From: Morinoia aosen
Lineage: Eukaryota > Arthropoda > Malacostraca > Amphipoda > Talitridae
Direction of reading: 5' to 3'
Length of the DNA: 64,000 nt
Assembly: GCA_030386875.1 (NCBI GenBank)
Contig: CM059563.1
Span: 36,246,139-36,310,138, forward strand
The notes below the pieces were generated by a model. The model saw only the letters and a list, made by a program, of their open reading frames with translations. It had not been told where the DNA came from and made no database searches. A program made the translations under genes and the position numbers. Shown piece by piece: positions 1 through 64,000 of the stretch. Each line of letters opens with the position of its first letter. Positions within the stretch are counted from its first letter, which is position 1.

Positions 1-390
1 CGACCGAGCTAAAATACGCGTTGTGGGCCGTTCCTAGGTCAAATACGGTGGAAATTGCGTCTTATTTTGTTTCACAGGTCCAATACAGTGAAAATGACCT
101 CCTTCGCTGTTTGTTCATGCGACAGAGGTGAAAAGTGCAACTTGAGCCGCTTCCACGGTCTACATAGCTAAAATGCGAGTTGTGGGCCGTTCCTTGCTCG
201 AATGCGGTGAAAATTGCGTCCTAGGTTGTTCCCTAGGTCGAATGCTGCGAAAATCGCGTTCTTTTCCGTTTACCCAGGCGACAGTGGTGAAAAGTGCACA
301 TTTATCCAATTCCACGGTCGGCAGAGCTAAAAAGCGCGTTTTATGCCTTTCCTCGGTCGAATGCGGTGAAAATTGCGTCTTATCTATCTT
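1..390. repeat. Satellite array, left fragment
   Basis: Tandem copies of the window's 160-bp satellite unit, made of about 40-bp subunits that start TTCC.AGGTCGA or CCCAGGCGACAGAGG. The array ends abruptly inside a unit at about 390, where Gypsy integrase sequence starts (ACAATAGACC). Apparent reading frames here come from the stop-poor repeat and are not genes. Confidence 0.93.
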
Positions 391-1425
391 ACAATAGACC
401 TAGTACAATTTAGACAGCAGTGGTACCTAACTCCTTGATGGGTAAAGCTATATTGGCTATTCACTCGATGTATCATGCTGATGACTTGCATGCTCTTTTT
501 AAGTTTAAAATTAAATATTACAATCATTTGGAAAAAAAATTGTTCGAAAATTTGTTGGGGATTGTGAAGTTTTTAAATTAAATAAAGCAAGTCCTTCTGT
601 GCCAATTAAAATTTTAACTGCTCCGATAGCGAAGGAACCCTTTTAGGTTGTATCTATGGACCTCCTTGGGCCACTAAAAGTTACAGATAGTGGCAATAAA
701 CACATTTTAGTTATCATTGATCTTTTTTCTCGGCTTTGTAGGTTGTATGCGGTTTCTAATCGTCGTACGGAGACAGCAATTTCATGTTTGAGTAACTGTT
801 TCTCCTTGTTAGGTTTCCCTAAAACTCTCATTACTGATAACGCTTTAGAATTTTAATTTGTGGCGGTCAAGCAGTTTGCAAAGGTGCATGCCATCGCTAA
901 AATAGAAGTATTGGCATACAATCCTCATTCCAACGCTATAGTAGAGATAAACAACAAGAAAATAACCAATCTGCTTATCTGTATGTGAATTCGCTCCCTC
1001 ATGCAGAATGGGACCAGATGCTTGAGGTGGTTGAAAATGCACTGAACAACGCATTGAATTCTACTTTAGGCGAAACCCCTAGCTTTGTAATGTTTAATAG
1101 AGATACTTGCGCATTCTATCAATCCGAGAGTTTTGATTCTGTAACTTACAGTTATGATGGAGAATTGGATTTGGTAAATTTTCGAGCAAAAGAAGCCGCC
1201 CGGACGGTAGAAAATATTAGAAACTTGATTATAAATAACACAGCGGAAAGAAACCTTTATAGAAACATCAAGCGTCGAAATAAAGACATAAAGGTTGGAG
1301 ACCGAGTTCTTTTAAAAAATCACGATAAAAAACGTAAGCTCGAATTAACTTGGCTCGGGCTAGCTGTGGCTCTAAAGGTCAAAAGGAATTGGGCTGAGGT
1401 TAAAGTTGGTCCAAAATGTATATAA
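391..1425 (+). pseudogene. Gypsy integrase fragment (copy A), degraded
   Basis: Remnant of a Gypsy/Metaviridae-type DDE integrase, which would insert element cDNA into chromosomes. Recognisable parts include the first catalytic Asp in a MDLLGPL context near 656-680 and the second in TDNALEF near 835-855. The C-terminal part (985-1425) keeps KVGDRVLLKN, typical of the integrase tail. It is broken: an in-frame TAA follows ALEF (854-856), the zinc-binding region is frameshifted relative to copy B (Cys codons lost around 560-600), and a TGA after the motif-E segment is shared with copy B. The shared stop predates the duplication and the others are private to copy A. Not functional. Confidence 0.85.
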
Positions 1426-2177
1426 GTAACTTAAATCACCTGTTACCCTTGAGGAGGGTTAAACTGTGAGTTGAAATGACAAGTCCATTCTGCTACGTTC
1501 ATGACTTACGTATTTGACGTCGCAACGACTGGACGAGTTACGATTTACTACGTTGCGTTGTTTAACAGTTGCGTTAAGGTTAATAATCATAGGTCAAGAA
1601 GTTTTTGCTGTGTAATATGCGTTGTGTTATTTCAGTAATCCATATGCTATATTCCATAGGTTATGTTTGCAGCCTTTTGAGCTGCGTTGTTTTAATTTAA
1701 TTTGGGATAATACTTGATATTAACCTGAGTGTTAAAAGGAAGGTGTAACCGTCTATTTTAACCTAGGGTTGATAACCCTTATCTCTAAGACGCCTTATTT
1801 GTTTTTTTTTCAATTCGCTTACAACGTTACTTTGGTAGCCTGGAGATGTCGCTGAATTGACATTTTTTAATGGTGAGCGGATTCTTCGACTGCTAAATGC
1901 AATCGCTGAGGTTGCAGTTCATCCTGTGAGATGGGCTGGTTTGACGCTGCGGCGCAACTCACAAGTGTTATATTTAGTCCAGCCGTAATGTTCGGTGGTC
2001 AGCACAATTTAATTAGAATTCATACACTGGTTGGTTACTAACCGACCGAGAGTCTGACACAAAATTATTTATCTTCGTGACGATACTTCTTGCAGCAAGC
2101 GCTTACGTTTGTTTTTTTGGTATCGTAACATAGGATAATCTGTTGTTATTATTTTTTTTTTGTCACGCTAATCGTCT
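1426..2177. other. Gypsy 3' region between integrase and accessory ORF (copy A)
   Basis: Non-coding, rich in ACGTTGCG-like words (1520-1580) and T runs. It is collinear with 38277-38998 of copy B with scattered substitutions. I see no gene here. Confidence 0.6.
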
Positions 2178-2200
2178 TTGTATCTGATTCCGTGCAGGAT
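2178..2200 (+). promoter_or_regulatory. Candidate splice acceptor before accessory ORF
   Basis: A pyrimidine-rich tract ending CCGTGCAG|GATTTAC lies just before an ATG at 2205. It has the form of a 3' splice site and could produce a spliced subgenomic mRNA, as retroelement env-position ORFs often use. Copy B has lost about 70 bp covering this site. Confidence 0.4.
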
Positions 2201-2204
2201 TTAC

Positions 2205-2531
2205 ATGGACGTGTTCGCGATGGGCAATCAAGTGTCCTTAGTCGACGTGGACACGCTCGCGTCAGCAATAGCCAAAAATCAAGGCGTGAATGGCGAACTC
2301 TATGAGGAGCTAATGAAGTTGCAATCACGTATGGACATCTTGCCAGACAGCGTCACCGACGTCTTGGTGATGTTGCTGGTGTTGTCTACAACGGGACTAG
2401 GGGCAGTCCTATATTACACAAAGCGTAGTCTGGAGAATCTGTCCGATCGTTCGGACCGACTGGAAGACTACCAACTGCGGCGGGCGCCTAGGTTGGCACC
2501 TAGGTGCAAAAATCACCAAGAACAAGCATAA
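2205..2531 (+). CDS. Gypsy accessory small membrane protein (copy A)
   Basis: This 108-codon ORF lies in the env position, downstream of integrase. The ATG at 2205 follows the candidate splice acceptor. An N-terminal heptad-like segment (LASAIAKNQGVNGELYEELMK) precedes a single hydrophobic span near residues 60-78 (VLVMLLVLSTTGLGAVLYY). The tail is charged (SDRSDRLEDYQL) with Pro/Arg near the end. The plan looks like a small single-pass membrane protein with an oligomerising stalk. I do not recognise the family. It stays open in both duplicate copies while pol has decayed, but age could explain that. It could be an env remnant or an element-specific accessory protein. Confidence 0.45.
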   Translation: MDVFAMGNQVSLVDVDTLASAIAKNQGVNGELYEELMKLQSRMDILPDSVTDVLVMLLVLSTTGLGAVLYYTKRSLENLSDRSDRLEDYQLRRAPRLAPRCKNHQEQA

Positions 2532-4128
2532 GTCACGAACGTTGACAAAGGGGGAGAAGTATTGGTGAATTGAAAATAAATGGAGAAGTTGGGATTAGAA
2601 AATTAATTACAATGGAAAATTAGATCGCCAAGTGAAAGTAATTATCCAGTGAATTAGATTGAAAAAAAATTGAAATTTGTAGTCAAAAGAGTGAAAATTC
2701 AATGGTAAAAATTCAATATCGGAATGGTGAGAAATCCCAAGCGTTGAAAAAGTTGGAAAATGCGTTACAAAAATATTAAAATGCGTTAAATAATAATAAA
2801 TATAGTGTTTATTAGCATAACATGTTCCGTTAGAAATAAGTATTTAACCCTATATTTTGCATCTGTCGTATGGTTCCTCTAAATGTCGACGCGTGATTTC
2901 ATATGAAATTTTAATTATTTCAATTATTAAATTATTTAAATTATTTTATTTCAAAGGCTGTTTCTGTTTTCGCAATGAGGTGTTTTTTGGTTTGTTTTCC
3001 AGTACTTCATATGTTTTAATATATAATCCAATTTCGGTAATTTCAATAGTTTAATGTGTAATTTGAGGAGTTTGTTTTTTTCAATTATCGGAAATTAATT
3101 TTTCTTTAGTTGTGTTGGTATAAGAAAATGTGGTCTTTGTTTTTCTTAAAAAATCCTTAATTCGGTCGACAGGCTGTGGGTCATTTCGCACGGTAAGTTA
3201 GTTGTTTGCTTTCGCTTGTTGGGATTGCTTTTGCTAATTTCTAAAAACCTGCGGGAACTTTAGTGTTCCCGTTTTTTTCGCTACGTTTGAGTATTTATCC
3301 ATATTAATCGCTATTTACCCTTATATCTGCTATTAATCGCTATTTTACATGATGGTGGGGTATGGAGGGTTTTAAAAAATGTTTTTAAAAACATTGTTTA
3401 CGCTTTTAATAATGTGTTTCAATAATGGTGTCTGTGGTGCATAATTTTTTTCAATTTGATCTTGGAATTTTCTTGTGTTTTTTATTCTATCTTTGCGTAT
3501 TTAGTACGAGGTACAGATGTAACATTAACCTTCTTTCCTTTGGAATGTTCTTTCTTCCTTTTTGGGGTCTGGCAATGTTCATTTATTTAGTTGCGTCTCA
3601 TTATAATTATGTGGGCGGTGTTTAGTTGGTTATTTTAACTGTGCGATTGTTTAGTTGATAGTTTAACATCGAACAGGGCATTATAATTTTCGTTCGCTTA
3701 GCTGCCCTTGTTTTTGCTTATGTTGCAAACTTGCGATAACTATGATAGTTCTTAAATGGTGTTGTTGGTGAGTTTGTTAAATTTCGATGCATACATTTTA
3801 AATTTTTAATGGTATGGGTCGGGACGTTTTAAAATTATTGGCGATTTAAAATAATGGCGTTACTATTAACCTAGGGTTGTCGCGTTAATTATTGAGTAAC
3901 TTTTGTTAACTTTCCTTGTTAACTTCATGTTAAGTTGTTTAACGGTTTTGTTCATTCTGTGAATTCTTTTGAGTTTTTGAGTAACCGTTTAAAATTTTCC
4001 TTGTTAATCTTGTTTGCAGAAATTTTTGTAGTTTACGTGCAACAGGTTCGTTTTGTTGCGAGTACTTTTCGAGTTTTTGATTACCCAGTTTGTATTTAAT
4101 TTTATTTTGATTCAATTGTTTGCATCTA
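2532..4128. other. Gypsy long A/T-rich 3' non-coding region (copy A)
   Basis: About 1.6 kb of A/T-rich DNA between the accessory ORF and the polypurine tract, collinear with 39392-40448 plus 54788-55327. The Polinton target AGTTGC sits unbroken here at about 3591-3596 (TTTAGTTGCGTCTC). Short open stretches with Phe/Leu-rich translations have no family features and are left out. Confidence 0.7.
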
Positions 4129-4146
4129 GTTTTCGGGGGGGAAATA
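4129..4146 (+). promoter_or_regulatory. Polypurine tract of Gypsy (copy A)
   Basis: TTTTC followed by seven G and AAATA lies immediately before the TGT of the LTR, the expected position and composition of a plus-strand primer. Confidence 0.75.
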
Positions 4147-4343
4147 TGTGCAGTAAGCACACATAAACTCTTGCCTTCATTGTCTTGACAGGGTCTCGTA
4201 AGGTCTTGAGATTTCGCAGTCTATAAAACTGCGCCGTGCCTAGCTGATGCCGCTCAGTCATACATATTCTCGCCTGTTGCCAATGACACCTGGCTTCTAC
4301 CAATAAACACTTTCGCTCTACCGTGTTTCACTCCCACCGCATA
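4147..4343 (+). repeat. Gypsy 3' LTR (copy A)
   Basis: A 197-bp LTR beginning TGTGCAGTAAGCACAC and ending CCGCATA, nearly identical to 18769-18965 and 55345-55541. It contains a TATA-like CTATAAAAC near 4221 and an AATAAA poly(A) signal near 4302. CTTA follows, the same target duplicate seen after the copy B LTR. Confidence 0.9.
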
Positions 4344-5194
4344 CTTACAGCAAGATGCTTTGCAGCATTGTAGAAGAAATGCTTCATAAATATTTTACCA
4401 TGAGATTTATGAACTTTGGAGTCAACCTATTTTATAGTTGAACCATTTCATCGCTAAAATTTACAAAGCATAAGAAATTAACTACCATGTTTAATTTTCA
4501 CTGAATTGAAACATGCTGTTAACTTAGATGTTACATTTTATGCAAATAATATATGTTCCATTGAATAGCCTACATCGCCTCTCACAGGATCATTTTAAAA
4601 ATTGAGTATATTTCAAAAAGTATCTGTAAAACTAATTTCCTGAAGCAGTATTAGAATAGTAACAAAACACAGCAGGAGGAAAAAAATGAATGAAACAGTT
4701 ACACAGTATAGTTGTTTATCAGTTCATTCGAAAGAAAATCTGATTGATTATCTGATCACGAAATTTCCTCATGATGAAAAGTAATGTTTCAAGATCAACA
4801 AATGCAATTTATGGCGAAGAAAGATTTTCAAATTTTCCAAGCTGTTCAATGATTTGTAACCAATCCTTATTCAAAACCTTCTTACGTCGTGTAGAAATAT
4901 TTAGAGGATTATAACATGGTGGCCTTCATGGCATCCGTAATTGTCTGGTTCCTATTATATATGCAACAATTTCATTGTTGAAGCAAGGCATTTGTGTCAA
5001 ATGACATAATTTCTAAAAATAAGACATAATTGCATTCCTAACATCCCAAAAACTCATTTATTTGTATAATTTGAAAACATAATGTTCAAGAGAGTAATTC
5101 AAAACTAATATATGTATGTACTTACGTGCATCGGTAGCCTTTTGTTTCTTCCCTAGGAGGCTCTGGAAAGGTCTCAAAATAGCAATTCTTTAAA

Positions 5195-5486
5195 GCAGCT
5201 GAGGGACAATATTTTTATTACACCAACCACACAATTTGTCTTGCAGTGCAGGATTCTGAGCTTCAAGCTCTTTTGATTCCTCAATGATGGAAATTTCTTC
5301 TTGGGTGGTGGAATTACTGTCATCTTCTTCATTGCCAATAGCAGGAGGCTAGCGCTCATCATTTGTGTTCTGAATAAATTCATCAATACTTTCACAAGAA
5401 TAAGATTCTTTGATGATGCTAACAGCTTTCAATACAGTTGGATCACTGTCATCAATTACTGATTTGTCATCACCACTTTCAGCCAT
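5195..5486 (-). pseudogene. Exon-like acidic ORF with in-frame stop (copy A)
   Basis: From ATG at 5486 the minus strand reads 45 codons of acidic sequence (MAESGDDKSVIDDSDPT...) to an in-frame TAG at 5349-5351. The same frame then continues through more Glu/Ser-rich codons and a CxxC pair (KLCGWCNKN) to a second stop near 5195. A splice-donor-like GTAAGT lies further on near 5125. Copy B (56394-56685) shares the TAG, so it predates the duplication. It may be a dead first exon of a host or transposase gene. The family is not recognised. Confidence 0.35.
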
Positions 5487-5850
5487 CTCTTGCCCCTTAA
5501 GGGAGCGTACCCCCAGAATGCAGAGTTTTCTAGGGATATTGATTTATAGCTGCTATTCGGAAGGGTGGGATGTCAGGTAAATCCTGTGAAAAAATCAGGT
5601 TCGTACGTTCACTCGTTCACCCGCTACGGGGGTTTGAAATATGGGGGGGTGGGGAGGGGGAAGTGCTATTTATCATGTTACACCTCCCCCTTGCCACTTT
5701 CTTCACGACTTGATGTTGTTGTGTCATCTCCTATGTCTCTGGATTACTCTACAATGATTTCAGGGGTCTAACCTGAACAAAAGAATGTAAACAAATTTTA
5801 ATTACAATTGTATATTTTTCTTTGTTTACCTTATTTTGTCGGATCGGAAT

Positions 5851-6173
5851 GTGGGGTTTCAAAACGCATCTCCTCCTACAGTTTCTGAGCTACTGTGATG
5901 ATTTTGGTATCATTGGATGTGGAAACACGCGAGGATTTCAAAAACTCCAATGGAAATTCGAAATTCATTCATGATCAAAAGTTGTGACGTCATGAAGTAT
6001 GAAATTTTACCACAAATAACATGCATTGGAATTTTTTGTTTTTCTCATTTCAAACTATAAGTAAAAGAATTCCATTTCAGTTTTTGGAATCCCCACGTCT
6101 TTTTGCGTCCAATGATACCAAAATCATCACTGTAGCTTAAAATCTGTAGGAGGAGATGCATTTTGAAAACCCC
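5851..6173. repeat. Foldback/inverted-repeat element (copy A)
   Basis: The left arm 5851-5958 (GGTTTCAAAACGCATCTCC, then TGATGATTTTGGTATCATTG) is the imperfect reverse complement of 6066-6173, with about 105 bp between. This could form a long hairpin, like a palindromic MITE. It is also present in copy B at 57051-57371. Confidence 0.7.
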
Positions 6174-7507
6174 AAAAAAATCTCGTTTTCTATGAATATC
6201 TCGTTTTCTTTACAGAAAATCGCATATTTTTCACGGACAACAAATGATTCCAAATTGCATTTCCTTTCAGCATACCAATTTTCATTGCTCTAAGTTCAAT
6301 TTTAAAGAAAATCTTCCTAGAGGGGGACGCTTGCCTTCACTAAAGCTGCACTCTGAACCTCATTATTATTTCCACCACTCACTTGTCCGTCAAAACATGG
6401 TTCTTCTGTATTGACTTCGGAGATATTTTCTTAAAATTCACTGGATTATTGAATTCACTATCAGAGCAAGGCTCAACATATCTGATACTCTTTTCAAACT
6501 TTGAATTCTCTTAATTATTCATAAAATAATTTTTCTAATGAGCCATATTTGGTTATAAAACTGATAGTACTTTGACTACTGAGGAAAAATAGATGTAAAT
6601 TTCATGAACCTTAATGTCTACTATCAATCATATATATTTTAATGATTCCAATATGGAAAGATGCTCCTTGAATATCTTAAAATATAAGCATAATTCCGGT
6701 ACCGGCTTTGTGGTCAGACAAATTACCAAGGATTCATTCTTATGAAGTTAATAGGTAAAATAAATCCTTGAAGTTTCAGTTTCATCTACAAATCTAAATC
6801 AACAAAATTCATTTTTTTTCCTTTCCACATTTGAACAAAATACCTTAAGAGAGTGGCACTTGTTTTATAAATCTAGACAAAAGACAAGTAGGCCATACCT
6901 AAAGCTGGGTTTTTTGCTTTAGGTAACTAACACAAAGTTAGCATACATACTTCATCCTAAATCATATAAATCCACGTTTCATGCGACAGCCCCAGCTAGG
7001 GAGGTCCCATATAGGCTAAGTGCTTTACCCCGGTGTAGACAAGCTATAATTTACTACAGCTTAATTAAAATTATACACTCAATGTATCACTTTCACGTTA
7101 ATTTACCCAAGTTCAATAAAGTTCATCCCGAATTGATAGCACACAGGAACGCGCCGTAAGGACACACACACGCCTCACGATGGCATCTAATTAAACCGTC
7201 AAACCGTCGTATGATCGATTCAAAACTACGACCAAACGAGAACAGAAAAAAACGTACTCTTCACTCAAATGCTCGCCAATCTCAGTCGACAAAACATCAT
7301 GAATAAGCAATATTTGCAAATAACAAAACTAATATTGCATTCATATTTTCTACTCTCTCTATTTATATCTAATGTTCAAATGAACCTTTGAGAAGTGCAG
7401 CGGGACACTGGAAAGACATAAGTTCTAACCTTAGTTTTTTTCTGGTTTCGAACGCGTTGCGTAACGCACATTCAGGGATTTCTTATTTCGTTTCATTTAC
7501 CTCTCGA

Positions 7508-7699
7508 TCATTGATATGAAAGTTTTGTAAATGCCCAAAATAAGGCTGATCTTTTTTTGAACTTCTTCAGTGAAACTTCTTGGATAAAATTCTTAATTAA
7601 CTTCTTGGATAAACTGTGAAAATCATTAAAATGAACCAAAATTCGGCGCTTTCGAGTATTTGCATCAAATATGTGCAAACGTAGCACATTCGACATCAA
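7508..7699 (-). other. Short conserved ORF of unknown status (copy A)
   Basis: A basic 63-codon ORF that stays open in copy B (58871-59062) with three changes. It spans a local repeat of ACTTCTTGGATAAA. It has no recognised domain and no splice or promoter context. Probably chance, kept because both copies retain it. Confidence 0.15.
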
Positions 7700-7749
7700 T
7701 GGATAGTTGAATACTCATCTAATGATAATCTGATTTTGCTTAATACATT

Positions 7750-8048
7750 TATGCTTTTATTTCACGCGCTGTGAATCCATTAAATGAGGAAGTTTAGAAA
7801 TTTCTGATATATTCATAGAAAATTCATTAATGAATATTCAAGGCATATTCATTATAGAATATTCATAAATATCGGTAATAACCAAAATTCGGAATCGAGT
7901 GTCCCCGGATATACTAAAGCGGGTGCATTGAAGCTTAATATCCTCGAATATTCCAGAATATTCGATTTCGGGAACTAGATATTCCGGCACTTGAGAGGAT
8001 AAAGTGAATATTCAGTAACATCCACCCGAGCTTCATTTGCTACAGGGG
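7750..8048. repeat. GAATATTC-rich left border of satellite array
   Basis: A/T-rich DNA with many GAATATTC or ATATTC palindromic words (CGAATATTCCAGAATATTCG near 7954). It ends GAGCTTCATTTGCTACAGGGG at the satellite edge. The far side of the array starts CCCAGGTAGCAATGAAGTTC, an imperfect inverse of that end, also followed by GAATATTC-rich DNA. Confidence 0.55.
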
Positions 8049-11000
8049 CACGTCCTTTGTTGTTTGCCCATGCGACAGAGGTGAAAAGTGCAACTTGAAC
8101 CGCTTCCACGGTCGACATAGCTAAAATGCGCGTTTTTGGCTATTCCTAGATCGAATGCGTTGAAAATAGCTTCTTATCTTGTTTCCTAGGTCGAATACAG
8201 TGAAAATCACGTCGTGTGCTGTTTGCCCAGGCGACAGAGGTGAAAAGTGCATATTGTGCCGATTCCACGGTCGACAGAGCTAAAATGCGCGCTATGGGCC
8301 GTTCCTAGGTCAAATGCGGTAAAAATCGTGTCTTGTCTTGTTTCCTAGGTCGAATTTAGTGAAAATCACGTCCTTTGCTAATTGATAGGCGACAGAGGTG
8401 AAAAATGCAACTTGAGCTCTTCCACGGTCGACAGAGCTAATGAGCGTGCTTTGGGCCATTCCTAGGTCGAATGCGGTGAAAATTGCGTGCTAGTTTGATT
8501 CCTAGGTCGAATGCGGTGAAAGTCGCGTTCTTTTCCGTTTACCCAGGCGACAGAGGTGGAAAGTGCATATATAGCCGATTCCACGGTCGACAGAGCTAAA
8601 AAGCACGTTTTAGGCCTTTCCTAGGTCGAATACGGTGAAAATCGCATCCTGTCTTGTTTCCTAGGTCGAGTACAGTTATAATCCCGTCGTTCGCTGTTTA
8701 CCCAGGCGACAGAGTTGAAAGGTGCATATTAAGCCGATTCCACGGTCGACAGAGCTAAAAGCCGCGTTTTTGGTCATTCCGTGGTCAAATGCGGTGAAAA
8801 TCGCATTTTAGGTTGTTTCCTAGGTCGAATGCGGTGAAAATCGCATTCTTTTCCGTTTGCCCAGTCGACAGATGTCGAAAGGGCATATTTAGCCGATTCC
8901 ATGGTCGACAGAGCTAAAAAGCGCGTTTGATGCCTTTCCTAGGTCGAATTCGGTGAAAATCGCGTCCTATCTTGTTTCCTAGGTCGAATACAGTGGAAAT
9001 CACGTCGTTTGCTGTTTGCCAAGGCGACAGTGGTGAAAAGTGCATATGTAGCCGGTTCCACGGTCGACAGAGCTAAAATGCGCGTATGGGCCTTTCCTAG
9101 GTCGAATGCGGTGTAAATCGCGTCTCATCTTGTTTCCTAGGTCGAATACAGTAAAAACAATCACGTCGTGTGCTGCTTGCCCAGGCGACAGAGGTGAAAA
9201 GTGCATATTGAGCCGATTCCACGGTCAACAGTGCTAAAATGCGCGTTATGGGCCGTTCCTAGGTCAAATGCGGTGAAAATCGCGTCATATTTTGTTTCCA
9301 AGGTTGAATACAGTGAAAATCACGTCTTTTGCTGTTTGCATAGGCGACAGAGGTGAAAAGTGCAACTTGAGCCGCTTCCACGGTCGACATAGCTAAAATG
9401 CGTGTTATGGGCCATTCTTAGGTCGAATGCGGTGAAAATATTGTCCTATGTTGTTTCCTTGGTCGAATGCGGTGAAAATCGCGTTCTTTTCCGTTTGCCC
9501 AGTCGACAGAATTGAAAAGTGCATATATAGCCGATTCCACGGTCAAAAGAGCTAAAACGCGCGTTTTGGGTCATTCCTTTGTCAAATGCAGTGAAAATCG
9601 CGTCGTAGGTTGTTTCCTAGGTCGAATGCGGTGAAAATCGCGTTCTTTTCCGTTTGCCCATTCGACAGATGTGTAAAGTGGATATTTAGCCGATTCCACG
9701 GGCGACAGAGCTAAAAAGCGCGATAAATGCCTTTCCTAGGTCGAATACGGTGAAAATCGCGTCCTTTCTTGTTTCCTAGGTCGAATACAGTGAAAATCAC
9801 GTCCTTTGCTGTTTGACCAGGCGACAGAGTGGAAAGGGGCATATTGAGCCAATTGCACGGTCGACAGAGCTAAAAAGCGCGTTTTAGGCCTTTCCTCGGT
9901 CGAATGCGATGAAAATTGCGTCGTATCTTGTTTCCATGGTCGAATGCGGTGAAAATCGCGTCCTAACATGTTTCTTTTGTCGTAAACAGTGGAAATCACG
10001 TCCGTTACTGTTTGCCCAGGCGACCGTGGTGAAAAGTGCATAATTAGCCGATTCCACGGTCGACAAAGCTAAAAAGCGCGTTTTGGGCCATTCCTAGGTG
10101 GAATGCGGTGAGAATCACGTTCTCTTCCGTTTGCCCAGTAGACAGAGGTGAAAAGTGCATTTAGAGCCGATTCAACGGTCGACAGAGCTAAAACGCACGA
10201 TGTATGGTGGTCGAAACTCAGTCGAATGCGGTGGGAATCGCGTCTTATCTTGTTTCCTATTTCGAATACAGTCAAAATCACGTCGTTTGCTGTTTGCCCA
10301 GGCGACAGAGGTGAAAAGTGCATATTTAGCCGATTCCATGGTAGACAGAGCTAAAATGCGCGTTCTGGGCCATTCCAAGGTCAAATGTGGTGAAAATCGC
10401 GTCTTAAGTTTTTTCCTAGGTCGAATAAAGTGAAAATCACGTCCTTTGCTGATTGCCCAGGCGACAGAGGTGAAAAGTGCATCTTGATGCCGATTCCACG
10501 GTCGACAAAGCTAAAATGCATGTTTTGGGTCATTCCTAGGTCGAATGTGGTGAAAATCGCATTCTTTTCCGTTTTACCAGGCGACATGGGTGAAAAGTGT
10601 ATATTTAGCCGATTCCACGGTCGACAGAGCTAAAAAGCGCGTTTTATGCCTTTCCTCGATCGAATACCGAGAAAATCGCGTCTTATCTTATTTCATAGGT
10701 CTAATACGGTGAAAATCACGTCGTTTGCTGTTTGCCCAGGCGACAGAGGCTAAAAGTGCTTATTGAGCCGATCCACTGTCGACAGAGCTAAATTTCGCGT
10801 TTTGGGCCGTTCATGGGTCAAACGCGCTGAAAATCGCGTCTTGTCTTGTTTCCTAGGTCGAATTTAATGAAAATCACGTCCTTTGCTAATTGCCAGGCGA
10901 CACAGGTGAAAAGTGCAACATGAGCTCTTCCCCGGTCGACAGAGCTAAAATGCGTGCATCGGGCCTTTCCTAGGTCAAATGCGGTGAAAAATGCGTCCTA

Positions 11001-13890
11001 AGTTGTTTACTAGGTCGAATGCGGTGAAAATCGCGTTCTTTTCCGTTTACCCAGGCGACATGGGTGAAAAGTGTATATTTAGCCGATCCCACGGTCGACA
11101 GAGCTAAAAAGCGCGTTTTATGCCTTTCCTCGATCGAATACCGAGAAAATCGCGTCTTATCTTATTTCCTAGGTCTAATACGGTGAAAATCACGTCGTTT
11201 GCTGTTTGCCCAGGCGACAGAGGCTAAAAGTGCTTATTGAGCCGATCCACTGTCGACAGAGCTAAATTTCGCGTTTTGGGCCGTTCATGGGTCAAACGCG
11301 CTGAAAATCGCGTCTTGTCTTGTTTCCTAGGTCGAATTTAATGAAAATCACGTCCTTTGCTAATTGCCAGGCGACACAGGTGAAAAGTGCAACATGAGCT
11401 CTTCCCCGGTCGACAGAGCTAAAATGCGTGCATCGGGCCTTTCCTAGGTCAAATGCGGTGAAAAATGCGTCCTAAGTTGTTTACTAGGTCGAATGCGGTG
11501 AAAATCGCGTTCTTTTCCGTTTACCCAGGCGACAGAGGTGAAAAGTGTATATTTAGCCGATTCCACAGTCGACAGAGCTAAAATGCGCGTTTTGGGCCAT
11601 TCCTAGGTCAAATGCAGTGAAAATTGCGTCGTAGATTGTTTCCTAGGTCGAATGCGGTGAAAATGGCGTTCTTTTCCGTTTGCCTAGTCGACAGAGGTGA
11701 ATAGAGCATATATAGCTGATTCCACGGTAGAAAGAGCTAGAAAGCGCGTTTTATGCCTTTCCTCGGTCGAATGCGGAGAAAATCGCGTCCAACCGTGTTT
11801 CCTAGGTCGAATACAGTGAAAATCACGTCGTTTGCTTTTTGCCCAGGTGACATAGGTGAAAACTGCATACTGAGCCGATTCCACGGTCGGCAGAGCTAAA
11901 ATGCGCGTTTTGGGCCATCCCTAGGTCGAATGCGGTGAAAATAGCGTACTAGGTTGTTTCCTCGGTCGAATGCGGTGAAAATCGCGTCTTAACATGTTTC
12001 TTTTGTCGTAAACAGTGGAAATCACGTTCGTTACTGTTTGCCCAGGGACCGTGGTGAAAAGTGTATATTTAGCCGATTCCACGGTCGACAGAGCTAAAAA
12101 GCGCGATTTGAGCCATTCCTAGGTTGAATGCGGTGAAAATCACGTTCTTTTCCGTTTGCCCAGTCGACAGAGGTGAAAAGTGCATATTTAGCCAATTCCA
12201 CGGTCGACAGAGCTAAAAAGCGCGTTTAATGCCTTTCTTCGGTCGAATGCTGTGAAAATCGCGTCTTATCTTGTTTCCTAGGTCGAATACAGTGAAAATC
12301 ACGTCGTTTATTGTTTGCCCAGGCGAGAGAGGTGAAAAGTACATATTGAGCCGATTCCACGGTCGACAGAGCTAAAATGCGCGTTATGGGCCGTTCCTAG
12401 GTCAAATGCGGTGAAAATCGCGTCTTATTCCTTTTCCCATGTCGACTACAGTGAAAATCACCTCCATTGCTGTTTGCCCATGCGACAGAGGTAAAAAGTG
12501 CAACTCGAGTCACTTCCACGGTCGACATAGCTGAAATGCGCGTTTTGGGCCATTCCTATCTCGAATGCGGTGAAAATAGCGTCCTAGGTTGTTTCCTAGG
12601 TCGAATGCGGCGAAAAGCGCGTTTTTTTCCGTTTACCCAGTCGACAGAGGTGAAAAGTGCATATTTACCCAATTCCACGGTCGACAGAGCTAAAAAGCGC
12701 GTTTTATGCCTTTCCTTGGTCGAATGCGGTGAAAATTGCGTCTTACCTTGTTTGCTAGGTCGAATTCAGTGAAAATCACGTCGTTTGCTGTTTGCCCAGG
12801 CGACATACGTAAAAAGTGCATCATGAGCCGATTCCATTGTCGACAGAGCCAAAATGCGCGTTTTGGGCCATTCCATGGTCAAATGCGGTGAAAATCGCGT
12901 CTTAGGTTGTTTCCTAGGTCGAATGCGGTGTAAATCGTGTTCTTTTCCGTTTATCCAGTCGACAGAGGTGAGAAGTGAATATTTAGCCGGTTCCACGGTC
13001 GACAGAACTAAAAAGCGCGTTTTATGCCTTTCCTCGATCGAATGCGGTGAAAATCGCGTCTTATCTTGTTTCCTTGATCGAATACAGTGAAAATCACGTT
13101 GTTTGCTAATTGCACAGGCGATAAAGGTGAAAAGTTCATATTTAGCCTATTCCACGGTTGACAAATTTAAAATGCGCGTTTTGGGCCATTCCTAGGTCAT
13201 ATGCGGTGAAAACCGCATCTCATCTTGTTTCCTGGGTTGAATTAAGTGAAAATCACGTTCTTTGGTGATTGCTCAGGCGACAGAGGTGAAAAGTGCATCT
13301 TGAGCCGATTCCACGGTCGACAGAGGTAAAATGCGCGTTTTGGGCCATTCTTTGGTCAAATGCGGTGAAAATGGCGTCTTATTTTGTTTCCTAGGTCGAA
13401 TACAGTAAAAATCACATCCTTTGTTGTTTGCCCATGCGACAGAGGTGAAAAGCGCAACTTGAACCGCTTCCACGGTCGACATAGCTAAATGCGCGTTTTT
13501 GGCCATTCCTAGGTCGAATGCGGGGAAAATAGCGTCTTATCTTGATTCCTTGGTCGAATACAGTGAAAATTACGTCGTTTGCTGTTTGCGCAGGCGACAG
13601 AGGTGAAAAGTGCATATTGTGCCGATTCCAAGGTCAACAGAGCTAAAATGCGCGTTATGGGCCGTTCCTAGGTTGAATGCGGAGAAAATCGCGTCTTATC
13701 TTGTTTCCTAGGTCGAATACAGTGGAAATCACGTCGTTTGCTGTTTACCCAGGCGACAGAAGTGAAAAGTGCATATTGAGCTGTTTCCACCGTCGACAGA
13801 GCTAAAATGCGCGTTGTTGGCCGTTCCTAGGTCAAATGCGGTGAAAATCGCGTCTTATTTTGTTTCCTAGGTGGAATACAGTGAAAATCA
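8049..13890. repeat. Satellite array, 160-bp higher-order unit
   Basis: About 36 copies of a 160-bp unit. Each unit has four related 40-bp subunits, which start: (1) TTCCTAGGTCGAATGCGGTG, (2) TTCCTAGGTCGAATACAGTG, (3) TTGCCCAGGCGACAGAGGTG, (4) TTCCACGGTCGACAGAGCTA. All four share a GGTCGA/GGCGA core followed by a GTGAAAA-like block. Divergence between units is moderate, with a recent 474-bp tandem duplication inside. The apparent protein frames on both strands are artefacts of the stop-poor repeat. Confidence 0.95.
10581..11528. repeat. 474-bp tandem duplication inside satellite
   Basis: 10581-11054 and 11055-11528 are almost identical and share private variants (CGATCGAATACCGAG, GGGTCAAACGCGCTG). 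This shows a recent three-unit copy event by slippage or unequal exchange. Confidence 0.85.
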
Positions 13891-14290
13891 CCCAGGTAGC
13901 AATGAAGTTCCTCTGAATATTCGCTAAGCATCCACCTGAACATCCCCGAATGTCCCTAGTGAATATTCACCTCACTTCCTAATTTACAATAGCCCCAGGA
14001 TCTTCATGTTGAATATTCATATATATCCCAATGGATACTAAACATCGTATATCTTCACAAAAGTTACTTCAAGAATATACATCACCGAATATTCTGGAAT
14101 GTAGGGATTTGAATATCCAAATTCTTACCTATAAGAATATTACTGAGAGCTCATTGGTGAGTATTCGTGTGGATCCACTACAGATATTTAATATCGAGTC
14201 AAAAGTCCATGTATATTCATTCGCGAATATTCTAGAACATTCCATATAGAACGTCGTTAGAATTTCATATATAACTTTCATGAGTATTCA
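13891..14290. repeat. GAATATTC-rich right border of satellite array
   Basis: Starts CCCAGGTAGCAATGAAG exactly where the satellite stops, followed by about 400 bp dense in GAATATTC/GAATATTCTGGAAT words. The composition mirrors the left border at 7750-8048, but the two do not align over their length. Confidence 0.55.
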
Positions 14291-16824
14291 CTACCTACAC
14301 TACACTACTACATACCATGACCAACTAAATATGATACATTTTTCGCAGACAAGACGTTATTAAGCCTCGAATTCATGTCCATATGTAAACCATATTTCTC
14401 AGATCAAGCTCTCTGGTTAGCGCAGTTGAAACCCATCGCTTTACGTCATGAATGCTACTTTGATGAATGTTATATCCCTCCTTCCAGCTCCACTCCCAAG
14501 GTAAATGTCATTGAAAAGAATGTTTACCTAGAAAGCGTTGCTAAAAGTGTCATGTATTTTCATCCTCCACTGACCGCATTATCGGTGAGAGCATGTATGC
14601 ATGAAAACTCTTTGTTTGCTGAGCAATAGCGTTACTTCCAGTCCCACGCACTAGTTAATTGTCACTGAGGAGACTTTCAACCGTGAGAGCTGAGCTAAAA
14701 GTGGGGCAATACCTTTACGAACGAGAACATTATTGAATTCGTTAACATTAAAGACTGCGAACTCGAAAATATCAACTTACTTGAATATAAGCAATGCAGA
14801 AATTCGGCAAATGCAATTAACGGCCTCCGCTATTGTAGTCTGATGGACTTCCCCACTGCATGCTTAAAAATTGTTGAAGGTCTTGACTTTACACGTACGA
14901 GTGTATAGTGACTTTGAAGTTCCTCGGTGTAGAATGCGAGTCACTATCTGAAACGTTCAATCACAAATTATTGTCATGATTCATCATTTACAATTTATAA
15001 TAAAAAACTCACTTAACAAACATGCAAACGTGTCAAACATACGTTGTACTACTTGTGCTGTGATTACACGGCGCTGCTGTTCTCAAATGGTTTGATGGAA
15101 AGAGAAGTTTATTTCAGAAGGCTTTCCAATGCAGGATCAAGGCTCTCACTAACAACATCAACTGATGCTGATATTCCATGAGGGCCTTGAGTCGTACCTT
15201 CTGCGGTAATCGTTGAGAGTTTTTTAACGAGGTTCTGTCACAAAGTGCATTCATTAGATAATTAATTTAAAAAAAAATTCAGGAATACAAACTAAATTCG
15301 TATGTATTTTATGAAAATGAAAATAATTTCAAATTCTAAACAAAAATGAGTGCACCTCGTCCTATCATCCTCGGCAAGCAGTTATTCCCCCTGGGAATAG
15401 ATTATGAGTTAGTTTAAGCCTCCCTAACCACTTACAGTAGATGTGATTCCAAGAGAGGAAAGTGGAAGGCAGCATTTAGCATGGAATTATGCTAACAGGG
15501 AATCTATGCACGAGGTTTGTCCCCAAACCTTGAGCATAGAAACAGGAAGATCGAAAGAAGTTAATGAAACAAGATAAACGTTGAAGAATAAAGTAATAGG
15601 TGCTAAATAAATGACAGCCGTGAACCAAAAAAAGATGGTTCGTAAAGAAATACAAACCTATTTTATTTCAACTAAAGGAAGACCTACCTAACCTTCAGGT
15701 CGGGCCCAGACATCTTCCACCCTGGGAGGGCTAATTCCAATAGATACGATAGTAGTATCCCCCTGAGGGACCGGCATTCATAATTTAACATTTCAAATCA
15801 GCCAGTCATAAAGTTTTCATCTTCAAAATATTTTATTACTCTCCATATTACTCTTCATTACTTAATACTTAATCGGAATTGTATTAAATTTCATACTCCA
15901 ATGGTTCCGAAGTTTCAAGCATAAATGTTTTGCTACGGGTTTTTGTCGTGCTAGGTGAAACAACTTCAGTGAAGGCAGGTGCAGAAGTAGGATCAGTGGA
16001 AGCAGGAATTGAGGTACTACAGGCAGAGGGGGCATGTTCAGCAGGCAAGGAGATGGCAGATGGCACGGAGGTTGAAGCTACAACTTCCAACATCGGTGTG
16101 TTGACACTACTCTACTTTGCTCTCTTTCATGATTACCGCTGCCAGAAATACTTCGAGCTTTCCGTTCATTCTCCGATGACAGTCGATCTTTAGTATGAGC
16201 TAAATTACTACCAGTTAAAGCTGAAATGGTTTTCGACTGCTCATCACGTCCGATGATGTCCTTCTTCACGACTTCTGAAAAGAGAATATCTCGATGAAGA
16301 AATTAATCATTACATTTTCGGAACCGACGATGCTGGTAGATAAATTTCAACAGAACTCATTTGATATTCCATACCATCTCTACAAAAAAAAAGAATTAGA
16401 TGTTCTAAGACGTCTTTCCAATACAGAGACAACACTATAAGCACTGTTTCCGGCTCATCGATGCAGCTCACCCATGTCTGCTCGGGGACTGACGCACTAT
16501 CCGTTGTCTCGAATTGGGTTAAATGTGGAAGCAATACATATAGCTTCGTCCCATTAAGACAAATTCCTAGATACTAAATTTTACCCTACGTAGCCCCCAG
16601 AAATATGTCTGTCCAGGCGTGACGGACAGGTACACAAACAACTTCACACTGAAAACAAATTTGTCATATTCAATTTGTCATATATGGTTAAATTGACTAT
16701 TTCTTGAGTTCAATCAATCAAAACAGTCAAGTATACTAATATTTGTTCAACAAAAGCCATTCGATTTTAAAGTCAGAGTTGCCAATTTCCAAGTAGTATC
16801 TACTTCAATGGCAATGCAATATCA
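14291..16824. other. Single-copy A/T-rich DNA, no gene established
   Basis: The only non-repeated stretch of size in the window. An 84-codon frame on + (14375-14629) has no recognised domain. On the minus strand, two adjoining frames (16269-16078 and 16093-15884) form a Ser/Thr/Pro-rich stretch after an acceptor-like TTCTCTTTTCAG, but a stop and frame change separate them. They could be exon remnants. I see no RNA gene. Confidence 0.4.
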
Positions 16825-17087
16825 TTGAAGGCCAAGAAATAAAAGTAGGCGAAGCACGGTTTACCTAACCTAATAACCGCAGTTGCAAGGGTGATCATAT
16901 CTCTTGGAAATTTTATATGAGCAAGGTATGACTATCCTCAATATGGAGGCAAGGTTATGCTTTTCTTATTCAGACGTTAGAATAGATTTTAACTGTGAAT
17001 CTCCATAATATATGAGTAAATTTACAACTGCAGTTGTTAGGTTACGTAAACTGCGCTTGGCCTATTTCTGTTTTTGGCCTTTAATTA
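16825..17087. mobile_element. MITE-like element with about 60-bp inverted ends
   Basis: 16825-16885 (GAAGGCCAAGAAAT...AACCGCAGTTG) is the imperfect reverse complement of 17025-17087 (CAACTGCAGTTG...TTTGGCCTTT), enclosing about 140 bp of A/T-rich non-coding DNA. Size and structure fit a non-autonomous DNA transposon. I could not define a target duplication. Confidence 0.6.
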
Positions 17088-18074
17088 TTGTGGTAAATAA
17101 AGAATTTAGCAAATTATACTAAAATATTGCATCACTTTGCCGGCCGTTTTGACTACATTCATTCAATCAAGCTGAAAGCTTACGCTGCAGTAACTAAATA
17201 AATAGTTTAAATAAACGATTTAGTTGAATCAAATAAACACATAACTGCATCAAACATTCATTGCTACTCAATCATATTGAAAATGCAGCTAAAAATATAG
17301 TGCTCAATAGTACCAAATATGGTAACAATGAGACAAAGCTATTATTACCTCTTTTGTTACAGTCACACGTGACGAACAGAGCGTCACGTCCACAATTCAG
17401 TCACGGGTTAGCTGTATGAATTGAAATGGCAGTGCCTCTAGTTCAACTTATTAAGTGCGGTATAAAATATCTAGTTCAACCTTCGCACATTTATACGGCA
17501 CTATAACACTAGAATTCTTTGGTCTGCAAGTATACGCGGAATGTATTTGATGTTGACTATGTCATAACTGTTGAATCATTGCAAATCATTTAAATTGGGT
17601 AGAATATAGTTAGATGCCAAACGTATGACTATGATATGAACTAAAATTCAGTGCAAATAATGTAGAGGTCTAAATATGTACAGTACCGCTGATGAAATGT
17701 AGAGTACCTGCGATGCAAAGTGAGACCAAAATATCAGTATTGCTATTCATGATTTTGAGTACGATATATTTCTAGAAAGTTCTAAAAATATTCGTCCGCT
17801 ATCAGCGTAAATGAATTGGCCCATTGACCCATCGTTGCAGAAATAGAAAATGTTATTTTATTTAGCTGAATCCAAAATACATCAAATGTATTAGTTTGAA
17901 GGTTGTGAAATGAAAGCGCTACCCCTTGAACCATTTCATGCAAATTCCAGAGAACTACGAATATTCTCAGATAACATTTAATAGCTGCGTTTTTTCTCAA
18001 ATAAAATTGTTATAATAACTCATTAACATACCCTACTGAGTTCTTAGTTACTTCTACATCGCCGGTTCACCTAC
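17088..18074. other. A/T-rich DNA, nothing recognised
   Basis: About 1 kb without repeats, RNA genes or convincing coding potential. It lies downstream of the DUF4806-like exon on the minus strand and could be its intron, but I found no matching next exon. Confidence 0.4.
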
Positions 18075-18581
18075 CAAGGATGCACATGCAGATTTGTGTA
18101 ATACAGAACGACCGTTTCTTTCCACTACGGCCCTGCAAGTTGAGCTGTAAAGCCACGTCTCTGGTGGGTATATTATTCACCAAGCTGCTCAGGTGGGTTC
18201 CTCCAAAGTTTGAAAGGATGTTCATGAATATTTTCCTCTCGGAATCCCCCAGTAAAACTTCTTCAGTACGATCAAAATCAGTCATTGATTTAATCGGAAG
18301 TTTAGGAAGCCTTTGGCTTACATATGATGATTCTTGTTCTTTTGGCATCTGACATTTCTTGAAAGCACGCAGCTCATCTCTCATATTTGTCACTTCCTTA
18401 TTGAGTGCTGTCATACCTGCAATTAGTAACTCTATTTTCGTTTATGTCTTCTGTCAGTGCTCAATAATGACCGATTTATTATTTTTAAGCTCAGTTGTTC
18501 TTTCTGATGCAAGGAGACTGGTGTTATCATCTTCCGCGTTTATGCTTGAAATTTTAGCGGTCCGTATCTTCGTAGCGTGAG
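18075..18581 (-). pseudogene. DUF4806-like exon, disrupted
   Basis: A minus-strand exon-like block bounded by an acceptor TTAATTCAG (18582-18590) and a donor TTG|GTAGGT (intron from 18074). It encodes a Glu/Lys/Ser-rich, probably coiled segment followed by a region resembling DUF4806: an LPIKSMTDFDRTEEVL start, ILSNFGGTHLSSLV in the middle and LNLQGRSGKKRSF near the end. DUF4806 occurs at the C-terminus of many arthropod proteins, some of them transposon-related, and its function is unknown. Two in-frame stops, TGA (18454-18456) and TAA (18442-18444), interrupt the first half, with a better frame one base away between them. This suggests paired indels. Frame is intact from 18414 onward. It is either a pseudogene or, less likely, a live gene starting at 18414. 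Confidence 0.5.
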
Positions 18582-18764
18582 CTGAATTAAGGAGATTAAG
18601 GATGCACCAGTAAAAAGTCATGGCATTTATTTAATTTTGCACAATTCGTTGCTATGATTGCAGGTATTTTAATTCCAACAAAAATTTTACTGTCAGCTTG
18701 TATCTGTGGATGAGAATAATTGTGCACACTGATCATATGTGAAATGGCCTGAACCGCATAGCTT

Positions 18765-18768
18765 CTTA
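18765..18768. repeat. Target duplication CTTA, 5' side of Gypsy
   Basis: CTTA directly before the 5' LTR is matched by CTTA at 55542-55545 after the 3' LTR. A 4-bp duplication fits Gypsy-type integration and ties these two LTRs to one element. Confidence 0.7.
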
Positions 18769-18965
18769 TGTACAGTAAGCACACATAAACTCTTGCCTTC
18801 ATTGTCTTGACAGGGTCTCGTAAGACCTTGAGATTTCGCAGTCTATAAAACTGCGCCGTGTCTAGCTGATGGCGCTCAGTCATACATATTCTCGCCTGTT
18901 GCCAACGACAACTGGCTTCTACCAATAAGCACTTTCGCTCTACCGTGTTTCACTCCCACCGCATA
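18769..18965 (+). repeat. Gypsy 5' LTR
   Basis: 197 bp, TGTACAGTAAGC...CCGCATA. It carries a TATA-like CTATAAAAC and an AATAAG in place of the AATAAA seen in the two 3' LTR copies. Confidence 0.9.
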
Positions 18966-18985
18966 TTGGTGGCAGTCTGTGGTGA
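18966..18985 (+). promoter_or_regulatory. Primer-binding-site-like sequence
   Basis: TTGGTGGCAGTCTG follows the LTR directly. TGG at offset +1 is the expected start of a tRNA primer site. I cannot name the tRNA from the sequence alone. Confidence 0.5.
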
Positions 18986-20097
18986 ACTGAACTCACGTAT
19001 TCGTGTATAATTAATTAAGAGATAAGAAGTGTTCCGAGGCTGATTAATTTATGACTTTATATACAGTCTCAAATGCCTCCAAATAACAATAACCAAGTGT
19101 GGCAGCCGCGACCATCTGTTATTGTCTTCGGTTTTCAAATCCCAGTGGAGGCGCTGGTGGAAGCTGACAGCGAGCTCACTAATTGGCTTAACGTCGGCTC
19201 CCTATTTCGCACTAGGATACTAATTTACGAAGCTGGAGACGAAATTGAAATAGTCTTCGAAGTGACATTTAGAGCAGCATCACCCACGACGGGTAATGAG
19301 TAAAGGAACAACTCTGTGAGTAATCAAGAGCTTGGTGTGTGATAAATTACTACGAACAGTCATCGAGCACCAGCGGCAGCTTTCCCTGCAGCTCGACAAG
19401 CAACGTACTCTGCAGCCGGCATATTTTTTTGCAGTTAAGTGTTTCCCTGATTTTTTTTGAGTGCGCCTGCACCGAGAGCTTGCAGTCAGTTTTTTTGGTA
19501 GTATTTTTTTCATGTTGACAATACCGCATTGCGAGTACGCAACCCCGCACCCAGAATTCTACCCCGTAACTTCAGTCACGATTTAGACGCTGTGCAAGGC
19601 GCAGTGCGTCGCCCTTTTCGTTGGATTTAGCAGAGTAACGACACCCTTTTAGTTTCAATGTCCGAAGTGAGTGCATCCTGGGTTTGTTGCGATTTGCTAT
19701 TTAGATAAAAGGGGTTGGGTGTGATTACGAATTTTTGAATACCCCAAAGAGTACAGGTAAAAAGTTTGCGGCATTTTCTGATTTTTTTGATGTTTGCTCA
19801 AGGTAGTGCGGGAGTGTTTCCAAATTTCATCTGAGCTTCTCAAGAATTTTTTTGCTGGAGTTACAGAATTTTTTTCTGTAGGGGTATTTTTCGAGGATTT
19901 ACCTTGTCAATACCTGTTAGGAAATCGATGGTGTACTTGTATTGATTGTGTATTTTTTTTGTATACAGTGTATATTATTTGAATTTAGATGTGTTTTTTC
20001 TCTTGCTGTCTTGCAAGGTACGACATTATTTTTGCATACTTTTGAGTGGATTAACGGTGAATAAGAAAATTCTTGATATAGTTCTGCAGTAAGATTC
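18986..20097 (+). other. Gypsy leader before gag
   Basis: About 1.1 kb between primer site and gag ATG, unusually long. It is G/T-rich towards the end and contains one short open frame (19073-19303), annotated separately. Confidence 0.6.
19073..19303 (+). CDS. Small leader ORF of Gypsy element, unknown
   Basis: A 76-codon ORF starting MPPNNNNQVWQPRPSVIVFG about 110 bp after the LTR. It is acidic with no membrane span or recognised domain. A donor-like ACGG|GTAATGAG sits at its end. If used, it could splice to the acceptor before the env-position ORF (copy A 2198) and give a leader-fusion product. That is inference only, and it may be a chance upstream ORF. Confidence 0.25.
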   Translation: MPPNNNNQVWQPRPSVIVFGFQIPVEALVEADSELTNWLNVGSLFRTRILIYEAGDEIEIVFEVTFRAASPTTGNE

Positions 20098-20329
20098 ATG
20101 TCGGAGTCATCGGATAGCGAGGAATTCATCCGCACAGACCTTACAAAAACAAAGAGTGGTAGAATAAGTACTCCTAGGGTTACTGCTACTCAAAATTCGA
20201 CAATGACTACCCCGACTACTAGTGTTGGCGCCAGTAGCAATGACGACAGGACTCTGTTGGCGAGAGAGATTGCCGCCAACATACCTAGAGCAGGAACGAT
20301 AATGACGAACGCTGAGATACCGACGTTTA
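20098..20329 (+). pseudogene. Gypsy gag, N-terminal fragment
   Basis: Starts at ATG 20098 (MSESSDSEEFIRTDLTKTKS), Ser/Thr-rich. It reaches a segment ending EIPTFKA, where many Gypsy Gag proteins start their capsid-like fold (IP.F.). At about 20329 the frame runs into reverse-oriented BEL/Pao integrase sequence, so the capsid part is missing. The nucleocapsid end resumes after 33710 beyond the BEL complex. It is called Gypsy gag from position after the leader and from the matching orientation. Confidence 0.6.
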
Positions 20330-23300
20330 AAGCATTCATTAGTTTCACGTTGAAATGCCCCGTGAAGTCAACGCCCACATGGTTAAAAGGTCGAACCAAA
20401 TTAACTTTCCCCCCAATATAGTCAGTTGGCTTGGGGTAACGGAAAGCCAGCGCATTATATTTCTTGCACAATATGCACCGTTTCAACACGGCCTTAATTA
20501 GCGGTCTAGGCTTCGGTAGCCAATAACCTATGTTACGCAAGGTGTTTAAAGTGGACGCTACACCAAGATGCTTACATTTTCGATGGCAATGCTCTATGAT
20601 TAGGTCAGACAAGTTACTATTCCTGGAAAGAAGAATTGGATTAGCGATGTCATATGAAACATTTATGCACTTACGTAGACGTCCTCTGGATCGTAGTAGA
20701 CCGTTGCAATCTACAAAAAGATTAAGATCACGAACCAAGCTAGGAACCACGCCATCATTGGGGTTGGATAAAAAGGTTAATTCCCTGTTGAAATGCTTGC
20801 TTTGCTCAGTTTTTAACCAGTACAAACGAGCTCTAGCCAAACGCTCGAGGTTACTTTCAGTCTTACGCCTACAAAGATCAGCAACCTTAAAAAGCTGAGC
20901 CGTAACACCGATCAACTTCTCAAAAGTACTATACTTGTCAACAGGGAAAATTGGCCCTTCCTCAATTTTACCGGCTTGATTAAGACAGCCCACTACTGTT
21001 TTAGAAATGACAGGCATAGATTCCAACGCATAAACTGGCCACTGGAAGTCCGTTTTACTCAAAAATTCTGGGCCATGCCTCCACAAGGTTAATTTTTTAC
21101 TAAATTCTTGTACGGTTAGGCCCCGAGTTAACAAGTCTGCGGGATTCAAATCTGATGGTACATACTGGAATGCACATTCAATTTTGTAGTCGTTCAATAT
21201 TCCTTCTCTGAAGGACAAAATATCTTTTATCCTATTGTTGGCAAAAACATTCTTTGTTTTTACATAGCCGTTAAAAATCCGCGACAGTACTATCTGGGCA
21301 TCTATACCAAAGGTTATGGAGGTAACATTCACCTCATCTAACGACTTTAACAGGTTAATTAAGCATTTAAATGCCAGAAAAACCGCGAGGAGTTCTAAGG
21401 TTGGAAGACTTTTTGCCTTCATAGGGGCAATCTTATTCTTAGAAAAAAGAAGATTAGAGTGACAGGAATTTCCCTGTTGAGTTAAAGCATAAATAGCACA
21501 ACCGTAATGACTCTTCGATGCGTCAGTGAACACGACTAATCGAGTACTCTTACCAGATGAGAAAACCTGGCGTTCGAAAGAGAACACTTGTAACTGTTCC
21601 AATTCCCTGCGTAGGGAAAGGAACTTTGATTTAACATTATCTGGCACCTCGGCATCCCAACTTAGTTCCAGTTTCCAGAGCTCCCTCATCAAAGACTTTC
21701 CCTTGACGGTAATAGGACTCACGAGACCCAAAGGGTCGAAACATTTGGCAATACAAGAAAATATAGATCTTTTCGTTACTTTAGCAGCATCATCCACGCT
21801 GTTAACCAAAACCTGAAGAGAGTCAGACTCCAGATGATAATTGTATCCCAATACTTTCTCACAGTTCCCAACCTGATCACTGGAAACTCCATCCCTCTTG
21901 AATATGTCTTGCAAACCACTGCAGTTACTAGACCAAGATCTAAGATCGAAGCCTCCCGCTTCCATCCGTTCACGTGCGGTCATACAGACATTCAAGAGTT
22001 CATCGTAAACATTGCCAGTGATGAACAAATTGTCAACATACATACAATTAGACAGGAAATGATTACACTTGTCATTGGGATAATTCGCGAGGTGATGCTT
22101 AATTACATAATTTAATATATATGGGCTTGCAATAAACCCAAAAACTATGGTAGTATACCGGTAAGCGATAAGTTTGCCTTCTTTCTCCCAAAGAATACAA
22201 AATTTATTTCTATCGTACTCTGAGCCTAGTTTAATCTGCAGAAACGCTTTCCTAATATCTGCGAGAACAAGGTATTTATCCTTTCGCAGGTTTATTAATA
22301 AGCTAAATAAATCCCCCATCAAGTCAACACCAGGGAAGGACGCCTCATTTAATGAAGGCTTGCCGTTTAATTTCAAGGAACAATTCAGCACGGGCCGTAC
22401 TTTTGTAGTACAGGCTGGATCTAACCTAATTACTTCCCTGTGAGGAATAAAAACTTTGGTGTCGTCTTTGCAGGATTCAATGGGAATTTCCTCAATAATT
22501 CCATCCCTCAACTGCTGTTGGAACACCGCATCATAAGCCTCATGGAAACCACTCTTGTTAAGTCTGTCCACCACCCTGCTGAGAACTGCCCTTGCAACAC
22601 CAAAATTGCTAGGAACATCGGTGATCTTTTCATTCCACAGCAACCTAACATGATATTTTCCTTCAGTAAAAACTATGTCCTTTTTAAATTCGTCTACTTT
22701 TTCCTGGTCCGACTGCGCAATAGGCTCATTTTCAGAAATACCTATCGATTCAAGGCAAAATATTTTGTCAAGATGACCCTCGACACCACTATCTTTTACG
22801 ATACTATAAATAGGGTCCGGTCGAGAAGGAGCGGGGTTCAACACAAAATTAACCGTAGAATTAAATGCTCCGTGAGCAAAATTCAGCTCCGAGTACAATG
22901 CTGGAACCTGGTCTCGGGTCAGAAAGCCCTCAACATGACCAAAAGGAATTATTCCCTCATCGTACCGGAAAGCAGTCCCTTTCATACAAGGAATTAGGGT
23001 TAAATTACGGAAATACTGGATTACATCAATCCCCAAGACCCCTTCTACCTCAATTGTATCCGAGACTTCAGAAAGAAAAGAGTCCGCCAATTGGTATCGG
23101 GAGGTTAGGTTTTTGACGGCTTTTCTTAAAGAAGCCACGTCAAAGGACAACTTAAATTTATCGTCAATTAATAACGGGATCTGCAATTTGGCAGTCCTTG
23201 ATAAATTAAGAACCAGACTAGCCTCAGTGAAGTCTCTGGTTCCTTGATCGAGGAAAGTATTAACGTTATAAGTAGAAGTTTGACGACCCGCCGGGAAGCC

Positions 23301-24584
23301 AATCCTATCAAGAATACTGCCGCAAACGTACGACCTCTGCGAACCAGTATCGAGCAAGAATCTAACATTGACCGATTTCTCACCCCGAATTACTGGCAAG
23401 GAAATTGTTGGTAAAAGATATAAAGATTTATTTTCAGAAGAAGAATTAATACACAAATTAGTCTTTATTTCGGGAAATTTGCCCTTCGGACACAAAGCAG
23501 TTACATGGGTATTACGCTTGCAGGAACGACATTCAAAGTCAAGCTTAGCAGGACAATGATCTTTATCATGCCTAGCACTACTACACTGACTGCAAATTTT
23601 TAGTTCACTGCATCTATTAACCCTACTTTGATAGGTAGGGTATGCACCACAATGTAGCATGCTGTGACTCATGCTTGAGCAAAATTTGCAAGCCTTTCTA
23701 TCTCGAAAAGCCAAAGCAGAGTTAGCGAATACCTGCTTGCTAGGCCCGAAGGATTTGGGTCTTATGGAAGCTCCATATTTAGGCTTCTCGCCACGAGCTT
23801 TTGATTGCTCAAAAGGTTTCGGAAAATTGTTACTTCTAATCTTAAGAAATTCAATAACGCTGACGTAATTATCGAACAATTCGTTCAAAGATGGATATTT
23901 TTTATTCAACTTGGTAACCAAAGCCTGCATAAAAGGAGCGGGTAACTTTGACAACACGATGCTACTGACAACTGTGTTCGCAACGCGCTCACCCAAAATG
24001 TCACAGTCATTTACTTTGAGGTCAGCTAGAATACTTCTGACTTCACTTAAAAATATTTTTGTCTCCTCATAAGATGGATCAAATTTACACTTCAAGCTGA
24101 CAAGGTTAACGCACAAGCTATTTACTACTGCGTCTTTATTTAAGAATTCTTTAGAGAGTAAATCTAAGGCAACATCATAATTTTCATCGTTAATACTAAG
24201 GTGTTCAATTAGCTTCAGGGCATAGCCTGAGAGGAAGCTCTTTAAGTAGGTTAACTTCGCCGAAGCGGACAAATTTACGCGATGGCCAACAGAGTCGTTA
24301 AATTGAGTTAGAAAGGAAAAGTACTTCAAGTGAGCAACGCCCTCTCCGGTGAAGACACTGCACTTTAATTCTGGCAATTTTACTTCTTGCACCGGCATCT
24401 GCACAGGTTTAGTTCTCTCCTTAACGATTGTCTCTAGCTCATCGGTCATTGACTTTATTCTACATTCTACGTCAGCTGCGTAATCAAACTGGTTAGAAGC
24501 CTCAGCATCTACCGCGTCATTCTCAGCCTTGCTTGACAACATCTGAGAAATAATATCCTCGTCGTAACGTCTTACCTGACTCAA
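20330..24584 (-). pseudogene. BEL/Pao gag-pol, truncated copy
   Basis: The same polyprotein as the complete copy: Gag, two zinc-knuckle regions, DTGS protease, RT with YVDN, RNase H and the integrase HHCC zinc domain. It stops after the first catalytic Asp region of integrase (GVDFTG then NVKLMNA). Past 20330 the open frame continues about 140 bases into reverse-read Gypsy gag, giving a meaningless chimeric C-terminus that ends at 20190. It lacks the integrase second Asp and Glu and the 3' LTR, so it cannot move on its own. It differs from the complete copy by only a few residues (for example GNVYD against GNDYD after YVDN). An upstream TTG codon lengthens the frame here; the ATG is at 24542. 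Confidence 0.9.
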
Positions 24585-24782
24585 ATGCCGCTTGATCTCC
24601 CCGCAGCAAGACCGAAGGCACAGTGAGTCACCGTCAGCAACTGCCTGGGAAACGCGCTGAAGGCCTCTGGTGATCTTCGTCCGGCATACACCGCGCCGCT
24701 GACTTATGCTAGGCTCAGTCTTGGCTGAAAATTGTTAAGGTTACGAGGGTTAAGAAATTACAGCAGCACCGCACCTGCCACC

Positions 24783-26520
24783 TGCAATCTGCAATCTGCA
24801 ATCTGTAGGAAGTTAGTAGTTAAGCGCCGAGCACCCGGTATTAACTTGGTATAAAAAGTGTGTAAAGTATTCACACTTGCAGGAAATTTAGAAACAAATA
24901 TAAGAATTTATTTACGTTTTATTTAACGATGTTTAAGTAGCCGTAAGGCCAAACGCAACTAATTTTAAGGAGCCGTACAGGCCGAACATAGATTAATTTT
25001 AAAGAGCCGTACAGGCCGAACATAGATTAATTTTAAAGAGCCGTACAGGCCGAACATAGATTAATTTTAAAGAGCCGTACAGGCCGAACACGTTAATAAT
25101 TTAAAAGAGCCGTACAGGCCGCGTATAGAGTATTTTTAGAGAAGTATTCATTTAATATTTTTTATTATTTTATTGGTTTAAGTTAAAACTTAGCGCTCAG
25201 AGCACTTGATTAAAAAAGCTTTCGCTTTACCTCAAAAAAAATGGCATAAGTGACACGGGTGCTCGTTAAGTTAAATTACACCACAAGAGCAGCAACAGCT
25301 AACGTTACAGGTGTGACAAAGTAGGTAGGTGAACCTATTGCACTAGAGCAGTATTAACAAGCTGCTGCATCCGAACTAACAAGTCAGCGGTTGACGCCAT
25401 TAAGCGATCAGCAGAACTGCTGCAACCGCACTTGCAGGCTATGCAGTAAACGAGTTTTAAGGAAGAGCAGCAAGAACCGGCCGGTCTGGGCAGCTTCCTG
25501 GAAGGACAAATGAGTTCTTTGAGTAAACAGAAAAGAAACTATAAAATTAGGTCAGTAGGTAATTCAAGTTATGCACGACAATAAATTACAAGATATTTAA
25601 GGCTCCTAGAACGCACCCAACAGTAGCGCCAGCTAGCCCCAGAATCGCACTCGAGTCCTGACAAAACCCTGGAGCCAGCGTTACGGTGAAGCAACTGACG
25701 GCAGCCTCCCAGGGTAGCGGTAACTATACCAGCAGCAGGAGGACATACTAGGAGCGGAAACAACACAAATTAACATGGGCGGGACGTAATATTGGAATAG
25801 ACGTAATATTTCAGATCACGAATCTCAGTAATTTCAATTAGTGAGCTCTCACCCAAGTTAATTTCCACTCGGTGGGTCGATAAGCCACTTTCAGAGGTTG
25901 GTAAAGGAAAGGAAAAAAAGATGAAAATAGTGGTAGAATGGTGTTCAGGCGAAAGTACGTAATGAGGTAAGTAGTTTAGAGAAGGGAGATGAAACAAGCA
26001 CTACGGCAATATAACGAGAGCTGGATGAATTCAAGAAGAAACCGTTACAGTTTCCTCCAAGTATCAGGAATTCACCGTAAGCAAGTAGGTTTACACACTT
26101 CAGAAGAAGCACTTTAAATGGTTAAGAACTCCCTCCGAAGAAGTTTACTGGCCACTGGCCTTTTAATTTAGATAGAATTATTAACGACCTGAACACCAAG
26201 ATAAAGTCTCAAAACAAAAATAAAGAAATTCACAACACACGCATACAAACTTAAACAAAGCAAAAATAAGAAAGTAAGTGAAGAAAAGGAATACATAACC
26301 TCGTGGCTACGTATGAGGTAATAAATGGTACCCTCCAGGTGCTGCTCAGCCTGCCGCTGCTCCAGTCAAAGTGTCAATGCCGACCCCTTTTCTAAAAAAT
26401 CATCCGCCCACCATACCTTTACTCCGCTCAAGCTCCGCGGCAACAAATGACTGCAAGAAAGCGGCGTATGGCTCGGCCACCAAAGGCAATACGACGAGTA
26501 TGTGGGAAGAATTTTCCACA
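24783..26520 (-). repeat. BEL/Pao LTR, shared between both copies
   Basis: About 1.74 kb. The outer end (TGTGGAAAATTC on the minus strand, at 26520) is fixed by comparison, since the sequences beyond 26520 and 33710 differ. The inner end is inferred: a TG at 24783 followed, on the minus strand, by a TGGCAGGTGC that could be the primer site. It contains 34-bp direct repeats at 24931-25121. Several short frames inside have no family features. Confidence 0.75.
24931..25121. repeat. 34-bp direct repeats in BEL LTR
   Basis: Five copies of GAGCCGTACAGGCCGAACAT plus ATTAATTTTAAA, the outer ones diverged. The same cluster lies in the second LTR at 32121-32311. They may be enhancer-like or slippage products. 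Confidence 0.85.
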
Positions 26521-26542
26521 CACTCCCGGGCGGGGAGATTGA
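26521..26542 (-). promoter_or_regulatory. BEL polypurine-tract region
   Basis: On the minus strand, CTCCCCGCCCGGGAGTG directly precedes the LTR start TGTGGAAAA. The short G-rich stretch is where the plus-strand primer should be, though it is less purine-pure than usual. Confidence 0.4.
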
Positions 26543-29500
26543 TCAATTTACTTGATCATGAATACGATCTAGACATCGAGCAGCCGCAGTCCTTCGCGGC
26601 AATGTCCTTCGCTCTGGAACAAGTGGAGCAGGATTAGGTTGAATTCTACAAACTTTATCAACACTCAATTCCAAAGGGTATAACAAAGAAATAGCGTAGA
26701 CTCCAGAAGTCTTATCCGGTCTCGTCACCTCTGCAGATCGCGTTTTTCCATCTGCTCCCGTGAACAACCTGTCAACTCTACCCATCGACCACCAAGGTCT
26801 GGGTTTATTTGGGGAAGTAATTAATACTCTATCACCGACTTTAATTCTATCTTCCCATACAGGCTGATAAATATTTTTGTTTGTTTCACGGAGAGAAAGT
26901 AAATATTCATCGTACCATAGTTGTTTAAATTTATCCAAGGAATCCTCTCTGAATTCTAAAGTCTTCTGCAACTCTGCCCTAGAAGGAACATTCAAGTTAT
27001 CGGTAAATGAAGCACCAAAGGAAAAATCAGAGTCGTTAGTTAAACCTATTTTCAAAAAGGAATTCGGAGAAATTAGAGTCTGAGACAAGTCCTCGGTATT
27101 AATATAGGTCAATGGTCTATTATTAACGGCATTTTGAACTTCGGCGAGTGTAGTCAAAAAGGAAAAATATTCTACTCTAATTCTCCCGATCGATTTGTAG
27201 AGGCAGCTTTTCACCACTCTAATTAGTCTTTCCCACGCACTATCATTCCACGCAGAATACAAGGGAATCCTCACGTGCTTTATGTGGTTCCGATCAAGAT
27301 GGTCGGAAATCGAACTGTCAGAACTGGACGAGTTAAGCAAATCTGCAGCTTGCTTGAAAGATGGTGCGTTATCACTATAAATTGAACTAGGAACACCGAA
27401 CCTGGCGCAGAACCGGATGAAGGCCGACAGGAAAGAACCTGTCGACATATCTGGAACAAGTTCCAAATGAATGGCCCGTATACTCAGGCACGTAAAAATT
27501 ATCAAGTACATTTTTGAAGAAGCATTCATTAGTTTCACGTTGAAATGCCCCGTGAAGTCAACGCCCACATGGTTAAAAGGTCGAACCAAATTAACTTTCC
27601 CCCCAATATAGTCAGTTGGCTTGGGGTAACGGAAAGCCAGCGCATTATATTTCTTGCACAATATGCACCGTTTCAACACGGCCTTAATTAGCGGTCTAGG
27701 CTTCGGTAGCCAATAACCTATGTTACGCAAGGTGTTTAAAGTGGACGCTACACCAAGATGCTTACATTTTCGATGGCAATGCTCTATGATTAGGTCAGAC
27801 AAGTTACTATTCCTGGAAAGAAGAATTGGATTAGCGATGTCATATGAAACATTTATGCACTTACGTAGACGTCCTCTGGATCGTAGTAGACCGTTGCAAT
27901 CTACAAAAAGATTAAGATCACGAACCAAGCTAGGAACCACGCCATCATTGGGGTTGGATAAAAAGGTTAATTCCCTGTTGAAATGCTTGCTTTGCTCAGT
28001 TTTTAACCAGTACAAACGAGCTCTAGCCAAACGCTCGAGGTTACTTTCAGTCTTACGCCTACAAAGATCAGCAACCTTAAAAAGCTGAGCCGTAACACCG
28101 ATCAACTTCTCAAAAGTACTATACTTGTCAACAGGGAAAATTGGCCCTTCCTCAATTTTACCGGCTTGATTAAGACAGCCCACTACTGTTTTAGAAATGA
28201 CAGGCATAGATTCCAACGCATAAACTGGCCACTGGAAGTCCGTTTTACTCAAAAATTCTGGGCCATGCCTCCACAAGGTTAATTTTTTACTAAATTCTTG
28301 TACGGTTAGGCCCCGAGTTAACAAGTCTGCGGGATTCAAATCTGATGGTACATACTGGAATGCACATTCAATTTTGTAGTCGTTCAATATTCCTTCTCTG
28401 AAGGACAAAATATCTTTTATCCTATTGTTGGCAAAAACATTCTTTGTTTTTACATAGCCGTTAAAAATCCACGACAGTACTATCTGGGCATCTATACCAA
28501 AGGTTATGGAGGTAACATTCACCTCATCTAACGACTTTAACAGGTTAATTAAGCATTTAAATGCCAGAAAAACCGCGAGGAGTTCTAAGGTTGGAAGACT
28601 TTTTGCCTTCATAGGGGCAATCTTATTCTTAGAAAAAAGAAGATTAGAGTGACAGGAATTTCCCTGTTGAGTTAAAGCATAAATAGCACAACCGTAATGA
28701 CTCTTCGATGCGTCAGTGAACACGACTAATCGAGTACTCTTACCAGATGAGAAAACCTGGCGTTCGAAAGAGAACACTTGTAACTGTTCCAATTCCCTGC
28801 GTAGGGAAAGGAACTTTGATTTAACATTATCTGGCACCTCGGCATCCCAACTTAGTTCCAGTTTCCAGAGCTCCCTCATCAAAGACTTTCCCTTGACGGT
28901 AATAGGACTCACGAGACCCAAAGGGTCGAAACATTTGGCAATACAAGAAAATATAGATCTTTTCGTTACTTTAGCAGCATCATCCACGCTGTTAACCAAA
29001 ACCTGAAGAGAGTCAGACTCCAGATGATAATTGTATCCCAATACTTTCTCACAGTTCCCAACCTGATCACTGGAAACTCCATCCCTCTTGAATATGTCTT
29101 GCAAACCACTGCAGTTACTAGACCAAGATCTAAGATTGAAGCCTCCCGCTTCCATCCGTTCACGTGCGGTCATACAGACATTCAAGAGTTCATCGTAATC
29201 ATTGCCAGTGATGAACAAATTGTCAACATACATACAATTAGACAGGAAATGATTACACTTGTCAGTGGGATAATTCGCGAGGTGATGCTTAATTACATAA
29301 TTTAATATAAATGGGCTTGCAATAAACCCAAAAACTATGGTAGTATACCGGTAAGCGATAAGTTTGCCTTCTTTCTCCCAAAGAATACAAAATTTATTTC
29401 TATCGTACTCTGAGCCTAGTTTAATCTGCAGAAACGCTTTCCTAATATCTGCGAGAACAAGGTATTTATCCTTTCGCAGGTTTATTAATAAGCTAAATAA

Positions 29501-31732
29501 ATCCCCCATCAAGTCAACACCAGGGAAGGACGCCTCATTTAATGAAGGCTTGCCGTTTAATTTCAAGGAACAATTCAGCACGGGCCGTACTTTTGTAGTA
29601 CAGGCTGGATCTAACCTAATTACTTCCCTGTGAGGAATAAAAACTTTGGTGTCGTCTTTGCAGGATTCAATGGGAATTTCCTCAATAATTCCATCCCTCA
29701 ACTGCTGTTGGAACACCGCATCATAAGCCTCATAGAAACCACTCATGTTAAGTCTGTCCACCACCCTGCTGAGAACTGCCCTTGCAACACCAAAATTGCT
29801 AGGAACATCGGTGATCTTTTCATTCCACAGCAACCTAACATGATATTTTCCTTCAGTAAAAACTATGTCCTTTTTAAATTCGTCTACTTTTTCCTGGTCC
29901 GACTGCGCAATAGGCTCATTTTCAGAAATACCTATCGATTCAAGGCAAAATATTTTGTCAAGATGACCCTCGACACCACTATCTTTTACGATACTATAAA
30001 TAGGGTCCGGTCGAGAAGGAGCGGGGTTCAACACAAAATTAACCGTAGAATTAAATGCTCCGTGAGCAAAATTCAGCTCCGAGTACAATGCTGGAACCTG
30101 GTCTCGGGTCAGAAAGCCCTCAACATGACCGAAAGGAATTATTCCCTCATCGTACCGGAAAGCAGTCCCTTTCATACAAGGAATTAGGGTTAAATTACGG
30201 AAATACTGGATTACATCAATCCCCAAGACCCCTTCTACCTCAATTGTATCCGAGACTTCAGAAAGAAAAGAGTCCGCCAATTGGTATCGGGAGGTTAGGT
30301 TTTTGACGGCTTTTCTTAAAGAAGCCACGTCAAAGGACAACTTAAATTTATCGTCAATTAATAACGGGATCTGCAATTTGGCAGTCCTTGATAAATTAAG
30401 AGCCAGACTAGCCTCAGTGAAGTCTCTGGCTCCTTGATCGAGGAAAGTATTAACGTTATAAGTAGAAGTTTGACGACCCGCCGGGAAGCCAATCCTATCA
30501 AGAATACTGCCGCAAACGTACGACCTCTGCGAACCAGTATCGAGCAAGAATCTAACATTGACCGATTTCTCACCCCGACTTACTGGCAAGGAAATTGTTG
30601 GTAAAAGATATAAAGATTTATTTTCAGAAGAAGAATTAATACACAAATTAGTCTTTATTTCGGGAAATTTGCCCTTCGGACACAAAGCAGTTACATGGGT
30701 ATTACGCTTGCAGGAACGACATTCAAAGTCAAGCTTAGCAGGACAATGATCTTTATCATGCCTAGCACTACTACACTGACTGCAAATTTTTAGTTCACTG
30801 CATCTATTAACCCTACTTTGATAGGTAGGGTATGCACCACAATGTAGCATGCTGTGACTCATGCTTGAGCAAAATTTGCAAGCCTTTCTATCTTGAAAAG
30901 CCAAAGCAGAGTTAGCGAATACCTGCTTGCTAGGCCCGAAGGATTTGGGTCTTATGGAAGCTCCATATTTAGGCTTCTCGCCACGAGCTTTTGATTGCTC
31001 AAAAGGTTTCGGAAAATTGTTACTTCTAATCTTAAGAAATTCAATAACGCTGACGTAATTATCGAACAATTCGTTCAAAGATGGATAATTTTTATTCAAC
31101 TTGGTAACCAAAGCCTGCATAAAAGGAGCGGGTAACTTTGACAACACGATGCTACTGACAACTGTGTTCGCAACGCGCTCACCCAAAATGTCACAGTCAT
31201 TTACTTTGAGGTCAGCTAGAATACTCCTGACTTCACTTAAAAATATTTTTGTCTCCTCATAAGATGGATCAAATTTACACTTCAAGCTGACAAGTTTAAC
31301 GCACAAGCTATTTACTACTGCGTCTTTATTTAGGAATTCCTTAGAGAGTAAATCTAAGGCAACATCATAATTTTCATCGTTAATACTAAGGTGTTCAATT
31401 AGCTTCAGGGCATAGCCTGAGAGGAAGCTCTTTAAGTAGGTTAACTTCGCCGAAGCGGACAAATTTACGCGATGGCCAACAGAGTCGTTAAATTGAGTTA
31501 GAAAGGAAAAGTACTTCAAGTGAGCAACGCCCTCTCCGGTGAAGACACTGCACTTTAATTCTGGCAATTTTACTTCTTGCACCGGCATCTGCACAGGTTT
31601 AGTTCTCTCCTTAACGATTGTCTCTAGCTCATCGGTCATTGACTTTATTCTACATTCTACGTCAGCTGCGTAATCAAACTGGTTAGAAGCCTCAGCATCT
31701 ACCGCGTCATTCTCAGCCTTGCTTGACAACAT
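26543..31732 (-). CDS. BEL/Pao gag-pol polyprotein, intact
   Basis: 1729 codons without interruption from ATG 31732. Order: Gag; two cysteine-rich zinc-knuckle clusters (from about residue 283, CKFCSSMSHSMLHC and CSQCSSARHDKDHC); aspartic protease (LLDTGSQRSYV near 395); reverse transcriptase (LADIRKAFLQIKL, with YVDN near 834 where YVDD is the general consensus); RNase H (VFTDASKSHYG near 1003); integrase with HHCC zinc site (near 1315) and catalytic Asp about 1389 (GVDFTG), Asp about 1451 (YSDNAPSF) and Glu about 1499 (AWERLIR). It makes and integrates element cDNA. The frame is also open upstream of the ATG to about 31925 with Gag-like sequence (TKITRGLQRVSQ) but no ATG. The true start may therefore be non-ATG or reached by splicing after ATTTTCAG. 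It looks like a young, possibly active element. Confidence 0.93.
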   Translation of the reverse strand: MLSSKAENDAVDAEASNQFDYAADVECRIKSMTDELETIVKERTKPVQMPVQEVKLPELKCSVFTGEGVAHLKYFSFLTQFNDSVGHRVNLSASAKLTYLKSFLSGYALKLIEHLSINDENYDVALDLLSKEFLNKDAVVNSLCVKLVSLKCKFDPSYEETKIFLSEVRSILADLKVNDCDILGERVANTVVSSIVLSKLPAPFMQALVTKLNKNYPSLNELFDNYVSVIEFLKIRSNNFPKPFEQSKARGEKPKYGASIRPKSFGPSKQVFANSALAFQDRKACKFCSSMSHSMLHCGAYPTYQSRVNRCSELKICSQCSSARHDKDHCPAKLDFECRSCKRNTHVTALCPKGKFPEIKTNLCINSSSENKSLYLLPTISLPVSRGEKSVNVRFLLDTGSQRSYVCGSILDRIGFPAGRQTSTYNVNTFLDQGARDFTEASLALNLSRTAKLQIPLLIDDKFKLSFDVASLRKAVKNLTSRYQLADSFLSEVSDTIEVEGVLGIDVIQYFRNLTLIPCMKGTAFRYDEGIIPFGHVEGFLTRDQVPALYSELNFAHGAFNSTVNFVLNPAPSRPDPIYSIVKDSGVEGHLDKIFCLESIGISENEPIAQSDQEKVDEFKKDIVFTEGKYHVRLLWNEKITDVPSNFGVARAVLSRVVDRLNMSGFYEAYDAVFQQQLRDGIIEEIPIESCKDDTKVFIPHREVIRLDPACTTKVRPVLNCSLKLNGKPSLNEASFPGVDLMGDLFSLLINLRKDKYLVLADIRKAFLQIKLGSEYDRNKFCILWEKEGKLIAYRYTTIVFGFIASPFILNYVIKHHLANYPTDKCNHFLSNCMYVDNLFITGNDYDELLNVCMTARERMEAGGFNLRSWSSNCSGLQDIFKRDGVSSDQVGNCEKVLGYNYHLESDSLQVLVNSVDDAAKVTKRSIFSCIAKCFDPLGLVSPITVKGKSLMRELWKLELSWDAEVPDNVKSKFLSLRRELEQLQVFSFERQVFSSGKSTRLVVFTDASKSHYGCAIYALTQQGNSCHSNLLFSKNKIAPMKAKSLPTLELLAVFLAFKCLINLLKSLDEVNVTSITFGIDAQIVLSWIFNGYVKTKNVFANNRIKDILSFREGILNDYKIECAFQYVPSDLNPADLLTRGLTVQEFSKKLTLWRHGPEFLSKTDFQWPVYALESMPVISKTVVGCLNQAGKIEEGPIFPVDKYSTFEKLIGVTAQLFKVADLCRRKTESNLERLARARLYWLKTEQSKHFNRELTFLSNPNDGVVPSLVRDLNLFVDCNGLLRSRGRLRKCINVSYDIANPILLSRNSNLSDLIIEHCHRKCKHLGVASTLNTLRNIGYWLPKPRPLIKAVLKRCILCKKYNALAFRYPKPTDYIGGKVNLVRPFNHVGVDFTGHFNVKLMNASSKMYLIIFTCLSIRAIHLELVPDMSTGSFLSAFIRFCARFGVPSSIYSDNAPSFKQAADLLNSSSSDSSISDHLDRNHIKHVRIPLYSAWNDSAWERLIRVVKSCLYKSIGRIRVEYFSFLTTLAEVQNAVNNRPLTYINTEDLSQTLISPNSFLKIGLTNDSDFSFGASFTDNLNVPSRAELQKTLEFREDSLDKFKQLWYDEYLLSLRETNKNIYQPVWEDRIKVGDRVLITSPNKPRPWWSMGRVDRLFTGADGKTRSAEVTRPDKTSGVYAISLLYPLELSVDKVCRIQPNPAPLVPERRTLPRRTAAARCLDRIHDQVN

Positions 31733-31972
31733 CTGAGAAATAATATCCTCGTCGTAACGTCTTACCTGACTGAAATGCCGCTTGATCTCCCCGCAGCAAG
31801 ACCGAAGGCGCAGTGAGTCACCGTCAGCAACTGCCTGGGAAGCGCGCTGAAGGCCTCTGGTGATCTTCGTCCGGCATACACCGCGCCGCTGACTTATGCT
31901 AGGCTCAGTCTTGGCTGAAAATTGTTAAGGTTACGAGGGTTAAGAAATTACAGCAGCACCGCACCTGCCACC

Positions 31973-33710
31973 TGCAATCTGCAATCTGCAATCTGTAGGA
32001 AGTTAGTAGTTAAGCGCCGAGCACCCGGTATTAACTTGGTATAAAAAGTGTGTAAAGTATTCACACTTGCAGGAAATTTAGAAACAAATATACGAAATTA
32101 TTCACGTTTTATTTAACGATGTTTAAGTAGCCGTAAGGCCAAACGCAACTAATTTTAAGGAGCCGTACAGGCCGAACATAGATTAATTTTAAAGAGCCGT
32201 ACAGGCCGAACATAGATTAATTTTAAAGAGCCGTACAGGCCGAACATAGATTAATTTTAAAGAGCCGTACAGGCCGAACACGTTAATAATTTAAAAGAGC
32301 CGTACAGGCCGCGTATAGAGTATTTTTAGAGAAGGATTTATTTAATATTTTTTATTATTTCATTGGTTTAAGTTTAAACTTAGCGCTTAGAGCACTTGAT
32401 TAAAAAAGCTTTCGCTTTACCTCAAAAAAAATGGCATAAGTGACACGGGTGCTCGTTAAGTTAAATTACACCACAAGAGCAGCAACAGCTAACGTTACAG
32501 GTGTGACAAAGTAGGTAGGTGAACCTATTGCACTAGAGCAGTATTAACAAGCTGCTGCATCCGAACTAACAAGTCAGCGGTTGACGCCATTAAGCGATCA
32601 GCAGGACTGCTGCAACCGCACTTGCAGGCTATGCAGTAAACGAGTTTTAAGGAAGAGCAGCAAGAACAGGCCGGTCTGGGCAGCTTCCTGGAAGGACAAA
32701 TGAGTTCTTTGAGTAAACAGAAAAGAAACTATAAAATTAGGTCAGTAGGTAATTCAAGTTATGCACGACAATAAATTACAAGATATTTAAGGCTCCTAGA
32801 ACGCACCCAACAGTAGCGCCAGCTAGCCCCAGAATCGCACTCGAGTCCTGACAAAACCCTGGAGCCAGCGTTACGGTGAAGCAACTGACGGCAGCCTCCC
32901 AGGGTAGCGGTAACTATACCAGCAGCAGGAGGACATACTAGGAGCGGAAACAACACAAATTAACATGGGCGGGACGTAATATTGGAATAGAAGTAATATT
33001 TCAGATCACGAATCTCAGTAATTTCAATTAGTGAGCTCTCACCCAAGTTAATTTCCACTCGGTGGGTCGATAAGCCACTTTCAGAGGTTGGTAAAGGAAA
33101 GGAAAAAAAGATGAAAATAGTGGTAGAATGGTGTTCAGGCGAAAGTACGTAATGAGGTAAGTAGTTTAGAGAAGGGAGATGAAACAAGCACTACGGCAAT
33201 ATAACGAGAGCTGGATGAATTCAAGAAGAAACCGTTACAGTTTCCTCCAAGTATCAGGAATTCACCGTAAGCAAGTAGGTTTACACACTTCAGAAGAAGC
33301 ACTTTAAATGGTTAAGAACTCCCTCCGAAGAAGTTTACTGGCCACTGGCCTTTTAATTTAGATAGAATTATTAACGACCTGAACACCAAGATAAAGTCTC
33401 AAAACAAAAATAAAGAAATTCACAACACACGCATACAAACTTAAACAAAGCAAAAATAAGAAAGTAAGTGAAGAAAAGGAATACATAACCTCGTGGCTAC
33501 GTATGAGGTAATAAATGGTACCCTCCAGGTGCTGCTCAGCCTGCCGCTGCTCCAGTCAAAGTGTCAATGCCGACCCCTTTTCTAAAAAATCATCCGCCCA
33601 CCATACCTTTACTCCGCTCAAGCTCCGCGGCAACAAATGACTGCAAGAAAGCAGCGTATGGCTCGGCCACCAAAGGCAATACGACGAGTATGTGGGAAGA
33701 ATTTTCCACA
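31973..33710 (-). repeat. BEL/Pao 5' LTR of complete copy
   Basis: About 1.74 kb, offset exactly 7190 bp from the shared LTR and differing by a handful of substitutions (for example near 32090 and 32340). Beyond its outer end at 33710 Gypsy gag resumes (AGTGAGGTG). It contains the 34-bp repeats at 32121-32311. Confidence 0.8.
32121..32311. repeat. 34-bp direct repeats in second BEL LTR
   Basis: The same five-copy GAGCCGTACAGGCCGAACAT cluster as 24931-25121, with identical copy number. Confidence 0.85.
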
Positions 33711-34318
33711 AGTGAGGTGTTCTATGGGAACTTTGGGAACTACCGTAGGAGTCGTGTAGGACTAAGAAGGACAACCCCTAGGCCCTGGTTGAGAAATCCT
33801 CGTGGAAGAGCGAGGGAGTTCAGTGGTTATGTGGGAGATAGAGCAAAGGGCTCTTTGGAATGCAATACTGTGAGAACAGACAGAGGTTCTAGTTCTAGTC
33901 AAGCTTCAAGTAAAAAACGAGGTTTTCCATTTTGAAATTCGTGTTCAGTTGTTGGTCATTTTGAATGTAGATCTCAGAGAGAGAGACCTCAGAGTCAGTT
34001 CGATACGAGAGGATGTTTCGCGTGTGGCGGTGCACATTTGGTGAAAGATTGTAGAGCCACGGGAACTGAAATACGTGGTTATAAGGCTTCTCTACGCGGT
34101 GGCAATGGAACCAGAGGTAGCCGATCGCGCGGAGGGAGTGAAGTACATTTTGCAGAGGCCGAGCCGGATGCTCGGGATTTTTTTAGGCGAAGAGTAGAAA
34201 CAGGTAGAGGTAGCAGCGAGAATTTTATTGAGCCCGAGGTCGTCAGCACCCTAGTTAATCTCGAAGCTGTGGTCAAAGTCCAGATACCACCGAGACAAAC
34301 AAATCCTTCATTGATCCT
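33711..34318 (+). pseudogene. Gypsy gag, nucleocapsid fragment
   Basis: Resumes Gypsy gag right after the BEL LTR: Arg/Gly-rich sequence, then a clear CCHC zinc knuckle CFACGGAHLVKDC (CX2CX4HX4C, near 34015-34055) and another Arg/Gly-rich basic tail (GTRGSRSRGGSE). This is the RNA-binding nucleocapsid part. An in-frame TGA at 33933-33935 falls just before a CSVVGHFEC segment, apparently destroying a first knuckle. The frame then stays open towards the protease, which lies in another frame, as expected for gag/pol frameshifting or from decay. Confidence 0.75.
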
Positions 34319-34801
34319 TTGTTCAAATGTGAAAATAGGTACAATTTATTGCAAGACGAAGAGCTTGCGGATAGACAAAAACGAAGCAAGGAAGTTGAGG
34401 CCTATTTCTCCGCTAGTGTCGTAAAAGGAAATTGCCATAAAAAAGGCGCCGGTTTGGTGGCGTTTAAAGAATGTAACAAACCTACGATAATAATTAAAAA
34501 TAATGACGAGTATTTAAGTGCCTTGCTAGATAGCGGCTCAGAAAAATGTCTAATAAGTTACAAGCAGGTTAAGAACTTGAACGAAGAAGTGAAGCCGAGT
34601 CGTTTAATGGTGAAAGGCATTAATGGTAAAAGTAACGTTAGCGGAGAAGTGGAGCTGAAGATTTCAATTCCAGGCACTAACAGAATAATAAAGACTAGTG
34701 CTCTGATAGTTAAGGAAGCAAAATTTAATTATGATTTAATTTTAGGACGCGATGTTCTAAAGGATGCAATCTTTAATTTCAAAAATCGAACATTTCATTG
34801 A
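34319..34801 (+). CDS. Gypsy protease region (decayed pol, N-terminal part)
   Basis: A 160-codon open frame with a retropepsin signature: LLDSGSEKCLIS near residue 72 (DSG catalytic triad) and the later conserved YDLILGRDVL near residue 148. It would cleave Gag-Pol. The frame ends with TGA TAA after FHFHW-less sequence FKNRTFH, and RT continues about 100 bp later in a different frame, so pol is split here. Start chosen at the first ATG; natural expression would be as part of Gag-Pol. Confidence 0.75.
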   Translation: MFKCENRYNLLQDEELADRQKRSKEVEAYFSASVVKGNCHKKGAGLVAFKECNKPTIIIKNNDEYLSALLDSGSEKCLISYKQVKNLNEEVKPSRLMVKGINGKSNVSGEVELKISIPGTNRIIKTSALIVKEAKFNYDLILGRDVLKDAIFNFKNRTFH

Positions 34802-34901
34802 TAAGGTATTTCAATCCCCTTTTACGAGTTAAAAATGGAACCGGTTTTAAGATGAGAAGTTGTGATGAAGAAAATCGTAAACAGTGACTGTCTGATATCC
34901 G

Positions 34902-37042
34902 ATGTTGTCATTGCAAGAAAGAGCGACAGGGTCAGCCACCCCGCTAAGAATAGTAACTACAGAGAAAAGGAAAAAAAACGTGGCCGCGGCTGGGGCTAGA
35001 CAGTACTCAAGGCCGCCGTTGACCGTTCATTGCACTCAGGTGGAAGTGCGAGGTAACTCGATAAAAATAGTGTACGGTTTCGTTAAAAAAGCAACTCCAG
35101 GAGAGTATGTAATTTTAAAAAGATGTCTTGGAAATGGAGCTTGGTTGGCTGAATCCATTGTTCGTATAGAAGACGACGGCGTGGTGCCGGTAATGGTTCT
35201 AAATGCACATGAAGATGCTGTTCATTTAACCGAGAATACGATGTTGTGCAATATTGAATTAATTGCAGCTGATGAAACTGAGAACGAAATGTACATGACA
35301 AGTGTGGAAACAGCACTGAGAGATGCTAATAATGTGGAAATAGATTTTGACGCAGTGTCGGATACAATGCGGTTTGTCTCGTCTGGTGGTAGAAATAAGG
35401 CCATAGTCGAAAGGAAACTTGGGTTGGATGCTGACGCTCGCGGTCGAAAGAAAGTTCTCGCTGATGACGAGGAGTTGGGAGTTAATGCACAGGTATGTGT
35501 GTCGTGTGGAGGAAAGCAGGAAGTACGACGTTGTTTAACTAATGATGATGTTTCATGTTTCGAAGAGGACATGCAGTTACCTTTGATAAATTTATTAAAT
35601 GAATTTCGTGATGTAGTTACGTTGGAAGGAGAGACTATAGGTGTTACGAACCTTATGACGCACCGGATTCAGTTGAAACCGGATGCACCTGTACTAAATT
35701 TAGCTCCATACAGAATTCCCCATAAGTATCAGGAAGAGGTGATGAGAATTACTAATGACATGCTTTCACAGGGTATCATTGAGGAATCCAGCTCGGATTT
35801 CAATTTTCCTGTCATTGTAGTTAAAAAGAAGTCAGGGGAGCTCCGTCCCGTTATTGATTTTAGGGCTCTGAATAAAGTATTAGTGAAGGAAGCTTACCCA
35901 ATACCCAGAATTGACGAAATTTTATCGACTCTAGGAGGCAACGCGTGGTTCACTAACCTGGACCTGCGTTCGGCCTTCCACCAGGTCGAGTTGGACCAAG
36001 ATAGTAGAAAGTTTACAGCTTTTAGTGTAAATTATAGGAAATTCCACTTCGCGCGTGTCCCGTTTGGTTTGAGTACCAGCCCAAGTGCGTTCCAGAGAGT
36101 GATGACCTCTGCCCTTGCACCTATCCTGGGCAAATTGGCATTCGTCTTTTTAGACGATGTATTAGTATTTTCCAGAACCAAAAGTCAGCATTTGGCTGAC
36201 ATTGGAAGCGTCCTTAAGATGCTTCGGTCGGGTAATTTTTCTTTAAAACTGGAAAAATGTAACTTTTTCAAGAAACAAATTTAATATCTAGGACACATTA
36301 TTGCCGCAGATGGTATCAGATGTTAAAATTCGGAGAAACTGCAGACTTGCAGGGCTCCTACTAATGTGAAGGAATTACAACAGTTCCTAGGTTTAGCCAA
36401 TTATTTCCGTAATTTTTTACCCAACTTTGCTGAGGTAGCTCACCCGCTGTACAACCTATTAAGAAAAGATGTTGACTATACGTGGACCGACGAATGCCAG
36501 AATAGTTTTGTGTTTATTAAATCTGCTCTGACCTCTGACACTGTCTTAAGACATCCTGATTACGCTAAGGACTTTCATTTATTTACGGACGCTTCTAACT
36601 CTGGTATCGGCGCCGTCTTGATGCAGACAGAAGATTCAAGCGATCAAATTTTACGCCCTGTGGCTTATTATAGTAAAAGTTTTAACTCTAGTCAGAAGCG
36701 ATATAGCACGACTAAGAAAGAGTTCATCGTGATTTATTCAGCTTTAAAGTATTTTAAATATTTGATTACAGGGTACCCTATCCGTATCTATACGGATCAT
36801 CGCCCATTGGCACCATTATTTGCAAAAAACTTCCTGAAGATTCAAATATGGCACGTTGGTGTTTGAACGTTCATTCATTTGATCCTATTGTAAAGTATTT
36901 ACCTGGGAAAGAAAATGTCGTAGCTGATTATTTGAGCAGACTTACCATTAATGATGAAACATTGACCTTTAAAGAACTAGATCACTGTGATGCTTTGGAA
37001 TTCGCGCTTGAATCAGACGTCTGTATCATGGACACGCGATAG
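34902..37042 (+). pseudogene. Gypsy reverse transcriptase-RNase H, disrupted
   Basis: RT is complete in 34902-36284. It has VIDFRALNKVL, FTNLDLRSAFHQVEL, FGLSTSPSAFQRVM and a catalytic FLDDVLVFS (FLDD in place of YxDD). A TAA (36282-36284) and another (36324-36326) then break the connection: GHIIAADG precedes the second stop, and FLGLANYFRNF and RNase H (LFTDASNSGIGAVL; DHRPLAPLF) follow it. A frame change near 36848 precedes the RNase H end (VKYLPGKENVVADYLSRL), which is open to a TAG at 37040-37042. The product would copy element RNA into cDNA. Three breaks make it a pseudogene. Confidence 0.9.
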
Positions 37043-37069
37043 CAGAAAAAAGAGAGACGACGAGACATG

Positions 37070-38276
37070 AGGTAGTTTACCCGCCGCCTAGCGACAGTGT
37101 TGCCGACGCAGAAGCTCGACCGAAGCTTATAGACTACGTACCAAAAGAAAAGGAGATTTCTTGGACTATTAAAGAATTTATTGACGAGCAAGAGAAAGAT
37201 CCATTTTGCATGGAAGTTAAGGACGCTTTACTGCATGATAGTGTTTCGAAAATTCCAGACCTACAGAAATTTTTAATTCTGAACGACATTCTGTATCGAC
37301 GTAGGCAAATTGACAATAGACCTAGTACAATTTAGACAGCAGTGGTACCTAACTCCTTGATGGGTAAAGCTATATTGGCTATTCACTAGATGTATCATGC
37401 TGATGACTTGCATACTCTTTTTAAGTTTAAAATTAAATATTACAATCATTCGGAAAAAACAATTGTGCGAAAATTTGTTCGGGATTGTGAAGTTTGCAAA
37501 TTAATTAAAGCAAGTCCTTCGATGCCAATTAAAATTTTAACTGCTCCGATAGCGAAGGAACCCTTTGAGGTTGTATCTATGGACCTTCTTGGGCCACTAA
37601 AAGTTACAGATAGTGGCAATAAACACATTTTAGTTATCATTGTTTTTTTTTCTCGGTTTTGTAGGTTGTATGCGATTTCTAATCGTCGTACGGAGACAGT
37701 AATTTCATGTTTGAGTAACTGTTTCTCCTTGTTAGGTTTCCCTAAAACTCTCATTACTGATAACGCTTTAGAATTTAAATCTGTGGCGGTCAAGCAGTTT
37801 GCAAATGTGCATGCCATCGCTAAAAAAGAAGTATTGGCATACAGTCCTCATTCCAACGCTATAGTAGAGAGAAACAACAAGAAAATAACCAATCTGCTTA
37901 ACTGTATGTGAATTCGCTCCCTCATGCAGAATGGGACCAGATGCTTGAGGTGGTTGAAAATGCACTGAACAACGCATTGAATTCTACTTTAGGCAAAACC
38001 CCTAGCTTTGTAATGTTTAATAGAGATACTTGCGCATTCTATCAATCCGAGAGTTTTGATTCTGTAACTTACAGTTATGATGGAGAATTGGATTTGGTAA
38101 ATTTTCGAGCAAAAGAAGCCGCCCGGACGGTAGAAAATATTAGAAACTTGTTTATAAATAACACAGCAGAAAGAAACCTTCATAGAAACATCAAGCGTCG
38201 AAATAAAGACATAAAGGTTGTAGACCGAGTTCTTTTAAAAAATCACGATAAAAAACATAAGCTCGAATTAACTTGA
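37070..38276 (+). pseudogene. Gypsy integrase, disrupted (copy B)
   Basis: The integrase of the main Gypsy element. A linker (PKLIDYVPKEKEISW) leads to the zinc domain (YHADDLHT... then CEVCKL near 37484-37500). The catalytic core has Asp in MDLLGPL (near 37580), Asp in TDNALEF (near 37760) and Glu in AIVERNN (near 37860). A TGA at 37909-37911 with a frame change precedes the C-terminal domain (DIKVVDRVLLKN). In-frame TAG codons at 37333 and 37388 break the zinc-domain region. The catalytic triad is present but the gene is not continuous. From 37313 on it is duplicated as copy A (391-1425), which has extra breaks. Confidence 0.88.
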
Positions 38277-38998
38277 CTCGGGCCAGCTGTGGCGCTAAAG
38301 GTCAAAAGGAATTGGGCTGAGGTTAAAGTTTGGTCCAAAATTTATAAAAGTAACTTAAATCACCTGTTACCCTTGAGGAGGGTTAAACTCTGAGTTGAAA
38401 TGACATGTCCATTCTGCTACGTTCATGACTTACGTATTTGACGTCGCAACGACTCGACGAGTTACGATTTACTACGTTGCGTTGTTTAACAGTTGCGTTA
38501 AGGTTAATAATCAGAGGTTAAGAAGTTTTTGCTGTGTAATATGCGTTGTGTTATTTCAGTAATCCATATGCTATATTTCATGTGTTATGTTTGCAGCCTT
38601 TTGAGCTGCGTTGTTTTAATTTAATTTGGGATACTACTTGATATTAACCTGAGTGTTAAAAGGAAGGTGTAACCGTCTATTTTAACCTAGGGTTGATAAC
38701 CCTTGTCTCTAAGACGCCTTATTTGTTTTTTTCAATTCGCTTACAACGTTACTTTGGTAGCCTGGAGATGTCGCTGAATTGACATTTTTTAATGGTGAGC
38801 GGATTCTTCGACTGCTAAATGCAATCGCTGAGGTTGCAGTTCATCCTGTGAGATGGGCTGGTTTGACGCTGCGGCGCAACTCACAAGTGTTATTTTTATT
38901 CCAGCCGAAATGTTCGGTGGTCAGCACAATTTAATTAGAATTCATACACTGGTTGGTTACTAACCGACCGAGAGTCTGACGCAAAATTATTTTTCTTC
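38277..38998. other. Gypsy region between integrase and accessory ORF (copy B)
   Basis: Non-coding, collinear with 1426-2177. No further feature seen. Confidence 0.6.
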
Positions 38999-39391
38999 GT
39001 GACGATACTTCTTGCAGCAAGCGCTTACGTTTGTTTTTTTGGTATCGTAACATGGGATAATCTGTTGTTATTATTTTTTTTTGGCAGTCAAGTGTCCTTA
39101 GTCGACGTGGACACACTCGCGTCAGCAATAGTCAAAAATCAAGGCGTGAATGGCGAACTCTATGAGGAGCTAAAGAAGTCGCAATCACGGATGGACATCT
39201 TGCCAGAGAGCGTCACCGACGTCTTGGTGATGTTGCTGGTGTTGTCTACAATGGGACTAGGGGCAGTCCTATATTACACAATGCGTAGTCTGGAGAATCT
39301 GTCCGATCGTTCGGACCGACTGGAAGACTACCAACTGCAGCGGGCGCCTAGGTTGGCACCAAGGTGCAACAATCACCAAGAACAAGCATAA
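38999..39391 (+). CDS. Gypsy accessory small membrane protein (copy B)
   Basis: A 130-codon frame, homologue of the copy A ORF at 2205-2531. It has the same heptad-like segment (LASAIVKNQGVNGELYEELKK), single hydrophobic span (VLVMLLVLSTMGLGAVLYY) and acidic/Arg tail. Relative to copy A, about 70 bp with the splice acceptor and the ATG are deleted at 39082-39085. The frame is thus fused to a hydrophobic upstream stretch (LLAASAYVCFFGIV) that is intron-like in copy A. The upstream residues are probably not part of the original protein. Confidence 0.35.
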   Translation: MTILLAASAYVCFFGIVTWDNLLLLFFFGSQVSLVDVDTLASAIVKNQGVNGELYEELKKSQSRMDILPESVTDVLVMLLVLSTMGLGAVLYYTMRSLENLSDRSDRLEDYQLQRAPRLAPRCNNHQEQA

Positions 39392-40448
39392 GTCACGAAC
39401 GTTGACAAAGGAGGAGAAGTATTGGTGAATTGAAATTAAATGGAAAAGTTGGGATTAGAAAATTAATTACAATGGAAAATTAGATCGCCAAGTGCAAGTA
39501 ATTATCCAGTGAATTTGATTGAAAAATATTTGAAATTTGTAGTCAAAAGAGTGAAAATTCAATAGTAAAAATTCAATATCGGAATGGTGAGAACTCCCAA
39601 GCGTTAAAAAAGTTGGAAAATGCGTTACAAAAATAATAAAATGCGTTAAATAATAATAAATAAAGTGTTTATTAGCATAACATGTTCCTTTAGAAATAAG
39701 TATTTAACCCTATATTTTGCATCTGTCGTATGGTTCCTCTAAATGTCGACGCTTGATTTCTTATGAAATTTTAATTATTTCAATTATTAAATTATTTAAA
39801 TTATTTTATTTCAAAGTCTGTTTCTGTTTTTGCAATGAGGTGTTTTTTGGTTTGTTTTCCAGTACTTCATATGTTTTAATATATAATCCAATTTCGGTAA
39901 TTTCAATAGTTTAATGTGTAATTTGAGGAGTTTGTTTTTTTTCAATTATCGGAAATTAATTTTTCTTTAGTTGTGTTGGTATAAGAAAATGTGGTCTTTG
40001 TTTTTCTTAAAAAATCCTTACTTCGGTCGACGGGCTGTGGGTCATTTCGCACGGTAAGTTAGTTGTTTGCTTACGCTTGTTGGGATTGCTTTTGCTAATT
40101 GCTAAAAACCTGCTGGAACTTTAGTGTTCCCGTTTTTTCGCTACGTTTAAGTATTTATCCATATTAATCGCTATTTACCCTTATATCTGCTATTAATCGC
40201 TATTTTACATGATTGTGGGGTATGGAGGGTTTTAAAAAATGTTTTTAAAAACAGTGTTTACGCTTTTAATAATGTGTTTCAATAATGGTGTCCTGTGGTG
40301 CATAAATTTTTCAATTTGATTTTGAAATTTTCTTGTGTTTTTTATTCTATCTTTGCGTATTTAGTACGAGGTACAGATGTAACAATAACCTTCTTTCCTT
40401 TGGAATGTTCTTTCTTCCTTTTTGGGGTCTGGCAATGTTCATTTATTT
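39392..40448. other. Gypsy long 3' non-coding region, first part (copy B)
   Basis: A/T-rich, collinear with 2532-3590 of copy A. It is interrupted at 40454 by the Polinton and resumes at 54782. No gene seen. Confidence 0.7.
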
Positions 40449-40454
40449 AGTTGC
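40449..40454. repeat. Polinton target-site duplication, left
   Basis: AGTTGC, repeated at 54782-54787. The unoccupied site TTTAGTTGCGTCTC survives once in copy A at about 3588-3601. A 6-bp duplication is diagnostic for Polinton integrase. Confidence 0.95.
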
Positions 40455-40750
40455 AGTAGTAAGGGGAAAGAGCTTGCCAGCCCAATTTTGGATTTTTGGA
40501 GGATTTCAGCAATTAAAGAACGATCTTGAAAAGCCTCAAAGCATCATCCATGATTTTCGGAGGGTTACAGCCATTAAAGAACGATCTTGTGAAGCCTCAT
40601 AATCCATGATTTTACGAATTAACTGGAGAAGTAAAAAAAAAATATTCTTATTTTGCACAATTATTTCAATACCTAAAATGTTACGATGAAGAAAAAGTGA
40701 TTTGCTACTGAAATTTTTAAAGAAGTGTATAATTTCAATAAAACGTTTAA
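40455..40750. repeat. Polinton left terminal inverted repeat
   Basis: Begins AGTAGTAAGGGGAAAGAGCT. It is the reverse complement of 54491-54781 with about five mismatches and small A-run differences. It contains a 49-bp direct sub-repeat (40490-40538 and 40551-40599, around ATTAAAGAACGATCTTG) also present in the right end. Confidence 0.95.
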
Positions 40751-40807
40751 AATATGTAATAAACTATTTACAATACTTGAATCCCTGTGTGTGTATAGGC
40801 TGGTGTT

Positions 40808-41584
40808 TCAAATTCTAGGTACAAAGTCTTTAAATAACTTTTTCGGAATATAAACTTGGTTCAAATTTCTACAGTATTTTCCCTTTAATGGGTGAACGTC
40901 TTTGTTTATCATTATGTAGCTAAAAGGAATTTTGAAAGTATCACTGCAAAATTCAATAAATTCTTCTAAGGACATGTCTCCTGAGACAATGTCCATATGA
41001 ATATTTCTTAAATCGTTAGTTGGTAATTCAAATAGAATCAATAGGTTTGCATTCGTCCGTATCGACTGACGAGGTAATAAATAATAATTTTGAGTCAAGT
41101 AAATCGAGCCGCAATTATTATGCCCCCCTCGGGTGTAAAAATTATCAGCTGGTGTCTGATTCTTTTCAGTTGCGATGTCATCGAATATAAATAAATTTTT
41201 TTTCTTAGCATCCACTTCACTAGGATCAGGAATAGAAGTGATATCTTCAAAATATTTAACGATTACCTTTGCGCTGCGTTTTACAGCTAAGCCTTCGAGA
41301 AATGTATCAATATTTCCACTACCGATTTTAAAAAGCTCAATTATTTCAGACTGTTTATAACCTTTTGAAAAAGCATTTTTAAGTAGTTTATATTCTGCTT
41401 GTATTGTCGATTTACTATAAAGAAACAGGTTGGTAAAATCGATATATTCCTCAAGAAGAAGTCTGATCAATAAACAGGTTTTACCACAATTCGATCTACC
41501 GACTATTACACACCGTAAAGAAGGTGAAGGAAAAATAAAATGATTCTTTTGATTATTTCTTTTACTGTCTTTCCACATATACAT
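40808..41584 (-). CDS. ATP: Polinton packaging ATPase (A32/FtsK-HerA type)
   Basis: 258 codons. Walker A GRSNCGKT is at residues 29-36, the Walker B hydrophobic strand with LFIFDD ends at Asp135-Asp136, and a sensor-like YLTQNYY is near 160. This matches the genome-packaging ATPase family shared by Polintons, virophages and poxvirus A32, which drives DNA into capsids. It is the last gene of the minus-strand series, next to the left inverted repeat. The start at 41584 follows TATAAAATA, a variant of the motif before other genes here. Intact, with no missing key residue. Confidence 0.92.
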   Translation of the reverse strand: MYMWKDSKRNNQKNHFIFPSPSLRCVIVGRSNCGKTCLLIRLLLEEYIDFTNLFLYSKSTIQAEYKLLKNAFSKGYKQSEIIELFKIGSGNIDTFLEGLAVKRSAKVIVKYFEDITSIPDPSEVDAKKKNLFIFDDIATEKNQTPADNFYTRGGHNNCGSIYLTQNYYLLPRQSIRTNANLLILFELPTNDLRNIHMDIVSGDMSLEEFIEFCSDTFKIPFSYIMINKDVHPLKGKYCRNLNQVYIPKKLFKDFVPRI

Positions 41585-41711
41585 TATTTTATATAACTAA
41601 TAAACTACAACTCATTTTACAATACTTATTTTCTGTTTGTAGCAATTGTAAACATTGTTTTTTTAAATTCGCTACTTCATTAAGTTCAATTCTTCAATGT
41701 ATTTTTCTTTC

Positions 41712-41939
41712 TTATTGGTGTTCTCGTTGGCAATTACGAGAGAAAAAGCTACCTTTGGTGTCATTAGAATCATTACTGATTAAAGTTTCAAGATGAATGA
41801 TATTTGACTCTAATTGAGTTATAACTTCCCTATTTAATTCGACATCATTTTGAATTTGATTAACATCTAATTGCAATTGATTTATGTTTGCAGTATTGCG
41901 AACAACTTCTCTTTGAATGTCTGTAATAATATCTTCCAT
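41712..41939 (-). CDS. Small coiled-coil protein, fibre-cluster fragment
   Basis: 75 codons, nearly all helical heptads (INQLQLDVNQIQNDVELNRE, then ITQLESNIIHLETLI). The start context is TTAATAAAATG. Sequence just before it (41941-41992) and at its end (41677-41718) are direct repeats encoding KKEKxIEELNL in one frame. This suggests the 3' end of the upstream fibre gene was duplicated or split. It is either a small structural protein or a broken-off tail of the gene at 42009-42707. Confidence 0.4.
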   Translation of the reverse strand: MEDIITDIQREVVRNTANINQLQLDVNQIQNDVELNREVITQLESNIIHLETLISNDSNDTKGSFFSRNCQREHQ

Positions 41940-42008
41940 TTTATTAAGTTTAATTCTTCAATGTGTTTTTCTTTTTTATTAAGTTCATCTATTAAAAAAC
42001 ATGTTTTT

Positions 42009-42707
42009 TTAGTTCAACGGTTCAACGGTTTCTCGTCTCAAAGTATTCTCTAACGATATTAATCTGTTTTTAATATCAGCACTGTCATCCTCCAGTTTTT
42101 GCGATGACTGTCTCAATTTTTCTATTTCATTTGTATTTATGATTGTTTCTCTATCCTGTTCATGAAGATTATTTCTAAAAGTTTCAATGTATGAACTCAT
42201 GTCGTTGAATACTCTCTCGAGATTTGCGAAGTCTAATTTCACACTTTTTATTACCTCTTCTTCCAACCTCTTTATCTCATTTTTCAAAAAATCTGTATGT
42301 TCTAAAGTACCTGTTCGAATCACCTTTATTTTTTCCTCAGATATTCTACTATGTTCATCGAGATTTGTTAAAATTTCCCTGAGTTTTTCTTGAAAACTTG
42401 TAGTATTCTCATCTATAGATGCTTGGATAGAATCACTTCTGAACTGATAATTTTCAGTGATAAGATTTTCTCTAACCTCTATATATTTTCTGAGATGAAG
42501 CCTCAAATTTTCCAAAACTTCGTCAACGTATTTTTTGTTCGTAGCGTCAAATTCTTCGATTGGAAAAGAAATATTTGCAAGTCTTCTATTATTTAAATCG
42601 AAATTTTGATCTTCATCAAGATATTTAAAACCTATTCCAGGAGGTCCTGGTTGTGAAGATTAAAATGATTTTTTTCCTTGTTGTCCAAAAATATTTACGC
42701 CTATCAT
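42009..42707 (-). pseudogene. Fibre-like protein with Gly-rich N-terminus, in-frame stop
   Basis: Begins at ATG 42707 right after TATAAAAA. The N-terminus is MIGVNIFGQQGKKSF, then a TAA at 42660-42662, then in the same frame a collagen-like GPPGIGF and a DATNKKYVDEVL motif. That motif resembles one in phage tail-fibre and other trimeric fibre proteins (DA..KxYVD). A long coiled coil runs to 42009. The downstream 168 codons are open from an internal ATG at 42515. I infer a trimeric surface fibre or minor structural protein. The early stop makes this copy broken unless it is a sequencing error or is read through. It lies 18 bp after the larger coiled-coil gene. Confidence 0.55.
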
Positions 42708-42715
42708 TTTTTATA
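42708..42715 (-). promoter_or_regulatory. Start-linked motif TATAAAAA (fibre gene)
   Basis: TATAAAAA abuts the ATG at 42707, within the 18-bp gap after the previous gene. Confidence 0.55.
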
Positions 42716-42725
42716 CATAGAATTT

Positions 42726-44048
42726 TCAATTCTCTAAATTTTCTCTAACTCTCATTGATATCAAATTGTTTACTCGGTCACTCAAACTTTCCACTTCCTG
42801 GTTTAATTTTACATTTTTATCAGTTTCATTCTGGAGCATTAATTTGAACTGACTGATTTCATTCTGATTTGAAATAATGTCTCTTGAAAACTCCTGGAAA
42901 AGACTTTCTACATCACTCAAGTTCTTAGCTAGTTCTTCTATTTTTCTTAATGGGACTGACTCTGCTCGTAATTCCATTATAATTTTGTTAAGACCATTGA
43001 ATTTTTCTTCGCTGGATGAGGTTATGGTTGACTCTAAATTTTTCAGCTTATTGTCAACTTCAACAAACGAAGGTGCTAATGCTACAGTTCTTTCCATAAC
43101 AAAAAGGTTTCTATCACTTAATTCAGTTAGATGTGCCTCTAAGCTTTTACTTTTTTCTTCAACAGTATTGTTCAGTGTTGATTCTAAACTCTTCAGCTTT
43201 TCTTCAATTTGATCATTAAGTGATGTCTGCAAGCTCATTTCTTTTTCATTCTCAACATTAATTATACTAATTTCTTGTTCTTCAACTTTATTACTTATTA
43301 ATAAGTTCTTTGAATCAATTTGATCATTAATTTTAGTTTCTAAAGTCTTCAGTTTTTCATCCATTTGATTTTCTATAACTGACTCTTGATTCTTGAAATT
43401 CTCTTGAATCTCAGGAATTTTAACATCAATCAAATTGGTTATCTTAGAGTCCACAAGCTCAAATTTAGCTTCAACTCCTTTAATCTGATCGGTTAATGCC
43501 AACTCTTTAACTAAGAGCTTTTCATCGATTCTAGTTTCAATACCTGACTCTAGACTCTTCAATTTGTCCTCAATCTCTGGAATTTTTACGTCTGTTAGGT
43601 TGATTATGTTTGAATCAATGTTTTCAAATTTAGCATCAATTTCATCAATTTTCTTCATCAATGTTGAGTCTATGCTTGATAGTCGTTCATCATTTGAAAC
43701 AATTTTTGGTTCGAGAGCAACGAACTTTTCAGATAAATCATAAATTAACGTCTCTAAGAATTTAATGATTGAGTCTACATCAGAAAATTTCACTTGTATA
43801 TCTGTTTTCAGAGTTACATATTTCTCATCATACTCGTTTATAATTGATTCCAATTCAGATCTTTCATTTTTGAGAGCTTCAATTGTGTCTTTCAATGACT
43901 CTATATTAGAATCTTCAAGTAAACTTTTTATTTGCTCTACATTCTGCAAAAGTCCTTCAGAATTATTTTCACTATTTTCATGTTCATGATTTTCTTTACA
44001 GGAAGGTAAATAGACCAACTTTGCTGCATAAATATTTCCACAAGACAT
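42726..44048 (-). CDS. Large coiled-coil fibre-like structural protein
   Basis: 440 codons. A short N-terminal head (MSCGNIYAAKLVYLPSCKE) precedes about 400 residues of acidic Lys/Glu/Ile heptad sequence. Internal repeats occur: TDVKIPEIEDKLKSLESGIE near residue 150 and IDVKIPEIQENFKNQESVIE near 205, both followed by DEKL. Further DEKL/EEKLKSLES-like units come later. There is no membrane span or enzyme motif. By position between protease and the Gly-rich fibre gene, and by architecture, I infer a rod-like virion or tail/fibre component. It could instead be a scaffold. The start follows TTTAAAAA directly. Intact. Confidence 0.6.
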   Translation of the reverse strand: MSCGNIYAAKLVYLPSCKENHEHENSENNSEGLLQNVEQIKSLLEDSNIESLKDTIEALKNERSELESIINEYDEKYVTLKTDIQVKFSDVDSIIKFLETLIYDLSEKFVALEPKIVSNDERLSSIDSTLMKKIDEIDAKFENIDSNIINLTDVKIPEIEDKLKSLESGIETRIDEKLLVKELALTDQIKGVEAKFELVDSKITNLIDVKIPEIQENFKNQESVIENQMDEKLKTLETKINDQIDSKNLLISNKVEEQEISIINVENEKEMSLQTSLNDQIEEKLKSLESTLNNTVEEKSKSLEAHLTELSDRNLFVMERTVALAPSFVEVDNKLKNLESTITSSSEEKFNGLNKIIMELRAESVPLRKIEELAKNLSDVESLFQEFSRDIISNQNEISQFKLMLQNETDKNVKLNQEVESLSDRVNNLISMRVRENLEN

Positions 44049-44056
44049 TTTTTAAA
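44049..44056 (-). promoter_or_regulatory. Start-linked motif TTTAAAAA (coiled-coil gene)
   Basis: CTTTAAAAAATG, identical to the context of the capsid gene and the DUF8207-like gene. Confidence 0.6.
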
Positions 44057-44095
44057 GAAAAAAAATTAACTGTAGTTTATTTTCTAAAAACTAGT

Positions 44096-44530
44096 TTAGG
44101 TTTTATATAGATCTAAAAGAATTGCATGAAAGCTTTCATTTTCTAAACGCTTCAGCATTTCTAGACATAAATGTCCACAAATTACATCACCTATTTTCTG
44201 GATTTTGTAAGTAGAGAAAATTGTATCAACACAATCTGTTAAGTAGTCTTTAAATTCAATTGGATAAATCAAACCATAACTGTCAAAGTAATAACATATT
44301 TTATCTTTCTTATACCAACAAGTCCAATGCGTTCCTAATCCTTTTTCAGTGTCTAAGTTTAGGATTCCGCATTCCGTTTCTAGAGGATGTTTAGGTAAAG
44401 TATCTCTCATGTAAACACCTCGAAAATTCGGAATTTTCAATATATTTATGTAGTATTCCAAATCATGTTTAGATAATGGTTGGTTAGGTATTACTTCTTT
44501 GGTGGTTTCAAGTAGAGACCCTTTCCACAA
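44096..44530 (-). CDS. PRO: Polinton adenain-like cysteine protease
   Basis: 144 codons of the adenovirus/Polinton maturation protease family (C5-like), which cleaves capsid precursors. The catalytic His68 lies in GTHWTCW, Asp83 in YYFDSYG, an upstream Gln111 is available for the oxyanion hole and Cys122 lies in CGHLCL. The upstream conserved block IPNFRGVYMRDTLP is also present. The length is that of a minimal single-domain member. The start overlaps the 3' end of the zinc-ribbon gene by 23 bp and lacks the TTTAAAAA motif, so it may be translated from the same mRNA. All catalytic residues are present. Confidence 0.9.
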   Translation of the reverse strand: MWKGSLLETTKEVIPNQPLSKHDLEYYINILKIPNFRGVYMRDTLPKHPLETECGILNLDTEKGLGTHWTCWYKKDKICYYFDSYGLIYPIEFKDYLTDCVDTIFSTYKIQKIGDVICGHLCLEMLKRLENESFHAILLDLYKT

Positions 44531-44879
44531 GTTTTTTTTTTCTCGGAGTTATCCGTATACCTGAACCTTTTTTACTTTCCATTGCTTCATTGTGCCTTTT
44601 AGTTTCTGACAAGAGTTTATCATCAGCTTTTTTCTTATTGACTGCGGATGCTATTGCAGCAGCACCTCCAGCCAAAGAGCCAGCAGCCCCAAGGCCAGCT
44701 AATAAAGCTGGAATTGTAAATATAAAACCACCTTTCGTCGCAGTATCTTTAGAAACGAAAGAAGTCTTTGTCTTTTTACAAATAATACACATACCTTTGA
44801 CAAGTATCTTATTGTTCTTTGTAATTAAATATTGAGGATTATCAGTATCAGTTTTCTTCTTACACTTTACACAATACAT
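44508..44879 (-). CDS. Zinc-ribbon plus Gly/Ala membrane segment protein
   Basis: 123 codons. The N-terminal zinc ribbon has two CxxC pairs (YCVKCKKK and CIICKK, residues 3-6 and 31-34), like the DUF5679-type ribbon seen in Polintons. A Gly/Ala-rich hydrophobic stretch follows (IPALLAGLGAAGSLAGGAAA, near 55-74) that could insert in a membrane, then a basic tail (ITPRKKKLVER). Location between capsid and protease suggests a minor virion protein, perhaps membrane-active and processed by the protease. That is inference. Start preceded by TTTAAAAA. Confidence 0.65.
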   Translation of the reverse strand: MYCVKCKKKTDTDNPQYLITKNNKILVKGMCIICKKTKTSFVSKDTATKGGFIFTIPALLAGLGAAGSLAGGAAAIASAVNKKKADDKLLSETKRHNEAMESKKGSGIRITPRKKKLVERVST

Positions 44880-44887
44880 TTTTTAAA
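44880..44887 (-). promoter_or_regulatory. Start-linked motif TTTAAAAA (zinc-ribbon gene)
   Basis: GTTTAAAAAATG directly at the start codon. Confidence 0.6.
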
Positions 44888-44914
44888 CATTATTATGTGA
44901 ATATATTTTAATTT

Positions 44915-46182
44915 TTAGTAGTTTAAACTCATTTTATCACCGTTAGATTGCAATCGAATTACTCTGTCAGATAGAATCAGTGCATATGCATGTGTATCAT
45001 CAGGAATATTAGTTTTAAATTCTGCCTTAATTTTAATATCAATTGTAGTTTCCTTGATGCGTTCATTTTGTCTGCTGATATCAAACACATAGATGGGATA
45101 CAAATATTTAAAGTGTCTATATTCGATAGCACAATTTTCATTAGGTACATAATCTATTAACATCTTATAAGCTGTAGCATAATTTTTAGAATCGAAATCA
45201 ATCTGTAAATTGTGATCAGGGTATCGTTCATTATTCAGCTGAACATATGCATTCGTCAAGTTACAATGATCGAAAATTGCATTGTTTACAGCTTGTGAAT
45301 TAGCTTTCTTAGTTTGGAATGCTAAAATTATCTATCGAGGTCTTTGAGATCCTGAATTTGGAGTTAAAGTCCAATCTAAGAATTTCTGTTGAGAGTTTAC
45401 AATTGTTTGTTCCAATTGTCTATTCAGATATGGAATAGGTAATGTTATTTTATCCTTAATTTGACGATATAGCTTTATTTTATACTCATCAGGCAGTTTG
45501 TAAGCTGGCATTTTCCAAATTAATTTTGTAATAGTAATTTTACCATCAACTACTTTATCTTGCTGGTTTGCATCTTTCTCATCTGATTTGAATATAGCAT
45601 TAGAATTATCACCTCTTCTTAAAGTCAGAGCATGTTTCACTCCATAAATTACCTTCTTATAATTTTCACAAAATCCAAACACATGTTCAAGTGGGATAGC
45701 AGCGCTGAATTTCCCATTAGCTGAACTTAAGTAGTCATTTCGATCGCTAAATCCTTCGTTTGATTTTTCATTCTTCTTAGTATCGACGCTCCAGAAAATA
45801 TCATGTTTTCTTTAACATTTCGGGGATAGCTAACTAATCCTTTTAGAGTTGTTGTAATTCCAGGGTAACTATAACCTTCAATTTCTTCATCTCCAATTCT
45901 GTAAGAAACTCTATCAAACAAATGCATTAATCCATTGTTGATTATTGTTACTTTTTCATCTTTAAAATTATAATCACTTCCATCTTCTTCATTCAAAGCT
46001 CCTTCTATATATATAAAACTTTTACTAGGTAATACGAACTGATCTTGATTCTGGATAATGATCTTGATATCGTTATGTTCACGATTCAGATCAGTACCTA
46101 TTTGTGGTTCATAGTTATGCGTTTCAATTTTTTCAATTGATTCATCAACTTTAATCTTTTCATTCCATCTTAAAGAATCCAT
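44915..46182 (-). pseudogene. MCP: Polinton major capsid protein, one frameshift and one stop
   Basis: The capsid candidate runs in three open pieces. 46182-45727 contains QFVLPSKSFIYIEG and an LFDRVSYRIGDEEIEGYS block followed by PGITTTLKG, as in arthropod Polinton capsid (double-jelly-roll, PY) proteins. 45682-45332 holds the middle (VIYGVKHALTLRRGDN, LPIPYLNRQ). 45259-44915 is the end (YPIYVFDISRQNE). Near 45727 a one-base slip changes frame; the middle piece is open just upstream of 45682 in its own frame. At 45332-45334 a TAG lies in the same frame as the last piece. About 420 codons in total. It would form the icosahedral shell. As read it is not translatable as one protein. Confidence 0.75.
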
Positions 46183-46190
46183 TTTTTAAA
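46183..46190 (-). promoter_or_regulatory. Start-linked motif TTTAAAAA (capsid gene)
   Basis: CTTTAAAAAATG at the capsid start. Confidence 0.6.
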
Positions 46191-46210
46191 GATAATTTTA
46201 TCAAGTTATC

Positions 46211-46909
46211 TTAATTTCTAGATCTTAGGTGTAATCGAACAGTTACTTCTTCACCTCTAGTATTCAGAGTATGTCCATTTTGATCAGTAAGCCAAATTCT
46301 CAAATCATAGAGTAAAGGTTGATATATCGGTAGATAAATTGGTTTATTTGGATTTTCTACAATTTTATATCCTGGTGGGACGTTTGGGAAAAAGGAATAT
46401 AAAATATTATGCAAAGAACCATTAAGGTATGAGCCGTTAATTGCACTACAATGAACGAGTATTGCGTTAACAGACATTATGTTCACTATATTTATACTTT
46501 CATGTTCTCCAACACCTTCTAAGATAATTTCTCCAAATCCCAACATTGTATTTAAAGATTTTTCTTTATTGAAAAATACTTTTAACGTAGATGAATGGAG
46601 AACTATGACGCATTTCAAAGTATTAGTATTTGCTTTGATTTCAATAAAGCCTGCCAATGTTTTTTGAATGAATTCGTTTATACTTTCTATTTCATAACAT
46701 CCTGTTGGAAGTGTAATTACATTTTCAACACCATTTAATTCATAATGAAATTTATTATTATTTTCATCAATGTTAGGAATAGAATGATACATGTCTAACC
46801 CAACCAGTGCCATTTCGTGAAATTTATTTTTGTTCAATTCTATTGCTGGACTAAAGTTTATACTTATGTCACTTTTTCTTTCACTAATTACAATGCTTTG
46901 AGATTCCAT
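46211..46909 (-). CDS. Penton-like minor capsid protein candidate
   Basis: 232 codons immediately upstream of the capsid gene, where Polintons carry the single-jelly-roll penton/minor capsid gene. Predicted beta-rich with no enzyme motif. Recognisable blocks include FHEMALVGLDMYHSIPNI, a Gly-Cys-Tyr-Glu stretch (LPTGCYEIESINEFI) and a C-terminal LYDLRIWLTDQNG..TRGEEVTVRLHL, like homologous proteins in other arthropod Polintons. I assign penton by position and fold expectation, not by a specific motif. Start context TTTGAAAAATG, one change from the common motif. It overlaps the end of the DUF8207-like gene by 22 bp. Intact. Confidence 0.65.
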   Translation of the reverse strand: MESQSIVISERKSDISINFSPAIELNKNKFHEMALVGLDMYHSIPNIDENNNKFHYELNGVENVITLPTGCYEIESINEFIQKTLAGFIEIKANTNTLKCVIVLHSSTLKVFFNKEKSLNTMLGFGEIILEGVGEHESINIVNIMSVNAILVHCSAINGSYLNGSLHNILYSFFPNVPPGYKIVENPNKPIYLPIYQPLLYDLRIWLTDQNGHTLNTRGEEVTVRLHLRSRN

Positions 46910-47988
46910 TTTTCAAACAATAAATCATCAAACACCTTTACTTCAGCAGTATTTAATAGACCTTGTTTTAAAAGTTCATGCGTAAGTATTTGCAGTTCAT
47001 TAAAAACTCCTGTATTTCCAGCGGTGAACGAACCGAACAATAACTGGTGTCTTTTTACAAGATCATTGATGTTAGATGGCAATACAATAATACCTGATCC
47101 TGAAACGTCTGAATCCTCTCTGTGAGGATGACGAGGAGGTATAGGAGAAGATGTAGGAGTAGGAGTTGGTCTAAAAGTAGACCTTAGTGACGGGTCGAAA
47201 ATTGGTCTTTGACTTGTTGAAGGAATTTTGTATCGACTCGAAATTGAGGATTCTACTATTCTTGGGTTTCCTAAAGGACTTGGTTCAGGGCTTGATTCAC
47301 GACTTGATTCTCGACTTGATGGACTTGCTGATCTAATTGTTTCAACTGCAGCTTGAGCTTTTTTTCGTTGAACTAAACGATAGAGGGGTTTGATAAATTT
47401 AGAATATTTCTCACCCCTATTTGCTTTTACGGTACCGTCTTCCTTCAAATAAGCATCAGTTGAATACAACATTTCATAATGATTATTTTTATCTTCATCC
47501 CTAAAATCAATAGGATTTTGCTTTGTTAATAATTCCCATAATCCAGTTGTGCCTTCGTATATTCTATCTCCAATTTTCAAATCATTACCCAAAATATCTA
47601 CCTTTTTATTTCCTAGCATAACTTTACTTCCATCCCAACGAATGCCATAAGCTTTGTCATACTCATTTCCAGGTTTCCATGCAAAACGCAAGAAATCCAA
47701 TGCGATAGGCCCAACTACAGTGTTGGATTCAGAAGATGGCAAAGCTAGTTTCTCAGCAGGTTTTCCTTGGATAGATTCAAGTTTTTCATGAGGTATATCT
47801 TTTAGTGCCAACCTAGTTTGTTTAGTTTCGTCAACAATTTTAGATAAAGGTTCAATCAATGGTTTGTAAACTTTTTTGACATCATGGTATAAATCTTGTT
47901 CGAGTATTTTATCAGTTGTGAATTGCTTTTTCAAACTCTTTGTTAAGTTTAGTAAATCTGATTTAGTTTTGATATCAATCAACGCCAT
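46888..47988 (-). CDS. DUF8207-like Polinton protein
   Basis: 366 codons. An N-terminal helical part (residues 1-80) is followed by a conserved-looking core from about 92 to 165: GPIALDFLRFAW, DKAYGIRWDGSKVMLGNKKV, YEGTTGLWELLTKQNP. This matches the DUF8207-type protein found beside capsid genes in arthropod Polintons. The C-terminal third is disordered, Ser/Arg/Pro-rich (SSRESSRESSPEPSP) and then Thr/Pro-rich, ending in a short helical segment. The role is unknown; a minor virion or assembly protein is plausible from its place between integrase and penton-like genes. Start preceded by TTTAAAAA. Intact. Confidence 0.65.
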   Translation of the reverse strand: MALIDIKTKSDLLNLTKSLKKQFTTDKILEQDLYHDVKKVYKPLIEPLSKIVDETKQTRLALKDIPHEKLESIQGKPAEKLALPSSESNTVVGPIALDFLRFAWKPGNEYDKAYGIRWDGSKVMLGNKKVDILGNDLKIGDRIYEGTTGLWELLTKQNPIDFRDEDKNNHYEMLYSTDAYLKEDGTVKANRGEKYSKFIKPLYRLVQRKKAQAAVETIRSASPSSRESSRESSPEPSPLGNPRIVESSISSRYKIPSTSQRPIFDPSLRSTFRPTPTPTSSPIPPRHPHREDSDVSGSGIIVLPSNINDLVKRHQLLFGSFTAGNTGVFNELQILTHELLKQGLLNTAEVKVFDDLLFEKWNLKAL

Positions 47989-47996
47989 TTTTTAAA
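47989..47996 (-). promoter_or_regulatory. Start-linked motif TTTAAAAA (DUF8207-like gene)
   Basis: CTCTTTAAAAAATG at the start codon. Confidence 0.6.
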
Positions 47997-48032
47997 GAGA
48001 AAAATTCAAAAAGACTTTAACTTAATATAAGT

Positions 48033-49112
48033 TCACTCTGAACTGACATTAAGTTCAGTTGCTGAGATCCATGAAGGTTCATCATAACCTTTCCACTTGA
48101 CCAGAAGTTTTCCTTTACTCTTCTTGAGAATTTTCTCAATTGCATAAACATCACTAGTATATTTTGATAGTTCTTGTTCATAAAAACTTCCTTTTATTTC
48201 TTCACCATCCATATCTTTTAATCTATAAGTAATTGGTTCAGTAGACAGTATTTCGGATACAATGAATAACTCATTAGTGAAGTTTGGCAAATAACCCTTC
48301 CGAAAGTCCTTCCGTTTCTTGCTTATTCGTACTCTATCCCCAATTTTGAGTTTCGGTGATGTGAAAGTTGGTTCGGTTGGAGGGAATAAGTTATCATAAG
48401 CCTTTTTACTGTTCTTTTCCAGTGATGCTTGGTTAGGTGTCATTTTAATTGTTCTATGATAGCTATTATTGTAATTTTGCATTAAATCTTGTAAAATATT
48501 CACCCATTTTTTAGTTTTCATGTGTGTAAAATATTTCCACATTTTAGTTTTTAACGTCCTGTTGAAGCGTTCCACAACTTGAGCTTTGGTTTCATTTTCT
48601 GAACTAAACCACTGAATGTTATGTTTCTTGAATAGTTCTTGAGTGGATTTATTTGTAAACTCTAATCCTTTATCTGTCTGAACTTTAGAAGGAATTCGTA
48701 TTTTGAATAGTTTTTGAAATGAAGTTTTGATTTTTTCACCTGTCTTCTTACTTATTGGAATCGCCCATGCATATTTACTGGAAATGTCAATTACTGTTAA
48801 AATGTAGTTTTTTCCTTGATCTTTATAGTTTTGCATGTCAACCAAATCAGCTTGCCATTGATCATCAATTTTTGATACCTTCACTCTTCTCGTTTTGAAG
48901 TTATGTTTTATTGGTTTATGTAGAGTGTGAGTTTTTTGAGTTTCTAACCAATTTCGTACAAGGGTTGAAGATAAGCCGGATTTTTTAACAAGTTGATTCA
49001 TTCCAGTGTAACCAGTCTTTGGATTATAATATAAGTCATTCAAGATTTTATCGCTCACATCAGTGAGCGTGTTTGATAGTTTTTTGTCGACGAGAGGCCC
49101 ATTCCTGACCAA
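48033..49112 (-). CDS. INT: Polinton integrase with C-terminal chromodomain
   Basis: 359 codons of the retroviral-type (rve) DDE integrase family, which cuts target DNA with 6-bp stagger and joins the element ends. The first Asp is near residue 89 (WQADLVDM), the second at 147 (QTDKGLEF) and the Glu at 181 (VVERFNRTLK). An SH3-like C-terminal region (LKIGDRVRISKKRKDF) follows, then a chromodomain at about 320-355 (LLVKWKGYDEPSWI) with aromatic cage candidates Tyr/Trp, expected to guide insertion to modified chromatin. It overlaps the PLA2-like gene by 58 bp, without its own TTTAAAAA motif. Intact with all catalytic residues. Confidence 0.94.
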   Translation of the reverse strand: MVRNGPLVDKKLSNTLTDVSDKILNDLYYNPKTGYTGMNQLVKKSGLSSTLVRNWLETQKTHTLHKPIKHNFKTRRVKVSKIDDQWQADLVDMQNYKDQGKNYILTVIDISSKYAWAIPISKKTGEKIKTSFQKLFKIRIPSKVQTDKGLEFTNKSTQELFKKHNIQWFSSENETKAQVVERFNRTLKTKMWKYFTHMKTKKWVNILQDLMQNYNNSYHRTIKMTPNQASLEKNSKKAYDNLFPPTEPTFTSPKLKIGDRVRISKKRKDFRKGYLPNFTNELFIVSEILSTEPITYRLKDMDGEEIKGSFYEQELSKYTSDVYAIEKILKKSKGKLLVKWKGYDEPSWISATELNVSSE

Positions 49113-49585
49113 CTCTTACCTGCCATAATTGCGTTAACTAATTTAGCATCTTGTCGAACGTATTCTGATTCATTTGGATCAGTTGCAATTTCAGCGGCTC
49201 TTTTTGCTAGAATATCATCAGCATAATTTCTGTCTTTCGTTTTTGGATGTTGTGAATAAAATATGTCATGATTCTTACAAGCCTGATCGAGTGAGTTAAC
49301 TCCTCGATAACCTTCTTGAATTCGCTTCTGCACCTTAGTTCCTGGACCGCACAATGAGTAGGTATGTTTATTGTTGAATGAACCGTTCGGGACTTGTTCA
49401 GATTGAATATTAGATGGTAATTTCAAATGCATTTCAGGTAATGGAAGTTTTCTAAGCAATGTATTTACAATACCCTTCCCAGTTTTTTCTTCATTAACTA
49501 TTGATTTCAAATCACTCAAATACTGTTCATTTTCATTAGATAATAAATCTTGGTTATAGAAGTCATTATTGTTGTAGATAATCAT
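49055..49585 (-). CDS. Phospholipase A2-like protein (parvovirus VP1u type)
   Basis: 176 codons. A calcium-loop-like YSLCGPGT (residues 76-83) is followed by ACKNHDIFYSQ with the His106-Asp107 catalytic dyad, and a second helix with NYADDILAKRA (near 120-130). This is the layout of the compact PLA2 domain found in parvovirus VP1 and in some Polintons, where it helps break endosomal membranes during entry. Active-site residues are present. The N-terminus has KLPLPEMHLKLP just before the domain. Start follows TATAAAAA. It sits between PolB and integrase and overlaps integrase at its 3' end. Enzymatic activity is inferred. Confidence 0.82.
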   Translation of the reverse strand: MIIYNNNDFYNQDLLSNENEQYLSDLKSIVNEEKTGKGIVNTLLRKLPLPEMHLKLPSNIQSEQVPNGSFNNKHTYSLCGPGTKVQKRIQEGYRGVNSLDQACKNHDIFYSQHPKTKDRNYADDILAKRAAEIATDPNESEYVRQDAKLVNAIMAGKSWSGMGLSSTKNYQTRSLM

Positions 49586-49593
49586 TTTTTATA
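49586..49593 (-). promoter_or_regulatory. Start-linked motif TATAAAAA (PLA2-like gene)
   Basis: GTATAAAAAATG at the start, in the 18-bp gap after PolB. Confidence 0.55.
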
Positions 49594-49603
49594 CTTTATT
49601 TAA

Positions 49604-52600
49604 TTAATATATTTTATAGTGATTTAGTGCTAGTGTGTTGATACCATCTGGTAATATATGTCGCTTGTAATCATTACCATTTAATGCAACCTTATTTATT
49701 TCTTTAGTATATAATTCGTGGTTAACACTTTGGATATTATACATCGTTTTGTATATTGTTTCATTATTCAATGCTCTTTTATATTCATCCATTGTGATAT
49801 TGTGCTCAGTTATGTTCTTACTTACCCCTTTTGCTTTCTTACTCACGGAATTTTTCGTCTTGTAACAATATAGTTTTGCTCTGAGACCAACGAATTCTTC
49901 AATTGGTATTCCACACGTTTCGTCTTTCATTTTCCCAATCACTTTCATTTTTTTAGTTGAATATAGGAAGTGTTCTTTAGAATAGTATGATGTATCATAC
50001 AAGTCTTTATTTCTTTCCATATCTTTGTACAAATCTTTTGTTTCGATATCATAACATAATGAATCTGTATCTGTAAACAATAACTTTGCCTTATTACCAT
50101 ATTTCTTTTTAATATGATTATAATGGAAATCATACATTAATGTTTTACTTATATCTAATACAGATAACCCTACGTAGATTGGTTTATCAAATTTCAGTCT
50201 TTGTTTTTGCATATGACATGCTATCAAATTTTCTGAGAATATTTTAAAACTGGTAAAGTTTGGTTTATTTGCTAATTTAATTAATTCTTTCTCTGACTTT
50301 ACCAAACACACATCTACTCTATTTCTAATATTTTCCATTGTTTTACCAAATACTGAATTGTTCATCAGCTTGTAGAAGTCTTTTTCAAATTCAGATTTAG
50401 CTTGCTGGCGCATTTTTGTGTTGATATCAATATATGATTTCATCCATGGACTTTCATCAAACTCTAATATTCTGTGAATTTTCTCCAACTTCAATCCTAG
50501 ATCTAGATATTGTGTTAGAGATTTAAGATGTACAACATATTTTTCTCGTTTTCCAAGATGGGGAACTAATTTATTTACATCGTTTACTTTGATATTTTCT
50601 GGAGCTAATGGTAAATCATTATGTAGAGCATGTAAGTCTTTTGGATAACTTAAATCAACTTCTAATATATAACCTTTATCTGCTTTGAGTTTCGACTTTG
50701 GATCTTTCCATTTAAAGTTACCAGTAGGTAATGATCGACACATAGCCCAGCCGTAAAGATTATTTGCATCTATGTATGTGATAAAACTATTTGGTTTTCC
50801 TTTATCGAATGTTTCTGGAATATATGGATTGTTTGCTTTTGCATATCGTGTTGATATTGTAGAAATCCCACCTCTTATTCCTTTTTCAATGAATAGGAGC
50901 ATATCAGGATCTTCAAACAAGTCCAATTCTATTTTTGTATGTTCCAGTAGAGCATCGAAAGACAATCCTGGAGCCGTAAAATAATGTGCTGGATCTAGAG
51001 AATAAGTTTTCATGCATGTTAGTCTAAATTCTTCAAATACATCTGCTAATAATAATGTATCCACTTTTAGATATAAATTATGGTAATCTTTGAATGTTCT
51101 ACAATTAAAAGCTCTCCACACTTTGAGTGCATGCTGATATTCATCTTCTGAAATATTTTTATTATTTAATCTACTGTAGAATTCACTTTTAGCTGGTAAA
51201 CTATTAACATTCATTTTTTCATAACTATTTACATATTCATACGGATAAATACCTTTTTTGTTGATCAACTCTAATTGTTGTTCATTGAGAAAGAACTTCG
51301 ACAATTCTTTGTGCTCAGATAAATTCTTTGATAGTTTATCCAGAGACGAAGGTAAAAACCTGTAGCTGTCTAAAAACCGTAAGTCTCTGGTGATATCTTT
51401 AATTTTTCCTGTATGTTTACATACATAATAATCTGCTTTTATGGTTTGTGTAAAACTAATATATTCTTCATCTGTTTGTGGAATAACGTTCAACTTTCCG
51501 GATATATTTCCCAAGTCTTTCACAAACAAATGAGCATCGTAATTAGACAGATTGTGTAGAAACACAGGTATAAAATTAGGATTCCTAATTTTTAAATTAC
51601 ATTTTAAATGAGCTGGACCTCTATAATGACCTGTCAAATGATTGTGGTCTCTAACTTTATAGTTATCTTCCGTAAATTCTCCGCCACATACATAGCATCT
51701 TGTGGCTTCTTTATATTTTTCGAATTCATCTGATGGTAAATACATTTTCTTATTCATTTTAAACAGACTATAAATTCTCTTGGTCTCTTTTTCTAAATAT
51801 TCTACAAACTTTTGGGAAGCATCTTCACCATTATATATTTCTAAGCGGGAATATTCATCTGCTTCACATTTTGTATAGCAACAGAATGAATTAGGATTGT
51901 GCTTCTGAATGTTCATGGTGTAACTTGAGTTTTGATTTGGTTGACACGTATCTATTTTTGTCAATGTTGATTCAAAGTCAGCATAAATTGTGAAAGGATG
52001 TCTAATTGTTTTTTGGAAATGTTTAAATTTCAATTTACCTCCCTCAAGAACATACTTTGTTGGAGTGTGAACTGAGCAATCGTCTTTATGTTTATCTAGA
52101 ATATCTGATCTTCTAAAAACTGATAAACAATACGGACATACATGTTTTGTGTAATGGTTACTGGTTTTACAATAAGGACTCAATGATTTCATGAGAACAT
52201 AGTGAGTCGTGTTTGTATCTCTGATGAATAGTAATGATACCACATCTTTATTCTTTGATGTTGATATTCTAAGTGGACACAATTCATTATTATAATTAAA
52301 ACTATAAACGTTAACGGAAATGTTATAATTTTTTTTCGAATTTGGTTATACTTTTTAGTTCTACGGGGAACCTTATATCAGAAAAATTGAGTTTCTCGGC
52401 TTCAGCTTTTAGTCTTTTAGAAATTCGATGACCGTTTTTTCATCTAGACAGAAATATCTCGCGATAAACCATTTAAAGCATTCATTGTCGGTGTTTTGTA
52501 TATTTATTAATTTAAAATTGGGATTTCGAAACTTCTCAGGTAATTCAATATAGCTTGACCCTGTAATCGGTTGTATTCAACGATTTTCAAACTGAACTCT

Positions 52601-53781
52601 AATAATTGTTCAACTATCCAACCAGATGAATTTCTTGTGAAGTCATCGATTTTATTAACAACCTCTTTGTGTAAATTTGCAATTTCTATGTATCCTTTTG
52701 ATGCTGTCACAAATTTGCCAGAGTTGAACCAAGCTTGGCAGCTTAGCTTTTCATTTTTTAATTTTAATTTATAAAATTGCACTTTTAAATTAAGCTGTAG
52801 CTTGAGATTGTCAAATGCTTGATTTTTTATTACTTTTTCAATTTCAGGTGTGAAGTTTCTGAGAAATACCTCATAATCCTTGATTGATATATCTCCATTA
52901 TCATACTGTGAGCTCATTCCATTTATTGCTCTAGTAACTTTTCTAAATTTACATCCATAAACATTCCGGAAATGTTTCAATGATTTTCTATGACTATAGA
53001 TATTTGTCAGGTGTTTTTTACATATGTCACAATATTTTTTTAACTTGTTTTTACGTAGAGTGAAGAATTTATTAGATATTAACATATTATCAGTGTTTTT
53101 CATATGTGTCAGTGTCTTTTCATGTTTGTTAAAGTTTTTAATAGATACATTACAGATATTACAGAATACATTGAATGGTTTATTCATTTTTATAAAACTC
53201 TTATCTGAGGGTATTTTATTTTTTTCGGGATCAAATGAAGTCAATACTTTCTTTGTGTGTATTTTCGAGTTTTTATGTTGAGTGAAGAATTTATTAGATA
53301 TTAAAATATTATTAATGTTTTTCATATGTGTCAGTGTCTTTTCATGTTTGTTAAAGTTTTTAATAGATACATTACAGATATTACAGAATACATTGAATGG
53401 TTTATTTATTTTTATAAGATTCTTATCTGAGGGTATTTTATTTTTTTCAGGATCAAATGAAGTCAATACTTTCTTTGTGTGTATTTTCGAGTTTTTATGT
53501 TGAGTGAAGAATTTATTAGATATTAAAATATTATTAGTGTTTTTCATATGTGTCAGTGTCTTTTCATGTTTGTTAAAGTTTTTAATAGATACATTACAGA
53601 TATTACAGAATACATTGAATGGTTTATTCATTTTTATAAGATACTTATCTGAGGGTATTTTATTTTTTTCAAGATCAAATGAAGTCAATACTTTCTTTGT
53701 AGGTTTTTTCGAGTTTTTATGTTGTCGTGTTTTTTCATTGTTATATAATCTATATACATCTGATGATTTATCATATACCAT
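49604..53781 (-). pseudogene. POLB: Polinton protein-primed DNA polymerase B, three frameshifts
   Basis: About 1390 codons in total. The N-terminal part (53781-52507, 424 codons) has tandem C2H2-like fingers and then an SGWIVEQLLEFSLKI block typical of arthropod Polinton PolB. Between 52510 and 52283 the coding signal hops through frames: a NIQNTDNECFKW block, then RFPVELKSITKFEKK, then NISVNV. This gives slips near 52510, 52415 and in the 8-A run at 52329-52336. The 892-codon main part has a zinc finger (CPYCLSVF), ExoI YADFEST near 100, an endonuclease-VII-like treble clef (CYVCGGEF, DHNHLTGHYRG), motif A DANNLYGW near 502, motif B NNSVFGK near 639 and motif C TDTDS near 736. It replicates the element using a protein primer. 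As read it is broken. Confidence 0.9.
53060..53725. repeat. Triple 222-bp tandem repeat encoding zinc fingers in PolB
   Basis: Three in-frame units (53060-53281, 53282-53503, 53504-53725) of 74 codons each, very similar to each other. Each carries one FCNICNVSIKNFNKHEKTLTH finger-like block and a KKVLTSFD..KNKIPSDK linker. A diverged fourth finger (YCDICKKHLTNIYSHRKSLKH) follows. Being a multiple of three, copy number can change without breaking the frame. Confidence 0.93.
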
Positions 53782-54490
53782 TTTTAATACAATAAAAGTT
53801 CAACTAATTTGAAAAGTGTGAGTTCAGTAGTAGCACCTCCTTTAAGTACTCAGGCGAGAAAGCATCTGAAGTGAACCCGGAAATTTTTGCTCCTAATCAC
53901 AAAAATTCAATCATGACGAGCAATTGGGGGTGTCAAATCTTGCATCATGGTTTGTAACCGGAAAGTATTTGAGAATATTTCATCATGTTTTACAACCGGA
54001 AAGTATTTAAAGGGGGTTGCATCATGTTTTACCATCGAAAAGTTTTCAAGAAGGTTGCATCATGTTTTACAATCGGAAAGGAGATTGCATCATGTTTTAC
54101 AGCTGGAAAGTATCTAAGAAGGTTGCATCATGTTTTACAGCTGGAAAGTATCTAAGAAGATTGCATCATGTTTTACAACCGGAAAGTATTTAAGAAGACT
54201 GCATCATGTTTTACAACCGGAAAGTATTTAAGAAGGTTGCATCATGTTTTACAATCAGAAAGGAGATTGCGTTATGATGTACGGCACAAACGTGAAACTT
54301 GATAAGAATTCATAACTATATTTTAAAGATTATTTGACATGCTTAAAAGCATACACTCATTATACCCTTGATAATCTTTTAAACCTAAATATTCAGCAAA
54401 AGATTCCCATCCTATATTTGTATACATTAGTTTCTTCTAATAAATTTTCTATAGTTGTGAAGAAAACGAGAAGATTTTGAGGGGATACCT
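53782..54490. other. Non-coding gap between PolB and right inverted repeat
   Basis: Contains the minisatellite 53940-54277 and A/T-rich DNA. A 34-codon minus-strand frame (54427-54323, MYTNIGWESFAEYLGLKDYQ...) has no known relative and lacks the start-linked motif. I do not call it a gene. Confidence 0.5.
53940..54277. repeat. Minisatellite, about 38-bp unit, nine copies
   Basis: Units of GCATCATGTTTTACAACCGG then AAAGTATTTAAGAAGATT with small variations. Some units are shortened to 28 bp (AAAGGAGATT ending). It sits between the polymerase start and the right inverted repeat. Confidence 0.92.
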
Positions 54491-54781
54491 AAACGTTTTA
54501 TAGAAATTATACACTTCTTTAAAAATTTCAGTAGCAAATCACTTTTTCTTCATCGTAACATTTTAAGTATTGAAATAATTGTGCAAAATAAGAATATTTT
54601 TTTACTTCTCCAGTTAATTCGTAAAATCATGGATTATGAGGCTTCACAAGATCGTTCTTTAATGCCTGTAACCCTCCGAAAATCATGGATGAGGCTTTGA
54701 GGCTTTTCAAGATCGTTCTTTAATTGCTGAAATCCTCCAAAAATCCAAAATTGGGCTGGCAAGCTCTTTCCCCTTACTACT
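54491..54781. repeat. Polinton right terminal inverted repeat
   Basis: Ends CTTTCCCCTTACTACT, the reverse complement of the left end. It has the same internal 49-bp sub-repeat. The right duplicate AGTTGC follows at 54782-54787. Confidence 0.95.
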
Positions 54782-54787
54782 AGTTGC
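54782..54787. repeat. Polinton target-site duplication, right
   Basis: AGTTGC, followed by GTTTCATTATAATTATGTGG, which continues the Gypsy 3' region exactly as copy A does after 3596. Confidence 0.95.
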
Positions 54788-55327
54788 GTTTCATTATAAT
54801 TATGTGGGCGGTGTTTAGTTGGTTATTTTAACTGTGCGATTGTTTAGTTGATAGTTTAACATCGAACAGGGCATTATAATTTTCGTTCGCTCAGCTGCCC
54901 TTATTTTTGCTTATGTTGCAAAACTTGCGATAACTATGATCGTTCTTAAATGGTGTTGTTGGTGAGTTAGTTAAATTTCGATGCATACATTTTAAATTTT
55001 TAATGGTATGGGTCGGTACGTTTTAAAATTATTGACGATTTAAAATAATGGCGTTACTATTAACCAGGGTTGTCGCGTTAATTATTGAGTAACTTTTGTC
55101 AACTTTCCTTGTTAACTTCATGTTAAGTTGTTTAACGGTTTTGTTCATTCTGCGAATTCTTTTGAGTTTTTGAGTAACCGTTTAAAATTGTCCTTGTTAA
55201 TTTTGTTTGCAGAAATTTTTGTAGTTTACGTGCAACAGGTTCGTTTTGTTGCGAGTACTTTTCGAGTTTTTGATTACCCAGATTGTATTTAATTTTATTT
55301 TGATTCAATTGTTTGCATCTAGTTTTC
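54788..55327. other. Gypsy 3' non-coding region, second part (copy B)
   Basis: Collinear with 3597-4128. No gene seen. Confidence 0.7.
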
Positions 55328-55344
55328 GGGGGGGGGGGGACATA
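55328..55344 (+). promoter_or_regulatory. Polypurine tract of Gypsy (copy B)
   Basis: A run of eleven to twelve G and ACATA before the LTR TGTGCAG. The G run is longer than in copy A. Confidence 0.75.
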
Positions 55345-55541
55345 TGTGCAGTAAGCACACATAAACTCTTGCCTTCATTGTCTTGACAGGGTCTCGTAAG
55401 ATCTTGAGATTCCGCCGTCTATAAAACTGCGCCGTGCCTAGCTGATGGCGCTCAGTCATACATATTCTCGCCTGTTGCCAACGACACCTGGCTTCTACCA
55501 ATAAACATTTTCGCTCTACCGTGTTTCACTCCCACCACATA
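55345..55541 (+). repeat. Gypsy 3' LTR
   Basis: 197 bp, matching 18769-18965 and 4147-4343, with the TATA-like CTATAAAAC and an AATAAA. Target duplicate CTTA follows at 55542-55545. Confidence 0.92.
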
Positions 55542-56393
55542 CTTACAGCAAGATGGTTTGCAGCACTGAAGAAGAAATGCTTTATAAATATTTTACCATG
55601 AGTTTTATGAACTTTGGAGTCAATATATTTTATAGTTGAACCATTTCATCGCTAAAATTTACAAAGTATAAGAAATCAACTTACATGTTTAATTTTCACT
55701 GAATTGAAACATGCTGTTAACGTAAATGTTTCATTTTATGCAAATAATATATGTTCCATTGAATAGCCTACTTCGCCTCTCACAGGATCATTTTAAAAAT
55801 TGAGTATATTTCAAAAAGTATCTGTAAAACTAATTTCCTGAAGCAGTATTAGAATAGTAACAAAACACAGCAGGAGGAAAAAATGAATGAAACAGTTACA
55901 CAGTATAGTTGTTTATCAGTTCATTCGAAAGAAAATCTGATTGATTATCTGATCACGAAATTTCCTCATGATGAAAAGTAATGTTTCAAGATCAACTAAT
56001 GCAATTTATGGCGAAGAAAGATTTTTAAATTTTCCAAGCTGTTCAATGATTTGTAACCAATCCTTATTCAAAACCTTCTTACGTCGTGTATAAATATTTA
56101 GAGGATTATAACATGGTGGCCTTCATGGCATCCGTAATTGTCTGGTTCCTATTATATATGCAACAATTTGATTGTTGAAGCAAGGCATTTGTGTCAAATG
56201 ACATAATTTCTAAAAATAAGACATAATTGCATTCCTAACATCCCACAAAAACTAATTTATTTGTATTATTTGAAAACATAATGTTCAAGAGAGTAATTCA
56301 AATCTAATATATGTATCTACTTACGTGCATCGGTAGCCTTTTGTTTCTTCCCTAGGAGGCTCTGGAAAGATTTCAAAATAGCAATTCTTCAAA

Positions 56394-56685
56394 GCAGCTG
56401 AGGGACAATGTTTTTATTACACCAACCACACAATTTGTCTTGCAGTGCAGGATTCTGAGCTTCAAAATCTTTTGATTCCTCAATGATGGAAATTTCTTCT
56501 TGGGTGGTGGAATTACTGTCATCTTCTTCATTGCCAATAGCAGGAGGCTAGCGCTCATCATTTGTGTTCTGAAAAAATTCATCAATACTTTCACAAGAAT
56601 AAGATTCTTTGATGTTGCTAACAGCTTTCAATACAGTTGAATCACTGTCATCAATTACTGATTTGTCATCACCACTTTCAGCCAT
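56394..56685 (-). pseudogene. Exon-like acidic ORF with in-frame stop (copy B)
   Basis: Counterpart of 5195-5486: ATG at 56685, the shared in-frame TAG at 56548-56550 exactly 45 codons on, then Glu/Ser-rich codons and a CxxC pair. The terminal stop here is TGA instead of TAA. The family is not recognised. Confidence 0.35.
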
Positions 56686-57050
56686 CTCTTGCCCCTTAAG
56701 GGAGCGTACCCCCAGAATGCAGAGTTTTCTAGTGATATTGATTTATAGCTGCTATTCGGAAGGGTAAGATGTCAGGTACATCCTGTGAAAAAATCAGGTT
56801 CGTACCTTCATTCGTTCACCCGCTACGGGGGTTTAAAATATGGGGGGGAGGGGAGGGGGAAGTGCTATTTTATCATGTTACACCTACCCCTTGCCACTTT
56901 CTTCACGACTTGATGTTGCTGTGTCATCTCCTATGTCTCTGGATTGCTCTACAATGATTTCAGGGGTCTAACCTGAACAAAAAATGTGAACAAATTTTAA
57001 TTACAATTTTTTATTTTTCTTTGTTTACCTTATTTTGTAGGATCGGAATG

Positions 57051-57371
57051 TGGGGTTTCAAAACGCATCTCCTCCTACAGTTTTTGAGCTACTGTGATAA
57101 TTTTGGTATCATTGGATGTGGAAACACGCGAGCATTTCAAAAACTCCAATGGAAATTCGCAATTCATTCATGATCAAAAGTTGTGACGTCATAAAGTATG
57201 AAATTTTACCAAAAATAACATGCATTTGAATTTTTTGTTTTTCTCATTTCAAACTATAAGTAAAAGAATTCCATTCGAGTTTTTGGAATGCCCACGTCTT
57301 TTTGCATCCAATGATACCAAAATCATCACTGTAGCTTGAAATCTGTAGGAGGAGATGCATTTTGAAAACCC
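57051..57371. repeat. Foldback/inverted-repeat element (copy B)
   Basis: Counterpart of 5851-6173: arms around TGATAATTTTGGTATCATTG and its inverse CAATGATACCAAAATCATCA. Confidence 0.7.
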
Positions 57372-58110
57372 TTCCAAAAATCTCGTTTTCTATGAATATC
57401 TCGTTTTCTTTACAGTAAATCGCATTTTTTTCACGGATAACAAATGATTCCAAATTGCAGTTCCTTTCAGCATACCAATTTTCATTGCACTAAGTTCAAT
57501 TTTAAAGAAAATCTTCCTAAAGGGGGACGCTTCCTTTCACTAAAGCAGCACTCTGAACATCATTATTATTTCCACCACTCACTTGTCCGTCAAAACATGG
57601 TTCTTCTGTATTGACTTCGGAGATATTTTCTTAAAATTCACTGGATTATTGAATTCACTATCAGAGCAAAGCTCAACATATCTGATACTCTTTTCAAACT
57701 TTGAATTCTCTTAATTATTCATAAAATAATTTTTCTAATGAGCCATATTTGGTTATAAAACTGATAGTACTTTGACTACTGAGGAAAAATAGATGTATAT
57801 TTCATGAACTTTAATATCTACTATCAATCATATATATTTTAATGATTCCAATATGGAAAGATGCTCCTTGAATATCTTAAAATATAAGCATAATTCCGGT
57901 ACCGGCTTTGTGGTCAGACAAATTACCAAGGATTCATTCTTATGAAGTTAATAGTTAAAATAAATCCTTGAAGTTTCAGTTTCATCTACAAATCTAAATC
58001 AACAAAATTCATTTTGTTTCCAGTTCACATTTGAAAAAAATACCTTAAGAGAGTGGCACTTGTTTTATAAATCTAGACAAAAGACAAGTAGGCCATACCT
58101 AAAGCTGGGT

Positions 58111-58273
58111 AGTATTGCTAGTGTAAAGCTGTCAACACAATTATTAAATTATTTTCTATTTTTTTTCGTAGTAGAACAAAACGAAATGAGTAGAGTATTT
58201 AAAATAGGTTGCTAACATACCTTCCATATATGAGTACTCAATACAATGTATACTTCAAACAGTTCACATATAT
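58111..58273. other. 163-bp segment present only in copy B
   Basis: Lies between AAAGCTGGGT and TTTTTGC, which are adjacent in copy A (6901-6917). A/T-rich, with no inverted ends seen. A deletion in copy A is the simpler reading. Confidence 0.7.
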
Positions 58274-58870
58274 TTTTTGCTTAAGTAACTAACACAAAGT
58301 TAGCATACGTTTTTCATCCTAAATCATATAAATCCACGTTTCATGCAACAGCCCCAGCTAGGGAGATCCCACATAGGCTAAGTGCTTTACCACAATGTAG
58401 ACAAGCTATAATTTACTGCAGCTTAATTAAAATTATACACTCAATGTATCACTTTCACGTAAATTTACCCAAGTTCAATAAAGTTCATCCCGAATTGATA
58501 GCACACAGGAACGCGCCGTAAGGACACACACACGCCTCACGATGGCATCTAATTAAACCGTCAAACCGTCGTATGACCGATTCAAAACTACGACCAAACG
58601 AGAACAGAAAAAAACGTACTCATTACTCAAATGCTCGCCAATCTCAGTCAACAAAACATCATGAATAAGCAATATTTGCAAATAACAAAACTAATATTGG
58701 ATTCAAATTTTCTACTCTCTCTATTTATATCTAATGTACAAATGAACCTTTGAGAAGTGCAGCGGGACACTGGCAACGACATAAGTTCTAACCTTCGTTT
58801 TTTTCTGGTTTCGAACGCGTTGCGTAACGCACATTTAGGGATTTCTCATTTCGTTTCATTTACCTCTCGA

Positions 58871-59062
58871 TCATTGATATGAAAGTTTTGTAAATGCCCA
58901 AAATAAGGCTGATCTTTTTCTGAACTTCTTCAGTGAAACTTCTTGGATAAAATTCTTAATTAACTTCTTGGATAAACTGTGAAAATCATTAAAATGAACC
59001 AAAATTCGGCGCTTTCGAGTATTTGCATCAAATTTGTGCAAACGTAGCACATTCGACATCAA
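58871..59062 (-). other. Short conserved ORF of unknown status (copy B)
   Basis: Counterpart of 7508-7699, open over 63 codons with three residue differences. Probably chance. Confidence 0.15.
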
Positions 59063-59411
59063 TGGGTAGTTGAATACTCATCTAATGATAATTTGATTTT
59101 GCTTAATACATTGATTCTTTTATTTCACGCGCTGTGAATCGATTAAATGAGGATGTTTAGAACTTTCTGATATATTCATCGAAAATTCATTAATGAATAT
59201 TCAAGGCATATTCATTATTGAATATTCATAAATATCGGTAATATCCAAAATTCGGAATCGAATGTCCCCGGATACACTAAAACGGGTGCATTGAAGCTTA
59301 ATATCCTCGAATATTCCAGAATATTCGATTTCGGGAACTAGATATTCCGGCACTTGAGAGGATAAAGTAAATATTCAGTAACATCCACCCGAGCTTCATT
59401 TGCTCCAGGGG

Positions 59412-62400
59412 CACGTCCGTTGTTGTTTGCCCATGCGACAGAGGTGAAAAGTGCAACTTGAACCGCTTCCAGGGTCGACATAGCTAAAATGCGCGTTTTT
59501 GGCTATTCCTAGGTCGAATGCGTTGAAAATAGCTTCTTATCTTGTTTCCTAGGTCGAATACAGTGAAAATCATGTCGTTTGCTGTTTGCCCAGGCGACAG
59601 AGGCTAAAAGTGCATATTGAGCCGATCCACTGTCGACAGAGCTAAATTGCGCGTTTTGGGCCATTCCTAGGTCAAACGCGGTGAAAATCGCGTCTTGTCT
59701 TGTTTCCTAGGTCGACTTTAGTGAAAATCCCGTCCTTTGCTAATTGCCAGGGTACAGAGGTGAAAAGTGCAACATGAGCTCTTCCACGGTCGACAGAGCT
59801 AAAATGCGTGCTTCGGGTCATTCCTAGGTCAAATACGGTGAAAATTGCGTCCTAGATTGTTTCCTAGGTCGAATGCGGTGAAAATCGCGTTCTTTTCCGT
59901 TTACCCAGGCGACAGAGGTGAAAAGTGCATATTTAGCCTATTCCACAGTCGTCAGAGCTAAAATGCGCGTTTTGGGCCATTCCTAGGTCGAATGCAGTGA
60001 AAATCGCGTCGTAGATATGTTTCCTAGCTCGAATGCGGTTAAAATGGCGTTCTTATCCGTTTGCCCAGTCGACAGAGGTGAAAAGTGCATACATAGCCGA
60101 TTCCACGGTAGAATGAGCTAAAAAGCTCGTTTTATGCCTTTCCTCGTTTGAATGCGGTGAAAATCGCGTCTTACCTTGTTTCCAAAGTCGAAAACAATGA
60201 AAATCACGTCGTTTGCTGTTTGCCAAGGCAACAGAGGTGAGAAGTGCATATTGAGCCGATTCCACGGTCGACAGAGCTAAAATGCGCGTTTTTGGCCATT
60301 CCTAGGTCGAATGCGGCGAAAATCGCTTTCTTTTCCGTTTGCGCAGTCGACAGAGGTGGAAAGTTCATATTTAGCTGATTCCACGGTCGACAGAGCTAAA
60401 AAAGCGCGGTTTAAGCCTTTCCTCGGTCGAATGCGGTGAAAACCGCGTCTTATCATGTTTCCTAGGGCGAATACGTTGAAAATCACGTCGTTTGCTGTTT
60501 GCCCATGCGACAAAGGTGAAAAAAGCATATTGAGCCGATTCCACGGTCGACAGAGCTAAATTGCTCGTTAATGGCCATTCCTAGGTCAGATGCGGTGAAA
60601 ATCGCGTCTTGTCTTGTTTCCTAGGTAGAATGCGGCGAAAACCGCGTTCTTTTCCGTTTGCCAAGTCGACAAAGGTGAAAAGTGAATATATAGCCGATTC
60701 CACGGTCGACAGAGCTAAAAAGTGCGTTTTATGTCTTTCCTCGGTCGAATGCGGTGAAAATCGCGTCTTATCTTGTTTCCTAGGTCGAATACGGTGAAAA
60801 TCACGTCGTTTGCTGCTTACCCAGGCGACACAGGTGAAAAGTGCATATTGAGCCGATTCTACGGTCGACAGTGCTAAAATGCGCGTTATGAGACGTTCTT
60901 AGGTCAAATGCGGTGAAAATCGCGATATATTTCGTTTCCTAGGTCGAATACAGTGATAATCACGTCCTTTGCTGTTTGCCCAGGCGACATAGGTGAAAAG
61001 TGCAACTTGAGCCGCTACCACGGTCGACAGAGCTAAAATGCGTGTTTTGGGCCATTCCTAGGTGAAATGGGATGGAAATCGCGTCTTAGGTTGTTTCCTT
61101 TGTCGAATGCGGTGAAAATCGCGTTCTTTTCCGTTTACCCAGGCGACAGAGGTGAAAAGTGTAAATTTAGCCAATTCCACGGTCGACAGAGCAAAAATGC
61201 GCGTTTTGGGCCATTCCTAGGTCGAATGCGGTGGAAATCGCATCTTATCTTGTTTCCTAGGTCGAATACAGTGAAAATCACGTCCTTTGCTGTTTGCCCA
61301 GGCGACAGAGGAGAAAAGTGTATATTGAGCCGATTCAACGGTCGACAGAGCTAAAATGCGCTTAATGGGGCATACCTAGGTCAAATGCGGTGAAAACCGC
61401 GTCTTGTCTTGTACTCTAGGTCGAATACAGTAAAAATCACGTCGTTTGCTGTTTGCCCAGGCGACAGAGGTGAAAAGTGCGTCTTGAGCCGATTCCACTG
61501 TCGACAAAGCTAAAATGCGTGTTACGGGCCATTCCTGGGTCGAATGCGGTGAAAATCGCGTCTTTGGTTGTTTCCTAGGTCTATTGTGGTGAAAATCGCG
61601 TTCTTTTTCGTTTGCCCATGCGACAGAGGTAATAAGTGCATATTTAGCCGATTTCACGGTTGACAGAGCTAAAAAGCGCGTTTTATGCCTTTCCTAGGTC
61701 GAATGCGGTGAAAATCGTGTCTTATCATGTTTCTTTTGTCGAATACAGTGAAAAATACGTCCGTTACTGTTTGCCCAGGCGACCGGGGTGAAAAGTGCAT
61801 ATATAGCCCATCCCACGGTCGACAGAGCTAAAAAGCGCGTTTTGGGCCATTCCTAGGTCGACTGCGGTGAAAACCGCGTTCCTTTCCGTTTGCCCAGTCG
61901 ACAGAGGTGAAAAGTGCATTTAGAGCCGATTCCAAGGTCGACATACCTAAAACGCACGTTGCATGGCTTTCCTCGGTCGAATGCGGTAAAAATCGCGTCA
62001 TATCTTGTTTCCTAGGTCGAATACGGTGAAAATCACGTCGTTTGCTGTTTTCCCAGACGACAGAGGTGAAAAGTGCATATATAGCCAATTTCACGGTCGA
62101 CAGAGCTAATAAGCGCGTTTTTTGCCTTTCCTAGGTCGAATGCGGTGTAAATCGCGTCCTATCTTGTTTCCTAGGTCGAATACAGTAAAAATCACGTCGT
62201 TTGCTGTTTGCCAAGGCGACACAGGTGAAAAGTGCATATTGAGCCGATTCCACGGTCGACAGAGCTAGAATGCGCGTTATGGGCCTTTCCTAGGTCGAAT
62301 GCGGTGTAAATCGCGTCTCATCTTGTTTCCTAGGTCGAATACAGTGAAAATCACGTCGTTTGCTGATTGCCCAGGCGACAGAGGTGAAAAGTGCATATTG

Positions 62401-64000
62401 AGCCGATTCCACGGTCGACATAGCTAAAATGCGTGTTATGGGCCATTCTTAGGTCGAATTCGGTGACAATATTGTCCTAGGTTGTTTCCTTGGTCGAATG
62501 CGGTGAAAATCGCGTTTTTTTCCGTTTGCTCAGTCGCCAGAGTTGAAAGTGCATATATAGCCGATTCCACGGTCGACAGAGCAAAAAAGCGCGTTTTATG
62601 CCTTTCCTAGGTCAAATACGGTGAAAATCGCGTCCTATCTTGTTTCCTAGGTCGAATACAGTGAAAAACACGTCGTTTGCTGTTTGCCCCAGCGACAGAG
62701 TTGAAAGGTGCATATTGAGCCGATTCCACGGTCGACAGAGCTAAATTGCTCGTTTATGGCCATTCCTAGGTCAAATTCGGTGAAAATCGCGTCTTGTTTC
62801 CTAGGTCGGCTGCGGTGAAAATCGCGTTCTTTTCCGTTTACCAAAGCGACAGAGGTGAAAAGTGCATATTTAGCCGATTCCACAGTCGACAGAGCTGAAA
62901 TGCGCGTTTTGGGCCATTCCTAGTTCAGATGCAGTGAAAATCCGCGTCGTAGGTCTTTTTCTAGGTCGAATGCGGCGAAAATCGCATTTTTTTCTGTTTG
63001 CCCAGTCGAAAGAGCTAAAAAGTGAATATTTAGCCGAATCCACTGTCGACCGAGCTAAAAAGCGCGTTTTATGCCTTTCCTCGGTCGAATGCAGTGAAAA
63101 TCGCGTCTTATCTTGTCTCCTTGGTCGAATACAGTGATAATCACTTCCTTTGCTGTTTGCCCAGGCGACAGAGGTGAAAAGTACAACTCGAGCCGCTTCC
63201 ACGGTCAACATAGCTAAAATGCGTGTTATGGGCTATTCCTAGGTAGAATGCGTGAAAATAGCGTCCTAGGTTGTTTCCTAGGTCGAATGCGGTGAAAATC
63301 GCGTTCATCACCGTTTGCCCAGTCGACCGAGGTGAAAAGTGCATATATAGCCGATACCACGGTCGACAGAGCTAAAAAGCGCGTTTTATGCCTTTCCTCG
63401 GTCGAATGCGGTGAAAATCGCGTTCTACCGTGTTTCCTAGGTCGAATACAGTGAAAATAACGTCATTTGCTGTTTGCCCAGGCGACAGAGGTGAAAAGTG
63501 CATATTGAGCCGATTCCACGGTCGACAGAGCTAAAATGCGCGTTATGGGCTACCATAGGTCAAATGCGGTGAAAATTGCGTCGTATCTTTTTTCCTTGGT
63601 CGAATACAGTGAAAACCACGTCGCTTGATGTTTGCCCAGAAGACAGAGGTGAAAAGTGTAACTTGAGCCGCTTCCCCCACGGTCGACAGAGCTAAAATGC
63701 GTGTTTTGGGCCATTCCTAGGTCGAATGCGATGAAAATCGCGTCTTAGGTTGTTTCCTAGGTCGAATGCGGTGAAAATCGCGTTCTTCTCCGTTTGCCCA
63801 GTCGACAGAGGTGAAAAGTGCTTATTTAGGCGATTCCACGGTCGACAGATCTAAAAAGCGCGTTTTATGCCTTTCTTGGGTCGAATGCGGTGAAAACCGC
63901 GTCCAACCGTGTTTTCTAGGTCGAATACAGTGAAAATCATGTGTTTTGCTGTTTGCCCAGGCGACAGAGGTGAAAAGTGCAACTCGAGCCGCTTCCACGG
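59412..64000. repeat. Satellite array, right (runs off the window)
   Basis: The same 160-bp, four-subunit higher-order repeat as 8049-13890, at least 28 units. The first 190 bp are nearly identical to the start of the left array (8049-8238), so the segmental duplication extends into it, after which the arrays diverge. Confidence 0.95.

What the first reader, a model, noticed from the sequence alone, without database searches (positions are those of the whole stretch)
40455..54781. Near-complete Polinton with the empty site preserved in the same window
The sequence shows 295-bp inverted ends, an AGTTGC 6-bp duplication and, in copy A at about 3588-3601, the unoccupied target. That fixes the element ends to the base and dates the insertion as later than the segmental duplication, or allelic to it. 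Such internal controls are rare.
Basis: partly seen in the sequence, partly recalled or inferred. Interest (0 to 1): 0.8.

Follow-up and report, generated by a model that had tools for sequence, protein, structure and literature searches.

The report
Polinton family with measured target sites
A 14-kb virus-like element (a Polinton) in what is likely an arthropod genome sits at one exact spot of a repeated host sequence whose other examined copies are unoccupied there, and 47 insertions of its family favour one kind of target centre, so that its integrase likely picks easily bent DNA.

Summary
The element is a Polinton/Maverick: rve integrase, protein-primed polymerase with a terminal-protein fold, packaging ATPase, double-jelly-roll capsid protein, penton, 6-bp duplication, ends AGTAGT//ACTACT. 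It is not intact: polymerase and major capsid frames are broken. The dating needs correction: copies A and B are members of a dispersed repeat; 15 further fetched members are also unoccupied, and one is closer to B than A is. The window's genome (1.99 Gb, probably an arthropod) holds a large, recently active family: 113 scored integrase matches of 96% identity or more, 16 of 16 other paired copies with perfect, different 6-bp duplications, 6 of 16 with identical ends. The main gain is a target-site profile: in 47 distinct insertions the central step is pyrimidine-purine in 38 and purine-pyrimidine in none (background about 22-23% each; P about 1e-16). Retroviral integrases with a 6-bp stagger are reported to show this preference weakly. 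The polymerase also carries a zinc-finger array before its primer domain, whose 222-bp unit is present 1 to 3 times in different copies.

The parts
40455..40749 (+). left terminal inverted repeat, begins AGTAGT
54490..54781 (-). right terminal inverted repeat, ends ACTACT
40449..40454 (.). target site duplication AGTTGC, left
54782..54787 (.). target site duplication AGTTGC, right
3589..3594 (.). single AGTTGC of the unoccupied site in copy A
40808..41584 (-). A32-like packaging ATPase, 258 aa
   Evidence: PF04665 E 1e-6, above its cut-off
42009..42659 (-). coiled-coil protein with PGPPG near its start, possibly fibre-like (guess); 13 distant relatives
42726..44048 (-). coiled-coil-like protein, 440 aa, function unknown
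   Evidence: matches below cut-off only
44096..44530 (-). probable Ulp1/adenain-type cysteine protease, by position and recalled motif; no family match
   Evidence: 0 families
44508..44879 (-). DUF5679 protein with a hydrophobic stretch
   Evidence: PF18930 E 2.2e-12
44915..46185 (-). [quoted passage not shown]
   Evidence: PF21738 in all three pieces, two above and one (E 6.6e-4) below its cut-off
46211..46909 (-). penton / minor capsid protein, open frame
   Evidence: model pLDDT 92.5, best PDB match mavirus penton E 1.6e-10
46888..47988 (-). 366-aa protein of unknown function, open frame
   Evidence: no family
48033..49112 (-). rve integrase, open frame
   Evidence: PF00665 E 9e-14; PFV integrase and others in PDB
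49055..49585 (-). phospholipase A2-like protein
   Evidence: PF08398 E 1e-8
49604..52345 (-). polB, exonuclease and polymerase part, open frame
52412..52576 (-). polB piece (OTU-like by position and recalled motif), cut off from both neighbours
   Evidence: matches 114 of 120 polB relatives
52510..53799 (-). polB N-terminal part: four zinc-finger motifs, then terminal-protein fold (about residues 292-411)
53047..53724 (.). 222-bp tandem repeat, 3.1 copies, each unit one zinc-finger module of polB
391..8049 (+). copy A of the host repeat (unoccupied)
37313..59412 (+). copy B of the host repeat, carrying the element

Best explanation
The segment 40455-54781 is a Polinton (Maverick) with complete ends and broken polymerase and capsid genes, inserted with a 6-bp duplication into one member of a dispersed host repeat, and its integrase is predicted to have joined a linear, protein-primed copy to the two strands six bases apart. 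In the family as a whole the joined sites have a pyrimidine-purine step at their centre in 38 of 47 insertions and a purine-pyrimidine step in none, so the integrase likely has to bend or unstack the target there (inferred). The window's own site (AGTTGC, centre TT) is one of the 9 intermediate sites. Shown: ends, duplication, unoccupied relatives, gene identities by family and fold, broken frames, family size as a lower bound, target-site profile. Inferred: replication from a terminal protein made by the polymerase's N-terminal part, staggered strand transfer, and decay of the genes after insertion.
For: Ends, duplication and empty site. Unoccupied relatives. Genes. Family: 40 of 40 scored end matches (of 335 candidates); 16 of 16 other pairs with perfect, mutually different 6-bp duplications, all AGTAGT...ACTACT; end pairs identical in 6 of 16; 113 integrase matches scored (of 13,022 candidates; the window's included), all at 96% or more, 85 without a stop by my count of the listing. 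Target profile: 38 of 47 YR, 0 of 47 RY; the second set, fetched after the pattern was seen in the first, alone 20 of 24. The two ends of a copy resemble each other more than ends of different copies (mean 2.7 against 5.1 differences; 0 of 10000 random pairings as low), and 6 variants private to a copy occur at both of its ends, in 3 copies.
Against: The window's own target centre is TT, not YR. The protease frame matched no family, and the exonuclease/polymerase frame did not hit the Pfam polB model nor any PDB sequence, although it matches thousands of relatives. Calling the central step an integrase preference assumes that the insertions seen reflect where integration happened. All copies come from one genome.
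Confidence: 0.88

Rival explanations
1. The element was present before copies A and B split and was precisely lost from A.
For: Both copies share the site and flanks; the excision mechanism of Polintons is stated to be unknown (PMC2836005, passage).
Against: A has a single AGTTGC and no footprint; 15 further relatives, one closer to B than A is, are also unoccupied; end-pair divergence 4/292 is not larger than A/B divergence 194/6451 (Fisher, one-sided, P 0.064).
Confidence: 0.03
2. A and B are alleles or an assembly artefact, so that the element is a heterozygous insertion.
For: 3% divergence is possible between haplotypes of an invertebrate (recalled); a 500-N gap lies at 67455-67954.
Against: No N lies between A and B; upstream contexts differ (satellite before A, gypsy and BEL elements before B); the same sequence occurs unoccupied on several other contigs.
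Confidence: 0.07
3. The YR centre reflects which insertions survived or local composition, not integrase choice.
For: Only insertions that are still in one assembled genome were seen.
Against: Background YR is 0.22-0.23 and RY 0.22 in the flanks, yet RY is 0 of 47 at the centre, and counts at positions 2/5 and 3/4 of the duplication mirror each other without being symmetrised.
Confidence: 0.12

Closest known systems
Polinton/Maverick (Polintoviricetes), vertebrate Mavericks of PMC8097293
   Same: 6-bp duplication; ends (AGT)2//(ACT)2, their commonest motif; TIR 295 bp within their 46-1447; length 14.3 kb within their 12.7-24.6; integrase, pPolB, ATPase, capsid genes (section 7 read)
   Different: all recognised genes on one strand, whereas vertebrate elements mostly have two modules on opposite strands (Xenopus tropicalis has one strand); phospholipase A2-like gene; zinc-finger array before the terminal protein
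pPolB with TP-vOTU-EXO-PALM layout (PMC11071308)
   Same: N-terminal part folds like the little finger of Y-family polymerases, as that paper reports for polinton terminal proteins (passages; our)
   Different: four zinc-finger motifs stand before the terminal protein here; the words zinc and Zn-finger do not occur in that paper's main text
Retroviral integrases with 6-bp stagger (ASLV, MMTV, HTLV-1, HERV-K; PMC4422553)
   Same: 6-bp duplication, weak palindrome, YR favoured and RY avoided at the centre
   Different: that paper states that the enrichment falls with stagger length (abstract, sections 8 and 13 read); here YR is 81% and RY absent. Its percentages are in figures that are not held, so sizes were not compared number by number
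Mavirus-like EMALEs (PMC8547959)
   Same: integrated relatives (rve integrase recalled) with empty and filled sites compared
   Different: duplications mostly 3-5 bp and no sequence-specific integration reported (passages)

Membership tests
Polinton/Maverick | rve-family integrase | tested here: met
   PF00665 E 9e-14; retroviral integrases in PDB
Polinton/Maverick | protein-primed family B polymerase | tested here: met
   73% identity over the full frame to the closest relative; 5896 proteins with E <= 0.001 among 7989 scored candidates; terminal-protein fold: 49 of 50 listed rows are Y-family polymerases. Pfam's polB model was not hit. The gene is broken in this copy
Polinton/Maverick | A32/FtsK-like packaging ATPase | tested here: met
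   PF04665 above its cut-off
[quoted passage not shown]
   PF21738, two of three pieces above the cut-off; broken
Polinton/Maverick | single-jelly-roll penton | tested here: met
   mavirus penton E 1.6e-10, adenovirus penton bases next
Polinton/Maverick | Ulp1-type cysteine protease | tested here: inconclusive
   44096-44530 is in place but matched no Pfam family and no PHROG; catalytic motif recalled only
Polinton/Maverick | terminal inverted repeats of hundreds of bases | tested here: met
Polinton/Maverick | 6-bp target site duplication | tested here: met
   window and 16 of 16 other pairs
Polinton/Maverick | (AGT)2//(ACT)2 ends | tested here: met
   window and 16 of 16 other pairs
Polinton-like virus (PLV) | mostly lacks pPolB and rve integrase (PMC11071308, passage) | tested here: not met
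   both present
Adintovirus | distinction from Polintons | not tested
   the defining paper is not held

The most novel reading that the evidence does not exclude
Polinton integrase chooses targets by the flexibility of the central base step almost as a rule (pyrimidine-purine or neutral, never purine-pyrimidine), more strictly than reported for retroviral integrases with the same 6-bp stagger, so a 6-bp stagger does not free an intasome from bending its target; and in this lineage the primer-polymerase carries a zinc-finger array whose length changes between sister copies by a 222-bp in-frame repeat, a fast-changing end-recognition module.
Probability: 0.5. Interest if true: 0.65.

Novelty: new member of a known kind. 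Interest (0 to 1): 0.5.

Why it matters
Animal Polintons are seen as virus-like, but a description of how they pick a target was not found in two searches of the held library (listings); the EMALE paper found no sequence specificity (passage). A recently active family with dozens of exact insertion sites in one genome makes the integrase's target rule measurable and comparable with retroviral intasomes, and gives datable copies in which end exchange and module turnover can be followed.

Tried and rejected
Integrase and penton searches in IMG/VR found no relative; polB found two distant contigs (38-39%) in whose held parts no long inverted ends were found. The phage collection had no integrase match. 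PHROGs (6 proteins), Rfam and tRNA scans: nothing. polB frame against PDB sequences: nothing. Mobilisation in trans by working relatives was considered as the cause of the broken genes; at the divergence of the ends about 5 stops (1 to 13 over the interval) are expected by decay after insertion, so it is not needed. A first finger count tied to a narrow motif was replaced. My notebook says 7 of 16 identical end pairs and 10 of 15 AGTTGC; a recount gives 6 of 16 and 11 of 15, which are used here. Rows dropped before the target count: L114 (no end motif), L106 and L125 (same flank as L105 and L124), L111 (other end of a counted copy); with the duplicates kept the count is 40 of 49 without L122. 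The background 0.234 comes, 0.222. The two-strand composition is symmetrical by construction and is not used as evidence.

Full report
Observation. The inverted ends are 40455-40749 and 54490-54781, with 4 mismatches and one 3-base gap. The 6-bp repeat AGTTGC flanks the element and is present once, without footprint, at window 3589-3594.

The site. Copy A and copy B differ at 194 of 6451 bases. They are not a private duplication: the 601 bases around the empty site give 48 matches in the genome (40 of 248 candidates scored). By my count 29 of the matches other than A run through the site; I fetched 15 of them. All 15 are unoccupied, which follows from that choice, and 11 of 15 carry AGTTGC exactly. 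Apart from copy B no pair of matches breaks at the site; two matches begin at query base 301 without a left partner and were not looked into. The nearest to B's flanks is C8:35863348-35863948, inverted and about 0.42 Mb from B, 11/601 against 14/599 for A, grouped with B at local support 0.95. So the element entered B after B parted from that copy. Ends of the element differ at 4/292 (1.4%, interval 0.4-3.5%), compatible with this. The window has no N; satellite of 159-bp period lies on both sides of copy A and to the right of copy B, and the one gap found in 30 kb of added flank is at 67455-67954.

The family. The genome G000 has 1,990,973,590 bases in 29 contigs; 115 matches to the cuticle domain PF00379, with none in the 14 control genomes, suggest an arthropod (the link of that domain with arthropods is recalled). 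Of 335 end candidates 40 were scored and all 40 match; they form the window's pair, 16 other pairs and 6 single ends. All 16 other pairs have perfect, different 6-bp duplications; end differences are 0 in 6, 1-7 in 9 and 12 in one. Integrase: 113 matches scored of 13,022 candidates, all 96% or more, 85 of 113 without a stop by my count. Of 20 polB-side stretches fetched, 5 have an open frame of more than 1100 codons, so long unbroken polB frames exist in the family; none is singled out.

Ends behave as a unit. Within-copy end differences average 2.7 over 286 bases, between-copy 5.1; 0 of 10,000 random pairings are as low. Six variants private to one copy occur at both of its ends, in 3 copies. 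TIR arms are 292-295 bp in 16 of 17 pairs and 410 bp in one, where the repeat runs further into ATPase-side sequence. The polB-side sequence inside the TIR comes in three types (about 97-100%, about 86-89% like the window, and a third with other sequence), while the ATPase-side ends are 97.0-98.7% like the window's. Inference: ends are copied from each other during replication, and the region behind the polB-side end is exchanged between lineages.

Target sites. From 47 distinct insertions (17 complete pairs, 6 single ends, 24 further ends) the central step of the 6-bp target is YR in 38, RY in none, YY or RR in 9; background YR 0.222-0.234, RY 0.222; P 1.4e-16. The second set, fetched after the pattern was seen in the first, gives 20 of 24 (P 9e-10). 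No other step has a YR excess; the two neighbouring steps are correspondingly rich in RY (17 and 26 of 47). A stands at -3 in 31 of 47. Retroviral integrases favour YR and avoid RY at the centre, less so at 6-bp stagger (PMC4422553, abstract, sections 8 and 13, passages). The retroviral-type catalytic core of this integrase makes the same physical reason likely: the target is bent or unstacked at its centre.

Zinc fingers. Among 120 polB relatives, finger motifs (by pattern) before the terminal protein occur in 9 of the 14 members of the window's clade in which that domain was found (a fifteenth lacks it; some of the five without fingers begin at the domain and may be cut short) and in 0 of 99 others with the domain (6 others lack it). 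Within the family the 222-bp module is present 3 times in the window and in one of the 20 fetched stretches, once in 4 and twice in 15. That the fingers bind the element's ends is a guess. A search for papers holding polinton, zinc finger, terminal protein and protein-primed together found none.

Mechanism, marked. Shown: ends, duplication, unoccupied relatives, target profile, gene identities. Predicted: protein-primed replication giving linear DNA with identical ends; integrase joins both ends six bases apart; repair gives the duplication. Decay: with about 0.7% change per branch since insertion some 5 stops are expected in the coding sequence, which fits the broken genes.

Literature basis. 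PMC8097293: passages and section 7. PMC11071308, PMC6431247, PMC2836005, PMC4028283, PMC12220804, PMC8547959: passages only. PMC4422553: abstract, sections 8 and 13, passages. Searches for a published Polinton target preference: (listings), none seen; most subscription papers are not in that library.

Noticed in passing
20330-26520 and 27520-33710: Two BEL-like retroelement bodies in the same orientation, 99.5% identical over 6191 bp (32 mismatches, no gap); the second lies in a 1729-aa open frame.
   Followed up: partly
1-379, 8049-13891, 59412-64000 (on to 67454): 159-bp satellite with 40-bp substructure on both sides of copy A and after copy B; an assembly gap of 500 N starts right after the last satellite base.
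   Followed up: partly
L039/L076 and L055/L080: Family subtype with about 2.1 kb of other sequence between the polB-side end and polB; in one of the two, where both ends were read, the terminal repeat is 410 bp.
   Followed up: partly
58111-58272 and 2161-2222: Two further copy-specific segments: about 162 bp only in B and about 62 bp only in A; not analysed.
   Followed up: no
53940-54262: 38-bp tandem repeat (TTGCATCATGTTTTACAA...) between the right end and polB, 8.7 copies here and 5.7 in L064.
   Followed up: no
L001 (IMGVR_UViG_3300028392_002905): A distant metagenomic relative (polB 38%) with integrase-, ATPase- and capsid-like frames and a 589-aa repeat protein, judged by eye only.
   Followed up: no
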